From positions 1 to 64,000 of the forward strand of contig JARGXX010000103.1 in NCBI GenBank assembly GCA_030374765.1: a stretch of 64,000 nt of DNA, given 5' to 3'. Every line of letters starts with the position of its first letter. Within the stretch, counting starts at the first letter, position 1. Below, in pieces: positions 1 through 64,000 of this stretch. This DNA comes from Agarophyton chilense. Its lineage: Eukaryota > Rhodophyta > Florideophyceae > Gracilariales > Gracilariaceae. The translations under genes and the position numbers were made by a program. A model generated the notes under the pieces. It made no database searches. It saw only the letters and a list, made by a program, of their open reading frames with translations, and was not told the DNA's origin.

Positions 1-151
1 AAATTGCCCTGCGGGCACTTTTGGTCAACTGCGAATTACGGCTCATAATTTGCACCCGAAAGTGCGAAATAATAATGCAAATCAACAATCGGGGTGCAAA
101 TTATGAGCCGTAATTCGCAGTTGAAATTTATGCCTGCAGGCATAATCCCAA
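1..151. repeat. Hairpin repeat, copy 1 (diverged)
   Basis: Long inverted repeat of the family found six more times in the window. This copy has small differences: an extra C near the left end, one C missing in the left arm, and an altered right outer arm. It lies downstream of the minus-strand ParB/2OG module, so that module is bracketed by hairpins here and at 5219. Confidence 0.9.
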
Positions 152-240
152 TCGCTCTTTTTGACTACGTCTGCCCACATCCTAAAACAACCCCTGGGCC
201 CCCCAACGCCATATTACGTCTTCAACCAAGTATTCTAAAA
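152..240. repeat. Diverged partial 773-bp repeat unit
   Basis: The sequence after the hairpin matches the start of the 773-bp units at 5364-5440 (ACTACGTCTGCCCACATCC, then a C-rich stretch), then jumps to a short piece resembling the middle of the unit (TTCAACCAAGTA, TCTAAAAA) before similarity is lost. It looks like an older, internally deleted unit. Confidence 0.6.
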
Positions 241-1049
241 ACACATAGCCTCCACAGCACATGGTAAACATCACGCGCTAGGGTGCCACCGCGCATTCAA
301 GTGGCCATTGCTTTACATATGCACGCACGTGCTTCATTACTTTTACGCGGAGCTGCAGTACGTCGACTTACCTCAATACGCGTGTACGCTGTGATGACTT
401 TACCGTTTAATACAATCATCACGGAAAAGTACGGGTAACTTTCGATATAAGATACCTTTTTGAAAACCACATTTACGCCTGCAATCGTCAAATGGCCCCA
501 TTTCGTAACACTTCTATATTCCTCACAACACAAAACCGCCTCCTTGACTGGTCCCCCCCCGTTGCAATCGCGTGTACTCATCGTACGGTTTTATACTGCA
601 TACAGTGGCGCCGTTGCAAGCGCCACATCTACTTGGAATACCGTATTCAAAAATGTTCTACGTATGACTAAAACAACCACTGATGTAGTACTATGTGTGT
701 TACTACCTCTTACTTATGCTGATTACCAATAGTATTAGTAGCACATATACTTGTACTACCAGAATTACTAGTACAAGTAGAGGAAGAAGCACGATGAAAG
801 TTAGGTTTTAGGATAGAAACGAGTACTTTATTCCAAGGTATCTAGATATGCTACTGTTCCAACAGACCGCATCGGTGCATCATGCGTTATTGGCTTCAGA
901 TTCATCACTGACGACCCAGTCAGACTCATGAATGCCATCGCTATCAGCCCCTGCATAGCCGTTGTTGTCCCCTCCCACCAATTGCAAAATCTCCGCGTCT
1001 AAATCCGATTCGTCGTTGGCCACCTCCATCGCTTCTATCTCGTCTGCTT
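241..1049. other. Non-coding 3' flank of the ParB/2OG module
   Basis: No convincing gene was seen. The small reading frames on either strand lack recognisable motifs. A short perfect hairpin lies at 750-777: 9-bp arms CTTGTACTA and TAGTACAAG around a 10-nt loop. It may fall in the 3' untranslated region or terminator zone of the minus-strand gene, but nothing proves that. Confidence 0.5.
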
Positions 1050-2511
1050 CTATCGGCGACTGCGCATCGTCCTCTCCGGAGTTATTCTGGTCCCTTGTTC
1101 CCCCAGTCCTTCATATTCCTCTTCGGCTTGTAGGTCCACGTCATCATTGGACACAAACCGCGGAGTGAATCCCTGTTGCCGGTGAACTGCATCAGGGAGC
1201 TGATATCCGTCAGGCACCATGTACATGTGGTAGCGGACCAGCTCACGCTCCATGTACCCGTCTTCGTAAGAAGCTCCAGCGTGGAACACGTCTCCCCTGC
1301 CAATGAAAACAGAGAACGGCGGCACTCGCAACTTTTTCACCTCCATGCTCTTCGAAAGCTGCTTCAGGCGCTGCAAGCTTCCGAATACCGTGCGGTGCGA
1401 ATCTTCGCACACCCATATGGGGAACGAAAACTGCCCAGAAACCATCATAAAGTACCCCGGGTTCCCTCCGGCCTCCCTTTCTTCGTGCGTCAGCCCTCGA
1501 AAGTCGGTGTGAAGAGCTTGCCGCCGGCATTCCAAGCTCGTGCACAAAACTCTGCCTCCGTCACCGGCCCATGCATCTTGATGCTGTTGCTGAGGTTGTT
1601 GTTCAATCGCAACGCACACAAGATCTGGCCCAGCCGCGCATCCAACAATGCCCGACGCCGAACAAGCCACTCCAATTGCGGGTCGCGTTCTACTGCATCC
1701 ACCATCCCGGCTCGGGTCGTCATAAACCTTCCAACTCCTACATTCCGATCCTTCCCATCCACCGCCGATCCGGCGTTGATAATCGGGTTCCATCTTATGC
1801 GGTTCGATTCAATCCGCAAGTCGGGCTGCTTGCTTGAAGTTGTCTTCAAACCATTGCGAGCATTTTCCCAGACACATCCCCACCATTCAAACATTTCGGC
1901 GCACCCTCATCGGTTGCAAACGATTCCAAAATGCAGAACCCTTGGTGTTGCAGCTCCCTGCGCTTTTCACCGAAGAACTCCAACGCCAACTCATCCCGCT
2001 CCATCGCTCCATCTGCTGCCATCCACAGGCGCTCCTCTTCACTTTTCGGATTGCCGCTCGTCGGTAGCACTTGTCCAAACACTGGAACCTTGGTAGATTC
2101 CAGCGCCGCATGCTTCTCCTTCGCGGCGTGCCAAAACACCAGATGGTGGACCAGCTTCAGCTCTTCCGCCGTCAGGCATTCAGCTCGGTGCTTGGACGCC
2201 ATATGGATGGTGTCCAGCCAAGGATGCACGTGTTCAATCACGTTAACATCCTTTGGCAACATGCTCGGCGGCACATTTGCCCAATTACACCATGCCGGCG
2301 ATGAAGCCCCTTTGTAAGTTTCTGGCAGCCTCATCCATTGCGGCGGTCCATCGGGAGGGTTAGAGTCGTCAAATGGGCGCTCAATGTCAGCATCTCTCAT
2401 CGACCCCTCCCCACCCTGCTGCACACCTTCACCCACTGCATCGTCCGTCACGAATGCCTCATTACCCTCGCCGTCTGAGAAGTTCTCGGCGCGGATTCCC
2501 AGGTTCCCCAA
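1050..2511 (-). pseudogene. 2OG-Fe(II) dioxygenase-like sequence, frame-broken
   Basis: Read on the minus strand, three overlapping frames together resemble one 2-oxoglutarate/Fe(II) oxygenase-like protein of a type common in fungal genomes. Parts in order: an N-terminal stretch (2511 to about 1850), a middle part with DARLGQILCALRLN (near 1600-1650), and a C-terminal part with HTDF (near 1500), FPIWVCEDSH, IGRGDVFHAG (near 1280-1310) and RYHMYMVPDG (near 1230). HTDF supplies the H-x-D metal ligands and VFHAG the distal histidine; R of RYHMY could bind 2OG. The frame changes near 1890 and near 1500 lack obvious GT-AG introns, so this is probably a pseudogene or contains sequence errors. The first part has no ATG at its left edge (it opens with TTG) and follows the stop of the ParB-like gene by a few bases, so it may once have been the C-terminal half of that protein. 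The substrate is unknown. Confidence 0.6.
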
Positions 2512-2515
2512 CAGT

Positions 2516-4783
2516 TCAAACAGAGTTATCTCTCCGCAACTGCTTCATCCGCTGCAACAACTCCCTTTCCTGTGCCAGTTGGGTTCTCTTCGACCGGCGA
2601 CTGGGTGGAGACAGTCTCGTGTCAGGAGCTTTTCGCTTCACACCCCTTGCACGCCCAACCGGCACCTCTTCCACCCTTGGAACAGTTCTTTTTCCTTTCC
2701 CCTTACGCGTGCTCACCCTTGGACGCGACTCGTTGTAGTTCATGTCGTCGTCCAAGTCCAACACAGCCACCTCCGGCGACGGCGCCACAGTCTTCACCTT
2801 CGCCCGTCCCGGAGCGCTCCGACTTTGATGCTGCCCCGAAGGCTCGCTGGAGACCCTGTCCCTACTCCTCTCCTCACTCCCTACTTCAAACAACCCCTCC
2901 ATCCTGTCCGTCACTTCCTTCATTTTGCGCTCCAGCTTCCTTTCCCACTGCCGGTCGCTCCCGGAGTTCTCCATCTTCGACACAATCATGACGAGGAAGT
3001 TCCGCACGGTGGACGTTTCCACTCCGCCAATGCTCATTTGGGTGTCGAGCACGGCGGCAACCGTCACGTCCTTCTTCTCTGCCACTTGTCGGCAAAAGAA
3101 GTACACCTGCAGCGCAAACTTGAAAAAGTAATACCGCATATCCTCGAAACGGCCCCTTCTCCCCCCTTCGAAACCCCCGCGGGTACCCAGTAAAGCCTTC
3201 ACACACTCCACGCAAAACAAAAAACCGCCTTCATCGAGTGTGTACAACCGGTCGTCCGACAAATGCGACAGACCCAACTTCGGCGCCTCTTTGCACACCT
3301 TCTCAAAGTTGCTCAGCAACTCCGGGCTCCTTACAAGAGCAAGGGCAATGTCGGCGTAGCGCCGAAGTTGCGTCGTTTCCAATGTGCCGAGTAGCATAAA
3401 CTCTTGCATCGCTACTGCCACCGCATATGACGTCAGTGACTTGACCTTCACTTTGTCATCCAACACTGACGCCATTATGAACGACACGGTGGTGTGCACG
3501 CGGTCTGCAAACGACATCGCCAACACGTTGCTTGCCATGATGTTCAGCTTACAACCGATGCTCAACCGCTCCTTCCTTGTGAGGTCCTTCCCGTCCGGTC
3601 GCAACCACAGAACGACGTCCAGCACTTGGGTCATGCTTTTCCACCTCTGGGACGTGTTCCTCAGGTCTTGGTACACCACCAAACGATGAAGCCCATCCAC
3701 CAACAGACACTCACAGGTAATTGAATTGCCTTGAAGAACCTCATCCACTGATCTGCCGCCGAGCACGATTGCAACGCTCACCCGCCCAACCGCTCCCAAA
3801 ACACCTTGCTGCTCCATCATAACCTTCAAATTCTCCCTGTGCTGCCCATTCAATGCCCGCACTTGATGCTCCCCGTAGCGAATTCTGCCGATATCCACCG
3901 TAGCATTCACCTGCCTATAGTGGTTCAGCTCAATCTTGCTATCGGTGGGGATCGCAACAGCCTGTTTCGGAGGCTCCACCGCTTGTGACAATGACCGGGT
4001 GTTCGACGGGCCCGACCTCATACCCGTGAAAATGACGTCCTCATCCACCTCCACTGCCTTGGCGGCCGAAGTACCCACTTCAATCGTTCCGCCCGGTGGC
4101 GTACGAGGGCGTGGCGTTACTGCGCGTGAAACGGATGTGCCCCTGCGCGGCGTTGGTTGAGACCTCAGACGAGGTCGCCCAGTGCGTCGAATTGTACCAG
4201 GAGAAACGGTGGCAACAGTTGCCCCAGCACCAGTTGCAGTCGAACCAGATGCATTCGAGCGCTGCGATGCGCGCCCTTGGCGGCTCTGGGACCTCGTCTT
4301 ACGACTTCCCGTTCGGGGCGTCGTAGGTGGACGCCGTTGTACGTCGGGAGTACCCTTCGACGGGGGTGGGGACTTTCTCCTCCTCTTTCCGACCGCATCA
4401 GCGGATTCATCTGAATCCACCTCAACCACCTCCCCTGTTGTTTCCATCGCCTCCATCATACCGAGGTCCCACGAATAAAAAGAATTCGGTAACACCCCAC
4501 CCAGTGTTGCAGGCGGTTCTTCCACACCACCAAATCGGTACGGGTACCTAATGTCGTCAAACCCCGGCAGGATCTTAACACTGCGAACTTTCACCAAATC
4601 CTCACCTTCCGCCTCAAAGCTCTTTAGGCTAGATCCATGCATATCCCTGGACAATTCCCCCTCCTTCCTACCAGGCATCAACACAGCCGTTCCGACGCGC
4701 CGGCGGTTTCCCCCTTCGCCTTTCGCCAAAAGAAACACGACGTCGGCTGCTTTCATCTTTTGATGTTTTCCACGCGATGGCAT
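2516..4783 (-). CDS. ParB/sulfiredoxin-like domain protein, 755 aa
   Basis: Start chosen at the ATG ending at 4783 (MPSRGKHQK); the open frame reaches further upstream but only through a TTG. Residues 1-100 form an unrecognised globular region, perhaps a chromatin-reader-like fold (guess). Residues 110-300 are low-complexity, basic and rich in S, T, P and R with KRRRK-type clusters, suggesting nuclear localisation. Around residues 310-370 is a ParB/sulfiredoxin-like signature: IRYGEHQVRALNG, then LLVDGLHRLVVYQDL, matching the D-G-x-H-R core of ParB-type domains, which in bacteria bind CTP or act as nucleases. A helical region follows (to about 620), then a second basic disordered tail ending in a K/R/E/Q-rich helix. 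The stop lies just before the dioxygenase-like remnant in another frame, so the two may be a broken fusion. The job is unknown; ParB-like domains in eukaryotes often sit in mobile elements. Domain call moderate, function not assigned. Confidence 0.6.
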   Translation of the reverse strand: MPSRGKHQKMKAADVVFLLAKGEGGNRRRVGTAVLMPGRKEGELSRDMHGSSLKSFEAEGEDLVKVRSVKILPGFDDIRYPYRFGGVEEPPATLGGVLPNSFYSWDLGMMEAMETTGEVVEVDSDESADAVGKRRRKSPPPSKGTPDVQRRPPTTPRTGSRKTRSQSRQGRASQRSNASGSTATGAGATVATVSPGTIRRTGRPRLRSQPTPRRGTSVSRAVTPRPRTPPGGTIEVGTSAAKAVEVDEDVIFTGMRSGPSNTRSLSQAVEPPKQAVAIPTDSKIELNHYRQVNATVDIGRIRYGEHQVRALNGQHRENLKVMMEQQGVLGAVGRVSVAIVLGGRSVDEVLQGNSITCECLLVDGLHRLVVYQDLRNTSQRWKSMTQVLDVVLWLRPDGKDLTRKERLSIGCKLNIMASNVLAMSFADRVHTTVSFIMASVLDDKVKVKSLTSYAVAVAMQEFMLLGTLETTQLRRYADIALALVRSPELLSNFEKVCKEAPKLGLSHLSDDRLYTLDEGGFLFCVECVKALLGTRGGFEGGRRGRFEDMRYYFFKFALQVYFFCRQVAEKKDVTVAAVLDTQMSIGGVETSTVRNFLVMIVSKMENSGSDRQWERKLERKMKEVTDRMEGLFEVGSEERSRDRVSSEPSGQHQSRSAPGRAKVKTVAPSPEVAVLDLDDDMNYNESRPRVSTRKGKGKRTVPRVEEVPVGRARGVKRKAPDTRLSPPSRRSKRTQLAQERELLQRMKQLRRDNSV

Positions 4784-5218
4784 TGCAATACACACAATAT
4801 GAACCGGGGAGATGCGCGCAGAAGAGCGTGACAACAAAAAACTATGACACGGGCGAATGAAGGCGGAACACAAAGCCAAATACGGCAGATCCGAAACTCA
4901 GGCCCGCGGGGAGATGATTCAAGTAAAAGTGCAGACTTGATGCGAACTTTGATGGCGCCCGCTTGATCCGTTTACAAAACAAGACAGAGGCTGCAGTTCG
5001 GGAAAGGGAAGGAATGTGACGGCGGGGAAAACGGGTGTAAACGGGTGTACTTCGACTCCGTCCTTTCCGCGAAAAACTAAAAAGGGCTCCTAGTGGTTGT
5101 GTAGTGGCAACCTGAACCCCAACGACGCGTGACACGCGTCACAGCAATCGCGATCCGTTCCAAAAAAACCGCTGCACAGACACCAAATTTTATAAGTTTT
5201 AGGGGGGTTGTGTGTGGC
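4784..5218. promoter_or_regulatory. Upstream region of the ParB-like gene
   Basis: A 435-bp gap between the minus-strand gene and the first unit of the 773-bp array, presumably holding the gene's promoter. No clear TATA box or repeat was recognised. The sequence changes abruptly into the hairpin repeat at 5219. Confidence 0.4.
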
Positions 5219-5363
5219 AAATTGCCTGCGGGCACTTTTGGTCAACTGCGAATTACGGCTCATAATTTGCACCCCGAAAGTGCGAAATAATAATGCAAAT
5301 CAACAATCGGGGTGCAAATTATGAGCCGTAATTCGCAGTTGAAATTTATTGCCTGCAGGCAAT
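5219..5363. repeat. Hairpin repeat, copy 2
   Basis: Inner arms of 35 bp, flanked by outer arms related to ATTGCCTGC(G/A)GGCA. It marks the boundary between the ParB-like gene region and the 773-bp array. Confidence 0.92.
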
Positions 5364-5993
5364 CCCAATCGCTCTTTTTGACTACGTCTGCCCACATCCA
5401 AAAACACCCCCCTGGGCCCCCAACACCCCCGTTTTTCGCCTTCGCCCACACGCCCCTCCCTACATTTGCGCCACACTCCTAAACTCTCACCACACCCCTC
5501 ATATCTCGCATACGCCTCTGTAGACCCATATCAAGCGTCATTGCAAAACCGAAAGCCTAATGATGTTTCACAAAACACCTTCACTCGCCCACAACGCTTC
5601 TTCTCCACTGCACCGTGTCACAACTCATGTACATTCAACTTTTCAATTTCAACCAAGTACTCTAAAAAACCAAACTTTCTCACCACTCTCCTTTCTATAC
5701 AGATGCTACTAATTCTCGGAAGTGCACCAAAACATGTCTTTCCACAAACATGTCTGTCGGCACCCTTTACGCGAGCTCGTTCACCATTCAAATTCGACAG
5801 TATTCGCCTGTGGGTAGTGTAAGGTTGGGCGACGCTAGAAAAGGCGTTCAGCCCCAACAGGTTCAATAACCGTCGTTTCCGCCGGTATAAAGCCGTGAGA
5901 GGGAGACACAGGCATGGGAATCGGCTCTATACAGCGTCTATGGCCTTGGTACGGCGCCTGGTAGAAGGGAAACGAGTTTGCTCACATTGAGTG

Positions 5994-6138
5994 AAATTGC
6001 CTGCGGGCACTTTTGGTCAACTGCGAATTACGGCTCATAATTTGCACCCCGAAAGTGCGAAATAATAATGCAAATCAACAATCGGGGTGCAAATTATGAG
6101 CCGTAATTCGCAGTTGAAATTTATTGCCTGCAGGCAAT
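5994..6138. repeat. Hairpin repeat, copy 3
   Basis: Start of the second 773-bp unit; same inner and outer arms as the other copies. Confidence 0.92.
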
Positions 6139-6766
6139 CCCAATCCCTCTTTTTGACTACGTCTGCCCACATCCAAAAACACCCCCCTGGGCCCCCAACA
6201 CCCCGTTTTTCGCCTTCGCCCACACGCCTCTCCCTACATTTGCGCCACACTCCTAAACTCTCACCACACCCCTCATCTCTCGCATACGCCTGCTTAGACC
6301 CATATCAAGCGTCATTGCAAAACCGAAAGCCTAATGATGTTTCACTAAACCCCTTCACTCGCCCACAACGCTTCTTCTTCACTGCACCGTGTCACAACTC
6401 ATGTACATTCAACTTTTCAATTTCAACCAAGTACTCTAAAAAACCAAACTTTCTCACCACTCTCCTCTCTATACAGATGCTACTAATTCTCGGAAGTGCA
6501 CCAAAACATGTCTTTCCACAAACATGTCTGTCGGCACCCTTTACGCGAGCTCGTTCACCATTCACATTCGACAGTATTCGCCTGTGGTAGTCTAAGGTTG
6601 GGCGCCGCTAGAAAAGACGTTCAGCCCCAACCGGTTCAATAACCGTCGTTACCGCCGGTATAAAGCCGTGAGAGGGAGACACAGGCATGGGAATCGGCTC
6701 TATACAGCAGCTATGGCCTTGGTACGGCGCCTGGTAGAAGAGAAACGAGTTTGCTCACATTGAGTG

Positions 6767-6911
6767 AAATTGCCTGCGGGCACTTTTGGTCAACTGCGAA
6801 TTACGGCTCATAATTTGCACCCCGAAAGTGCGAAATAATAATGCAAATCAACAATCGGGGTGCAAATTATGAGCCGTAATTCGCAGTTGAAATTTATTGC
6901 CTGCAGGCAAT
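6767..6911. repeat. Hairpin repeat, copy 4
   Basis: Start of the third 773-bp unit; inner arms unchanged. Confidence 0.92.
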
Positions 6912-7539
6912 CCCAATCGCTCTTTTTGACTACGTCTGCCCACATCCAAAAACACCCCCCTGGGCCCCCAACACCCCGTTTTTCGCCTTCGCCCACACGC
7001 CTCTCCCTACATTTGCGCCACACTCCTAAACTCTCACCACACCCCTCGTCTCTCGCATACGCCTCTGTAGACCCATATCAAGCGTCATTGCAAAACCGAA
7101 AGCCTAATGATGTTTCACAAAACCCCTTCACTCGCCCACAACGCTTCTTCTCCACTGCACCGTGTCACAACTCATGTACATTCAACTTTTCAATTTCAAC
7201 CAAGTACTCCAAAAAACCAAACTTTCTCACCACTCTCCTTTCTATACAGATGCTACTAATTCTCGGAAGTGCACCAAAACATGTCTTTCCACAAACATGT
7301 CTGTCGGCACCCTTTACGCGAGCTCGTTCACCATTCACATTCGACAGTATTCGCCTGTGGTAGTCTAAGGTTGGGCGCCGCTAGAAAAGACGTTCAGCCC
7401 CAACCGGTTCAATAACCGTCGTTACCGCCGGTATAAAGCCGTGAGAGGGAGACACAGGCATGGGAATCGGCTCTATACAGCGTCTACGGCCTTGGTACGG
7501 CGCCTGGTAGAAGAGAAACGAGTTTGCTCACATTGAGTG

Positions 7540-7684
7540 AAATTGCCTGCGGGCACTTTTGGTCAACTGCGAATTACGGCTCATAATTTGCACCCCGAAA
7601 GTGCGAAATAATAATGCAAATCAACAATCGGGGTGCAAATTATGAGCCGTAATTCGCAGTTGAAATTTATTGCCTGCAGGCAAT
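7540..7684. repeat. Hairpin repeat, copy 5
   Basis: Start of the fourth 773-bp unit; inner arms unchanged. Confidence 0.92.
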
Positions 7685-8312
7685 CCCAATCCCCCTTTTT
7701 GACTACGTCTGCCCACATCCAAAAACACCCCCCTGGGCCCCCAACACCCCGTTTTTCGCCTTCGCCCACACGCCTCTCCCTACATTTGCGCCACACTCCT
7801 AAACTCTCACCACACCCCTCGTCTCTCGCATACGCCTCTGTAGACCCATATCAAGCGTCATTGCAAAACCGAAAGCCTAATGATGTTTCACTAAACACCT
7901 TCACTCGCCCACAACGCTTCTTCTTCACTGCACCGTGTCACAACTCATGTACATTCAACTTTTCAATTTCAACCAAGTACTCTAAAAAACCAAACTTTCT
8001 CACCACTCTCCTTTCTATACAGATGCTACTAATTCTCGGAAGTGCACCAAAACATGTCTTTCCACAAACATGTCTGTCGGCACCCTTTACGCAAGCTCGT
8101 TCACCTTTCAAATTCCACAGTATTCGCCTGTGGTAGTGTAAGGTTGGGCGACGCTAGAAAAGGCGTTCAGCCCCAACAGGTTCAATAACCTTCGTTTCCG
8201 CCGGTATAAAGCCGTGAGAGGGAGACACAGGCATGGGAATCGGCTCTATACAGCGTCTATGGCCTTGGTACGGCGCCTGGTAGAAGAGAAACGAGTTTGC
8301 TCACATTGAGTG

Positions 8313-8457
8313 AAATTGCCTGCGGGCACTTTTGGTCAACTGCGAATTACGGCTCATAATTTGCACCCCGAAAGTGCGAAATAATAATGCAAATCAACAA
8401 TCGGGGTGCAAATTATGAGCCGTAATTCGCAGTTGAAATTTATTGCCTGCAGGCAAT
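8313..8457. repeat. Hairpin repeat, copy 6, upstream of methyltransferase-SET gene
   Basis: Left arm 8337-8371 and right arm 8401-8435 are a perfect 35-bp inverted repeat around a 29-nt AT-rich loop (8372-8400). Outer arms (8315-8328 and 8443-8457) can also pair with one mismatch; the right one, ATTGCCTGCAGGCAAT, is itself a 16-bp palindrome. Right after this hairpin the 773-bp unit stops and the unique upstream region of the methyltransferase-SET gene begins. Confidence 0.93.
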
Positions 8458-8900
8458 CCCCCTTTTGCTCCCTCAAACTGCATCTCACGTTAACCGACCC
8501 CGACCGTATTTGAGCTGTCGGCTATCGCTCTTCTGCAGTCCTCTCCGCTTGGCAACGTTCGCCTTTCGAAACTTTGTCGTTGTTTCAGCGGTGTTGCTTG
8601 TTTTGGATTCTTGCGCCCGCTGCGGTATCGAGTTACGATCAAGAACGGCTTTGACGTACACGCACCCGCTAAAGCCCAAGACCTCACCATTGCGCAAACC
8701 CCTACACGGCCCCGCTCTTTGAACCCCTAAACCCCACGACCCCTTCAATCAAGACGCCCTTGCACAACTTCAGCCCCCGAATTCCCCTTCAAAAGAACAA
8801 GTCTCTCTTCGTTCAATCACCCCCCCTTCTATCTCTCTATCTCCGCCCCCAGCCTTCTCCACCGACACTTCGAATATCTCTCCAAGTTCCGTCTTACAAG
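8458..8900 (+). promoter_or_regulatory. Upstream region and leader of methyltransferase-SET gene
   Basis: A 443-bp stretch between the hairpin and the chosen ATG. The last 140 bp are strongly pyrimidine-rich on the plus strand (CCCCCCCTTCTATCTCTCTA near 8819), like the CT-rich leaders of many fungal genes. No clear TATA box was seen. It is unchanged in the second copy apart from one C/T difference near 8533. Confidence 0.5.
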
Positions 8901-11900
8901 ATGGTCACCACCGAAGGTCTCATTGGTTTGTTCTTGCCGCTGCGCGACGCGTACGCCCGCATGCGCCCCGATGATCCCAACGCCCGCGCGCTCCAGTACC
9001 TGGACTTGGTCTACTTCGCAGTTCAGAACCGAGGCTCTGTGCCAGCTGCAGAGGAAGTTTGCTCCTTGGTCGTGCCATCTGAAAAGCACGGCAAGTACAC
9101 CAACACGGAGATACAACACAGCCTCCTCAAAAACAACTACTTTTCTCAGGTGTACCTCATGGCCAGATGTGTGGACCTCGACGATGGTAGCAACGACCGG
9201 CGTCTCAGGGACTTGTACCAGCTCTACCTCCAAATCCAAGCTTCAAGCAATACTTCTGAGCAGCAACCGTCTTCTGCTGCTGGTAATGGTACCACCCGTG
9301 CAAGTGCTCGTTCTTCCAATGCGCCTACAAATCGCCGCCGCCCCAGCCGTCAAGTCGACTTGCTCATTCCGAAAACGGCTCTCTTGTCGTCCTTCCTCAA
9401 ATCGCGCATTCTGCCTCCACAGTCGCAAACTTCCAAGGACAGTCGCTCACGATTCTCCACTACCGTTGAGGCATCTCGTTTTGAAATGGTTTTGTATCTG
9501 TCGATGATCTACACTCTCAAACGCGAGAAACTCAAATCGCGCCAGACCAAGAAACAACGCCTCAATACCGGCGTTGCAACCGCGACCTCTATGTTGCCTT
9601 CGTTGCAAAACTTTAAGCACGAAACGTGCGAGCGAATTTCATTTGTCGTGCACAAGCTTGTGACCTCTTGGAATGTGTTCTGCCGCCATCTTGGGTATGA
9701 CTCACTGGAGCACATGCTCGCTCCGTACATCTTGTTCGACAGCAACACCCTAACCTACCACGCTCTCGAACGCCGCGGCGAAGGCTACGCCCCTTTATCG
9801 CAAACTACCACATTTGCCAAGAACGCACAGCCTTCCAAAGTCCAATCTGAAGTGGACAGCGTCGCCTGGTCCCACACCGACGAGGTTGACCGCAATCTAC
9901 GCGTGCTAGCTTCCGAATTTTTGAACGACCTTCACCGCCTGCTTTTCAACGACTTCCTATACGAAATGGATGAAACCGCTCGCTGGCAATCTTTGACGCA
10001 ATTCGAGTATAACTCGACCGTCGACGTGTACCCTCACCGCTTCACGACGTTCGGTCTGCCACTTTGGACCCCGATTCGAATGGCCATGGTCGGTCCTATT
10101 CCAGGCCAACCCCTCAACCCGGCCGTGGAGATAGCCAAAAAAGAAGCCGAGTTGGTGGACATCATTATGAACGAGTCACAGCAGCAACTTCCGCCTGATC
10201 CAGGAGCGCCACTACCGTCGTCGTCGGAACGCGCCAACGCCGCTGGTCCCTCACCTCCTCCCCAACCCCCAAATCTTCCCTACAACGTCAACGAAACTCG
10301 CGTCCTCCCGCCGCACTCCTTCACCCAAACTACTACTCTCAACGCTCTACAAGAGGCGGAGGACGAAATGGAAAAGCATATTCGCCTCTACGGTGTCGAT
10401 TTCAAAGAATTCGTACAGGTGGATATTATCAAACGAACTACCGCCTCATCTCCAGTCGGAGCAGTGCAACTGGTCCTCACCGACCCGCCTTACAACATTC
10501 GGTCCTTAGCTGGCCGCCACAACAGCAACCACGACGCCATTTCCCAAGACGATATGAAGCGCACGGCGCAGGTTATTGGCGAGCTGATGTGCCCTGGCGG
10601 CCACTTTATTCTCTTTTGCTCCATTCGCCAGTTCAGGCCGTGGTTGTCGTGCTTCAAGAGCATTTCCGAGTCCCATACTGCGCTGTTCAAGGTGGACCCT
10701 GTGCCGTTGGTTTTCGTCCGCGCCGCCTCCCATCCTACTGGGAGCCACCGCGGGCTGCGAACGTCGCCGTTGCCCATCACCGAGTACGCCATTCACGGCA
10801 TCAAAACGGGGCTCACTCACGATGAAAACCTGGCTCGCGTAAACCTCGTCAACTACAACTACGTTCCTTCTCGCTACCCGGCTTACAAGAACGTGATTGA
10901 TAACGTGCCGGGACTAGCCGCTGGCGAGACCCTGCGTTGGAATCGCCTGCATTCTGTCACCAACAATCACAACGCCGTCACTGAAAAAGTACGCCCGGAG
11001 CAGAAGAGTCGTGCTCTACTCAAGGAACTCATAAGCCGCTATTCTCAGCCTGGCGACATGGTGGTGGATTTATTTGCCGGAACGGGTTCCACCGCTTTGG
11101 CGTGCATGGAGCTCCCAGGTCACAGACGCTTTTTGGGGTGCGAGAAAGACGCAGTGTGTTACGCTCACGCAAAACACAATGCTGTCGTTCACTTTATCAA
11201 AACCGTTTTACAGAACAGCACCGACATTGAAGTGCCGCACCATCTCATCGCCAAGTTCAGTCGCCTAGTTCGCTCACTACCGAACACGGACCTGCGATCG
11301 AAATACCTTTGGACCGCGCCTCCCGGTCTGCCACAGTACCAAATTTTTCCTGCGCCGCTCGCTTCCTTTCTCTGCAACTTGTGGAAAGACCGTGAGTTTG
11401 CAGCCGTTTGCCGCACTAAACCGGTGCATGAATGGCCGCGAGAGAAACAGGGCCTTCTCACTCAGATTGATCCGGCTACGTTACTTGCCATAGAAGGGTA
11501 TGCCCATGGAGTGTATACCAAAAAGTCCGACATCCGACACCCCTTGGCGGGAGACGGGGTCTTTGCCGCACGCCAGTTTAATGAAGGCGACACCGTGTGC
11601 TACTTTTATGGAACTCTCGTCTACCACGACCTCTCCAAACGCTCCGCCACACAGTCTTCGTATGCCAACGGTTTGCTCGCCGTCACCGTGGAGCGCTTCA
11701 ACTCCACTTCCATGGAAATCCGAGTGACAGGTCCGGACTTTGTCAGACTGCCCACCCCGGGAGACCGTGGAACCCACTCCATGTGGATCACGCCTGCCCC
11801 GTTCTGTGTTGGCGGAATCATCAATGATGCCCAATACCGCCCAGAGGACCTCGACATTCAGGCCTTACGGGACAAGGTACTCCCCAACCCTCGCACACCA

Positions 11901-12098
11901 AATGTAGTAGCGCGCCTTTCGTCTACTTTGAAAAACTCAAAGTCAGGAATCCAAGACTACCACCTTATCACAATAGTAGCCACCCGAACCATCGAGCGAG
12001 AAGAAGAAGTGCTAATAGACTATGGAAACGACTACGCTCATTGGCCCAGGGTTCCAAAACCACAAACACACACCTTTCATGTGGATCTTGTAGATTAG
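8901..12098 (+). CDS. DNA adenine methyltransferase - SET domain fusion protein, 1065 aa
   Basis: Start at ATG 8901 (CAAGATGG, a good context); the frame is open 47 codons further upstream but only from a TTG. Residues 1-450 are unrecognised, with an S/P/R-rich linker near 120-160. The methyltransferase has beta-class order: catalytic motif LTDPPYNI (DPPY at 528-531), then the SAM-binding motif LFAGTGST (F at 725) followed by GHRRFLGCEKD. DPPY points to amino-methylation, probably N6-adenine. Near residue 880 a SET domain starts: GDGVFAARQFNEGDTVCYFYG, then GGIINDAQYR, PNVVARL and IATRT-like VATRTIEREEEVLIDYGNDY near 1025-1045; this resembles the SET subfamily using YIND...NV...VDYG instead of the classical NHSC form. 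One polypeptide could thus modify both DNA and a protein lysine. It is followed 969 bp downstream by the recombinase-helicase gene on the same strand. No introns are apparent. Whether either active site works is untested. Confidence 0.82.
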   Translation: MVTTEGLIGLFLPLRDAYARMRPDDPNARALQYLDLVYFAVQNRGSVPAAEEVCSLVVPSEKHGKYTNTEIQHSLLKNNYFSQVYLMARCVDLDDGSNDRRLRDLYQLYLQIQASSNTSEQQPSSAAGNGTTRASARSSNAPTNRRRPSRQVDLLIPKTALLSSFLKSRILPPQSQTSKDSRSRFSTTVEASRFEMVLYLSMIYTLKREKLKSRQTKKQRLNTGVATATSMLPSLQNFKHETCERISFVVHKLVTSWNVFCRHLGYDSLEHMLAPYILFDSNTLTYHALERRGEGYAPLSQTTTFAKNAQPSKVQSEVDSVAWSHTDEVDRNLRVLASEFLNDLHRLLFNDFLYEMDETARWQSLTQFEYNSTVDVYPHRFTTFGLPLWTPIRMAMVGPIPGQPLNPAVEIAKKEAELVDIIMNESQQQLPPDPGAPLPSSSERANAAGPSPPPQPPNLPYNVNETRVLPPHSFTQTTTLNALQEAEDEMEKHIRLYGVDFKEFVQVDIIKRTTASSPVGAVQLVLTDPPYNIRSLAGRHNSNHDAISQDDMKRTAQVIGELMCPGGHFILFCSIRQFRPWLSCFKSISESHTALFKVDPVPLVFVRAASHPTGSHRGLRTSPLPITEYAIHGIKTGLTHDENLARVNLVNYNYVPSRYPAYKNVIDNVPGLAAGETLRWNRLHSVTNNHNAVTEKVRPEQKSRALLKELISRYSQPGDMVVDLFAGTGSTALACMELPGHRRFLGCEKDAVCYAHAKHNAVVHFIKTVLQNSTDIEVPHHLIAKFSRLVRSLPNTDLRSKYLWTAPPGLPQYQIFPAPLASFLCNLWKDREFAAVCRTKPVHEWPREKQGLLTQIDPATLLAIEGYAHGVYTKKSDIRHPLAGDGVFAARQFNEGDTVCYFYGTLVYHDLSKRSATQSSYANGLLAVTVERFNSTSMEIRVTGPDFVRLPTPGDRGTHSMWITPAPFCVGGIINDAQYRPEDLDIQALRDKVLPNPRTPNVVARLSSTLKNSKSGIQDYHLITIVATRTIEREEEVLIDYGNDYAHWPRVPKPQTHTFHVDLVD

Positions 12099-13067
12099 TT
12101 GTTTCTTTTCTTTCTCAGTAGAACACAACTAAAAACTAAACCTTCTCTCCTAAGAACAACCACGCGCAAACTCTCTTCCTTCATTCGTTTTAAAAACAGA
12201 AAACCTATAACCTTCTTCTTCGGCCCCCACTGCCACGCCCCGCAACATCTCACTTCTTTTGCCAAACACCATCATAACGTTACACAGTGCGCATACTGTA
12301 ACACATAGCACCCCTCCTACCCACGTCACATGTAGCACCATTTTTCCAAAATCAACGGTCAAACATGTCGCATATGCATATATGAGCTCAACCGCGGTGC
12401 AGCACCGCTTGTGCTCAAACTAATACGTGTGTACGATACGCCACCACCGCCACTAGTTAGCCGTTCTGAAAACGTCATGCTTCACAACAAGTTGCCACAT
12501 TGCCGCACAACATCCGCTGGCGCACCCGATCGCGCGCCAGCTCGTTCTAAACCTCCGTCCATTTACACACAAGTCCGAACCCACCCTGAAAACTTCTGCC
12601 CTCCCCCAACCCGACTCCACCACCGCGCAGCCCCATCTCTTCTCTGTGCTGCCCTTTTTCCCCTTCCCGCTCCCCCCCTGCACGGAAACCACGCCCCTTA
12701 CACAAAATCACTCTCCTCAATGGGGCGGAGGCCAATGAGCTTTATTGTGACACACTCCTCCCCACAACCCCACAGTCATACACCGGGAATGAATGACCTG
12801 CAATACCAAATAGTATCGTGAAGGTTCCCTTGTACAGTATGCCATTTGCTCAAGCCAGCCACACGCGCCCTCCCCCAAAACACCAAACCGCCTTTCTCCA
12901 ATTACCCTCGCCCCACCTATTTACTACTTATACTGCTATATCGGCAGTGAACCCGTCCATTTCGCTGATGCTCCCAAACTCGATTGTGTTTGTTTGTGTG
13001 TGTCTTTCTTTGCGTCTTCAAAAACAATCCTCCCAAGCGTCTTCTTCTCTCTCTTACACGTTCAGTT
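12099..13067 (+). promoter_or_regulatory. Intergenic region between the two cassette genes
   Basis: 969 bp holding the 3' end of the methyltransferase-SET gene and the promoter of the helicase gene. Near 12387-12417 is an imperfect hairpin with perfect core arms GCGGTGC and GCACCGC around one base, just after the palindrome-like CATATGCATATATG. The final 110 bp form a T/C-rich leader ending in CACGTTCAGTTATG. Several short open frames have no motifs and are not called as genes. Confidence 0.5.
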
Positions 13068-16000
13068 ATGTCGCAAAACAGCTTATCCTCCGCCGGCGAA
13101 CATGGCTTGCCCGTGTTCATCCCCTCTTCGGTGCACAGCCCACCGAGGGCTGCGGTGAACATCTCACCGCCCACTCCCCCTAATCCCCTGCTCCCCCCAC
13201 CGCCTCCGCCCGTGGCGCGTGACGCCCATGCTCAACCCCATTCCGACTTACCCGTTACCGACGCAAATGCAGCCGACGATTCTTCCTCTTTTATCATGGC
13301 ACTCGGTACCATTGTGAATATGGGTATTCATTCTATTGGGTTCTTTCCGTTGTGCGTCAACTGCCAGTGTGGGCTGCCGTCTGCCCGCGCAATCCAACAT
13401 CACTTGCGCAAACAGCACTCCATCCCTTTGGAAATTGCAAGTCCCATGTCAATGGCAATCCTGCACGAGGTGCACACCTTGCGCAACAACTCTAACGTTG
13501 CCCCCGTGTGGCAAAAGTATCGCCCCCAACACAACGCTCAATTTGTGTCCGGGCCCTCTACGTTCCTCACGCCCCTGGCACACATTGCCATTCACAATGG
13601 CTATCAGTGCCCGCTCTGCAAATTCTGCTACCTCGACCCCGTTCGTTTGCAAGCGCATCTGATCGAATGCCACAATATGTCGCCTGCGGTTGCCCAGCCA
13701 CACCTTGACCGTACCGTCTCGTCGGGCCGTATTGCCTTGCAGACAGTGTACGGCGGCGTTCGTCGCCGTTTATTCCCCGTTACCAATGCTCAACCCATAG
13801 GCTGCTTGTCCAAAACTTTCCAGGTTCCGCAGGCGCCTGCGGCACGGCCTGATACCCCCCCGGCGCAGCCTGTTTGTCTCCAACCACCCCATCGTCCAGT
13901 GGCAACGACTGCCAAAGGCATCGAGCCCCCGCTTCAACACATTAACCACTTTTTACAAAAGTTCAACACCGGCGCTCCTTGTTCGCAATCAGACCCTTTG
14001 CTTCGTCACCACTCGGAGAAGAATTCTTTCATCACCTTTTCCAAGTTTGACATCGTTCTTCACTCGCTTCATGTTCATCTGGATGTGGCGGCTCAACTAT
14101 CCAGAACTGGCACAACGCCCACATCCGCTGAAAGCACCATCACCCACCACATCTTCGACTACCTCTCTCAGGTGAACATTTTGGTTAGTAAGACCTCCCT
14201 GGCTTTCTTGGACCGCCTCAACAAGCGCACCGACACAGCTTTTAAAACTGTCTCCACTGAAACCCTCAAGCGTTACGCTTCACACATTTCCCGTTTGCTT
14301 GTGTTTACTCACAGGACAAGGGCAAACCTCCCTCATCTCGTACCCGACTCAGACCTCATGTACTGCTACACTACTTCCGTGTTGGATGCCATTCGCATGT
14401 CTTCCTCTGGTGAGCTCCCCGCTCCCTTTCCTCCAACCCAACATGGCCCAGCGGTCCATAGCGCGCTCAAGCCCTTCTTGCTTCAATCTTTAGCGCCATA
14501 CCACTCTTTGGATCTCCTCTCCGTTCGCAACTTCATTGCTTGCGCAAGCGTGATAAGCACCGACCCCAACCCGCCTATCGCTGCCCCCTTGCCGTCTGAC
14601 CGCACGCCTGAGCCTTACGACACGGTCATTTCTCACGACCCCAACAATACCTCCTTTCGTTTTGCAGCCGCCTCAGATGTGACGCACCTCCTCGCCGCTC
14701 TTCAATATGGCATCTGTGCCTGCGCCATACACGAACTGCACGTGCTCTCCAAATCTTCTCCCCTGTTGCAACCTGCCACCCCTGCTTCCGAACGCCCAGT
14801 TCACGTTCAAGAACGCATGCGTACCATCGACGCGGCAATCGACGCTGATTCCAACAACGCCCTTTCGTTTGTCAGAAAGACACTCACGCTTGCAATGTCC
14901 ATATCCTCTCGCGAGGAAATGTTCGTTTCTTTCCACAATTGTGATGTTCACCCGTCCTGCGGCATAGTGCGTGACACTCACCTCGCCCTCTCAGAAGTCG
15001 GCTCTTTGGTTTTAACTCTACACAAAGAAATACAACATACTCTTCACAACGACCTGCTTCTTGGCCACGCTCTGCCAACCGGTTTCACAAACGCGCTACA
15101 CTCACTTCAGGACGACTCCTTCAACAAAAGCCCAGGCTTTTCTTTCCTTACCAACCTCAACAACCGCCCATTTATCGAACAAAACATGGCTTTCGTTTTC
15201 ACTTGTCTCACGTCTTCCATGCCCCACAACTCCAACACCGACCACACTCCGTTTCTTCCGCAACGCAAGCAAAACGGTACCTTTCCCCGCACACAACTGC
15301 CCACAACCGACATTTTGGGCACCGATATGTTCACGCATGCGTTGTCGAGGTGGCTCTCATGTGCACAGAAAATCCAAGAACGCCTGTTGGTTGCGCTACA
15401 CCTTTCGTCGGGCTCTCCTGCGCGCGGCACAGAGATTGAGACATACCGTATCCACAACGACCAACACTTTCAACGTTGTCTCATGCTCATCGACAAATCG
15501 CCTGTCCTCATTTGCCGGTACATGAAAACGCGAAACAGCAAAGGGGCCGCCACTCCGATTGCTCGCTTTCCCGATGCCCAAACATCCCGTCTTCTGCTCA
15601 TGTACTTGACTCTGATACGTCCGTTTGAAGCATATATCGTCCGCTGCCTACACGGAGAAAACTGTTTCCAGATGCATTGGAAAATGCTGTTCGCCAACTG
15701 CGGAATTCCGTATGCCGCAAACACCATCCGCTCGATAATCAGCTCTCACTTGAGCAAACGCGGTTTCCCGATATCCTTCAACGACTATAGAAACTTCACC
15801 GTGGGAATGACCAACACAGTTTCCAATGTCACCGCATCTTCTGTAGCCGATCACATCTTGGAAGAGCTATTGACCACTGCCCATGGCCAGGCGGGCCACT
15901 CTGCGCACACCGCCGCTTTTCTTTACGCTCGTACACCACATGACATATCCGGTTTGCAGCACTCTCAACTTTCCAAATATCGCGAGTGGTCCAGCAAATG

Positions 16001-18611
16001 GCACCAGTATCTCGGTCTTCTTCTTAATGCTCCCCTCACCCAACAACAACAACAACAACAACACCACAGAAAACGTCCGGTTACTGACACAGTTCTACCT
16101 ACACCTGAACCAAAGCGCTCCATCCATACATCGCAGCCAACCCCGTCCCCTCCCACTGACCGCTCTGCGATCCCCCATTCTCAAATCAACCTAAACCTGG
16201 CCGCCTCTCATCCTTTCAATCCACATCCGCCTGCTTTTATGGCAGCCGCCATACCGCGCGGTGGAGCTTCTCTCTTACAACAACCGCTTGTGACCTACGA
16301 ACATATTACATCAGAAATGCTCCGAGCACTAAGACAGGCACTTTCCAACGACTCCGCTTTATTCAAGTCCCACCAACAATTTGTGAACACAGCGGCCGTG
16401 TACAACAGGCTGTCCAACATGCTACTACTCCAGCCGACTGGATCTGGAAAAACACTATCTCTTCTGCTCCCCGTCTTCATGGAAAAGGGCAAATACTCCA
16501 CCGTTCTCATCACCCCTCTCACAGCCTTGCTCAGTGAATACGAACTGCGCGCTCAGCTCTTCGGCCTTCGTGCTTCTCGTACACCCACCCCTCCCGGATC
16601 GCACTCCTTTGCCGACATTTACATCTTTTCCGCTGAAAGACTTTCTCTTCCTTCTTTTACAGAGTTCACCACGCGACTGATCGCCGCCGACCGCCTCGCC
16701 CGCATTGCCATCGATGAATGTCACTTATTTCTTTTATGGCAACACTTTCGCCCGTGCTTGGCCAACCTCCACAACTGCTTCGGCCATATTCCCACAAAGA
16801 TCCCTCGCGTGCTTTTAAGCGCGACAGTGCCGCCGCGCGACCGCCCCCTTCTTCTGTCGCAGCTGCATATCCCGAACGCGCATGTGTACGCTTCTTCGAC
16901 TGCAAGAAACAACATTTCTTTTGTCGTGTATCAGCTAAGCTCAGCCCCCAGCACTTCGCGTGCCACACGCTTTCGCGCCGCTCATGGCCACTTTCAGGAT
17001 GTGTTTGGATACCTGCTTCAGCTGGGCGTCTCAATCATGCAAGAGCATGTGGCTCGATTGCTTCACTCGTCGGCTGACACAACCCTAGCTCGCGTTCTTA
17101 TATTCTCGTTAACACGCCCGGCTGCCGAAGCTGTCCATGAAGCTCTCGCCGCTTCGCGTTCTTCTTTTGGTGCCCTTAAACAATCCACTACTGTCACGGT
17201 TCTCCTGTACCATTCTGGTCTCTCCGATGTTCGTAAACGCCGGGCTCACACCCTTTGGAACTCTCCGCCTTCTTCCAGCGCACCCACAACCAACCACATT
17301 CTCTTCATGGTTTGCACCTCTTCTTTTGGTACGGGCATCGACGTTCCCAACGTTCGCCTGGTTTTCAACTTTGGTGGAGTAGCGAGTCTTTGCGACCTCG
17401 CGCAACAGGCCGGCAGGGCCGGCCGCGATGGAAACCCATCCACTTGCGTCACCATTTATTTCCAGCCCTACTTCAAACTCGTTACGGAAACTCTTTCTTC
17501 GTCCTCATCCAACACAAATGCGTTTGAGGAGCCCAATCGCATATACAACCAAGCACTTTCCACGGAGCGTTGGTTGGAAGCGCAGCATTGGGTCGAATGC
17601 AAATCTGTTTGTCGAAGGAACGCCCTCTATTTCCACATGGACGGAAAAGAACCAGGCATCTGTCTCTTCTCTCCTTCGGTTCTTAATTGCGATATTTGCA
17701 ATAGCATCGCAGCTGTCTCCCCCTCTCCCACCCCGGAACGAAGCTCCGTTTCCGCTACCCCTTCTGCCTCTCAGCACGCCCAATCCATTTCACCGTCACC
17801 CAGCGCTTCCCCACAAACGCCCACGCCGCCAAAAAACCGTGCCAATCAATCAAACAGAACATCCTTAAACAACCAAAACACCAACACCAACGGCGGCCCA
17901 ACACAAAGCCCCAAACCCCACGCCAGTCGTCCACCACGACCCCCCACCTCCACTCCATCGCCGTTGCTGACAACCACGCATCCATCCGCAGCGACCCAAT
18001 CGCCCACTGTCGCTCATTCTCAATCTCAGTCGCACTCTGCCACCTTCTTTTACACCTTGGAACGAAAAACACCGCAACAAATCGTGTCACACTTCGAGGA
18101 GCTCTCCCGCCGACTTGCCCCTCTCTGTGTGCCATGCTTGCTGCACGAAAAAACGCAAGTGCACTTGACGGACACTCATGCATGCCCCCATTCCCGTCAA
18201 CGATGCTTCAGATGCTTTTCGCCGCACCATATATCGCGCAACTGCAGGTTCGATAAATCACCTCAAGGAACCTGCTACCGTTGCCATCTCGGATTCTGCA
18301 AGGGACTCAAAACTCATTCTCAACCGCACACTTTTGGAACAAGACACTGCATCTTCATTTCGCTCTATCAACTGGCATGGGTCTTGTGGCGAACATGCTC
18401 CAAAACTCGCTCCGAAATTGCACTCCACCTCTTTGACGGCCGCATGCAATCCAAGTTCAACTCCATTTCCCAATCCTCCCAAGATTCCTCACCCCTCCAC
18501 CTTGAAATAGACGCCATGTTTCATGATTGGTTAACACACAACAACCACTTTGCCGTACCCAACATTCTACGCCTTGCAGCTTGGTGGAAGTCAACCACAA
18601 CACTCATTTAA
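13068..18611 (+). CDS. Zinc finger - tyrosine recombinase-like - RecQ helicase protein (telomere-linked helicase type), 1847 aa
   Basis: Start at ATG 13068 (MSQNSLSSAGEHG); upstream the frame continues only from a TTG. Two C2H2-like fingers: C96/C99 with H-rich HHLRKQH, and C181/C184 with AHLIECH. The region 500-970 matches the fungal recombinase-like module beside such helicases: PARGTEI (R786), DYRNF (R908), GHSAHTAAFLYAR (H944, Y953), then WHQYLGL. The spacing fits a tyrosine recombinase R..R..H..Y set. After a Q-rich linker comes a RecQ-like helicase: Walker A QPTGSGKT (1122-1129), DECH (1216-1219), SATVPP, GTGIDVPNVRLV, QQAGRAGRDG (1446-1455), and a RecQ-type zinc site (C1511, C1515, C1532, C1541, C1544). 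An S/T/P-rich linker leads to a CCHC knuckle (C1713, C1716, H1721, C1726) and CYRCHLGFC (1736-1744). Known relatives are subtelomeric in fungi and are linked to telomere maintenance when telomerase fails. A DNA-binding, recombining, unwinding enzyme in the nucleus is inferred. Confidence 0.85.
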   Translation: MSQNSLSSAGEHGLPVFIPSSVHSPPRAAVNISPPTPPNPLLPPPPPPVARDAHAQPHSDLPVTDANAADDSSSFIMALGTIVNMGIHSIGFFPLCVNCQCGLPSARAIQHHLRKQHSIPLEIASPMSMAILHEVHTLRNNSNVAPVWQKYRPQHNAQFVSGPSTFLTPLAHIAIHNGYQCPLCKFCYLDPVRLQAHLIECHNMSPAVAQPHLDRTVSSGRIALQTVYGGVRRRLFPVTNAQPIGCLSKTFQVPQAPAARPDTPPAQPVCLQPPHRPVATTAKGIEPPLQHINHFLQKFNTGAPCSQSDPLLRHHSEKNSFITFSKFDIVLHSLHVHLDVAAQLSRTGTTPTSAESTITHHIFDYLSQVNILVSKTSLAFLDRLNKRTDTAFKTVSTETLKRYASHISRLLVFTHRTRANLPHLVPDSDLMYCYTTSVLDAIRMSSSGELPAPFPPTQHGPAVHSALKPFLLQSLAPYHSLDLLSVRNFIACASVISTDPNPPIAAPLPSDRTPEPYDTVISHDPNNTSFRFAAASDVTHLLAALQYGICACAIHELHVLSKSSPLLQPATPASERPVHVQERMRTIDAAIDADSNNALSFVRKTLTLAMSISSREEMFVSFHNCDVHPSCGIVRDTHLALSEVGSLVLTLHKEIQHTLHNDLLLGHALPTGFTNALHSLQDDSFNKSPGFSFLTNLNNRPFIEQNMAFVFTCLTSSMPHNSNTDHTPFLPQRKQNGTFPRTQLPTTDILGTDMFTHALSRWLSCAQKIQERLLVALHLSSGSPARGTEIETYRIHNDQHFQRCLMLIDKSPVLICRYMKTRNSKGAATPIARFPDAQTSRLLLMYLTLIRPFEAYIVRCLHGENCFQMHWKMLFANCGIPYAANTIRSIISSHLSKRGFPISFNDYRNFTVGMTNTVSNVTASSVADHILEELLTTAHGQAGHSAHTAAFLYARTPHDISGLQHSQLSKYREWSSKWHQYLGLLLNAPLTQQQQQQQHHRKRPVTDTVLPTPEPKRSIHTSQPTPSPPTDRSAIPHSQINLNLAASHPFNPHPPAFMAAAIPRGGASLLQQPLVTYEHITSEMLRALRQALSNDSALFKSHQQFVNTAAVYNRLSNMLLLQPTGSGKTLSLLLPVFMEKGKYSTVLITPLTALLSEYELRAQLFGLRASRTPTPPGSHSFADIYIFSAERLSLPSFTEFTTRLIAADRLARIAIDECHLFLLWQHFRPCLANLHNCFGHIPTKIPRVLLSATVPPRDRPLLLSQLHIPNAHVYASSTARNNISFVVYQLSSAPSTSRATRFRAAHGHFQDVFGYLLQLGVSIMQEHVARLLHSSADTTLARVLIFSLTRPAAEAVHEALAASRSSFGALKQSTTVTVLLYHSGLSDVRKRRAHTLWNSPPSSSAPTTNHILFMVCTSSFGTGIDVPNVRLVFNFGGVASLCDLAQQAGRAGRDGNPSTCVTIYFQPYFKLVTETLSSSSSNTNAFEEPNRIYNQALSTERWLEAQHWVECKSVCRRNALYFHMDGKEPGICLFSPSVLNCDICNSIAAVSPSPTPERSSVSATPSASQHAQSISPSPSASPQTPTPPKNRANQSNRTSLNNQNTNTNGGPTQSPKPHASRPPRPPTSTPSPLLTTTHPSAATQSPTVAHSQSQSHSATFFYTLERKTPQQIVSHFEELSRRLAPLCVPCLLHEKTQVHLTDTHACPHSRQRCFRCFSPHHISRNCRFDKSPQGTCYRCHLGFCKGLKTHSQPHTFGTRHCIFISLYQLAWVLWRTCSKTRSEIALHLFDGRMQSKFNSISQSSQDSSPLHLEIDAMFHDWLTHNNHFAVPNILRLAAWWKSTTTLI

Positions 18612-18638
18612 GCACGATTTTAGATTCCAACCCGGTAC

Positions 18639-18644
18639 AATAAA
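18639..18644 (+). promoter_or_regulatory. Possible polyadenylation signal AATAAA
   Basis: A canonical AATAAA lies 28 bp after the helicase stop codon, in GGTACAATAAACACC. The spacing is plausible for a short 3' untranslated region. Confidence 0.4.
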
Positions 18645-19029
18645 CACCCATTCTTCTTTCTCCATTTTGCTTTCAACTCTCTTCCTTGCCACAGAAAACC
18701 ACATTTCCTACTCTTTATACTTAAGTATAACGCCAAACACCCCATATTCGACCGTTACATTACACCCAACCCAGCAACAAGCGTTATTCAAACGACTCTA
18801 TCTCCAGCTCAACCTCAGCCCCTAAATACCCCAACTCCGCCTCAAAAATACAGTGTAACGAAACAACCTACACTCTATATCAGTCCTACACATAAAGCCC
18901 AGTACACTTATCGAATGCAGGTCGCTCAACACAGAACTTTATCCAACCACCGCAGATATCGAGTACACCCTCAAACAATCTGTTCACCACGCATTCGTAC
19001 TATAATGGAACTTGACGTCTCGACTCTAG
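18645..19029. other. 3' flank of helicase gene, no gene seen
   Basis: A C/A/T-rich non-coding stretch with few G on the plus strand. Some substitutions between the two duplicate copies fall here. Nothing recognisable. Confidence 0.5.
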
Positions 19030-19320
19030 ACTCCTAAAACCCCTTAAATCCAATAAACGCAAAGCTTCCCCTAAAACCCCTAAAGCCCTCCAGCCCCTAA
19101 ACAATGTTTTCCTCTCCGTAAATAAAAAATCCCATAAAGGTAAAGTTTCCCCTAAACCCCCTGAACCCCTGAACCCCTGAACCTCTAAAACCCCTAAAAC
19201 CCCTACACAATGTTTTCCTCTCCGTAACTTCAAAATCCCATAAAGGTAAAGCTTCTCCTAAAACCCCTAAACCCCTCAACCCCTAAACCCCTAAACCCCT
19301 GAAACCTGTAAAAGCCCGTA
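19030..19320 (+). repeat. Interstitial telomere-like tract (CCCCTAAA type)
   Basis: Many degenerate copies of CCCCTAAA or ACCCCTAAA, best at 19258-19305 (AACCCCTAAACCCCTCAACC and onward). They are interspersed with two longer repeats starting ACAATGTTTTCCTCTCCGTA and ending CCCATAAAGGTAAAG. The C-rich strand is the plus strand, the orientation expected if a chromosome end lies to the left. It resembles a degenerate telomere tract (TTTAGGGG on the other strand) but is not a pure array. Confidence 0.65.
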
Positions 19321-20216
19321 CACAATGGTTTCCTCTACGAAAACGTAAACTCCCGTAGGCCCTGACCGATAGCTACTTAGTGGCGATGCCACTGTTGGAC
19401 AAACCTTAACGTCATAAGAATCTACCTGTCATCGTTAAGCATACGTCATCCCTACCTCACTAAACGCACTGCACGCGTCTTCTTTAGCTGAGAGTGTGGC
19501 GCCAGCACTCGCGTGACCTACTACTCACCACACTCAACCTACATTGAACTTGGCAATACCATCGAATATCGACCCCCAGTGTTGCCGGATATGAAAACCA
19601 TCCTAGAACCAAGCGCAAACCCACCTTTTTCAGCCGCGTACACGACCCCAAAAACGCACATACAAAACGCCTGACAATGTGCCATCTGCCTCCACGAAAT
19701 AGCCACAGAACCAAGCGCAAACGCATAACACAACCCTTTCTTTTGATAAAAATTTCGCACATTATCCAGCTTACAACACAGCTCGACTGTGCAGCGGAGA
19801 TGTGGCTGAAACCAAGCGCCTTTGAGTGCCACACTCGACGCACGCCTCCACGTTGTGCAGCAAAAATGTTACAATAAAACATGTGCAAACGCAGGATTTG
19901 GCAGAAAGCCCAGCGCGCCTAAAATTTATGATTTTTTCAAATGCAAATATTGCGAAAATGGGTGCTGCGCGCCAACATCTGGCAATTCGCGCGCTACGTT
20001 ACCCGAACGAAGCGCCTGAGCGCAATTAGCCACGATTTTTTGAGCGTGCCAATGTGTCATACGCGCTCTCCAGCACAACGTTTTCCATCCAGGGGGTCAA
20101 AATCGCACATACGTCGAATGCAGCGCGTGGCGCTTGGTGTATGTAATTACCAAGCGCTACTGACAACTGCGTTTTACCAAGCGCCAGCCCACACTTACAA
20201 CCTGTAATATATATAG
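19321..20216. repeat. End region of the cassette with ACCAAGCGC motifs, copy 1
   Basis: Non-coding region with a fixed right end (CAACCTGTAATATATATAG) shared by four copies in the window, each followed by different DNA. The 9-mer ACCAAGCGC occurs at 19608, 19710, 19811, 20149 and 20176, and once inverted (GCGCTTGGT at 20130). The inverted and direct sites at 20130-20157 form a perfect 9-bp-arm hairpin. Small minus-strand open frames of about 100 codons lack motifs and are not called. It could hold binding sites for an element-encoded DNA-binding protein (inference). Confidence 0.7.
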
Positions 20217-23200
20217 ACCTTTTCTCAGATTGTAAAACCCCTCCCAAACACACCCAAATCCGAAGCTTTTCGAAAATTAGATCAGATCATCTAGCGGCCA
20301 CCATGTTCAACTGTACACTTTGGATTTCTCTAAGATCCTCCCTCACACGTCTTCCTACGTGTTTAGCCGCGTTACATGCCCGTGCAACGTGTAGTCCAGT
20401 GCCCAGAGATGAGTTTGGTATGGCAACTGTCACAAGTTCATACACACCCGTGGTGTCTCAGACACCCGTTTTGTCTCAGACACCCGTTTTGTCTCGGACA
20501 ACCTCCATTTTTGGCACCTTCTATCGCGCTTTTCTAGTCTCGATCAGACTTGCATTTGCGGTGTACTGAGGCCTGCTATTCGGTAGATTTAATCAAAATA
20601 CATGTCTGGCTGCTTGACCTGCGCCACAGCATAATTTTTACAATTTTTTGTCTGGCCGGCCCTGTTTTCAACTCAGACACAGACATCAAAAAATTCATTG
20701 ATTTTTCAGCATGCCAAAACACCAATATATTCAGGGGTTTAGAATTCAATGCCTTTTCAGCTTACTAAAACACCATTATATTGAAGATTGTTTTCCTTAC
20801 TGCAAATATAAAACCCCGTAATGGTGCATCTTCCCCTAAACCCACCTCTTTTCTCAAGGGACTGCAAGTCATTCAAACATTTTTCGGCATGCTAAAACGC
20901 CAATCATCACACGGTTTTTGTGTCCAACTCGGTCCCTCTTCAGCACTCTTACACATCATTCACATCCAACACACTCTCCTCAGCCCTACTTGTGCGTGTC
21001 CACAGTTCGGTGAATCACGAGCTAGTCATCTGCCGTCTACCGCACACACGGCAAAGACCTTTTCTCAGATTGTAAAACCCCTCCCAAACACACCCAAATC
21101 CGAAGCTTTTCGAAAATTAGATCAGATCATCTAGCGGCCACCATGTTCAACTGTACACTTTGGATTTCTCTAAGATCCTCCCTCACACGTCTTCCTACGT
21201 GTTTAGCCGCGTTACATGCCCGTGCAACGTGTAGTCCAGTGCCCAGAGATGAGTTTGGTATGGCAACTGTCACAAGTTCATACACACCCGTGGTGTCTCA
21301 GACACCCGTTTTGTCTCAGACACCCGTTTTGTCTCGGACAACCTCCATTTTTGGCACCTTCTATCGCGCTTTTCTAGTCTCGATCAGACTTGCATTTGCG
21401 GTGTACTGAGGCCTGCTATTCGGTAGATTTAATCAAAATACATGTCTGGCTGCTTGACCTGCGCCACAGCATAATTTTTACAATTTTTTGTCTGGCCGGC
21501 CCTGTTTTCAACTCAGACACAGACATCAAAAAATTCATTGATTTTTCAGCATGCCAAAACACCAATATATTCAGGGGTTTAGAATTCAATGCCTTTTCAG
21601 CTTACTAAAACACCATTATATTGAAGATTGTTTTCCTTACTGCAAATATAAAACCCCGTAATGGTGCATCTTCCCCTAAACCCACCTCTTTTCTCAAGGG
21701 ACTGCAAGTCATTCAAACATTTTTCGGCATGCTAAAACACCAATCATCACACGGTTTTTGTGTCCAACTCGGTCCCTCTTCAGCACTCTTACACATCATT
21801 CACATCCAACACACTCTCCTCAGCCCTACTTGTGCGTGTCCACAGTTCGGTGAATCACGAGCTAGTCATCTGCCGTCTACCGCACACACGGCAAAGACCT
21901 TTTCTCAGATTGTAAAACCCCTCCCAAACACACCCAAATCCGAAGCTTTTCGAAAATTAGATCAGATCATCTAGCGGCCACCATGTTCAACTGTACACTT
22001 TGGATTTCTCTAAGATCCTCCCTCACACGTCTTCCTACGTGTTTAGCTGCGTTACATGCCCGTGCAACGTGTAGTCCAGTGCCCAGAGATGAGTTTGGTA
22101 TGGCAACTGTCACAAGTTCATACACACCCGTGGTGTCTCAGACACCCGTTTTGTCTCAGACACCCGTTTTGTCTCGGACAACCTCCATTTTTGGCACCTT
22201 CTATCGCGCTTTTCTAGTCTCGATCAGACTTGCATTTGCGGTGTACTGAGGCCTGCTATTCGGTAGATTTAATCAAAATACATGTCTGGCTGCTTGACCT
22301 GCGCCACAGCATAATTTTTACAATTTTTTGTCTGGCCGGCCCTGTTTTCAACTCAGACACAGACATCAAAAAATTCATTGATTTTTCAGCATGCCAAAAC
22401 ACCAATATATTCAGGGACTGCAAGTCATTCAAACATTTTTCGGCATGCTAAAACGCCAATCATCACACGGTTTTTGTGTCCAACTCGGTCCCTCTTCAGC
22501 ACTCTTACACATCATTCACATCCAACACACTCTCCTCAGCCCTACTTGTGCGTGTCCACAGTTCGGTGAATCACGAGCTAGTCATCTGCCGTCTACCGCA
22601 CACACGGCAAAGACCTTTTCTCAGATTGTAAAACCCCTCCCAAACACACCCAAATCCGAAGCTTTTCGAAAATTAGATCAGATCATCTAGCGGCCACCAT
22701 GTTCAACTGTACACTTTGGATTTCTCTAAGATCCTCCCTCACACGTCTTCCTACGTGTTTATCCGCCTTACAGGCCCGTGCAACGTGTAGTCCAGTGCCC
22801 AGAGATGAGTTTGGTATGGCAACTGTCACAAGTTCCTACACACCCGTGGTGTCTCAGACACCCGTTTTGTCTCGGACAACCTCCAGTTTTTGCACCTTCT
22901 ATCGCGTTTTTCTAGTCTCGATCAGACTTGCATTTGCAGTGTACTGAGGCCTGCTATTCGGTAGATTTAATCAAAATACATGTCTGGCTGCTTGACCTGC
23001 GCCACAGCATAATTTTTACAATTTTTTGTCTGGCCGGCCCTGTTTTCAACTCAGACACAGACATCAAAAAATTCATTGATTTTTCAGCATGCCAAAACAC
23101 CAATATATTCAGGGGTTTAGAATTCAATGCCTTTTCAGCTTACTAAAACACCATTATAGTGAAGATTGTTTTCCTTACTGCAAATATAAAACCCCTTAAT

Positions 23201-26200
23201 GGTGCATCTTCCCCTAAACCCACCTCTTTTCTCAAGGGACTGCAAGTCATTCAAACATTTTTCGGCATGCTAAAACACCAATCATCACACGGTTTTTGTG
23301 TCCAACTCGGTCCCTCTTCAGCACTCTTACACATCATTCACATCCAACACACTCTCCTCAGCCCTACTTGTGCGTGTCCACAGTTCGGTGAATCACGAGC
23401 TAGTCATCTGCCGTCTACCGCACACACGGCAAAGACCTTTTCTCAGATTGTAAAACCCCTCCCAAACACACCCAAATCCGAAGCTTTTCGAAAATTAGAT
23501 CAGATCATCTAGCGGCCACCATGTTCAACTGTACACTTTGGATTTCTCTAAGATCCTCCCTCACACGTCTTCCTACGTGTTTATCCGCCTTACAGGCCCG
23601 TGCAACGTGTAGTCCAGTGCCCAGAGATGAGTTTGGTATGGCAACTGTCACAAGTTCCTACACACCCGTGGTGTCTCAGACACCCGTTTTGTCTCGGACA
23701 ACCTCCAGTTTTTGCACCTTCTATCGCGTTTTTCTAGTCTCGATCAGACTTGCATTTGCAGTGTACTGAGGCCTGCTATTCGGTAGATTTAATCAAAATA
23801 CATGTCTGGCTGCTTGACCTGCGCCACAGCATAATTTTTACAATTTTTTGTCTGGCCGGCCCTGTTTTCAACTCAGACACAGACATCAAAAAATTCATTG
23901 ATTTTTCAGCATGCCAAAACACCAATATATTCAGGGGTTTAGAATTCAATGCCTTTTCAGCTTACTAAAACACCATTATAGTGAAGATTGTTTTCCTTAC
24001 TGCAAATATAAAACCCCTTAATGGTGCATCTTCCCCTAAACCCACCTCTTTTCTCAAGGGACTGCAAGTCATTCAAACATTTTTCGGCATGCTAAAACAC
24101 CAATCATCACACGGTTTTTGTGTCCAACTCGGTCCCTCTTCAGCACTCTTACACATCATTCACATCCAACACACTCTCCTCAGCCCTACTTGTGCGTGTC
24201 CACAGTTCGGTGAATCACGAGCTAGTCATCTGCCGTCTACCGCACACACGGCAAAGACCTTTTCTCAGATTGTAAAACCCCTCCCAAACACACCCAAATC
24301 CGAAGCTTTTCGAAAATTAGATCAGATCATCTAGCGGCCACCATGTTCAACTGTACACTTTGGATTTCTCTAAGATCCTCCCTCACACGTCTTCCTACGT
24401 GTTTATCCGCCTTACAGGCCCGTGCAACGTGTAGTCCAGTGCCCAGAGATGAGTTTGGTATGGCAACTGTCACAAGTTCCTACACACCCGTGGTGTCTCA
24501 GACACCCGTTTTGTCTCGGACAACCTCCAGTTTTTGCACCTTCTATCGCGTTTTTCTAGTCTCGATCAGACTTGCATTTGCAGTGTACTGAGGCCTGCTA
24601 TTCGGTAGATTTAATCAAAATACATGTCTGGCTGCTTGACCTGCGCCACAGCATAATTTTTACAATTTTTTGTCTGGCCGGCCCTGTTTTCAACTCAGAC
24701 ACAGACATCAAAAAATTCATTGATTTTTCAGCATGCCAAAACACCAATATATTCAGGGACTGCAAGTCATTCAAACATTTTTCGGCATGCTAAAACACCA
24801 ATCATCACACGGTTTTTGTGTCCAACTCGGTCCCTCTTCAGCACTCTTACACATCATTCACATCCAACACACTCTCCTCAGCCCTACTTGTGCGTGTCCA
24901 CAGTTCGGTGAATCACGAGCTAGTCATCTGCCGTCTACCGCACACACGGCAAAGACCTTTTCTCAGATTGTAAAACCCCTCCCAAACACACCCAAATCCG
25001 AAGCTTTTCGAAAATTAGATCAGATCATCTAGCGGCCACCATGTTCAACTGTACACTTTGGATTTCTCTAAGATCCTCCCTCACACGTCTTCCTACGTGT
25101 TTAGCCGCGTTACATGCCCGTGCAACGTGTAGTCCAGTGCCCAGAGATGAGTTTGGTATGGCAACTGTCACAAGTTCATACACACCCGTGGTGTCTCAGA
25201 CACCCGTTTTGTCTCAGACACCCGTTTTGTCTCGGACAACCTCCATTTTTGGCACCTTCTATCGCGCTTTTCTAGTCTCGATCAGACTTGCATTTGCGGT
25301 GTACTGAGGCCTGCTATTCGGTAGATTTAATCAAAATACATGTCTGGCTGCTTGACCTGCGCCACAGCATAATTTTTACAATTTTTTGTCTGGCCGGCCC
25401 TGTTTTCAACTCAGACACAGACATCAAAAAATTCATTGATTTTTCAGCATGCCAAAACACCAATATATTCAGGGGTTTAGAATTCAATGCCTTTTCAGCT
25501 TACTAAAACACCATTATATTGAAGATTGTTTTCCTTACTGCAAATATAAAACCCCGTAATGGTGCATCTTCCCCTAAACCCACCTCTTTTCTCAAGGGAC
25601 TGCAAGTCATTCAAACATTTTTCGGCATGCTAAAACGCCAATCATCACACGGTTTTTGTGTCCAACTCGGTCCCTCTTCAGCACTCTTACACATCATTCA
25701 CATCCAACACACTCTCCTCAGCCCTACTTGTGCGTGTCCACAGTTCGGTGAATCACGAGCTAGTCATCTGCCGTCTACCGCACACACGGCAAAGACCTTT
25801 TCTCAGATTGTAAAACCCCTCCCAAACACACCCAAATCCGAAGCTTTTCGAAAATTAGATCAGATCATCTAGCGGCCACCATGTTCAACTGTACACTTTG
25901 GATTTCTCTAAGATCCTCCCTCACACGTCTTCCTACGTGTTTAGCCGCGTTACATGCCCGTGCAACGTGTAGTCCAGTGCCCAGAGATGAGTTTGGTATG
26001 GCAACTGTCACAAGTTCATACACACCCGTGGTGTCTCAGACACCCGTTTTGTCTCAGACACCCGTTTTGTCTCGGACAACCTCCATTTTTGGCACCTTCT
26101 ATCGCGCTTTTCTAGTCTCGATCAGACTTGCATTTGCGGTGTACTGAGGCCTGCTATTCGGTAGATTTAATCAAAATACATGTCTGGCTGCTTGACCTGC

Positions 26201-29200
26201 GCCACAGCATAATTTTTACAATTTTTTGTCTGGCCGGCCCTGTTTTCAACTCAGACACAGACATCAAAAAATTCATTGATTTTTCAGCATGCCAAAACAC
26301 CAATATATTCAGGGACTGCAAGTCATTCAAACATTTTTCGGCATGCTAAAACACCAATCATCACACGGTTTTTGTGTCCAACTCGGTCCCTCTTCAGCAC
26401 TCTTACACATCATTCACATCCAACACACTCTCCTCAGCCCTACTTGTGCGTGTCCACAGTTCGGTGAATCACGAGCTAGTCATCTGCCGTCTACCGCACA
26501 CACGGCAAAGACCTTTTCTCAGATTGTAAAACCCCTCCCAAACACACCCAAATCCGAAGCTTTTCGAAAATTAGATCAGATCATCTAGCGGCCACCATGT
26601 TCAACTGTACACTTTGGATTTCTCTAAGATCCTCCCTCACACGTCTTCCTACGTGTTTATCCGCCTTACAGGCCCGTGCAACGTGTAGTCCAGTGCCCAG
26701 AGATGAGTTTGGTATGGCAACTGTCACAAGTTCCTACACACCCGTGGTGTCTCAGACACCCGTTTTGTCTCGGACAACCTCCAGTTTTTGCACCTTCTAT
26801 CGCGTTTTTCTAGTCTCGATCAGACTTGCATTTGCAGTGTACTGAGGCCTGCTATTCGGTAGATTTAATCAAAATACATGTCTGGCTGCTTGACCTGCGC
26901 CACAGCATAATTTTTACAATTTTTTGTCTGGCCGGCCCTGTTTTCAACTCAGACACAGACATCAAAAAATTCATTGATTTTTCAGCATGCCAAAACACCA
27001 ATATATTCAGGGACTGCAAGTCATTCAAACATTTTTCGGCATGCTAAAACACCAATCATCACACGGTTTTTGTGTCCAACTCGGTCCCTCTTCAGCACTC
27101 TTACACATCATTCACATCCAACACACTCTCCTCAGCCCTACTTGTGCGTGTCCACAGTTCGGTGAATCACGAGCTAGTCATCTGCCGTCTACCGCACACA
27201 CGGCAAAGACCTTTTCTCAGATTGTAAAACCCCTCCCAAACACACCCAAATCCGAAGCTTTTCGAAAATTAGATCAGATCATCTAGCGGCCACCATGTTC
27301 AACTGTACACTTTGGATTTCTCTAAGATCCTCCCTCACACGTCTTCCTACGTGTTTAGCCGCGTTACATGCCCGTGCAACGTGTAGTCCAGTGCCCAGAG
27401 ATGAGTTTGGTATGGCAACTGTCACAAGTTCATACACACCCGTGGTGTCTCAGACACCCGTTTTGTCTCAGACACCCGTTTTGTCTCGGACAACCTCCAT
27501 TTTTGGCACCTTCTATCGCGCTTTTCTAGTCTCGATCAGACTTGCATTTGCGGTGTACTGAGGCCTGCTATTCGGTAGATTTAATCAAAATACATGTCTG
27601 GCTGCTTGACCTGCGCCACAGCATAATTTTTACAATTTTTTGTCTGGCCGGCCCTGTTTTCAACTCAGACACAGACATCAAAAAATTCATTGATTTTTCA
27701 GCATGCCAAAACACCAATATATTCAGGGGTTTAGAATTCAATGCCTTTTCAGCTTACTAAAACACCATTATATTGAAGATTGTTTTCCTTACTGCAAATA
27801 TAAAACCCCGTAATGGTGCATCTTCCCCTAAACCCACCTCTTTTCTCAAGGGACTGCAAGTCATTCAAACATTTTTCGGCATGCTAAAACGCCAATCATC
27901 ACACGGTTTTTGTGTCCAACTCGGTCCCTCTTCAGCACTCTTACACATCATTCACATCCAACACACTCTCCTCAGCCCTACTTGTGCGTGTCCACAGTTC
28001 GGTGAATCACGAGCTAGTCATCTGCCGTCTACCGCACACACGGCAAAGACCTTTTCTCAGATTGTAAAACCCCTCCCAAACACACCCAAATCCGAAGCTT
28101 TTCGAAAATTAGATCAGATCATCTAGCGGCCACCATGTTCAACTGTACACTTTGGATTTCTCTAAGATCCTCCCTCACACGTCTTCCTACGTGTTTAGCC
28201 GCGTTACATGCCCGTGCAACGTGTAGTCCAGTGCCCAGAGATGAGTTTGGTATGGCAACTGTCACAAGTTCATACACACCCGTGGTGTCTCAGACACCCG
28301 TTTTGTCTCAGACACCCGTTTTGTCTCGGACAACCTCCATTTTTGGCACCTTCTATCGCGCTTTTCTAGTCTCGATCAGACTTGCATTTGCGGTGTACTG
28401 AGGCCTGCTATTCGGTAGATTTAATCAAAATACATGTCTGGCTGCTTGACCTGCGCCACAGCATAATTTTTACAATTTTTTGTCTGGCCGGCCCTGTTTT
28501 CAACTCAGACACAGACATCAAAAAATTCATTGATTTTTCAGCATGCCAAAACACCAATATATTCAGGGACTGCAAGTCATTCAAACATTTTTCGGCATGC
28601 TAAAACACCAATCATCACACGGTTTTTGTGTCCAACTCGGTCCCTCTTCAGCACTCTTACACATCATTCACATCCAACACACTCTCCTCAGCCCTACTTG
28701 TGCGTGTCCACAGTTCGGTGAATCACGAGCTAGTCATCTGCCGTCTACCGCACACACGGCAAAGACCTTTTCTCAGATTGTAAAACCCCTCCCAAACACA
28801 CCCAAATCCGAAGCTTTTCGAAAATTAGATCAGATCATCTAGCGGCCACCATGTTCAACTGTACACTTTGGATTTCTCTAAGATCCTCCCTCACACGTCT
28901 TCCTACGTGTTTATCCGCCTTACAGGCCCGTGCAACGTGTAGTCCAGTGCCCAGAGATGAGTTTGGTATGGCAACTGTCACAAGTTCCTACACACCCGTG
29001 GTGTCTCAGACACCCGTTTTGTCTCGGACAACCTCCAGTTTTTGCACCTTCTATCGCGTTTTTCTAGTCTCGATCAGACTTGCATTTGCAGTGTACTGAG
29101 GCCTGCTATTCGGTAGATTTAATCAAAATACATGTCTGGCTGCTTGACCTGCGCCACAGCATAATTTTTACAATTTTTTGTCTGGCCGGCCCTGTTTTCA

Positions 29201-32200
29201 ACTCAGACACAGACATCAAAAAATTCATTGATTTTTCAGCATGCCAAAACACCAATATATTCAGGGGTTTAGAATTCAATGCCTTTTCAGCTTACTAAAA
29301 CACCATTATAGTGAAGATTGTTTTCCTTACTGCAAATATAAAACCCCTTAATGGTGCATCTTCCCCTAAACCCACCTCTTTTCTCAAGGGACTGCAAGTC
29401 ATTCAAACATTTTTCGGCATGCTAAAACACCAATCATCACACGGTTTTTGTGTCCAACTCGGTCCCTCTTCAGCACTCTTACACATCATTCACATCCAAC
29501 ACACTCTCCTCAGCCCTACTTGTGCGTGTCCACAGTTCGGTGAATCACGAGCTAGTCATCTGCCGTCTACCGCACACACGGCAAAGACCTTTTCTCAGAT
29601 TGTAAAACCCCTCCCAAACACACCCAAATCCGAAGCTTTTCGAAAATTAGATCAGATCATCTAGCGGCCACCATGTTCAACTGTACACTTTGGATTTCTC
29701 TAAGATCCTCCCTCACACGTCTTCCTACGTGTTTATCCGCCTTACAGGCCCGTGCAACGTGTAGTCCAGTGCCCAGAGATGAGTTTGGTATGGCAACTGT
29801 CACAAGTTCCTACACACCCGTGGTGTCTCAGACACCCGTTTTGTCTCGGACAACCTCCAGTTTTTGCACCTTCTATCGCGTTTTTCTAGTCTCGATCAGA
29901 CTTGCATTTGCAGTGTACTGAGGCCTGCTATTCGGTAGATTTAATCAAAATACATGTCTGGCTGCTTGACCTGCGCCACAGCATAATTTTTACAATTTTT
30001 TGTCTGGCCGGCCCTGTTTTCAACTCAGACACAGACATCAAAAAATTCATTGATTTTTCAGCATGCCAAAACACCAATATATTCAGGGGTTTAGAATTCA
30101 ATGCCTTTTCAGCTTACTAAAACACCATTATAGTGAAGATTGTTTTCCTTACTGCAAATATAAAACCCCTTAATGGTGCATCTTCCCCTAAACCCACCTC
30201 TTTTCTCAAGGGACTGCAAGTCATTCAAACATTTTTCGGCATGCTAAAACACCAATCATCACACGGTTTTTGTGTCCAACTCGGTCCCTCTTCAGCACTC
30301 TTACACATCATTCACATCCAACACACTCTCCTCAGCCCTACTTGTGCGTGTCCACAGTTCGGTGAATCACGAGCTAGTCATCTGCCGTCTACCGCACACA
30401 CGGCAAAGACCTTTTCTCAGATTGTAAAACCCCTCCCAAACACACCCAAATCCGAAGCTTTTCGAAAATTAGATCAGATCATCTAGCGGCCACCATGTTC
30501 AACTGTACACTTTGGATTTCTCTAAGATCCTCCCTCACACGTCTTCCTACGTGTTTATCCGCCTTACAGGCCCGTGCAACGTGTAGTCCAGTGCCCAGAG
30601 ATGAGTTTGGTATGGCAACTGTCACAAGTTCCTACACACCCGTGGTGTCTCAGACACCCGTTTTGTCTCGGACAACCTCCAGTTTTTGCACCTTCTATCG
30701 CGTTTTTCTAGTCTCGATCAGACTTGCATTTGCAGTGTACTGAGGCCTGCTATTCGGTAGATTTAATCAAAATACATGTCTGGCTGCTTGACCTGCGCCA
30801 CAGCATAATTTTTACAATTTTTTGTCTGGCCGGCCCTGTTTTCAACTCAGACACAGACATCAAAAAATTCATTGATTTTTCAGCATGCCAAAACACCAAT
30901 ATATTCAGGGGTTTAGAATTCAATGCCTTTTCAGCTTACTAAAACACCATTATAGTGAAGATTGTTTTCCTTACTGCAAATATAAAACCCCTTAATGGTG
31001 CATCTTCCCCTAAACCCACCTCTTTTCTCAAGGGACTGCAAGTCATTCAAACATTTTTCGGCATGCTAAAACACCAATCATCACACGGTTTTTGTGTCCA
31101 ACTCGGTCCCTCTTCAGCACTCTTACACATCATTCACATCCAACACACTCTCCTCAGCCCTACTTGTGCGTGTCCACAGTTCGGTGAATCACGAGCTAGT
31201 CATCTGCCGTCTACCGCACACACGGCAAAGACCTTTTCTCAGATTGTAAAACCCCTCCCAAACACACCCAAATCCGAAGCTTTTCGAAAATTAGATCAGA
31301 TCATCTAGCGGCCACCATGTTCAACTGTACACTTTGGATTTCTCTAAGATCCTCCCTCACACGTCTTCCTACGTGTTTATCCGCCTTACAGGCCCGTGCA
31401 ACGTGTAGTCCAGTGCCCAGAGATGAGTTTGGTATGGCAACTGTCACAAGTTCCTACACACCCGTGGTGTCTCAGACACCCGTTTTGTCTCGGACAACCT
31501 CCAGTTTTTGCACCTTCTATCGCGTTTTTCTAGTCTCGATCAGACTTGCATTTGCAGTGTACTGAGGCCTGCTATTCGGTAGATTTAATCAAAATACATG
31601 TCTGGCTGCTTGACCTGCGCCACAGCATAATTTTTACAATTTTTTGTCTGGCCGGCCCTGTTTTCAACTCAGACACAGACATCAAAAAATTCATTGATTT
31701 TTCAGCATGCCAAAACACCAATATATTCAGGGACTGCAAGTCATTCAAACATTTTTCGGCATGCTAAAACACCAATCATCACACGGTTTTTGTGTCCAAC
31801 TCGGTCCCTCTTCAGCACTCTTACACATCATTCACATCCAACACACTCTCCTCAGCCCTACTTGTGCGTGTCCACAGTTCGGTGAATCACGAGCTAGTCA
31901 TCTGCCGTCTACCGCACACACGGCAAAGACCTTTTCTCAGATTGTAAAACCCCTCCCAAACACACCCAAATCCGAAGCTTTTCGAAAATTAGATCAGATC
32001 ATCTAGCGGCCACCATGTTCAACTGTACACTTTGGATTTCTCTAAGATCCTCCCTCACACGTCTTCCTACGTGTTTAGCCGCGTTACATGCCCGTGCAAC
32101 GTGTAGTCCAGTGCCCAGAGATGAGTTTGGTATGGCAACTGTCACAAGTTCATACACACCCGTGGTGTCTCAGACACCCGTTTTGTCTCAGACACCCGTT

Positions 32201-35200
32201 TTGTCTCGGACAACCTCCATTTTTGGCACCTTCTATCGCGCTTTTCTAGTCTCGATCAGACTTGCATTTGCGGTGTACTGAGGCCTGCTATTCGGTAGAT
32301 TTAATCAAAATACATGTCTGGCTGCTTGACCTGCGCCACAGCATAATTTTTACAATTTTTTGTCTGGCCGGCCCTGTTTTCAACTCAGACACAGACATCA
32401 AAAAATTCATTGATTTTTCAGCATGCCAAAACACCAATATATTCAGGGGTTTAGAATTCAATGCCTTTTCAGCTTACTAAAACACCATTATATTGAAGAT
32501 TGTTTTCCTTACTGCAAATATAAAACCCCGTAATGGTGCATCTTCCCCTAAACCCACCTCTTTTCTCAAGGGACTGCAAGTCATTCAAACATTTTTCGGC
32601 ATGCTAAAACGCCAATCATCACACGGTTTTTGTGTCCAACTCGGTCCCTCTTCAGCACTCTTACACATCATTCACATCCAACACACTCTCCTCAGCCCTA
32701 CTTGTGCGTGTCCACAGTTCGGTGAATCACGAGCTAGTCATCTGCCGTCTACCGCACACACGGCAAAGACCTTTTCTCAGATTGTAAAACCCCTCCCAAA
32801 CACACCCAAATCCGAAGCTTTTCGAAAATTAGATCAGATCATCTAGCGGCCACCATGTTCAACTGTACACTTTGGATTTCTCTAAGATCCTCCCTCACAC
32901 GTCTTCCTACGTGTTTAGCCGCGTTACATGCCCGTGCAACGTGTAGTCCAGTGCCCAGAGATGAGTTTGGTATGGCAACTGTCACAAGTTCATACACACC
33001 CGTGGTGTCTCAGACACCCGTTTTGTCTCAGACACCCGTTTTGTCTCGGACAACCTCCATTTTTGGCACCTTCTATCGCGCTTTTCTAGTCTCGATCAGA
33101 CTTGCATTTGCGGTGTACTGAGGCCTGCTATTCGGTAGATTTAATCAAAATACATGTCTGGCTGCTTGACCTGCGCCACAGCATAATTTTTACAATTTTT
33201 TGTCTGGCCGGCCCTGTTTTCAACTCAGACACAGACATCAAAAAATTCATTGATTTTTCAGCATGCCAAAACACCAATATATTCAGGGACTGCAAGTCAT
33301 TCAAACATTTTTCGGCATGCTAAAACACCAATCATCACACGGTTTTTGTGTCCAACTCGGTCCCTCTTCAGCACTCTTACACATCATTCACATCCAACAC
33401 ACTCTCCTCAGCCCTACTTGTGCGTGTCCACAGTTCGGTGAATCACGAGCTAGTCATCTGCCGTCTACCGCACACACGGCAAAGACCTTTTCTCAGATTG
33501 TAAAACCCCTCCCAAACACACCCAAATCCGAAGCTTTTCGAAAATTAGATCAGATCATCTAGCGGCCACCATGTTCAACTGTACACTTTGGATTTCTCTA
33601 AGATCCTCCCTCACACGTCTTCCTACGTGTTTATCCGCCTTACAGGCCCGTGCAACGTGTAGTCCAGTGCCCAGAGATGAGTTTGGTATGGCAACTGTCA
33701 CAAGTTCCTACACACCCGTGGTGTCTCAGACACCCGTTTTGTCTCGGACAACCTCCAGTTTTTGCACCTTCTATCGCGTTTTTCTAGTCTCGATCAGACT
33801 TGCATTTGCAGTGTACTGAGGCCTGCTATTCGGTAGATTTAATCAAAATACATGTCTGGCTGCTTGACCTGCGCCACAGCATAATTTTTACAATTTTTTG
33901 TCTGGCCGGCCCTGTTTTCAACTCAGACACAGACATCAAAAAATTCATTGATTTTTCAGCATGCCAAAACACCAATATATTCAGGGGTTTAGAATTCAAT
34001 GCCTTTTCAGCTTACTAAAACACCATTATAGTGAAGATTGTTTTCCTTACTGCAAATATAAAACCCCTTAATGGTGCATCTTCCCCTAAACCCACCTCTT
34101 TTCTCAAGGGACTGCAAGTCATTCAAACATTTTTCGGCATGCTAAAACACCAATCATCACACGGTTTTTGTGTCCAACTCGGTCCCTCTTCAGCACTCTT
34201 ACACATCATTCACATCCAACACACTCTCCTCAGCCCTACTTGTGCGTGTCCACAGTTCGGTGAATCACGAGCTAGTCATCTGCCGTCTACCGCACACACG
34301 GCAAAGACCTTTTCTCAGATTGTAAAACCCCTCCCAAACACACCCAAATCCGAAGCTTTTCGAAAATTAGATCAGATCATCTAGCGGCCACCATGTTCAA
34401 CTGTACACTTTGGATTTCTCTAAGATCCTCCCTCACACGTCTTCCTACGTGTTTATCCGCCTTACAGGCCCGTGCAACGTGTAGTCCAGTGCCCAGAGAT
34501 GAGTTTGGTATGGCAACTGTCACAAGTTCCTACACACCCGTGGTGTCTCAGACACCCGTTTTGTCTCGGACAACCTCCAGTTTTTGCACCTTCTATCGCG
34601 TTTTTCTAGTCTCGATCAGACTTGCATTTGCAGTGTACTGAGGCCTGCTATTCGGTAGATTTAATCAAAATACATGTCTGGCTGCTTGACCTGCGCCACA
34701 GCATAATTTTTACAATTTTTTGTCTGGCCGGCCCTGTTTTCAACTCAGACACAGACATCAAAAAATTCATTGATTTTTCAGCATGCCAAAACACCAATAT
34801 ATTCAGGGGTTTAGAATTCAATGCCTTTTCAGCTTACTAAAACACCATTATAGTGAAGATTGTTTTCCTTACTGCAAATATAAAACCCCTTAATGGTGCA
34901 TCTTCCCCTAAACCCACCTCTTTTCTCAAGGGACTGCAAGTCATTCAAACATTTTTCGGCATGCTAAAACACCAATCATCACACGGTTTTTGTGTCCAAC
35001 TCGGTCCCTCTTCAGCACTCTTACACATCATTCACATCCAACACACTCTCCTCAGCCCTACTTGTGCGTGTCCACAGTTCGGTGAATCACGAGCTAGTCA
35101 TCTGCCGTCTACCGCACACACGGCAAAGACCTTTTCTCAGATTGTAAAACCCCTCCCAAACACACCCAAATCCGAAGCTTTTCGAAAATTAGATCAGATC

Positions 35201-38200
35201 ATCTAGCGGCCACCATGTTCAACTGTACACTTTGGATTTCTCTAAGATCCTCCCTCACACGTCTTCCTACGTGTTTATCCGCCTTACAGGCCCGTGCAAC
35301 GTGTAGTCCAGTGCCCAGAGATGAGTTTGGTATGGCAACTGTCACAAGTTCCTACACACCCGTGGTGTCTCAGACACCCGTTTTGTCTCGGACAACCTCC
35401 AGTTTTTGCACCTTCTATCGCGTTTTTCTAGTCTCGATCAGACTTGCATTTGCAGTGTACTGAGGCCTGCTATTCGGTAGATTTAATCAAAATACATGTC
35501 TGGCTGCTTGACCTGCGCCACAGCATAATTTTTACAATTTTTTGTCTGGCCGGCCCTGTTTTCAACTCAGACACAGACATCAAAAAATTCATTGATTTTT
35601 CAGCATGCCAAAACACCAATATATTCAGGGGTTTAGAATTCAATGCCTTTTCAGCTTACTAAAACACCATTATAGTGAAGATTGTTTTCCTTACTGCAAA
35701 TATAAAACCCCTTAATGGTGCATCTTCCCCTAAACCCACCTCTTTTCTCAAGGGACTGCAAGTCATTCAAACATTTTTCGGCATGCTAAAACACCAATCA
35801 TCACACGGTTTTTGTGTCCAACTCGGTCCCTCTTCAGCACTCTTACACATCATTCACATCCAACACACTCTCCTCAGCCCTACTTGTGCGTGTCCACAGT
35901 TCGGTGAATCACGAGCTAGTCATCTGCCGTCTACCGCACACACGGCAAAGACCTTTTCTCAGATTGTAAAACCCCTCCCAAACACACCCAAATCCGAAGC
36001 TTTTCGAAAATTAGATCAGATCATCTAGCGGCCACCATGTTCAACTGTACACTTTGGATTTCTCTAAGATCCTCCCTCACACGTCTTCCTACGTGTTTAT
36101 CCGCCTTACAGGCCCGTGCAACGTGTAGTCCAGTGCCCAGAGATGAGTTTGGTATGGCAACTGTCACAAGTTCCTACACACCCGTGGTGTCTCAGACACC
36201 CGTTTTGTCTCGGACAACCTCCAGTTTTTGCACCTTCTATCGCGTTTTTCTAGTCTCGATCAGACTTGCATTTGCAGTGTACTGAGGCCTGCTATTCGGT
36301 AGATTTAATCAAAATACATGTCTGGCTGCTTGACCTGCGCCACAGCATAATTTTTACAATTTTTTGTCTGGCCGGCCCTGTTTTCAACTCAGACACAGAC
36401 ATCAAAAAATTCATTGATTTTTCAGCATGCCAAAACACCAATATATTCAGGGGTTTAGAATTCAATGCCTTTTCAGCTTACTAAAACACCATTATAGTGA
36501 AGATTGTTTTCCTTACTGCAAATATAAAACCCCTTAATGGTGCATCTTCCCCTAAACCCACCTCTTTTCTCAAGGGACTGCAAGTCATTCAAACATTTTT
36601 CGGCATGCTAAAACACCAATCATCACACGGTTTTTGTGTCCAACTCGGTCCCTCTTCAGCACTCTTACACATCATTCACATCCAACACACTCTCCTCAGC
36701 CCTACTTGTGCGTGTCCACAGTTCGGTGAATCACGAGCTAGTCATCTGCCGTCTACCGCACACACGGCAAAGACCTTTTCTCAGATTGTAAAACCCCTCC
36801 CAAACACACCCAAATCCGAAGCTTTTCGAAAATTAGATCAGATCATCTAGCGGCCACCATGTTCAACTGTACACTTTGGATTTCTCTAAGATCCTCCCTC
36901 ACACGTCTTCCTACGTGTTTATCCGCCTTACAGGCCCGTGCAACGTGTAGTCCAGTGCCCAGAGATGAGTTTGGTATGGCAACTGTCACAAGTTCCTACA
37001 CACCCGTGGTGTCTCAGACACCCGTTTTGTCTCGGACAACCTCCAGTTTTTGCACCTTCTATCGCGTTTTTCTAGTCTCGATCAGACTTGCATTTGCAGT
37101 GTACTGAGGCCTGCTATTCGGTAGATTTAATCAAAATACATGTCTGGCTGCTTGACCTGCGCCACAGCATAATTTTTACAATTTTTTGTCTGGCCGGCCC
37201 TGTTTTCAACTCAGACACAGACATCAAAAAATTCATTGATTTTTCAGCATGCCAAAACACCAATATATTCAGGGGTTTAGAATTCAATGCCTTTTCAGCT
37301 TACTAAAACACCATTATAGTGAAGATTGTTTTCCTTACTGCAAATATAAAACCCCTTAATGGTGCATCTTCCCCTAAACCCACCTCTTTTCTCAAGGGAC
37401 TGCAAGTCATTCAAACATTTTTCGGCATGCTAAAACACCAATCATCACACGGTTTTTGTGTCCAACTCGGTCCCTCTTCAGCACTCTTACACATCATTCA
37501 CATCCAACACACTCTCCTCAGCCCTACTTGTGCGTGTCCACAGTTCGGTGAATCACGAGCTAGTCATCTGCCGTCTACCGCACACACGGCAAAGACCTTT
37601 TCTCAGATTGTAAAACCCCTCCCAAACACACCCAAATCCGAAGCTTTTCGAAAATTAGATCAGATCATCTAGCGGCCACCATGTTCAACTGTACACTTTG
37701 GATTTCTCTAAGATCCTCCCTCACACGTCTTCCTACGTGTTTATCCGCCTTACAGGCCCGTGCAACGTGTAGTCCAGTGCCCAGAGATGAGTTTGGTATG
37801 GCAACTGTCACAAGTTCCTACACACCCGTGGTGTCTCAGACACCCGTTTTGTCTCGGACAACCTCCAGTTTTTGCACCTTCTATCGCGTTTTTCTAGTCT
37901 CGATCAGACTTGCATTTGCAGTGTACTGAGGCCTGCTATTCGGTAGATTTAATCAAAATACATGTCTGGCTGCTTGACCTGCGCCACAGCATAATTTTTA
38001 CAATTTTTTGTCTGGCCGGCCCTGTTTTCAACTCAGACACAGACATCAAAAAATTCATTGATTTTTCAGCATGCCAAAACACCAATATATTCAGGGGTTT
38101 AGAATTCAATGCCTTTTCAGCTTACTAAAACACCATTATAGTGAAGATTGTTTTCCTTACTGCAAATATAAAACCCCTTAATGGTGCATCTTCCCCTAAA

Positions 38201-41200
38201 CCCACCTCTTTTCTCAAGGGACTGCAAGTCATTCAAACATTTTTCGGCATGCTAAAACACCAATCATCACACGGTTTTTGTGTCCAACTCGGTCCCTCTT
38301 CAGCACTCTTACACATCATTCACATCCAACACACTCTCCTCAGCCCTACTTGTGCGTGTCCACAGTTCGGTGAATCACGAGCTAGTCATCTGCCGTCTAC
38401 CGCACACACGGCAAAGACCTTTTCTCAGATTGTAAAACCCCTCCCAAACACACCCAAATCCGAAGCTTTTCGAAAATTAGATCAGATCATCTAGCGGCCA
38501 CCATGTTCAACTGTACACTTTGGATTTCTCTAAGATCCTCCCTCACACGTCTTCCTACGTGTTTATCCGCGTTACAGGCCCGTGCAACGTGTAGTCCAGT
38601 GCCCAGAGATGAGTTTGGTATGGCAACTGTCACAAGTTCCTACACACCCGTGGTGTCTCAGACACCCGTTTTGTCTCGGACAACCTCCAGTTTTTGCACC
38701 TTCTATCGCGTTTTTCTAGTCTCGATCAGACTTGCATTTGCAGTGTACTGAGGCCTGCTATTCGGTAGATTTAATCAAAATACATGTCTGGCTGCTTGAC
38801 CTGCGCCACAGCATAATTTTTACAATTTTTTGTCTGGCCGGCCCTGTTTTCAACTCAGACACAGACATCAAAAAATTCATTGATTTTTCAGCATGCCAAA
38901 ACACCAATATATTCAGGGGTTTAGAATTCAATGCCTTTTCAGCTTACTAAAACACCATTATAGTGAAGATTGTTTTCCTTACTGCAAATATAAAACCCCT
39001 TAATGGTGCATCTTCCCCTAAACCCACCTCTTTTCTCAAGGGACTGCAAGTCATTCAAACATTTTTCGGCATGCTAAAACACCAATCATCACACGGTTTT
39101 TGTGTCCAACTCGGTCCCTCTTCAGCACTCTTACACATCATTCACATCCAACACACTCTCCTCAGCCCTACTTGTGCGTGTCCACAGTTCGGTGAATCAC
39201 GAGCTAGTCATCTGCCGTCTACCGCACACACGGCAAAGACCTTTTCTCAGATTGTAAAACCCCTCCCAAACACACCCAAATCCGAAGCTTTTCGAAAATT
39301 AGATCAGATCATCTAGCGGCCACCATGTTCAACTGTACACTTTGGATTTCTCTAAGATCCTCCCTCACACGTCTTCCTACGTGTTTATCCGCCTTACAGG
39401 CCCGTGCAACGTGTAGTCCAGTGCCCAGAGATGAGTTTGGTATGGCAACTGTCACAAGTTCCTACACACCCGTGGTGTCTCAGACACCCGTTTTGTCTCG
39501 GACAACCTCCAGTTTTTGCACCTTCTATCGCGTTTTTCTAGTCTCGATCAGACTTGCATTTGCAGTGTACTGAGGCCTGCTATTCGGTAGATTTAATCAA
39601 AATACATGTCTGGCTGCTTGACCTGCGCCACAGCATAATTTTTACAATTTTTTGTCTGGCCGGCCCTGTTTTCAACTCAGACACAGACATCAAAAAATTC
39701 ATTGATTTTTCAGCATGCCAAAACACCAATATATTCAGGGGTTTAGAATTCAATGCCTTTTCAGCTTACTAAAACACCATTATAGTGAAGATTGTTTTCC
39801 TTACTGCAAATATAAAACCCCTTAATGGTGCATCTTCCCCTAAACCCACCTCTTTTCTCAAGGGACTGCAAGTCATTCAAACATTTTTCGGCATGCTAAA
39901 ACACCAATCATCACACGGTTTTTGTGTCCAACTCGGTCCCTCTTCAGCACTCTTACACATCATTCACATCCAACACACTCTCCTCAGCCCTACTTGTGCG
40001 TGTCCACAGTTCGGTGAATCACGAGCTAGTCATCTGCCGTCTACCGCACACACGGCAAAGACCTTTTCTCAGATTGTAAAACCCCTCCCAAACACACCCA
40101 AATCCGAAGCTTTTCGAAAATTAGATCAGATCATCTAGCGGCCACCATGTTCAACTGTACACTTTGGATTTCTCTAAGATCCTCCCTCACACGTCTTCCT
40201 ACGTGTTTATCCGCCTTACAGGCCCGTGCAACGTGTAGTCCAGTGCCCAGAGATGAGTTTGGTATGGCAACTGTCACAAGTTCCTACACACCCGTGGTGT
40301 CTCAGACACCCGTTTTGTCTCGGACAACCTCCAGTTTTTGCACCTTCTATCGCGTTTTTCTAGTCTCGATCAGACTTGCATTTGCAGTGTACTGAGGCCT
40401 GCTATTCGGTAGATTTAATCAAAATACATGTCTGGCTGCTTGACCTGCGCCACAGCATAATTTTTACAATTTTTTGTCTGGCCGGCCCTGTTTTCAACTC
40501 AGACACAGACATCAAAAAATTCATTGATTTTTCAGCATGCCAAAACACCAATATATTCAGGGGTTTAGAATTCAATGCCTTTTCAGCTTACTAAAACACC
40601 ATTATAGTGAAGATTGTTTTCCTTACTGCAAATATAAAACCCCTTAATGGTGCATCTTCCCCTAAACCCACCTCTTTTCTCAAGGGACTGCAAGTCATTC
40701 AAACATTTTTCGGCATGCTAAAACACCAATCATCACACGGTTTTTGTGTCCAACTCGGTCCCTCTTCAGCACTCTTACACATCATTCACATCCAACACAC
40801 TCTCCTCAGCCCTACTTGTGCGTGTCCACAGTTCGGTGAATCACGAGCTAGTCATCTGCCGTCTACCGCACACACGGCAAAGACCTTTTCTCAGATTGTA
40901 AAACCCCTCCCAAACACACCCAAATCCGAAGCTTTTCGAAAATTAGATCAGATCATCTAGCGGCCACCATGTTCAACTGTACACTTTGGATTTCTCTAAG
41001 ATCCTCCCTCACACGTCTTCCTACGTGTTTATCCGCCTTACAGGCCCGTGCAACGTGTAGTCCAGTGCCCAGAGATGAGTTTGGTATGGCAACTGTCACA
41101 AGTTCCTACACACCCGTGGTGTCTCAGACACCCGTTTTGTCTCGGACAACCTCCAGTTTTTGCACCTTCTATCGCGTTTTTCTAGTCTCGATCAGACTTG

Positions 41201-44200
41201 CATTTGCAGTGTACTGAGGCCTGCTATTCGGTAGATTTAATCAAAATACATGTCTGGCTGCTTGACCTGCGCCACAGCATAATTTTTACAATTTTTTGTC
41301 TGGCCGGCCCTGTTTTCAACTCAGACACAGACATCAAAAAATTCATTGATTTTTCAGCATGCCAAAACACCAATATATTCAGGGGTTTAGAATTCAATGC
41401 CTTTTCAGCTTACTAAAACACCATTATAGTGAAGATTGTTTTCCTTACTGCAAATATAAAACCCCTTAATGGTGCATCTTCCCCTAAACCCACCTCTTTT
41501 CTCAAGGGACTGCAAGTCATTCAAACATTTTTCGGCATGCTAAAACACCAATCATCACACGGTTTTTGTGTCCAACTCGGTCCCTCTTCAGCACTCTTAC
41601 ACATCATTCACATCCAACACACTCTCCTCAGCCCTACTTGTGCGTGTCCACAGTTCGGTGAATCACGAGCTAGTCATCTGCCGTCTACCGCACACACGGC
41701 AAAGACCTTTTCTCAGATTGTAAAACCCCTCCCAAACACACCCAAATCCGAAGCTTTTCGAAAATTAGATCAGATCATCTAGCGGCCACCATGTTCAACT
41801 GTACACTTTGTATTTCTCTAAGATCCTCCCTCACACGTCTTCCTACGTGTTTATCCGCCTTACAGGCCCGTGCAACGTGTAGTCCAGTGCCCAGAGATGA
41901 GTTTGGTATGGCAACTGTCACAAGTTCCTACACACCCGTGGTGTCTCAGACACCCGTTTTGTCTCGGACAACCTCCAGTTTTTGCACCTTCTATCGCGTT
42001 TTTCTAGTCTCGATCAGACTTGCATTTGCAGTGTACTGAGGCCTGCTATTCGGTAGATTTAATCAAAATACATGTCTGGCTGCTTGACCTGCGCCACAGC
42101 ATAATTTTTACAATTTTTTGTCTGGCCGGCCCTGTTTTCAACTCAGACACAGACATCAAAAAATTCATTGATTTTTCAGCATGCCAAAACACCAATATAT
42201 TCAGGGGTTTAGAATTCAATGCCTTTTCAGCTTACTAAAACACCATTATAGTGAAGATTGTTTTCCTTACTGCAAATATAAAACCCCTTAATGGTGCATC
42301 TTCCCCTAAACCCACCTCTTTTCTCAAGGGACTGCAAGTCATTCAAACATTTTTCGGCATGCTAAAACACCAATCATCACACGGTTTTTGTGTCCAACTC
42401 GGTCCCTCTTCAGCACTCTTACACATCATTCACATCCAACACACTCTCCTCAGCCCTACTTGTGCGTGTCCACAGTTCGGTGAATCACGAGCTAGTCATC
42501 TGCCGTCTACCGCACACACGGCAAAGACCTTTTCTCAGATTGTAAAACCCCTCCCAAACACACCCAAATCCGAAGCTTTTCGAAAATTAGATCAGATCAT
42601 CTAGCGGCCACCATGTTCAACTGTACACTTTGGATTTCTCTAAGATCCTCCCTCACACGTCTTCCTACGTGTTTATCCGCCTTACAGGCCCGTGCAACGT
42701 GTAGTCCAGTGCCCAGAGATGAGTTTGGTATGGCAACTGTCACAAGTTCCTACACACCCGTGGTGTCTCAGACACCCGTTTTGTCTCGGACAACCTCCAG
42801 TTTTTGCACCTTCTATCGCGTTTTTCTAGTCTCGATCAGACTTGCATTTGCAGTGTACTGAGGCCTGCTATTCGGTAGATTTAATCAAAATACATGTCTG
42901 GCTGCTTGACCTGCGCCACAGCATAATTTTTACAATTTTTTGTCTGGCCGGCCCTGTTTTCAACTCAGACACAGACATCAAAAAATTCATTGATTTTTCA
43001 GCATGCCAAAACACCAATATATTCAGGGGTTTAGAATTCAATGCCTTTTCAGCTTACTAAAACACCATTATAGTGAAGATTGTTTTCCTTACTGCAAATA
43101 TAAAACCCCTTAATGGTGCATCTTCCCCTAAACCCACCTCTTTTCTCAAGGGACTGCAAGTCATTCAAACATTTTTCGGCATGCTAAAACACCAATCATC
43201 ACACGGTTTTTGTGTCCAACTCGGTCCCTCTTCAGCACTCTTACACATCATTCACATCCAACACACTCTCCTCAGCCCTACTTGTGCGTGTCCACAGTTC
43301 GGTGAATCACGAGCTAGTCATCTGCCGTCTACCGCACACACGGCAAAGACCTTTTCTCAGATTGTAAAACCCCTCCCAAACACACCCAAATCCGAAGCTT
43401 TTCGAAAATTAGATCAGATCATCTAGCGGCCACCATGTTCAACTGTACACTTTGGATTTCTCTAAGATCCTCCCTCACACGTCTTCCTACGTGTTTATCC
43501 GCGTTACAGGCCCGTGCAACGTGTAGTCCAGTGCCCAGAGATGAGTTTGGTATGGCAACTGTCACAAGTTCCTACACACCCGTGGTGTCTCAGACACCCG
43601 TTTTGTCTCGGACAACCTCCAGTTTTTGCACCTTCTATCGCGTTTTTCTAGTCTCGATCAGACTTGCATTTGCAGTGTACTGAGGCCTGCTATTCGGTAG
43701 ATTTAATCAAAATACATGTCTGGCTGCTTGACCTGCGCCACAGCATAATTTTTACAATTTTTTGTCTGGCCGGCCCTGTTTTCAACTCAGACACAGACAT
43801 CAAAAAATTCATTGATTTTTCAGCATGCCAAAACACCAATATATTCAGGGGTTTAGAATTCAATGCCTTTTCAGCTTACTAAAACACCATTATAGTGAAG
43901 ATTGTTTTCCTTACTGCAAATATAAAACCCCTTAATGGTGCATCTTCCCCTAAACCCACCTCTTTTCTCAAGGGACTGCAAGTCATTCAAACATTTTTCG
44001 GCATGCTAAAACACCAATCATCACACGGTTTTTGTGTCCAACTCGGTCCCTCTTCAGCACTCTTACACATCATTCACATCCAACACACTCTCCTCAGCCC
44101 TACTTGTGCGTGTCCACAGTTCGGTGAATCACGAGCTAGTCATCTGCCGTCTACCGCACACACGGCAAAGACCTTTTCTCAGATTGTAAAACCCCTCCCA

Positions 44201-45489
44201 AACACACCCAAATCCGAAGCTTTTCGAAAATTAGATCAGATCATCTAGCGGCCACCATGTTCAACTGTACACTTTGGATTTCTCTAAGATCCTCCCTCAC
44301 ACGTCTTCCTACGTGTTTATCCGCGTTACAGGCCCGTGCAACGTGTAGTCCAGTGCCCAGAGATGAGTTTGGTATGGCAACTGTCACAAGTTCCTACACA
44401 CCCGTGGTGTCTCAGACACCCGTTTTGTCTCGGACAACCTCCAGTTTTTGCACCTTCTATCGCGTTTTTCTAGTCTCGATCAGACTTGCATTTGCAGTGT
44501 ACTGAGGCCTGCTATTCGGTAGATTTAATCAAAATACATGTCTGGCTGCTTGACCTGCGCCACAGCATAATTTTTACAATTTTTTGTCTGGCCGGCCCTG
44601 TTTTCAACTCAGACACAGACATCAAAAAATTCATTGATTTTTCAGCATGCCAAAACACCAATATATTCAGGGGTTTAGAATTCAATGCCTTTTCAGCTTA
44701 CTAAAACACCATTATAGTGAAGATTGTTTTCCTTACTGCAAATATAAAACCCCTTAATGGTGCATCTTCCCCTAAACCCACCTCTTTTCTCAAGGGACTG
44801 CAAGTCATTCAAACATTTTTCGGCATGCTAAAACACCAATCATCACACGGTTTTTGTGTCCAACTCGGTCCCTCTTCAGCACTCTTACACATCATTCACA
44901 TCCAACACACTCTCCTCAGCCCTACTTGTGCGTGTCCACAGTTCGGTGAATCACGAGCTAGTCATCTGCCGTCTACCGCACACACGGCAAAGACCTTTTC
45001 TCAGATTGTAAAACCCCTCCCAAACACACCCAAATCCGAAGCTTTTCGAAAATTAGATCAGATCATCTAGCGGCCACCATGTTCAACTGTACACTTTGGA
45101 TTTCTCTAAGATCCTCCCTCACACGTCTTCCTACGTGTTTATCCGCCTTACAGGCCCGTGCAACGTGTAGTCCAGTGCCCAGAGATGAGTTTGGTATGGC
45201 AACTGTCACAAGTTCCTACACACCCGTGGTGTCTCAGACACCCGTTTTGTCTCGGACAACCTCCAGTTTTTGCACCTTCTATCGCGTTTTTCTAGTCTCG
45301 ATCAGACTTGCATTTGCAGTGTACTGAGGCCTGCTATTCGGTAGATTTAATCAAAATACATGTCTGGCTGCTTGACCTGCGCCACAGCATAATTTTTACA
45401 ATTTTTTGTCTGGCCGGCCCTGTTTTCAACTCAGACACAGACATCAAAAAATTCATTGATTTTTCAGCATGCCAAAACACCAATATATT
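20217..45489 (+). repeat. 25-kb satellite array, 31 complete units plus one truncated
   Basis: Counting from a fixed point (GCGGCCACCATGTTCAACTG), units start at 20303, 21143, 21983, 22699, 23521, 24343, 25041, 25881, 26597, 27295, 28135, 28851, 29673, 30495, 31317, 32015, 32855, 33571 and then every 822 bp to 45079. Four forms: A 840, A-short 716, B 822, B-short 698. A and B differ by about 12 substitutions and one extra 18-bp copy of CAGACACCCGTTTTGTCT in A; both short forms lack the same 124 bp. The order is A A As B B Bs, A As Bs, A As B B B Bs, A As B(x14), partial B: a higher-order pattern A-As-(B)n-Bs. Units within a form are nearly identical, implying recent amplification. Each unit contains an open frame of 82 or 88 codons; see findings. 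Confidence 0.95.
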
Positions 45490-45684
45490 CAGTATTCGCC
45501 TGTGGTAGTGTAAGGTTGGGCGACGCTAGAAAAGGCGTTCAGCCCCAACAGGTTCAATAACCTTCGTTTCCGCCGGTATAAAGCCGTGAGAGGGAGACAC
45601 AGGCATGGGAATCGGCTCTATACAGCGTCTATGGCCTTGGTACGGCGCCTGGTAGAAGAGAAACGAGTTTGCTCACATTGAGTG
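45490..45684. repeat. Partial 773-bp unit at left edge of second cassette
   Basis: Matches 8118-8312, the last 195 bp of a 773-bp unit, including the TATA-like GGTATAAAG. It is joined to a truncated satellite unit at ...ATATATTCAG, sharing CAG. Confidence 0.92.
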
Positions 45685-45829
45685 AAATTGCCTGCGGGCA
45701 CTTTTGGTCAACTGCGAATTACGGCTCATAATTTGCACCCCGAAAGTGCGAAATAATAATGCAAATCAACAATCGGGGTGCAAATTATGAGCCGTAATTC
45801 GCAGTTGAAATTTATTGCCTGCAGGCAAT
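45685..45829. repeat. Hairpin repeat, copy 7, upstream of second methyltransferase-SET gene
   Basis: Same structure as copy 6 at exactly the same distance from the downstream gene. The hairpin is therefore part of the duplicated cassette, not only of the 773-bp array. Confidence 0.93.
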
Positions 45830-46272
45830 CCCCCTTTTGCTCCCTCAAACTGCATCTCACGTTAACCGACCCCGACCGTATTTGAGCTGTCGGCTATCGC
45901 TCTTCTGCAGTCTTCTCCGCTTGGCAACGTTCGCCTTTCGAAACTTTGTCGTTGTTTCAGCGGTGTTGCTTGTTTTGGATTCTTGCGCCCGCTGCGGTAT
46001 CGAGTTACGATCAAGAACGGCTTTGACGTACACGCACCCGCTAAAGCCCAAGACCTCACCATTGCGCAAACCCCTACACGGCCCCGCTCTTTGAACCCCT
46101 AAACCCCACGACCCCTTCAATCAAGACGCCCTTGCACAACTTCAGCCCCCGAATTCCCCTTCAAAAGAACAAGTCTCTCTTCGTTCAATCACCCCCCCTT
46201 CTATCTCTCTATCTCCGCCCCCAGCCTTCTCCACCGACACTTCGAATATCTCTCCAAGTTCCGTCTTACAAG

Positions 46273-49200
46273 ATGGTCACCACCGAAGGTCTCATTGGTT
46301 TGTTCTTGCCGCTGCGCGACGCGTACGCCCGCATGCGCCCCGATGATCCCAACGCCCGCGCGCTCCAGTACCTGGACTTGGTCTACTTCGCAGTTCAGAA
46401 CCGAGGCTCTGTGCCAGCTGCAGAGGAAGTTTGCTCCTTGGTCGTGCCATCTGAAAAGCACGGCAAGTACACCAACACGGAGATACAACACAGCCTCCTC
46501 AAAAACAACTACTTTTCTCAGGTGTACCTCATGGCCAGATGTGTGGACCTCGACGATGGTAGCAACGACCGGCGTCTCAGGGACTTGTACCAGCTCTACC
46601 TCCAAATCCAAGCTTCAAGCAATACTTCTGAGCAGCAACCGTCTTCTGCTGCTGGTAATGGTACCACCCGTGCAAGTGCTCGTTCTTCCAATGCGCCTAC
46701 AAATCGCCGCCGCCCCAGCCGTCAAGTCGACTTGCTCATTCCGAAAACGGCTCTCTTGTCGTCCTTCCTCAAATCGCGCATTCTGCCTCCACAGTCGCAA
46801 ACTTCCAAGGACAGTCGCTCACGATTCTCCACTACCGTTGAGGCATCTCGTTTTGAAATGGTTTTGTATCTGTCGATGATCTACACTCTCAAACGCGAGA
46901 AACTCAAATCGCGCCAGACCAAGAAACAACGCCTCAATACCGGCGTTGCAACCGCGACCTCTATGTTGCCTTCGTTGCAAAACTTTAAGCACGAAACGTG
47001 CGAGCGAATTTCATTTGTCGTGCACAAGCTTGTGACCTCTTGGAATGTGTTCTGCCGCCATCTTGGGTATGACTCACTGGAGCACATGCTCGCTCCGTAC
47101 ATCTTGTTCGACAGCAACACCCTAACCTACCACGCTCTCGAACGCCGCGGCGAAGGCTACGCCCCTTTATCGCAAACTACCACATTTGCCAAGAACGCAC
47201 AGCCTTCCAAAGTCCAATCTGAAGTGGACAGCGTCGCCTGGTCCCACACCGACGAGGTTGACCGCAATCTACGCGTGCTAGCTTCCGAATTTTTGAACGA
47301 CCTTCACCGCCTGCTTTTCAACGACTTCCTATACGAAATGGATGAAACCGCTCGCTGGCAATCTTTGACGCAATTCGAGTATAACTCGACCGTCGACGTG
47401 TACCCTCACCGCTTCACGACGTTCGGTCTGCCACTTTGGACCCCGATTCGAATGGCCATGGTCGGTCCTATTCCAGGCCAACCCCTCAACCCGGCCGTGG
47501 AGATAGCCAAAAAAGAAGCCGAGTTGGTGGACATCATTATGAACGAGTCACAGCAGCAACTTCCGCCTGATCCAGGAGCGCCACTACCGTCGTCGTCGGA
47601 ACGCGCCAACGCCGCTGGTCCCTCACCTCCTCCCCAACCCCCAAATCTTCCCTACAACGTCAACGAAACTCGCGTCCTCCCGCCGCACTCCTTCACCCAA
47701 ACTACTACTCTCAACGCTCTACAAGAGGCGGAGGACGAAATGGAAAAGCATATTCGCCTCTACGGTGTCGATTTCAAAGAATTCGTACAGGTGGATATTA
47801 TCAAACGAACTACCGCCTCATCTCCAGTCGGAGCAGTGCAACTGGTCCTCACCGACCCGCCTTACAACATTCGGTCCTTAGCTGGCCGCCACAACAGCAA
47901 CCACGACGCCATTTCCCAAGACGATATGAAGCGCACGGCGCAGGTTATTGGCGAGCTGATGTGCCCTGGCGGCCACTTTATTCTCTTTTGCTCCATTCGC
48001 CAGTTCAGGCCGTGGTTGTCGTGCTTCAAGAGCATTTCCGAGTCCCATACTGCGCTGTTCAAGGTGGACCCTGTGCCGTTGGTTTTCGTCCGCGCCGCCT
48101 CCCATCCTACTGGGAGCCACCGCGGGCTGCGAACGTCGCCGTTGCCCATCACCGAGTACGCCATTCACGGCATCAAAACGGGGCTCACTCACGATGAAAA
48201 CCTGGCTCGCGTAAACCTCGTCAACTACAACTACGTTCCTTCTCGCTACCCGGCTTACAAGAACGTGATTGATAACGTGCCGGGACTAGCCGCTGGCGAG
48301 ACCCTGCGTTGGAATCGCCTGCATTCTGTCACCAACAATCACAACGCCGTCACTGAAAAAGTACGCCCGGAGCAGAAGAGTCGTGCTCTACTCAAGGAAC
48401 TCATAAGCCGCTATTCTCAGCCTGGCGACATGGTGGTGGATTTATTTGCCGGAACGGGTTCCACCGCTTTGGCGTGCATGGAGCTCCCAGGTCACAGACG
48501 CTTTTTGGGGTGCGAGAAAGACGCAGTGTGTTACGCTCACGCAAAACACAATGCTGTCGTTCACTTTATCAAAACCGTTTTACAGAACAGCACCGACATT
48601 GAAGTGCCGCACCATCTCATCGCCAAGTTCAGTCGCCTAGTTCGCTCACTACCGAACACGGACCTGCGATCGAAATACCTTTGGACCGCGCCTCCCGGTC
48701 TGCCACAGTACCAAATTTTTCCTGCGCCGCTCGCTTCCTTTCTCTGCAACTTGTGGAAAGACCGTGAGTTTGCAGCCGTTTGCCGCACTAAACCGGTGCA
48801 TGAATGGCCGCGAGAGAAACAGGGCCTTCTCACTCAGATTGATCCGGCTACGTTACTTGCCATAGAAGGGTATGCCCATGGAGTGTATACCAAAAAGTCC
48901 GACATCCGACACCCCTTGGCGGGAGACGGGGTCTTTGCCGCACGCCAGTTTAATGAAGGCGACACCGTGTGCTACTTTTATGGAACTCTCGTCTACCACG
49001 ACCTCTCCAAACGCTCCGCCACACAGTCTTCGTATGCCAACGGTTTGCTCGCCGTCACCGTGGAGCGCTTCAACTCCACTTCCATGGAAATCCGAGTGAC
49101 AGGTCCGGACTTTGTCAGACTGCCCACCCCGGGAGACCGTGGAACCCACTCCATGTGGATCACGCCTGCCCCGTTCTGTGTTGGCGGAATCATCAATGAT

Positions 49201-49470
49201 GCCCAATACCGCCCAGAGGACCTCGACATTCAGGCCTTACGGGACAAGGTACTCCCCAACCCTCGCACACCAAATGTAGTAGCGCGCCTTTCGTCTACTT
49301 TGAAAAACTCAAAGTCAGGAATCCAAGACTACCACCTTATCACAATAGTAGCCACCCGAACCATCGAGCGAGAAGAAGAAGTGCTAATAGACTATGGAAA
49401 CGACTACGCTCATTGGCCCAGGGTTCCAAAACCACAAACACACACCTTTCATGTGGATCTTGTAGATTAG
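46273..49470 (+). CDS. DNA adenine methyltransferase - SET domain fusion protein, second copy
   Basis: The protein is identical to that of the copy at 8901-12098 over all 1065 residues, and I saw no nucleotide difference between the two coding regions. DPPYNI, FAGTGST and the SET motifs are all present. Start at ATG 46273 as in copy 1. Complete identity while the neighbouring helicase region has diverged slightly points to very recent duplication or gene conversion of this part. Confidence 0.82.
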   Translation: MVTTEGLIGLFLPLRDAYARMRPDDPNARALQYLDLVYFAVQNRGSVPAAEEVCSLVVPSEKHGKYTNTEIQHSLLKNNYFSQVYLMARCVDLDDGSNDRRLRDLYQLYLQIQASSNTSEQQPSSAAGNGTTRASARSSNAPTNRRRPSRQVDLLIPKTALLSSFLKSRILPPQSQTSKDSRSRFSTTVEASRFEMVLYLSMIYTLKREKLKSRQTKKQRLNTGVATATSMLPSLQNFKHETCERISFVVHKLVTSWNVFCRHLGYDSLEHMLAPYILFDSNTLTYHALERRGEGYAPLSQTTTFAKNAQPSKVQSEVDSVAWSHTDEVDRNLRVLASEFLNDLHRLLFNDFLYEMDETARWQSLTQFEYNSTVDVYPHRFTTFGLPLWTPIRMAMVGPIPGQPLNPAVEIAKKEAELVDIIMNESQQQLPPDPGAPLPSSSERANAAGPSPPPQPPNLPYNVNETRVLPPHSFTQTTTLNALQEAEDEMEKHIRLYGVDFKEFVQVDIIKRTTASSPVGAVQLVLTDPPYNIRSLAGRHNSNHDAISQDDMKRTAQVIGELMCPGGHFILFCSIRQFRPWLSCFKSISESHTALFKVDPVPLVFVRAASHPTGSHRGLRTSPLPITEYAIHGIKTGLTHDENLARVNLVNYNYVPSRYPAYKNVIDNVPGLAAGETLRWNRLHSVTNNHNAVTEKVRPEQKSRALLKELISRYSQPGDMVVDLFAGTGSTALACMELPGHRRFLGCEKDAVCYAHAKHNAVVHFIKTVLQNSTDIEVPHHLIAKFSRLVRSLPNTDLRSKYLWTAPPGLPQYQIFPAPLASFLCNLWKDREFAAVCRTKPVHEWPREKQGLLTQIDPATLLAIEGYAHGVYTKKSDIRHPLAGDGVFAARQFNEGDTVCYFYGTLVYHDLSKRSATQSSYANGLLAVTVERFNSTSMEIRVTGPDFVRLPTPGDRGTHSMWITPAPFCVGGIINDAQYRPEDLDIQALRDKVLPNPRTPNVVARLSSTLKNSKSGIQDYHLITIVATRTIEREEEVLIDYGNDYAHWPRVPKPQTHTFHVDLVD

Positions 49471-50439
49471 TTGTTTCTTTTCTTTCTCAGTAGAACACAA
49501 CTAAAAACTAAACCTTCTCTCCTAAGAACAACCACGCGCAAACTCTCTTCCTTCATTCGTTTTAAAAACAGAAAACCTATAACCTTCTTCTTCGGCCCCC
49601 ACTGCCACGCCCCGCAACATCTCACTTCTTTTGCCAAACACCATCATAACGTTACACAGTGCGCATACTGTAACACATAGCACCCCTCCTACCCACGTCA
49701 CATGTAGCACCATTTTTCCAAAATCAACGGTCAAACATGTCGCATATGCATATATGAGCTCAACCGCGGTGCAGCACCGCTTGTGCTCAAACTAATACGT
49801 GTGTACGATACGCCACCACCGCCACTAGTTAGCCGTTCTGAAAACGTCATGCTTCACAACAAGTTGCCACATTGCCGCACAACATCCGCTGGCGCACCCG
49901 ATCGCGCGCCAGCTCGTTCTAAACCTCCGTCCATTTACACACAAGTCCGAACCCACCCTGAAAACTTCTGCCCTCCCCCAACCCGACTCCACCACCGCGC
50001 AGCCCCATCTCTTCTCTGTGCTGCCCTTTTTCCCCTTCCCGCTCCCCCCCTGCACGGAAACCACGCCCCTTACACAAAATCACTCTCCTCAATGGGGCGG
50101 AGGCCAATGAGCTTTATTGTGACACACTCCTCCCCACAACCCCACAGTCATACACCGGGAATGAATGACCTGCAATACCAAATAGTATCGTGAAGGTTCC
50201 CTTGTACAGTATGCCATTTGCTCAAGCCAGCCACACGCGCCCTCCCCCAAAACACCAAACCGCCTTTCTCCAATTACCCTCGCCCCACCTATTTACTACT
50301 TATACTGCTATATCGGCAGTGAACCCGTCCATTTCGCTGATGCTCCCAAACTCGATTGTGTTTGTTTGTGTGTGTCTTTCTTTGCGTCTTCAAAAACAAT
50401 CCTCCCAAGCGTCTTCTTCTCTCTCTTACACGTTCAGTT
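49471..50439 (+). promoter_or_regulatory. Intergenic region between cassette genes, second copy
   Basis: Counterpart of 12099-13067 with the same imperfect hairpin (near 49759-49789) and T/C-rich leader. No gene seen. Confidence 0.5.
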
Positions 50440-53400
50440 ATGTCGCAAAACAGCTTATCCTCCGCCGGCGAACATGGCTTGCCCGTGTTCATCCCCTCTT
50501 CGGTGCACAGCCCACCGAGGGCTGCGGTGAACATCTCACCGCCCACTCCCCCTAATCCCCTGCTCCCCCCACCGCCTCCGCCCGTGGCGCGTGACGCCCA
50601 TGCTCAACCCCATTCCGACTTACCCGTTACCGACGCAAATGCAGCCGACGATTCTTCCTCTTTTATCATGGCACTCGGTACCATTGTGAATATGGGTATT
50701 CATTCTATTGGGTTCTTTCCGTTGTGCGTCAACTGCCAGTGTGGGCTGCCGTCTGCCCGCGCAATCCAACATCACTTGCGCAAACAGCACTCCATCCCTT
50801 TGGAAATTGCAAGTCCCATGTCAATGGCAATCCTGCACGAGGTGCACACCTTGCGCAACAACTCTAACGTTGCCCCCGTGTGGCAAAAGTATCGCCCCCA
50901 ACACAACGCTCAATTTGTGTCCGGGCCCTCTACGTTCCTCACGCCCCTGGCACACATTGCCATTCACAATGGCTATCAGTGCCCGCTCTGCAAATTCTGC
51001 TACCTCGACCCCGTTCGTTTGCAAGCGCATCTGATCGAATGCCACAATATGTCGCCTGCGGTTGCCCAGCCACACCTTGACCGTACCGTCTCGTCGGGCC
51101 GTATTGCCTTGCAGACAGTGTACGGCGGCGTTCGTCGCCGTTTATTCCCCGTTACCAATGCTCAACCCATAGGCTGCTTGTCCAAAACTTTCCAGGTTCC
51201 GCAGGCGCCTGCGGCACGGCCTGATACCCCCCCGGCGCAGCCTGTTTGTCTCCAACCACCCCATCGTCCAGTGGCAACGACTGCCAAAGGCATCGAGCCC
51301 CCGCTTCAACACATTAACCACTTTTTACAAAAGTTCAACACCGGCGCTCCTTGTTCGCAATCAGACCCTTTGCTTCGTCACCACTCGGAGAAGAATTCTT
51401 TCATCACCTTTTCCAAGTTTGACATCGTTCTTCACTCGCTTCATGTTCATCTGGATGTGGCGGCTCAACTATCCAGAACTGGCACAACGCCCACATCCGC
51501 TGAAAGCACCATCACCCACCACATCTTCGACTACCTCTCTCAGGTGAACATTTTGGTTAGTAAGACCTCCCTGGCTTTCTTGGACCGCCTCAACAAGCGC
51601 ACCGACACAGCTTTTAAAACTGTCTCCACTGAAACCCTCAAGCGTTACGCTTCACACATTTCCCGTTTGCTTGTGTTTACTCACAGGACAAGGGCAAACC
51701 TCCCTCATCTCGTACCCGACTCAGACCTCATGTACTGCTACACTACTTCCGTGTTGGATGCCATTCGCATGTCTTCCTCTGGTGAGCTCCCCGCTCCCTT
51801 TCCTCCAACCCAACATGGCCCAGCGGTCCATAGCGCGCTCAAGCCCTTCTTGCTTCAATCTTTAGCGCCATACCACTCTTTGGATCTCCTCTCCGTTCGC
51901 ATCTTCATTGCTTGCGCAAGCGTGATAAGCACCGACCCCAACCCGCCTATCGCTGCCCCCTTGCCGTCTGACCGCACGCCTGAGCCTTACGACACGGTCA
52001 TTTCTCACGACCCCAACAATACCTCCTTTCGTTTTGCAGCCGCCTCAGATGTGACGCACCTCCTCGCCGCTCTTCAATATGGCATCTGTGCCTGCGCCAT
52101 ACACGAACTGCACGTGCTCTCCAAATCTTCTCCCCTGTTGCAACCTGCCACCCCTGCTTCCGAACGCCCAGTTCACGTTCAAGAACGCATGCGTACCATC
52201 GACGCGGCAATCGACGCTGATTCCAACAACGCCCTTTCGTTTGTCAGAAAGACACTCACGCTTGCAATGTCCATATCCTCTCGCGAGGAAATGTTCGTTT
52301 CTTTCCACAATTGTGATGTTCACCCGTCCTGCGGCATAGTGCGTGACACTCACCTCGCCCTCTCAGAAGTCGGCTCTTTGGTTTTAACTCTACACAAAGA
52401 AATACAACATACTCTTCACAACGACCTGCTTCTTGGCCACGCTCTGCCAACCGGTTTCACAAACGCGCTACACTCACTTCAGGACGACTCCTTCAACAAA
52501 AGCCCAGGCTTTTCTTTCCTTACCAACCTCAACAACCGCCCATTTATCGAACAAAACATGGCTTTCGTTTTCACTTGTCTCACGTCTTCCATGCCCCACA
52601 ACTCCAACACCGACCACACTCCGTTTCTTCCGCAACGCAAGCAAAACGGTACCTTTCCCCGCACACAACTGCCCACAACCGACATTTTGGGCACCGATAT
52701 GTTCACGCATGCGTTGTCGAGGTGGCTCTCATGTGCACAGAAAATCCAAGAACGCCTGTTGGTTGCGCTACACCTTTCGTCGGGCTCTCCTGCGCGCGGC
52801 ACAGAGATTGAGACATACCGTATCCACAACGACCAACACTTTCAACGTTGTCTCATGCTCATCGACAAATCGCCTGTCCTCATTTGCCGGTACATGAAAA
52901 CGCGAAACAGCAAAGGGGCCGCCACTCCGATTGCTCGCTTTCCCGATGCCCAAACATCCCGTCTTCTGCTCATGTACTTGACTCTGATACGTCCGTTTGA
53001 AGCATATATCGTCCGCTGCCTACACGGAGAAAACTGTTTCCAGATGCATTGGAAAATGCTGTTCGCCAACTGCGGAATTCCGTATGCCGCAAACACCATC
53101 CGCTCGATAATCAGCTCTCACTTGAGCAAACGCGGTTTCCCGATATCCTTCAACGACTATAGAAACTTCACCGTGGGAATGACCAACACAGTTTCCAATG
53201 TCACCGCATCTTCTGTAGCCGATCACATCTTGGAAGAGCTATTGACCACTGCCCATGGCCAGGCGGGCCACTCTGCGCACACCGCCGCTTTTCTTTACGC
53301 TCGTACACCACATGACATATCCGGTTTGCAGCACTCTCAACTTTCCAAATATCGCGAGTGGTCCAGCAAATGGCACCAGTATCTCGGTCTTCTTCTTAAT

Positions 53401-55983
53401 GCTCCCCTCACCCAACAACAACAACAACAACAACACCACAGAAAACGTCCGGTTACTGACACAGTTCTACCTACACCTGAACCAAAGCGCTCCATCCATA
53501 CATCGCAGCCAACCCCGTCCCCTCCCACTGACCGCTCTGCGATCCCCCATTCTCAAATCAACCTAAACCTGGCCGCCTCTCATCCTTTCAATCCACATCC
53601 GCCTGCTTTTATGGCAGCCGCCATACCGCGCGGTGGAGCTTCTCTCTTACAACAACCGCTTGTGACCTACGAACATATTACATCAGAAATGCTCCGAGCA
53701 CTAAGACAGGCACTTTCCAACGACTCCGCTTTATTCAAGTCCCCCCAACAATTTGTGAACACAGCGGCCGTGTACAACAGGCTTTCCAACATGCTACTAC
53801 TCCAGCCGACTGGATCTGGAAAAACACTATCTCTTCTGCTCCCCGTCTTCATGGAAAAGGGCAAATACTCCACCGTTCTCATCACCCCTCTCACAGCCTT
53901 GCTCAGTGAATACGAACTGCGCGCTCAGCTCTTCGGCCTTCGTGCTTCTCGTACACCCACCCCTCCCGGATCGCACTCCTTTGCCGACATTTACATCTTT
54001 TCCGCTGAAAGACTTTCTCTTCCTTCTTTTACAGAGTTCACCACGCGACTGATCGCCGCCGACCGCCTCGCCCGCATTGCCATCGATGAATGTCACTTAT
54101 TTCTTTTATGGCAACACTTTCGCCCGTGCTTGGCCAACCTCCACAACTGCTTCGGCCATATTCCCACAAAGATCCCTCGCGTGCTTTTAAGCGCGACAGT
54201 GCCGCCGCGCGACCGCCCCCTTCTTCTGTCGCAGCTGCACATCCCGAACGCGCATGTGTACGCTTCTTCGACTGCAAGAAACAACATTTCTTTTGTCGTG
54301 TATCAGCTAAGCTCAGCCCCCAGCACTTCGCGTGCCACACGCTTTCGCGCCGCTCATGGCCACTTTCAGGATGTGTTTGGATACCTGCTTCAGCTGGGCG
54401 TCTCAATCATGCAAGAGCATGTGGCTCGATTGCTTCACTCGTCGGCTGACACAACCCTAGCTCGCGTTCTTATATTCTCGTTAACACGCCCGGCTGCCGA
54501 AGCTGTCCATGAAGCTCTCGCCGCTTCGCGTTCTTCTTTTGGTGCCCTTAAACAATCCACTACTGTCACGGTTCTCCTGTACCATTCTGGTCTCTCCGAT
54601 GTTCGTAAACGCCGGGCTCACACCCTTTGGAACTCTCCGCCTTCTTCCAGCGCACCCACAACCAACCACATTCTCTTCATGGTTTGCACCTCTTCTTTTG
54701 GTACGGGCATCGACGTTCCCAACGTTCGCCTGGTTTTCAACTTTGGTGGAGTAGCGAGTCTTTGCGACCTCGCGCAACAGGCCGGCAGGGCCGGCCGCGA
54801 TGGAAACCCATCCACTTGCGTCACCATTTATTTCCAGCCCTACTTCAAACTCGTTACGGAAACTCTTTCTTCGTCCTCATCCAACACAAATGCGTTTGAG
54901 GAGCCCAATCGCATATACAACCAAGCACTTTCCACGGAGCGTTGGTTGGAAGCGCAGCATTGGGTCGAATGCAAATCTGTTTGTCGAAGGAACGCCCTCT
55001 ATTTCCACATGGACGGAAAAGAACCAGGCATCTGTCTCTTCTCTCCTTCGGTTCTTAATTGCGATATTTGCAATAGCATCGCAGCTGTCTCCCCCTCTCC
55101 CACCCCGGAACGAAGCTCCGTTTCCGCTACCCCTTCTGCCTCTCAGCACGCCCAATCCATTTCACCGTCACCCAGCGCTTCCCCACAAACGCCCACGCCG
55201 CCAAAAAACCGTGCCAATCAATCAAACAGAACATCCTTAAACAACCAAAACACGAACACCAACGGCGGCCCAACACAAAGCCCCAAACCCCACGCCAGTC
55301 GTCCACCACGACCCCCCACCTCCACTCCATCGCCCTTGCTGACAACCACGCATCCATCCGCAGCGACCCAATCGCCCACTGTCGCTCATTCTCAATCTCA
55401 GTCGCACTCTGCCACCTTCTTTTACACCTTGGAACGAAAAACACCGCAACAAATCGTGTCACACTTCGAGGAGCTCTCCCGCCGACTTGCCCCTCTCTGT
55501 GTGCCATGCTTGCTGCACGAAAAAACGCAAGTGCACTTGACGGACACTCATGCATGCCCCCATTCCCGTCAACGATGCTTCAGATGCTTTTCGCCGCACC
55601 ATATATCGCGCAACTGCAGGTTCGATAAATCACCTCAAGGAACCTGCTACCGTTGCCATCTCGGATTCTGCAAGGGACTCAAAACTCATTCTCAACCGCA
55701 CACTTTTGGAACAAGACACTGCATCTTCATTTCGCTCTATCAACTGGCATGGGTCTTGTGGCGAACATGCTCCAAAACTCGCTCCGAAATTGCACTCCAC
55801 CTCTTTGACGGCCGCATGCAATCCAAGTTCAACTCCATTTCCCAATCCTCCCAAGATTCCTCACCCCTCCACCTTGAAATAGACGCCATGTTTCATGATT
55901 GGTTAACACACAACAACCACTTTGCCGTACCCAACATTCTACGCCTTGCAGCTTGGTGGAAGTCAACCACAACACTCATTTAA
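50440..55983 (+). CDS. Zinc finger - tyrosine recombinase-like - RecQ helicase protein, second copy
   Basis: Full-length 1847-residue copy of the protein at 13068-18611. Compared with copy 1 it has N488I (upstream of the recombinase-like core) and H1102P (about 20 residues before Walker A); all zinc ligands, the R/R/H/Y set and the helicase motifs are unchanged. Several further base differences are silent, most of them in the helicase and S/T/P-rich linker parts. Both copies could be functional; which one is expressed is unknown. Confidence 0.85.
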   Translation: MSQNSLSSAGEHGLPVFIPSSVHSPPRAAVNISPPTPPNPLLPPPPPPVARDAHAQPHSDLPVTDANAADDSSSFIMALGTIVNMGIHSIGFFPLCVNCQCGLPSARAIQHHLRKQHSIPLEIASPMSMAILHEVHTLRNNSNVAPVWQKYRPQHNAQFVSGPSTFLTPLAHIAIHNGYQCPLCKFCYLDPVRLQAHLIECHNMSPAVAQPHLDRTVSSGRIALQTVYGGVRRRLFPVTNAQPIGCLSKTFQVPQAPAARPDTPPAQPVCLQPPHRPVATTAKGIEPPLQHINHFLQKFNTGAPCSQSDPLLRHHSEKNSFITFSKFDIVLHSLHVHLDVAAQLSRTGTTPTSAESTITHHIFDYLSQVNILVSKTSLAFLDRLNKRTDTAFKTVSTETLKRYASHISRLLVFTHRTRANLPHLVPDSDLMYCYTTSVLDAIRMSSSGELPAPFPPTQHGPAVHSALKPFLLQSLAPYHSLDLLSVRIFIACASVISTDPNPPIAAPLPSDRTPEPYDTVISHDPNNTSFRFAAASDVTHLLAALQYGICACAIHELHVLSKSSPLLQPATPASERPVHVQERMRTIDAAIDADSNNALSFVRKTLTLAMSISSREEMFVSFHNCDVHPSCGIVRDTHLALSEVGSLVLTLHKEIQHTLHNDLLLGHALPTGFTNALHSLQDDSFNKSPGFSFLTNLNNRPFIEQNMAFVFTCLTSSMPHNSNTDHTPFLPQRKQNGTFPRTQLPTTDILGTDMFTHALSRWLSCAQKIQERLLVALHLSSGSPARGTEIETYRIHNDQHFQRCLMLIDKSPVLICRYMKTRNSKGAATPIARFPDAQTSRLLLMYLTLIRPFEAYIVRCLHGENCFQMHWKMLFANCGIPYAANTIRSIISSHLSKRGFPISFNDYRNFTVGMTNTVSNVTASSVADHILEELLTTAHGQAGHSAHTAAFLYARTPHDISGLQHSQLSKYREWSSKWHQYLGLLLNAPLTQQQQQQQHHRKRPVTDTVLPTPEPKRSIHTSQPTPSPPTDRSAIPHSQINLNLAASHPFNPHPPAFMAAAIPRGGASLLQQPLVTYEHITSEMLRALRQALSNDSALFKSPQQFVNTAAVYNRLSNMLLLQPTGSGKTLSLLLPVFMEKGKYSTVLITPLTALLSEYELRAQLFGLRASRTPTPPGSHSFADIYIFSAERLSLPSFTEFTTRLIAADRLARIAIDECHLFLLWQHFRPCLANLHNCFGHIPTKIPRVLLSATVPPRDRPLLLSQLHIPNAHVYASSTARNNISFVVYQLSSAPSTSRATRFRAAHGHFQDVFGYLLQLGVSIMQEHVARLLHSSADTTLARVLIFSLTRPAAEAVHEALAASRSSFGALKQSTTVTVLLYHSGLSDVRKRRAHTLWNSPPSSSAPTTNHILFMVCTSSFGTGIDVPNVRLVFNFGGVASLCDLAQQAGRAGRDGNPSTCVTIYFQPYFKLVTETLSSSSSNTNAFEEPNRIYNQALSTERWLEAQHWVECKSVCRRNALYFHMDGKEPGICLFSPSVLNCDICNSIAAVSPSPTPERSSVSATPSASQHAQSISPSPSASPQTPTPPKNRANQSNRTSLNNQNTNTNGGPTQSPKPHASRPPRPPTSTPSPLLTTTHPSAATQSPTVAHSQSQSHSATFFYTLERKTPQQIVSHFEELSRRLAPLCVPCLLHEKTQVHLTDTHACPHSRQRCFRCFSPHHISRNCRFDKSPQGTCYRCHLGFCKGLKTHSQPHTFGTRHCIFISLYQLAWVLWRTCSKTRSEIALHLFDGRMQSKFNSISQSSQDSSPLHLEIDAMFHDWLTHNNHFAVPNILRLAAWWKSTTTLI

Positions 55984-56010
55984 GCACGATTTTAGATTCC
56001 AACCCGGTAC

Positions 56011-56016
56011 AATAAA
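56011..56016 (+). promoter_or_regulatory. Possible polyadenylation signal AATAAA, second copy
   Basis: Same AATAAA 28 bp after the helicase stop as in copy 1. Confidence 0.4.
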
Positions 56017-56401
56017 CACCCATTCTTCTTTCTCCATTTTGCTTTCAACTCTCTTCCTTGCCACAGAAAACCACATTTCCTCCTCTTTATACTTAAGTAT
56101 AACGCCAAACACCCCATATTCGACCGTTACATTACACCCAACCCAGCAACAAGCGTTATTCAAACGACTCTATCTCCAGCTCAACCTCAGCCCCTAAATA
56201 CCCCAACTCCGCCTCAAAAATACAGTGTAACGAAACAACCTACACTCTATATCAGTCCTACACATAAAGCCCAGTACACTTATCGAATGCAGGTCGCTCA
56301 ACACAGAACTTTATCCAACCACCGCAGATATCCAGTACACCCTCAAACAATCTGTTCACCACGCATTCGTACTATACTGGAACTTGACGTCTCGACTCTA
56401 G

Positions 56402-56692
56402 ACCCCTAAAACCCCTAAAATCCAATAAACGCAAAGCTTCCCCTAAAACCCCTAAAGCCCTCCAGCCCCTAAACAATGTTTTCCTCTCCGTAAATAAAAA
56501 ATCCCATAAAGGTAAAGTTTCCCCTAAACCCCCTGAACCCCTGAACCCCTGAACCTCTAAAACCCCTAAAACCCCTACACAATGTTTTCCTCTCCGTAAC
56601 TTCAAAATCCCATAAAGGTAAAGCTTCTCCTAAAACCCCTAAACCCCTCAACCCCTAAACCCCTAAACCCCTGAAACCTGTAAAAGCCCGTA
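56402..56692 (+). repeat. Interstitial telomere-like tract, second copy
   Basis: Counterpart of 19030-19320. The first repeats differ from copy 1 by two substitutions (GACCCCTAAAACCCCTAAAA here), both closer to the consensus CCCCTAAA. Confidence 0.65.
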
Positions 56693-57588
56693 CACAATGG
56701 TTTCCTCTACGAAAACGTAAACTCCCGTAGGCCCTGACCGATAGCTACTTAGTGGCGATGCCACTGTTGGACAAACCTTAACGTCATAAGAATCTACCTG
56801 TCATCGTTAAGCATACGTCATCCCTACCTCACTAAACGCACTGCACGCGTCTTCTTTAGCTGAGAGTGTGGCGCCAGCACTCGCGTGACCTACTACTCAC
56901 CACACTCAACCTACATTGAACTTGGCAATACCATCGAATATCGACCCCCAGTGTTGCCGGATATGAAAACCATCCTAGAACCAAGCGCAAACGCACCTTT
57001 TTCAGCCGCGTACACGACCCCAAAAACGCACATACAAAACGCCTGACAATGTGCCATCTGCCTCCACGAAATAGCCACAGAACCAAGCGCAAACGCATAA
57101 CACAACCCTTTCTTTTGATAAAAATTTCGCACATTATCTAGCTTACAACACAGCTCGACTGTGCAGCGGAGATGTGGCTGAAACCAAGCGCCTTTGAGTG
57201 CCACACTCGACGCACGCCTCCACGTTGTGCAGCAAAAATGTTACAATAAAACATGTGCAAACGCAGGATTTGGCAGAAAGCCCAGCGCACCTAAAATTTA
57301 TGATTTTTTCAAAAGCAAATATTGCGAAAATGGGTGCTGCGCGCCAACATCTGGCAATTCGCGCGCTACGTTACCCGAACGAAGCGCCTGAGCGCAATTA
57401 GCCACGATTTTTTGAGCGTGCCAATGTGTCATACGCGCTCTCCAGCACAACGTTTTCCATCCAGGGGGTCAAAATCGCACATACGTCGAATGCAGCGCGT
57501 GGCGCTTGGTGTATGTAATTACCAAGCGCTACTGACAACCGCGTTTTACCAAGCGCCAGCCCACACTTACAACCTGTAATATATATAG
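56693..57588. repeat. End region with ACCAAGCGC motifs, copy 2
   Basis: Counterpart of 19321-20216. All six ACCAAGCGC sites are present. One substitution right beside the first site changes AAACCC to AAACGC, making the flank like that of the second site. It ends at TATATATAG and is followed by satellite in a phase about 26 bp upstream of that after copy 1. Confidence 0.7.
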
Positions 57589-59633
57589 GCGTCTACCGCA
57601 CACACGGCAAAGACCTTTTCTCAGATTGTAAAACCCCTCCCAAACACACCCAAATCCGAAGCTTTTCGAAAATTAGATCAGATCATCTAGCGGCCACCAT
57701 GTTCAACTGTACACTTTGGATTTCTCTAAGATCCTCCCTCACACGTCTTCCTACGTGTTTATCCGCCTTACAGGCCCGTGCAACGTGTAGTCCAGTGCCC
57801 AGAGATGAGTTTGGTATGGCAACTGTCACAAGTTCCTACACACCCGTGGTGTCTCAGACACCCGTTTTGTCTCGGACAACCTCCAGTTTTTGCACCTTCT
57901 ATCGCGTTTTTCTAGTCTCGATCAGACTTGCATTTGCAGTGTACTGAGGCCTGCTATTCGGTAGATTTAATCAAAATACATGTCTGGCTGCTTGACCTGC
58001 GCCACAGCATAATTTTTACAATTTTTTGTCTGGCCGGCCCTGTTTTCAACTCAGACACAGACATCAAAAAATTCATTGATTTTTCAGCATGCCAAAACAC
58101 CAATATATTCAGGGGTTTAGAATTCAATGCCTTTTCAGCTTACTAAAACACCATTATAGTGAAGATTGTTTTCCTTACTGCAAATATAAAACCCCTTAAT
58201 GGTGCATCTTCCCCTAAACCCACCTCTTTTCTCAAGGGACTGCAAGTCATTCAAACATTTTTCGGCATGCTAAAACACCAATCATCACACGGTTTTTGTG
58301 TCCAACTCGGTCCCTCTTCAGCACTCTTACACATCATTCACATCCAACACACTCTCCTCAGCCCTACTTGTGCGTGTCCACAGTTCGGTGAATCACGAGC
58401 TAGTCATCTGCCGTCTACCGCACACACGGTAAAGACCTTTTCTCAGATTGTAAAACCCCTCCCAAACACACCCAAATCCGAAGCTTTTCGAAAATTAGAT
58501 CAGATCATCTAGCGGCCACCATGTTCAACTGTACACTTTGGATTTCTCTAAGATCCTCCCTCACACGTCTTCCTACGTGTTTATCCGCCTTACAGGCCCG
58601 TGCAACGTGTAGTCCAGTGCCCAGAGATGAGTTTGGTATGGCAACTGTCACAAGTTCCTACACACCCGTGGTGTCTCAGACACCCGTTTTGTCTCGGACA
58701 ACCTCCAGTTTTTGCACCTTCTATCGCGTTTTTCTAGTCTCGATCAGACTTGCATTTGCAGTGTACTGAGGCCTGCTATTCGGTAGATTTAATCAAAATA
58801 CATGTCTGGCTGCTTGACCTGCGCCACAGCATAATTTTTACAATTTTTTGTCTGGCCGGCCCTGTTTTCAACTCAGACACAGACATCAAAAAATTCATTG
58901 ATTTTTCAGCATGCCAAAACACCAATATATTCAGGGACTGCAAGTCATTCAAACATTTTTCGGCATGCTAAAACACCAATCATCACACGGTTTTTGTGTC
59001 CAACTCGGTCCCTCTTCAGCACTCTTACACATCATTCACATCCAACACACTCTCCTCAGCCCTACTTGTGCGTGTCCACAGTTCGGTGAATCACGAGCTA
59101 GTCATCTGCCGTCTACCGCACACACGGCAAAGACCTTTTCTCAGATTGTAAAACCCCTCCCAAACACACCCAAATCCGAAGCTTTTCGAAAATTAGATCA
59201 GATCATCTAGCGGCCACCATGTTCAACTGTACACTTTGGATTTCTCTAAGATCCTCCCTCACACGTCTTCCTACGTGTTTATCCGCCTTACAGGCCCGTG
59301 CAACGTGTAGTCCAGTGCCCAGAGATGAGTTTGGTATGGCAACTGTCACAAGTTCCTACACACCCGTGGTGTCTCAGACACCCGTTTTGTCTCGGACAAC
59401 CTCCAGTTTTTGCACCTTCTATCGCGTTTTTCTAGTCTCGATCAGACTTGCATTTGCAGTGTACTGAGGCCTGCTATTGGGTAGATTTAATCAAAATACA
59501 TGTCTGGCTGCTTGACCTGCGCCACAGCATAATTTTTACAATTTTTTGTCTGGCCGGCCCTGTTTTCAACTCAGAAACAGACATCAAAAAATTCATTGAT
59601 CTTTCAGCATGCCAAAACACCAATATATTCAGG
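57589..59633 (+). repeat. Second, short satellite array (about 2.5 units)
   Basis: Reference points at 57699 (B, 822 bp), 58521 (B-short, 698 bp) and 59219 (truncated B). Here a B-short unit is followed by B, unlike in the main array. The last unit has extra substitutions (GGTAGATTT preceded by TATTG, AGAAACAGAC, GATCTTTCAG), so it is older or less homogenised. It stops at ATATATTCAG, the same place as the main array. Confidence 0.93.
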
Positions 59634-60690
59634 TAAAGTTTCCCCTAAACCCCCTGAACCCCTGAACCCCTGAACCTGTAAAACCCCTAAAACCCCTACA
59701 CAATGTTTTCCTCTCCGTAAATTCAAAATCCCATAAAAGTAAAGCTTCCCCTAAAACCCCTAAACTCCTAAACCCCTGAAACCTGTAAAAGCCCGTACAC
59801 AATGGTTTCCTGTACGAAAACGTAAACTCCCGTAGGGTAAAGCTTCCCCTAAAACCCCTAAACTCCTAAACCCCTGAAACCTGTAAAAGCCCGTACACAA
59901 TGGTTTCCTGTACGAAAACGTAAACTCCCGTAGGCCCTGACCAATAGCTACTTTGTGGCGATGGCACTGTTGGACAAACCTTAACGTCATAAGACCCTAC
60001 CTGGCATCGTTAAGCATACGTCATCCCTACCTCACTAAACGCACTGCACGCGTCTTCTTTAGCTGAGCGTGTGGTGCCAGCACTCGCCTGACCTACTACT
60101 CACCACACTCAACCTACATTGAACTTGACAATACCAACGAATATCGGCCCCCAGTGTTGCCGGGTATGAAAACCATCCTAGAACCAAGCGCAAACGCACC
60201 TTTTTCAGGCGCGTACACGACCCCAAAAACGCACATACAAAACGCCTGACAATGTGCCATCTGCCTCCACGAAATAGCCACAGAACCAAGCGCAAACGCA
60301 TAACACAACCCTTTCTTTTGATAAAATTTTCGCACATTATCCAGCTCACAACACAGCTCGACTGTGCAGCGGAGATGTGGCTGAAACCAAGCGCCTTTGA
60401 GTGCCACACTCGACGCACGCCTCTTGCGAAAATGGGCGCTGCGCCCCAACATCTGGCAAGTCGCGCGCTACGTTACCCGAACGAAGCGCCTGAGCGCAGT
60501 TAGCCACGATTTTTTGAGCGTGCCAATGTGTCATACGCGCTCTCCAGCACAACGTTTTCCATCCAGGGGGTCAAAATCGCACATACGTCGAATGCAGCGC
60601 GTGGCGCTTGGTGTATGTAATTACCGAGCGCTACTGACAACTGCGTTTTACCAAGCGCCAGCCCACACTTACAACCTGTAATATGTATAG
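59634..60690. repeat. End region copy 3, 5'-truncated, with telomere-like tract
   Basis: Starts inside the telomere-like tract (GTAAAGTTTCCCCTAAACCC) and runs to CCTGTAATATGTATAG. A 98-bp piece (59739-59836) is tandemly duplicated (59837-59934). About 90 bp between ACGCACGCCTC and TTGCGAAAATG are missing relative to copy 1. The ACCAAGCGC sites are mostly kept; one reads ACCGAGCGC. More diverged than copies 1 and 2. No gene. Confidence 0.8.
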
Positions 60691-61548
60691 GCCCTCGCCG
60701 ATAGCTACTTTGTGGCGATGCCACTGTTGGACAAACCTTAACGTCATAAGACCCTACCTGGCATCGTTAAGCATACGTCATCCCTACCTCACTAAACGCA
60801 CTGCACGCGTCTTCTTTAGCTGAGAGTGTGGCGCCAGCACTCGCCTGACCTACTACTCACCACACTCAACCTACATTGAACTTGACAATACCATCGAATA
60901 TCGACCCCCAGTGTTGCCGGATATGAAAACCATCCTAGAACCAAGCGCAAACGCACCTTTTTTAGCCGCGTCCACGACCCCAAAAACGCACATACAAAAC
61001 GCCTGACAATGTGCCAACTGCCTCCACGAAATCGCCACAGAACCAAGCGCAAACGCATACCCTAACCCTTTCTTTTGATAAAATTTTCGCACATTATCTA
61101 GCTCACAACACAGCTCGACTGTGCAGCGGAGATGTGGCTGAAACCAAGCGCCTTTGAGTGCCACACTCGACACACGCCTCCACGTTGTGTAGCAAAAATG
61201 TTACAATAAAGCATGTGCAAACGCAGGATTTGGCAGAAAGCCCAGCGCGCCTAAAATTTATGATTTTTTCAAAAGCAAATATTGCGAAAATCGGTGCTGC
61301 GCCCCAACATCTGGCAAGTCGCGCGCTACGTTACCCGAACGAAGCGCCTGAGCGCAATTAGCCACGATTTTTTGAGCGTGCCAATGTGTCATACGCGCTC
61401 TCCAGCACAACGTTTTCCATCCAGGGGGTCAAAATCGCACATACGTCGAATGCAGCACGTGGCGCTTGGTGTATGTAATTACCAAGCGCTACTGGCAACC
61501 CCGTTTTACCAAACGCCAGCCCACACTTACAACCCGTAATATATATAG
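60691..61548. repeat. End region copy 4, further 5'-truncated
   Basis: Begins at GCCCTCGCCGATAGC, corresponding to about 19358 in copy 1, and ends at CCCGTAATATATATAG. It is joined head-to-tail to copy 3 with the bases TAGG shared at the junction. It is the last repeat-family DNA on the right; what follows is unrelated. The last ACCAAGCGC site reads ACCAAACGC. Confidence 0.8.
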
Positions 61549-62700
61549 GTGTGTTTCTGGAATAACTGCCATGAATAGTACATCTTGAAAAATCTTCCTC
61601 TTCTGTGTGGTAGAGTTAGATGGAGTAAACCTAAGGCTGATTTGCCATCCGTTCTGTCCATAGGGGGAGAGAATGACGTACGTTAAGGGATCGTAGGACC
61701 TGTGGGTGACCGGTATGGTATCCAAAATATCACTTCCATCTGCGTTAAGAACACCTTGCTCATGCACCACGATGTCGCGGACACCCATTTCATTATATTC
61801 GCTACCGGGAATGAGCGGCGCCACTTCAAAAGACTGAAGACTGTTGTAGCGGCTAATGTGCTGTCCACGCAGGCGACGATTTGCGTGAATGATCATTTGA
61901 TACAAAGGGGGATGTTTGTCTTTGAGTAGCCACTCCCGAAATCCACGGAATGTCTGTACGTATGGATTGACCTCGTGAAGCAAAGTTGCGAGCTCAGTGA
62001 GAATGGAATGGCAGAAGCCAGGCATAAAGACCTTTCCGGTGGTAGCTTGGGTATTTTAGTCGGGGTCATTAATGTAGACCGAGAGAAAGGCCGGCTGGCG
62101 TCCGGGAGCAGGGAGAAGTGGACCCATGAAGTGATAGATCTGTCCCTGCATAGAAACAGTGTGGTTAAAGCTAGAGTTTCCGCATCCTGGTTTGAAACAG
62201 TTGGCCTTCACTGAAGCCATGAATAGCACTGTATTGTAGACCAGGATTTCATATCGAAAATGTGTAGCTCGAGGTTCGGTTTTAGTCAAGAGCTGGTGAA
62301 GTAGATGAGGATGAATTGGAAGCAGAGGAAAGTAGTGGGCGCCTTTGTCGCAGAAGGTTTCGAGAAGAAGATTTGCGCTCGAGTTACTAACAATACGCTC
62401 TTCTTAAATGTGCAACGAGTTGAAGGAGCGACACAGAACTTCCATGAGGCCAGGATCAAGATCTAAAGAGGGCTCTTCTTCGTGCTCACCGAACAATCGG
62501 CTGCCCACGTGCTGAGAGATTCTAACAGATTGTAGCCGATGTTGTCGATCAGGAGTTCGCTCTTGGCTTCTAGACTGGCGCATTGCAACTCTGTTGGCCT
62601 CATTTCTTTCTGACTGGGTTGGAGTGTCTTCTAAAACCAGAGTCTCGCACATTGCATCTCTGTTGGCCTCATTTCTTTCATAATGACTAGGAGCGTCTAT
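61549..62700 (-). mobile_element. Broken Helitron fragment (N-terminal part of Rep/helicase protein)
   Basis: On the minus strand, 62289-62056 reads VYNTVLFMASVKANC then MQGQIYHFMGPLLPAPGRQP and LSVYIND, and 62025-61549 reads PGFCHSILTELATLLHEVNP, NRRLRGQH, EVAPLIPG, VRDIVVHEQG, THRSYDPLTYVILSPYG and QNGWQISL. These match the Helitron-like N-terminal domain in order. Both pieces share a frame but are separated by an in-frame stop (TAA near 62045). Upstream, 62404-62652 encodes R/E/N-rich repeats (SERNEANRVAM) typical of Helitron N-termini, with a related copy at 62648-62697. The Rep catalytic HUH part and the helicase are absent: the element is cut at 61549 by the end-region repeat. Inactive. 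Confidence 0.8.
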
Positions 62701-63532
62701 TTTTTAGACATCCAGGAGGTAACGGAATGGATGGCATCGTTTCACATCTTCCCAAGAATTAACCCAATTACTATGCCAAAGTGTTCAACTTCGTAAATCT
62801 TGGAAGCGTCAAAAAATACAACTATACGAAATACGTAGTCCGCGGCGGCTGTTGGGCGAATTTAGGCCATCAAAGTGCCAAATTTCTTCATCTTTCTGCT
62901 AGTTGTGATCTGTTCAATAGGATGGCTGACAAGCAAGCCAAGGGCTCTCTGTTGGAGAAAAAACCGCTAGAGAAGCAAGGAGGCGAGGCTGCTGTGTCAT
63001 TCCGTCGGCCTAATCTTTTTGGCGATGCATATGAAGCTCTTTCCAAATTATCGCGTGCTTTGTTCGACATCTTCAAGTGGATATGGTACATGGCAAACTC
63101 TGCTACTCCATCAAATTTGTTTTCAACATAAGTCTCGATATTGTACTCACCGTCTTGACTTATGTAAATTCCAAAGAAGCTTATATTTATGGTGCCTTCG
63201 TAAACGACGCCAAGCTTGAACGTATCAATACAAGCTTCAAGGAATTGTTAAATATCATTGCCTTTTCCAGAAACCTTCAGGTCATCCACTTTTTTTGCCG
63301 CGATGGTTTTTAAGGGCCCATTTCACTTTTGATATAATAGCTTGAGGACCCATGTGGATTTTCGCTGTCCGATTTTCTTCATCATAGAAATAGACGAGTT
63401 GTATTACGTGATAATCGATTTGTCTAGTTCATGTTCAGGTGCCGGTAATAACAATACATAAAGGGCTTTCACGAGACTTTCTCGGGGGGTAGCGGGAGGG
63501 GGGGGGGGGCGAATAGAAACACCGTGCCGAAA
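62701..63532. other. Unassigned sequence
   Basis: Small open frames on both strands show no recognisable motif. Base composition is less C-rich on the plus strand than in the repeats to the left. A G-rich run (GGGGGGG and longer) lies near 63484-63510. Probably decayed transposon DNA. Confidence 0.4.
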
Positions 63533-63862
63533 TTATCCCGATCGGAGGAATGCAGCAGTAATATCTGCCTTATGGATGGTGCAGCCATAAATAAAGGCAA
63601 TAGAGTCGAAGATGTTTAGCCAGATTGCTGGGCAGGTGGCGCAATCTTTGCCTAGCTGGTCTTTCAGATCGTCTTCGTATCCGTTAGGGGCTATGCGAAC
63701 TATTGGCTGAACCGATCCGTCGTCATTGTGCTCCAACTTGTATAGGGTGTGGCTTCTACTTATTTTAAAGCGACATATCAGGTGTCTAACAGAGTCAGTT
63801 TTAAAGACATAAGAAACTCTTCTCTTACTTATCGTGTGCATTGAGAATAGGGAACTGATCAA
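63533..63862 (-). mobile_element. Fossil fragment of a Ty1/copia-like LTR retrotransposon (pol, start of reverse transcriptase)
   Basis: A short minus-strand stretch resembles the start of the copia-type reverse transcriptase: RIAPNGYEDD followed by KADITAAFL, the usual positions of the R-x-x-x-x-G and D-V-x-x-A-F-L blocks. Only this small piece is recognised; no LTRs, gag or integrase were seen in the window. It is a broken, probably old relic. Confidence 0.6.
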
Positions 63863-64000
63863 CCCGTTCAGCGTGATGCTTCATAGATAGCTCGGTTCCA
63901 AAATTATGTAAGATCGATTGCAGTATATTGACTGTGTTAATTTTCACTGAAAGGAGAGCCGCAATTTGGCCGGAGTTATCGGGTAGCGCATGGATTAAGT
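63863..64000. other. Window edge, nothing recognised
   Basis: 138 bp without an identifiable feature. Confidence 0.4.

Follow-up and report, generated by a model that had tools for sequence, protein, structure and literature searches.

One gene in the 64,000-nucleotide stretch of Agarophyton chilense DNA analysed here (the window) encodes a protein in which a bacterial-type DNA amino-methyltransferase is followed by a divergent SET domain, and its membership in a duplicated, helicase-bearing and repeat-rich block changes the picture of this fusion gene. Judged by its domains, a single such protein might in principle modify DNA as well as histones. We tentatively favour, at somewhat short of an even chance, a bifunctional writer that combines a beta-class methyltransferase (likely producing N6-methyladenine, 6mA) with a SET lysine methyltransferase and is carried as cargo of the helicase repeat unit.

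Methyltransferase and SET domains in one open frame

The frame of copy 1 is open from a TTG at 8760, with its first ATG at 8901 and its stop ending at 12098 (Table 1), and copy 2 (open frame 46132–49470) has an identical translation, in agreement with the second intact copy claimed by a first-pass annotation of this DNA. Two Pfam families, PF01555 and PF00856, were matched above their curated cut-offs within the single open frame of 8901–12098, and in 300 single-base shuffles of 8100–12400 no open run exceeded 294 codons, against the 1,112 observed. Between the methyltransferase and SET domains there are no stops and no frame changes, and the linker shows the coding signal of the ORF frame. 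By codon score, this frame was the best of the three forward frames in all 18 of the 240-nt intervals starting inside the fusion gene; over the last 70 residues of the protein the score was approximately zero, the same as in the interval just past the stop. The DNA of the two copies is identical over 8542–14529, for which very recent duplication, gene conversion or assembly could account, and, because they are identical, the copies provide no independent evidence of constraint or selection. The N-terminal region gave no family match above cut-off; by eye, basic stretches at 9330–9353 and 9519–9566 within it are possible nuclear localisation signals.

Table 1 Coordinates of the fusion gene, its domains and motifs, and the surrounding repeats (positions in the window)
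Feature	Position	Strand	Details
Methyltransferase–SET fusion gene, copy 1	8901–12098	+	ATG to stop, 1,065 aa; ORF analysis, Pfam
Methyltransferase–SET fusion gene, copy 2	46273–49470	+	Protein identical to copy 1
N-terminal region of fusion protein	8901–10400	+	
PF01555 N6_N4_Mtase match	10464–11162	+	Pfam; residues 569–801 of TTG ORF
Methyltransferase motif IV, LVLTDPPYNIR	10470–10502	+	Residues 524–534 from ATG; DPPY 528–531; aligned with relatives
Methyltransferase motif X/I region, KVRPEQKS...FAGTGST...GCEKD	10986–11150	+	FAGTG within residues 720–735
PF00856 SET match	11550–12026	+	Pfam; residues 931–1089 of TTG ORF
SET first block, GDGVFAARQF	From residue 884 (ATG count)	+	Motif position
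SET motif III, divergent: GGIIND, 23 residues, PNVVAR	11811–11915	+	IIND residues 973–976, PNVV 1000–1003
SET motif IV, EEVLIDYGNDY	12003–12035	+	EEVLIDYG within residues 1035–1045
Duplicated block, copy 1	8118–21576		13.5 kb; 99.28% identical to 45490–58936
Duplicated block, copy 2	45490–58936		99.28% identical to 8118–21576
Helicase gene, copy 1	12984–18611	+	OrsD zinc-finger region, DEAD and Helicase_C, RecQ-like
Helicase gene, copy 2	50356–55983	+	6 differences (4 silent), 0 stops
Satellite array	20194–45492		Spacing mostly 822 bp (also 698, 716, 840); 32 of 35 window copies
Degenerate telomere-like CCCCTAAA tracts	19068–19306		Repeat search
Degenerate telomere-like CCCCTAAA tracts, copy 2	56440–56678		Repeat search
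Degenerate telomere-like CCCCTAAA tracts past second block	59642–59934		Repeat search
Direct repeats of ~775 bp upstream of copy 1	5219–8460		Final 343 bp present again where block copy 2 begins

The methyltransferase half was matched by PF01555 at E = 2.1 × 10−16 (61 bits against a cut-off of 26.7; model positions 1–216 of 221), and its motifs stand in beta-class order, with DPPY (motif IV) preceding FAGTG (motif I) and the recognition region between them, as had first been read from DPPY- and FxGxG-type motifs. Five phage or archaeal-virus methyltransferases align with it at 27–29% identity, with DPPY and FAGTG in the same order, and PHROG family 67 (DNA methyltransferase) was matched at E = 5.6 × 10−25. 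The predicted core, with 109 residues at a pLDDT of at least 90, has a Rossmann-type methyltransferase fold whose best solved matches were CcrM (Foldseek E = 3.2 × 10−14) and M.BceJIV (1.6 × 10−12), with METTL3 appearing only remotely, from rank 47; the recognition region was modelled with low confidence. The CcrM equivalog was also the closest NCBIfam model, yet its score (40.5 bits against a cut-off of 830) is so low that the window methyltransferase is not a CcrM equivalent, and an MT-A70 identity was rejected, with no Pfam match at E ≤ 0.1. Where the consensus reads HPTQKP (56 rows; H and P each in at least 90%), the window protein reads RPEQKS. A DPPY motif favours adenine as the target base, and the base modified here would most likely be adenine (at N6) rather than cytosine (at N4). 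Passages of the bdelloid rotifer paper (PMC8885841) warn that specificity for 6mA or 4mC has arisen repeatedly within PF01555-type domains.

The SET half can be recognised, though it is divergent: PF00856 matched over its full model (1–105 of 105) at E = 1.3 × 10−5 (26 bits against a cut-off of 22.4). An independent profile for SET, based on the 11 loci (of 27 prokaryotic ones) that a motif pattern recognised, with the other 16 left out, scored 25.8 bits on the SET region of the fusion, summed over two pieces (9.3 and 14.4), against 8.4 bits for the best of 5,000 shuffles; in this control 3,143 of 5,002 sequences scored, and the reversed sequence, which was included, fell outside the five best. 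Pfam, phmmer against SETD8/KMT5A and the independent profile all found the first and last SET blocks in order, with the SETD8 pieces individually weak (E-values of 0.34 and 77; best PDB E-value 0.0013), and the middle SET motif was covered by none of the inspected sequence-search alignments. IND stands where NH(S) is usual, the asparagine kept and the histidine replaced, in a part of the alignment that is uncertain; the last-block tyrosine (ExxxxDY) is present in EEVLIDYG, with an isoleucine two residues ahead of it, and the cysteine post-SET motif is absent from the SET alignment. By its family, the SET half would be a lysine methyltransferase acting on a histone, and it could instead be inactive, or binding only.

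The IND, NV and IDYG blocks that the first-pass annotation had assigned to a SET domain in the same uninterrupted frame were located (as IIND, PNVV and EEVLIDYG), and the residue ranges that it had proposed for profile searches, 500–770 and 870–1050, proved right, with PF01555 and PF00856 matched in them. Structure prediction, which it had proposed for both halves, bore out the methyltransferase core, with a confident CcrM-like fold; models of the SET half had low confidence, with a mean pLDDT of 35.9 when modelled alone and values mostly below 50 in a joint model with the methyltransferase.

Fused proteins were sought in viral and prokaryotic collections, which therefore say little about eukaryotes. 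When IMG/VR was scanned with single sequences (the entire fusion protein, its methyltransferase, SET and N-terminal parts, and the helicase), an approach whose reach is close relatives only, no relative was confirmed. A SET alignment scan likewise gave none, and the relatives taken from the methyltransferase alignment scan were the top 80 of 385 confirmed stretches in the viral collection and the top 80 of 189 in the prokaryotic one. Among 3,851 open frames of at least 80 residues from 165 loci, the methyltransferase region had 192 matches at E ≤ 0.01 and the SET and N-terminal regions had none each. The first xPP(Y/F/W) in these 192 was DPPY in 117, DPPF in 23, SPPY in 7 and another form in 4, with none in 41, a tally that is only a rough guide because just the first hit of the pattern is counted. 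Among 60 proteins scanned with Pfam, that of the window included, only the window protein had a SET match, and in a phage protein search none of 315 records covered 80% of the query, the 20 of the 315 that were listed spanning the methyltransferase region only. Of the 88 proteins in a tree, that of the window had the longest end branch (3.01) and no supported sister, its methyltransferase being at most 30% identical to any row. No DNA methyltransferase–SET fusion protein appeared in the openly licensed literature, among the matches listed.

The duplicated block and its setting

Downstream of the fusion gene, and with it inside the duplicated block, is a RecQ-like/OrsD helicase gene; the helicase is termed RecQ-like only, because NCBIfam RecQ models match it below their cut-offs. 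The two blocks differ at 56 positions over 8105–20252, including six in the helicase gene, and lie in different surroundings; both points tell against one locus having simply been copied. Nearly all of the gap between them is satellite. The CCCCTAAA tracts are called telomere-like by resemblance and may not match the host's own telomere repeat. No transposase family was recognised among the nine proteins scanned with Pfam, the window holds no inverted repeats of at least 200 bp, and Rfam gave no matches at gathering thresholds within the window. The setting resembles Y'/TLH-type subtelomeric elements, and by this analogy the repeat unit carrying the fusion and helicase genes is probably subtelomeric.

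Proposed role and competing readings

In the mechanism that we propose, the prokaryotic-type beta-class amino-methyltransferase would most likely make 6mA in DNA, the divergent SET domain would methylate lysine, presumably on a histone, and the N-terminal region may target or dock the fusion protein. The fusion gene would travel as cargo of the repeat unit that bears the helicase, probably subtelomeric, and its product would most likely serve to establish the chromatin state there in cis, marking DNA and nucleosomes together. We lean, weakly, towards marks that would keep the unit active rather than silence it, since species with AMT1, a 6mA writer of an unrelated kind, show a correlation between 6mA and transcription (in passages of PMC12695648). 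A bolder version, which we consider unlikely, has a chromosome-end element, selfish or semi-selfish, that encodes a dual writer methylating adenine in its own repeats and lysine on local nucleosomes, the coupled marks keeping the element expressed and amplifiable.

Several other readings were weighed against the bifunctional writer. The methyltransferase may work alone, with SET a degenerate remnant or a chromatin-binding module, as the chromodomain is thought to be in rotifer N4CMT. The unusual SET motif III would fit, as would a SET score that is modest while the methyltransferase scores far higher and its core models well, and the known precedent, as described in part of PMC8885841, is a chromatin-reading fusion; against this, the SET region has an unbroken frame, covers the whole Pfam model and retains the IND asparagine and DYG tyrosine, and we judge the reading somewhat unlikely. 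In a silencing version, the element would have acquired the enzyme to shut down its own expression or that of its neighbours, placing 6mA or 4mC on the repeats together with a repressive lysine mark, by analogy with rotifer 4mC and silent chromatin marks. We consider this scenario very unlikely; against it, 6mA from other writers is associated with permissive chromatin (title of PMC12695648).

Other readings concern the locus rather than the enzyme. The fusion could be an ordinary host chromatin gene, by chance in a repeated region and unrelated to the helicase unit, as the helicase being a separate gene, the lack of a recognised transposase among the nine scanned proteins and the lack of inverted repeats of at least 200 bp would allow; its duplication with the helicase as a single block and its place between repeat families tell against this, and we judge it distinctly unlikely. 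Highly improbable is an artefact in which an assembly or gene-model error fuses two genes: the 6 kb of identity between copies would also follow if assembly had duplicated one locus, and the coding signal is weak at the C-terminal end, but the unbroken frame and the coding signal through the linker speak against such an error.

Comparison with known systems

The window methyltransferase shares motif order, DPPY and predicted fold with CcrM, M.BceJIV, M1.HpyAVI, MboIIA and RsrI, whereas none of the 59 prokaryotic and viral methyltransferase relatives scanned with Pfam has a SET domain. SETD8/KMT5A and other SET enzymes align with the window SET over a first block (GDGVFAARQFNEGD) and a last block (HLITIVATRTI..EEVLIDYG), from which type it differs in having IND for NH(S) and 23 residues before PN and in being without post-SET cysteines in the alignment.

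As cargo, the fusion gene is comparable to the SET genes of Phytophthora HarbingerS and MuDR transposons and the TET/JBP genes of fungal DNA transposons (both from passages of PMC12730594), where, as here, a modifying enzyme is borne by a repeated element. HarbingerS and MuDR, as portrayed there, are DNA transposons, whereas here the neighbour is a helicase and the nine proteins scanned include no recognised transposase; moreover, DNA methyltransferase and SET here form one protein. In setting, the window unit resembles the RecQ helicases of fungal subtelomeres (PMC7473861) and the Y' elements of yeast (PMC13177704), which, in the passages concerned, combine a RecQ-like gene, a duplicated unit and telomere-like tracts, as the window does; those passages mention no methyltransferase or SET gene, unlike the window unit, whose blocks lie ~24 kb apart, with no chromosome end seen. 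Agaricus subtelomeric helicases have no domain beside the helicase core, according to part of PMC7473861, whereas the window helicase carries an OrsD match. The literature on chytrid subtelomeric helicases offers parallels only.

A close likeness to the fusion itself is bdelloid rotifer N4CMT, in passages of PMC8885841 a eukaryotic, bacterial-type permuted PF01555 amino-methyltransferase joined to a chromatin domain, whose structures (8s9m, 8s9n and 8s9o) rank 20–29 among the fold matches of the window methyltransferase, at 16–18% identity in the fold alignments. N4CMT, by the same passages, has a reader chromodomain and makes 4mC, whereas the window protein has SET; the known DNA–histone methylation links described there (plant CMT3/KYP and rotifer N4CMT) pair the writer of one mark with a reader of the other. 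If the bifunctional reading is true, both writers in one protein would be a simpler coupling than writer plus reader and would show that chromatin control can directly incorporate a DNA methyltransferase of bacterial type. The fusion would then also offer a clean way to ask whether 6mA, debated in eukaryotes, works jointly with a histone mark in a eukaryotic cell.

Anatomy of the fusion gene

A DNA methyltransferase and a SET domain in one uninterrupted frame, as the first-pass annotation had claimed, were recovered above curated Pfam cut-offs: N6_N4_Mtase (PF01555; residues 569–801 of the TTG-started open reading frame (ORF); E = 2.1 × 10−16) and SET (PF00856; residues 931–1089 of the same ORF; E = 1.3 × 10−5). 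Subtracting 47 converts these positions to numbering from the ATG, used below. The domain order is N-terminal region, methyltransferase, linker and SET, with no family above cut-off in the N-terminal region (Pfam scan). The longest open run in 300 single-base shuffles of the region was 294 codons, compared with 1,112 in the real sequence. With the neighbouring helicase gene as training set, a codon score comparing three forward frames in windows of 240 nt placed the ORF frame top in 18 of the 18 windows starting inside the gene, linker included; across the last 70 residues the score was ~0.0 and uninformative, because the window just past the stop scored alike. The observed fusion holds up, and this pairing of domains is unusual.

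Coordinates of features in the window
Feature	Coordinates	Strand	Remarks
Imperfect inverted repeat	1–120		by eye (GCGAATTACGGCTCATAATTTGCACCC and its complement)
Three successive ORFs	1050–4879	−	787, 221 and 247 aa
Fusion gene, copy 1	8901–12098	+	1,065 residues from first ATG (8901) to stop; frame open from TTG 8760
Fusion gene, copy 2	46273–49470
Helicase ORF, two copies	12984–18611 and 50356–55983	+	intact-looking RecQ-type core: GSGKT, DECH, QQAGRAGRDG
Duplicated block	8118–21576 and 45490–58936		identity 99.28%; exact between copies across 8542–14529
Degenerate CCCCTAAA tracts	19068–19306, 56440–56678, 59642–59934
~0.85-kb repeat	19356–20216, 59931–60690, 60688–61548		96–98% identical; second copy shorter
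Satellite array	20194–45492		spacing mostly 822 bp

The beta order read earlier from the motifs also held, with LVLTDPPYNIR (residues 524–534) preceding FAGTG (within 720–735). DPPY was invariant in an alignment with five phage or archaeal-virus methyltransferases (identity 27–29%), and this motif suggests adenine as the methylated base. The PF01555-type family switches between 6mA and 4mC (PMC8885841). The closest solved sequences were CcrM and 5hek/5hfj, labelled DpnA in one listing and M1.HpyAVI in the other. In a structure model built with 55 relatives, the core was confident, with 109 residues reaching a pLDDT of at least 90, and the recognition region less so; Foldseek matches to the model included CcrM, M.BceJIV, M1.HpyAVI and MboIIA, with the rotifer N4CMT at ranks 20–29. 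The protein carries RPEQKS in place of HPTQKP, the consensus across 56 rows, with the K present in every row. Its end branch was the longest in an 88-protein tree, where it had no supported sister (top identity 30%). These comparisons with relatives and this tree position mark it as a domain of prokaryotic type and point to no particular donor. If the genome is eukaryotic, as we infer, the same Pfam family occurs in eukaryotes too, and would be very divergent here.

The first (GDGVFAARQFNEGD) and last (HLITIVATRTIEREEEVLIDYG) SET blocks aligned with SETD8/KMT5A at a joint E of 0.0013 (0.34 and 77 for the pieces taken singly). An independent profile from 11 prokaryotic SET domains aligned the same two blocks, scoring 25.8 bits on the window protein versus 8.4 for the best of 5,000 shuffles. 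The middle motif departs from the usual NHS.C.PN, reading GGIIND, then 23 residues, then PNVV; its alignment is uncertain, and structure prediction of the SET half yielded no usable fold. By sequence, the C-terminal part is a SET domain with putative activity.

The duplicated block and its surroundings

The helicase ORF (1,875 aa) starts 0.9 kb beyond the fusion gene and combines an OrsD zinc-finger match with a RecQ-like helicase core; its two copies differ at six sites, four of them silent, with no stops. Judged from this pairing of OrsD and helicase, the host is probably a fungus. By eye, its middle resembles a tyrosine recombinase (GSPARGTE ... GHSAHTAAFLY), a stretch to which no family matched. 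Most satellite copies (32 of the 35 counted in the window) lie inside the array, where units follow one another at alternating distances of 698, 716, 822 and 840 bp; the 100% identity of many stretches suggests recent homogenisation. Repeats of ~775 bp lie upstream, and their final 343 bp reappear where the second block begins. The C-rich strand was on the forward strand in 10 of 10 CCCCTAAA-type tracts in a pattern search and, were these tracts telomeric, the chromosome end would lie to the left. The ~0.85-kb repeat sits beside the telomere-like tracts.

No Pfam family matched the minus-strand ORFs above cut-off; inspected by eye, they resemble a ParB-like domain and then an oxygenase-like end, perhaps as one intron-containing gene. 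A ParB-family gene directly precedes a related methyltransferase gene in Klebsiella phage F14 (L001, a comparison locus, positions 93–1714); separately, ParB_N matched in 1 of 60 relatives (Pfam scan).

Proposed function and known parallels

Read most economically, the fusion would be a dual writer encoded within a helicase-bearing unit: the N-terminal region would dock the protein, the methyltransferase would mark DNA and the SET part would mark a nearby nucleosome lysine. Such marks could either silence the unit or protect it. The main rival has the methyltransferase alone active and treats SET as a relic or as a module for binding. The evidence covers the anatomy of the fusion only, and the dual-writer mechanism is a proposal. 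Overall, the protein unites a bacterial-type DNA methyltransferase with a chromatin domain, in this case a putative writer, and its gene lies in element-like surroundings.

Among the literature matches listed, drawn from openly licensed papers, no methyltransferase–SET fusion was described; an earlier description may exist elsewhere. In the accessible text of a fungal SET survey, SET is the sole recognisable domain in four groups and one SET protein with helicase domains is mentioned, with no DNA methyltransferase fusion (PMC9692433). Eukaryotic transposons are known to carry enzymes that change chromatin or DNA marks, among them SET genes in HarbingerS and MuDR of Phytophthora and TET/JBP in fungi (PMC12730594). 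For the helicase and repeat setting, the nearest parallels are subtelomeric RecQ genes of fungi (PMC7473861) and the Y' elements of yeast, which have interstitial telomeric tracts (PMC13177704).
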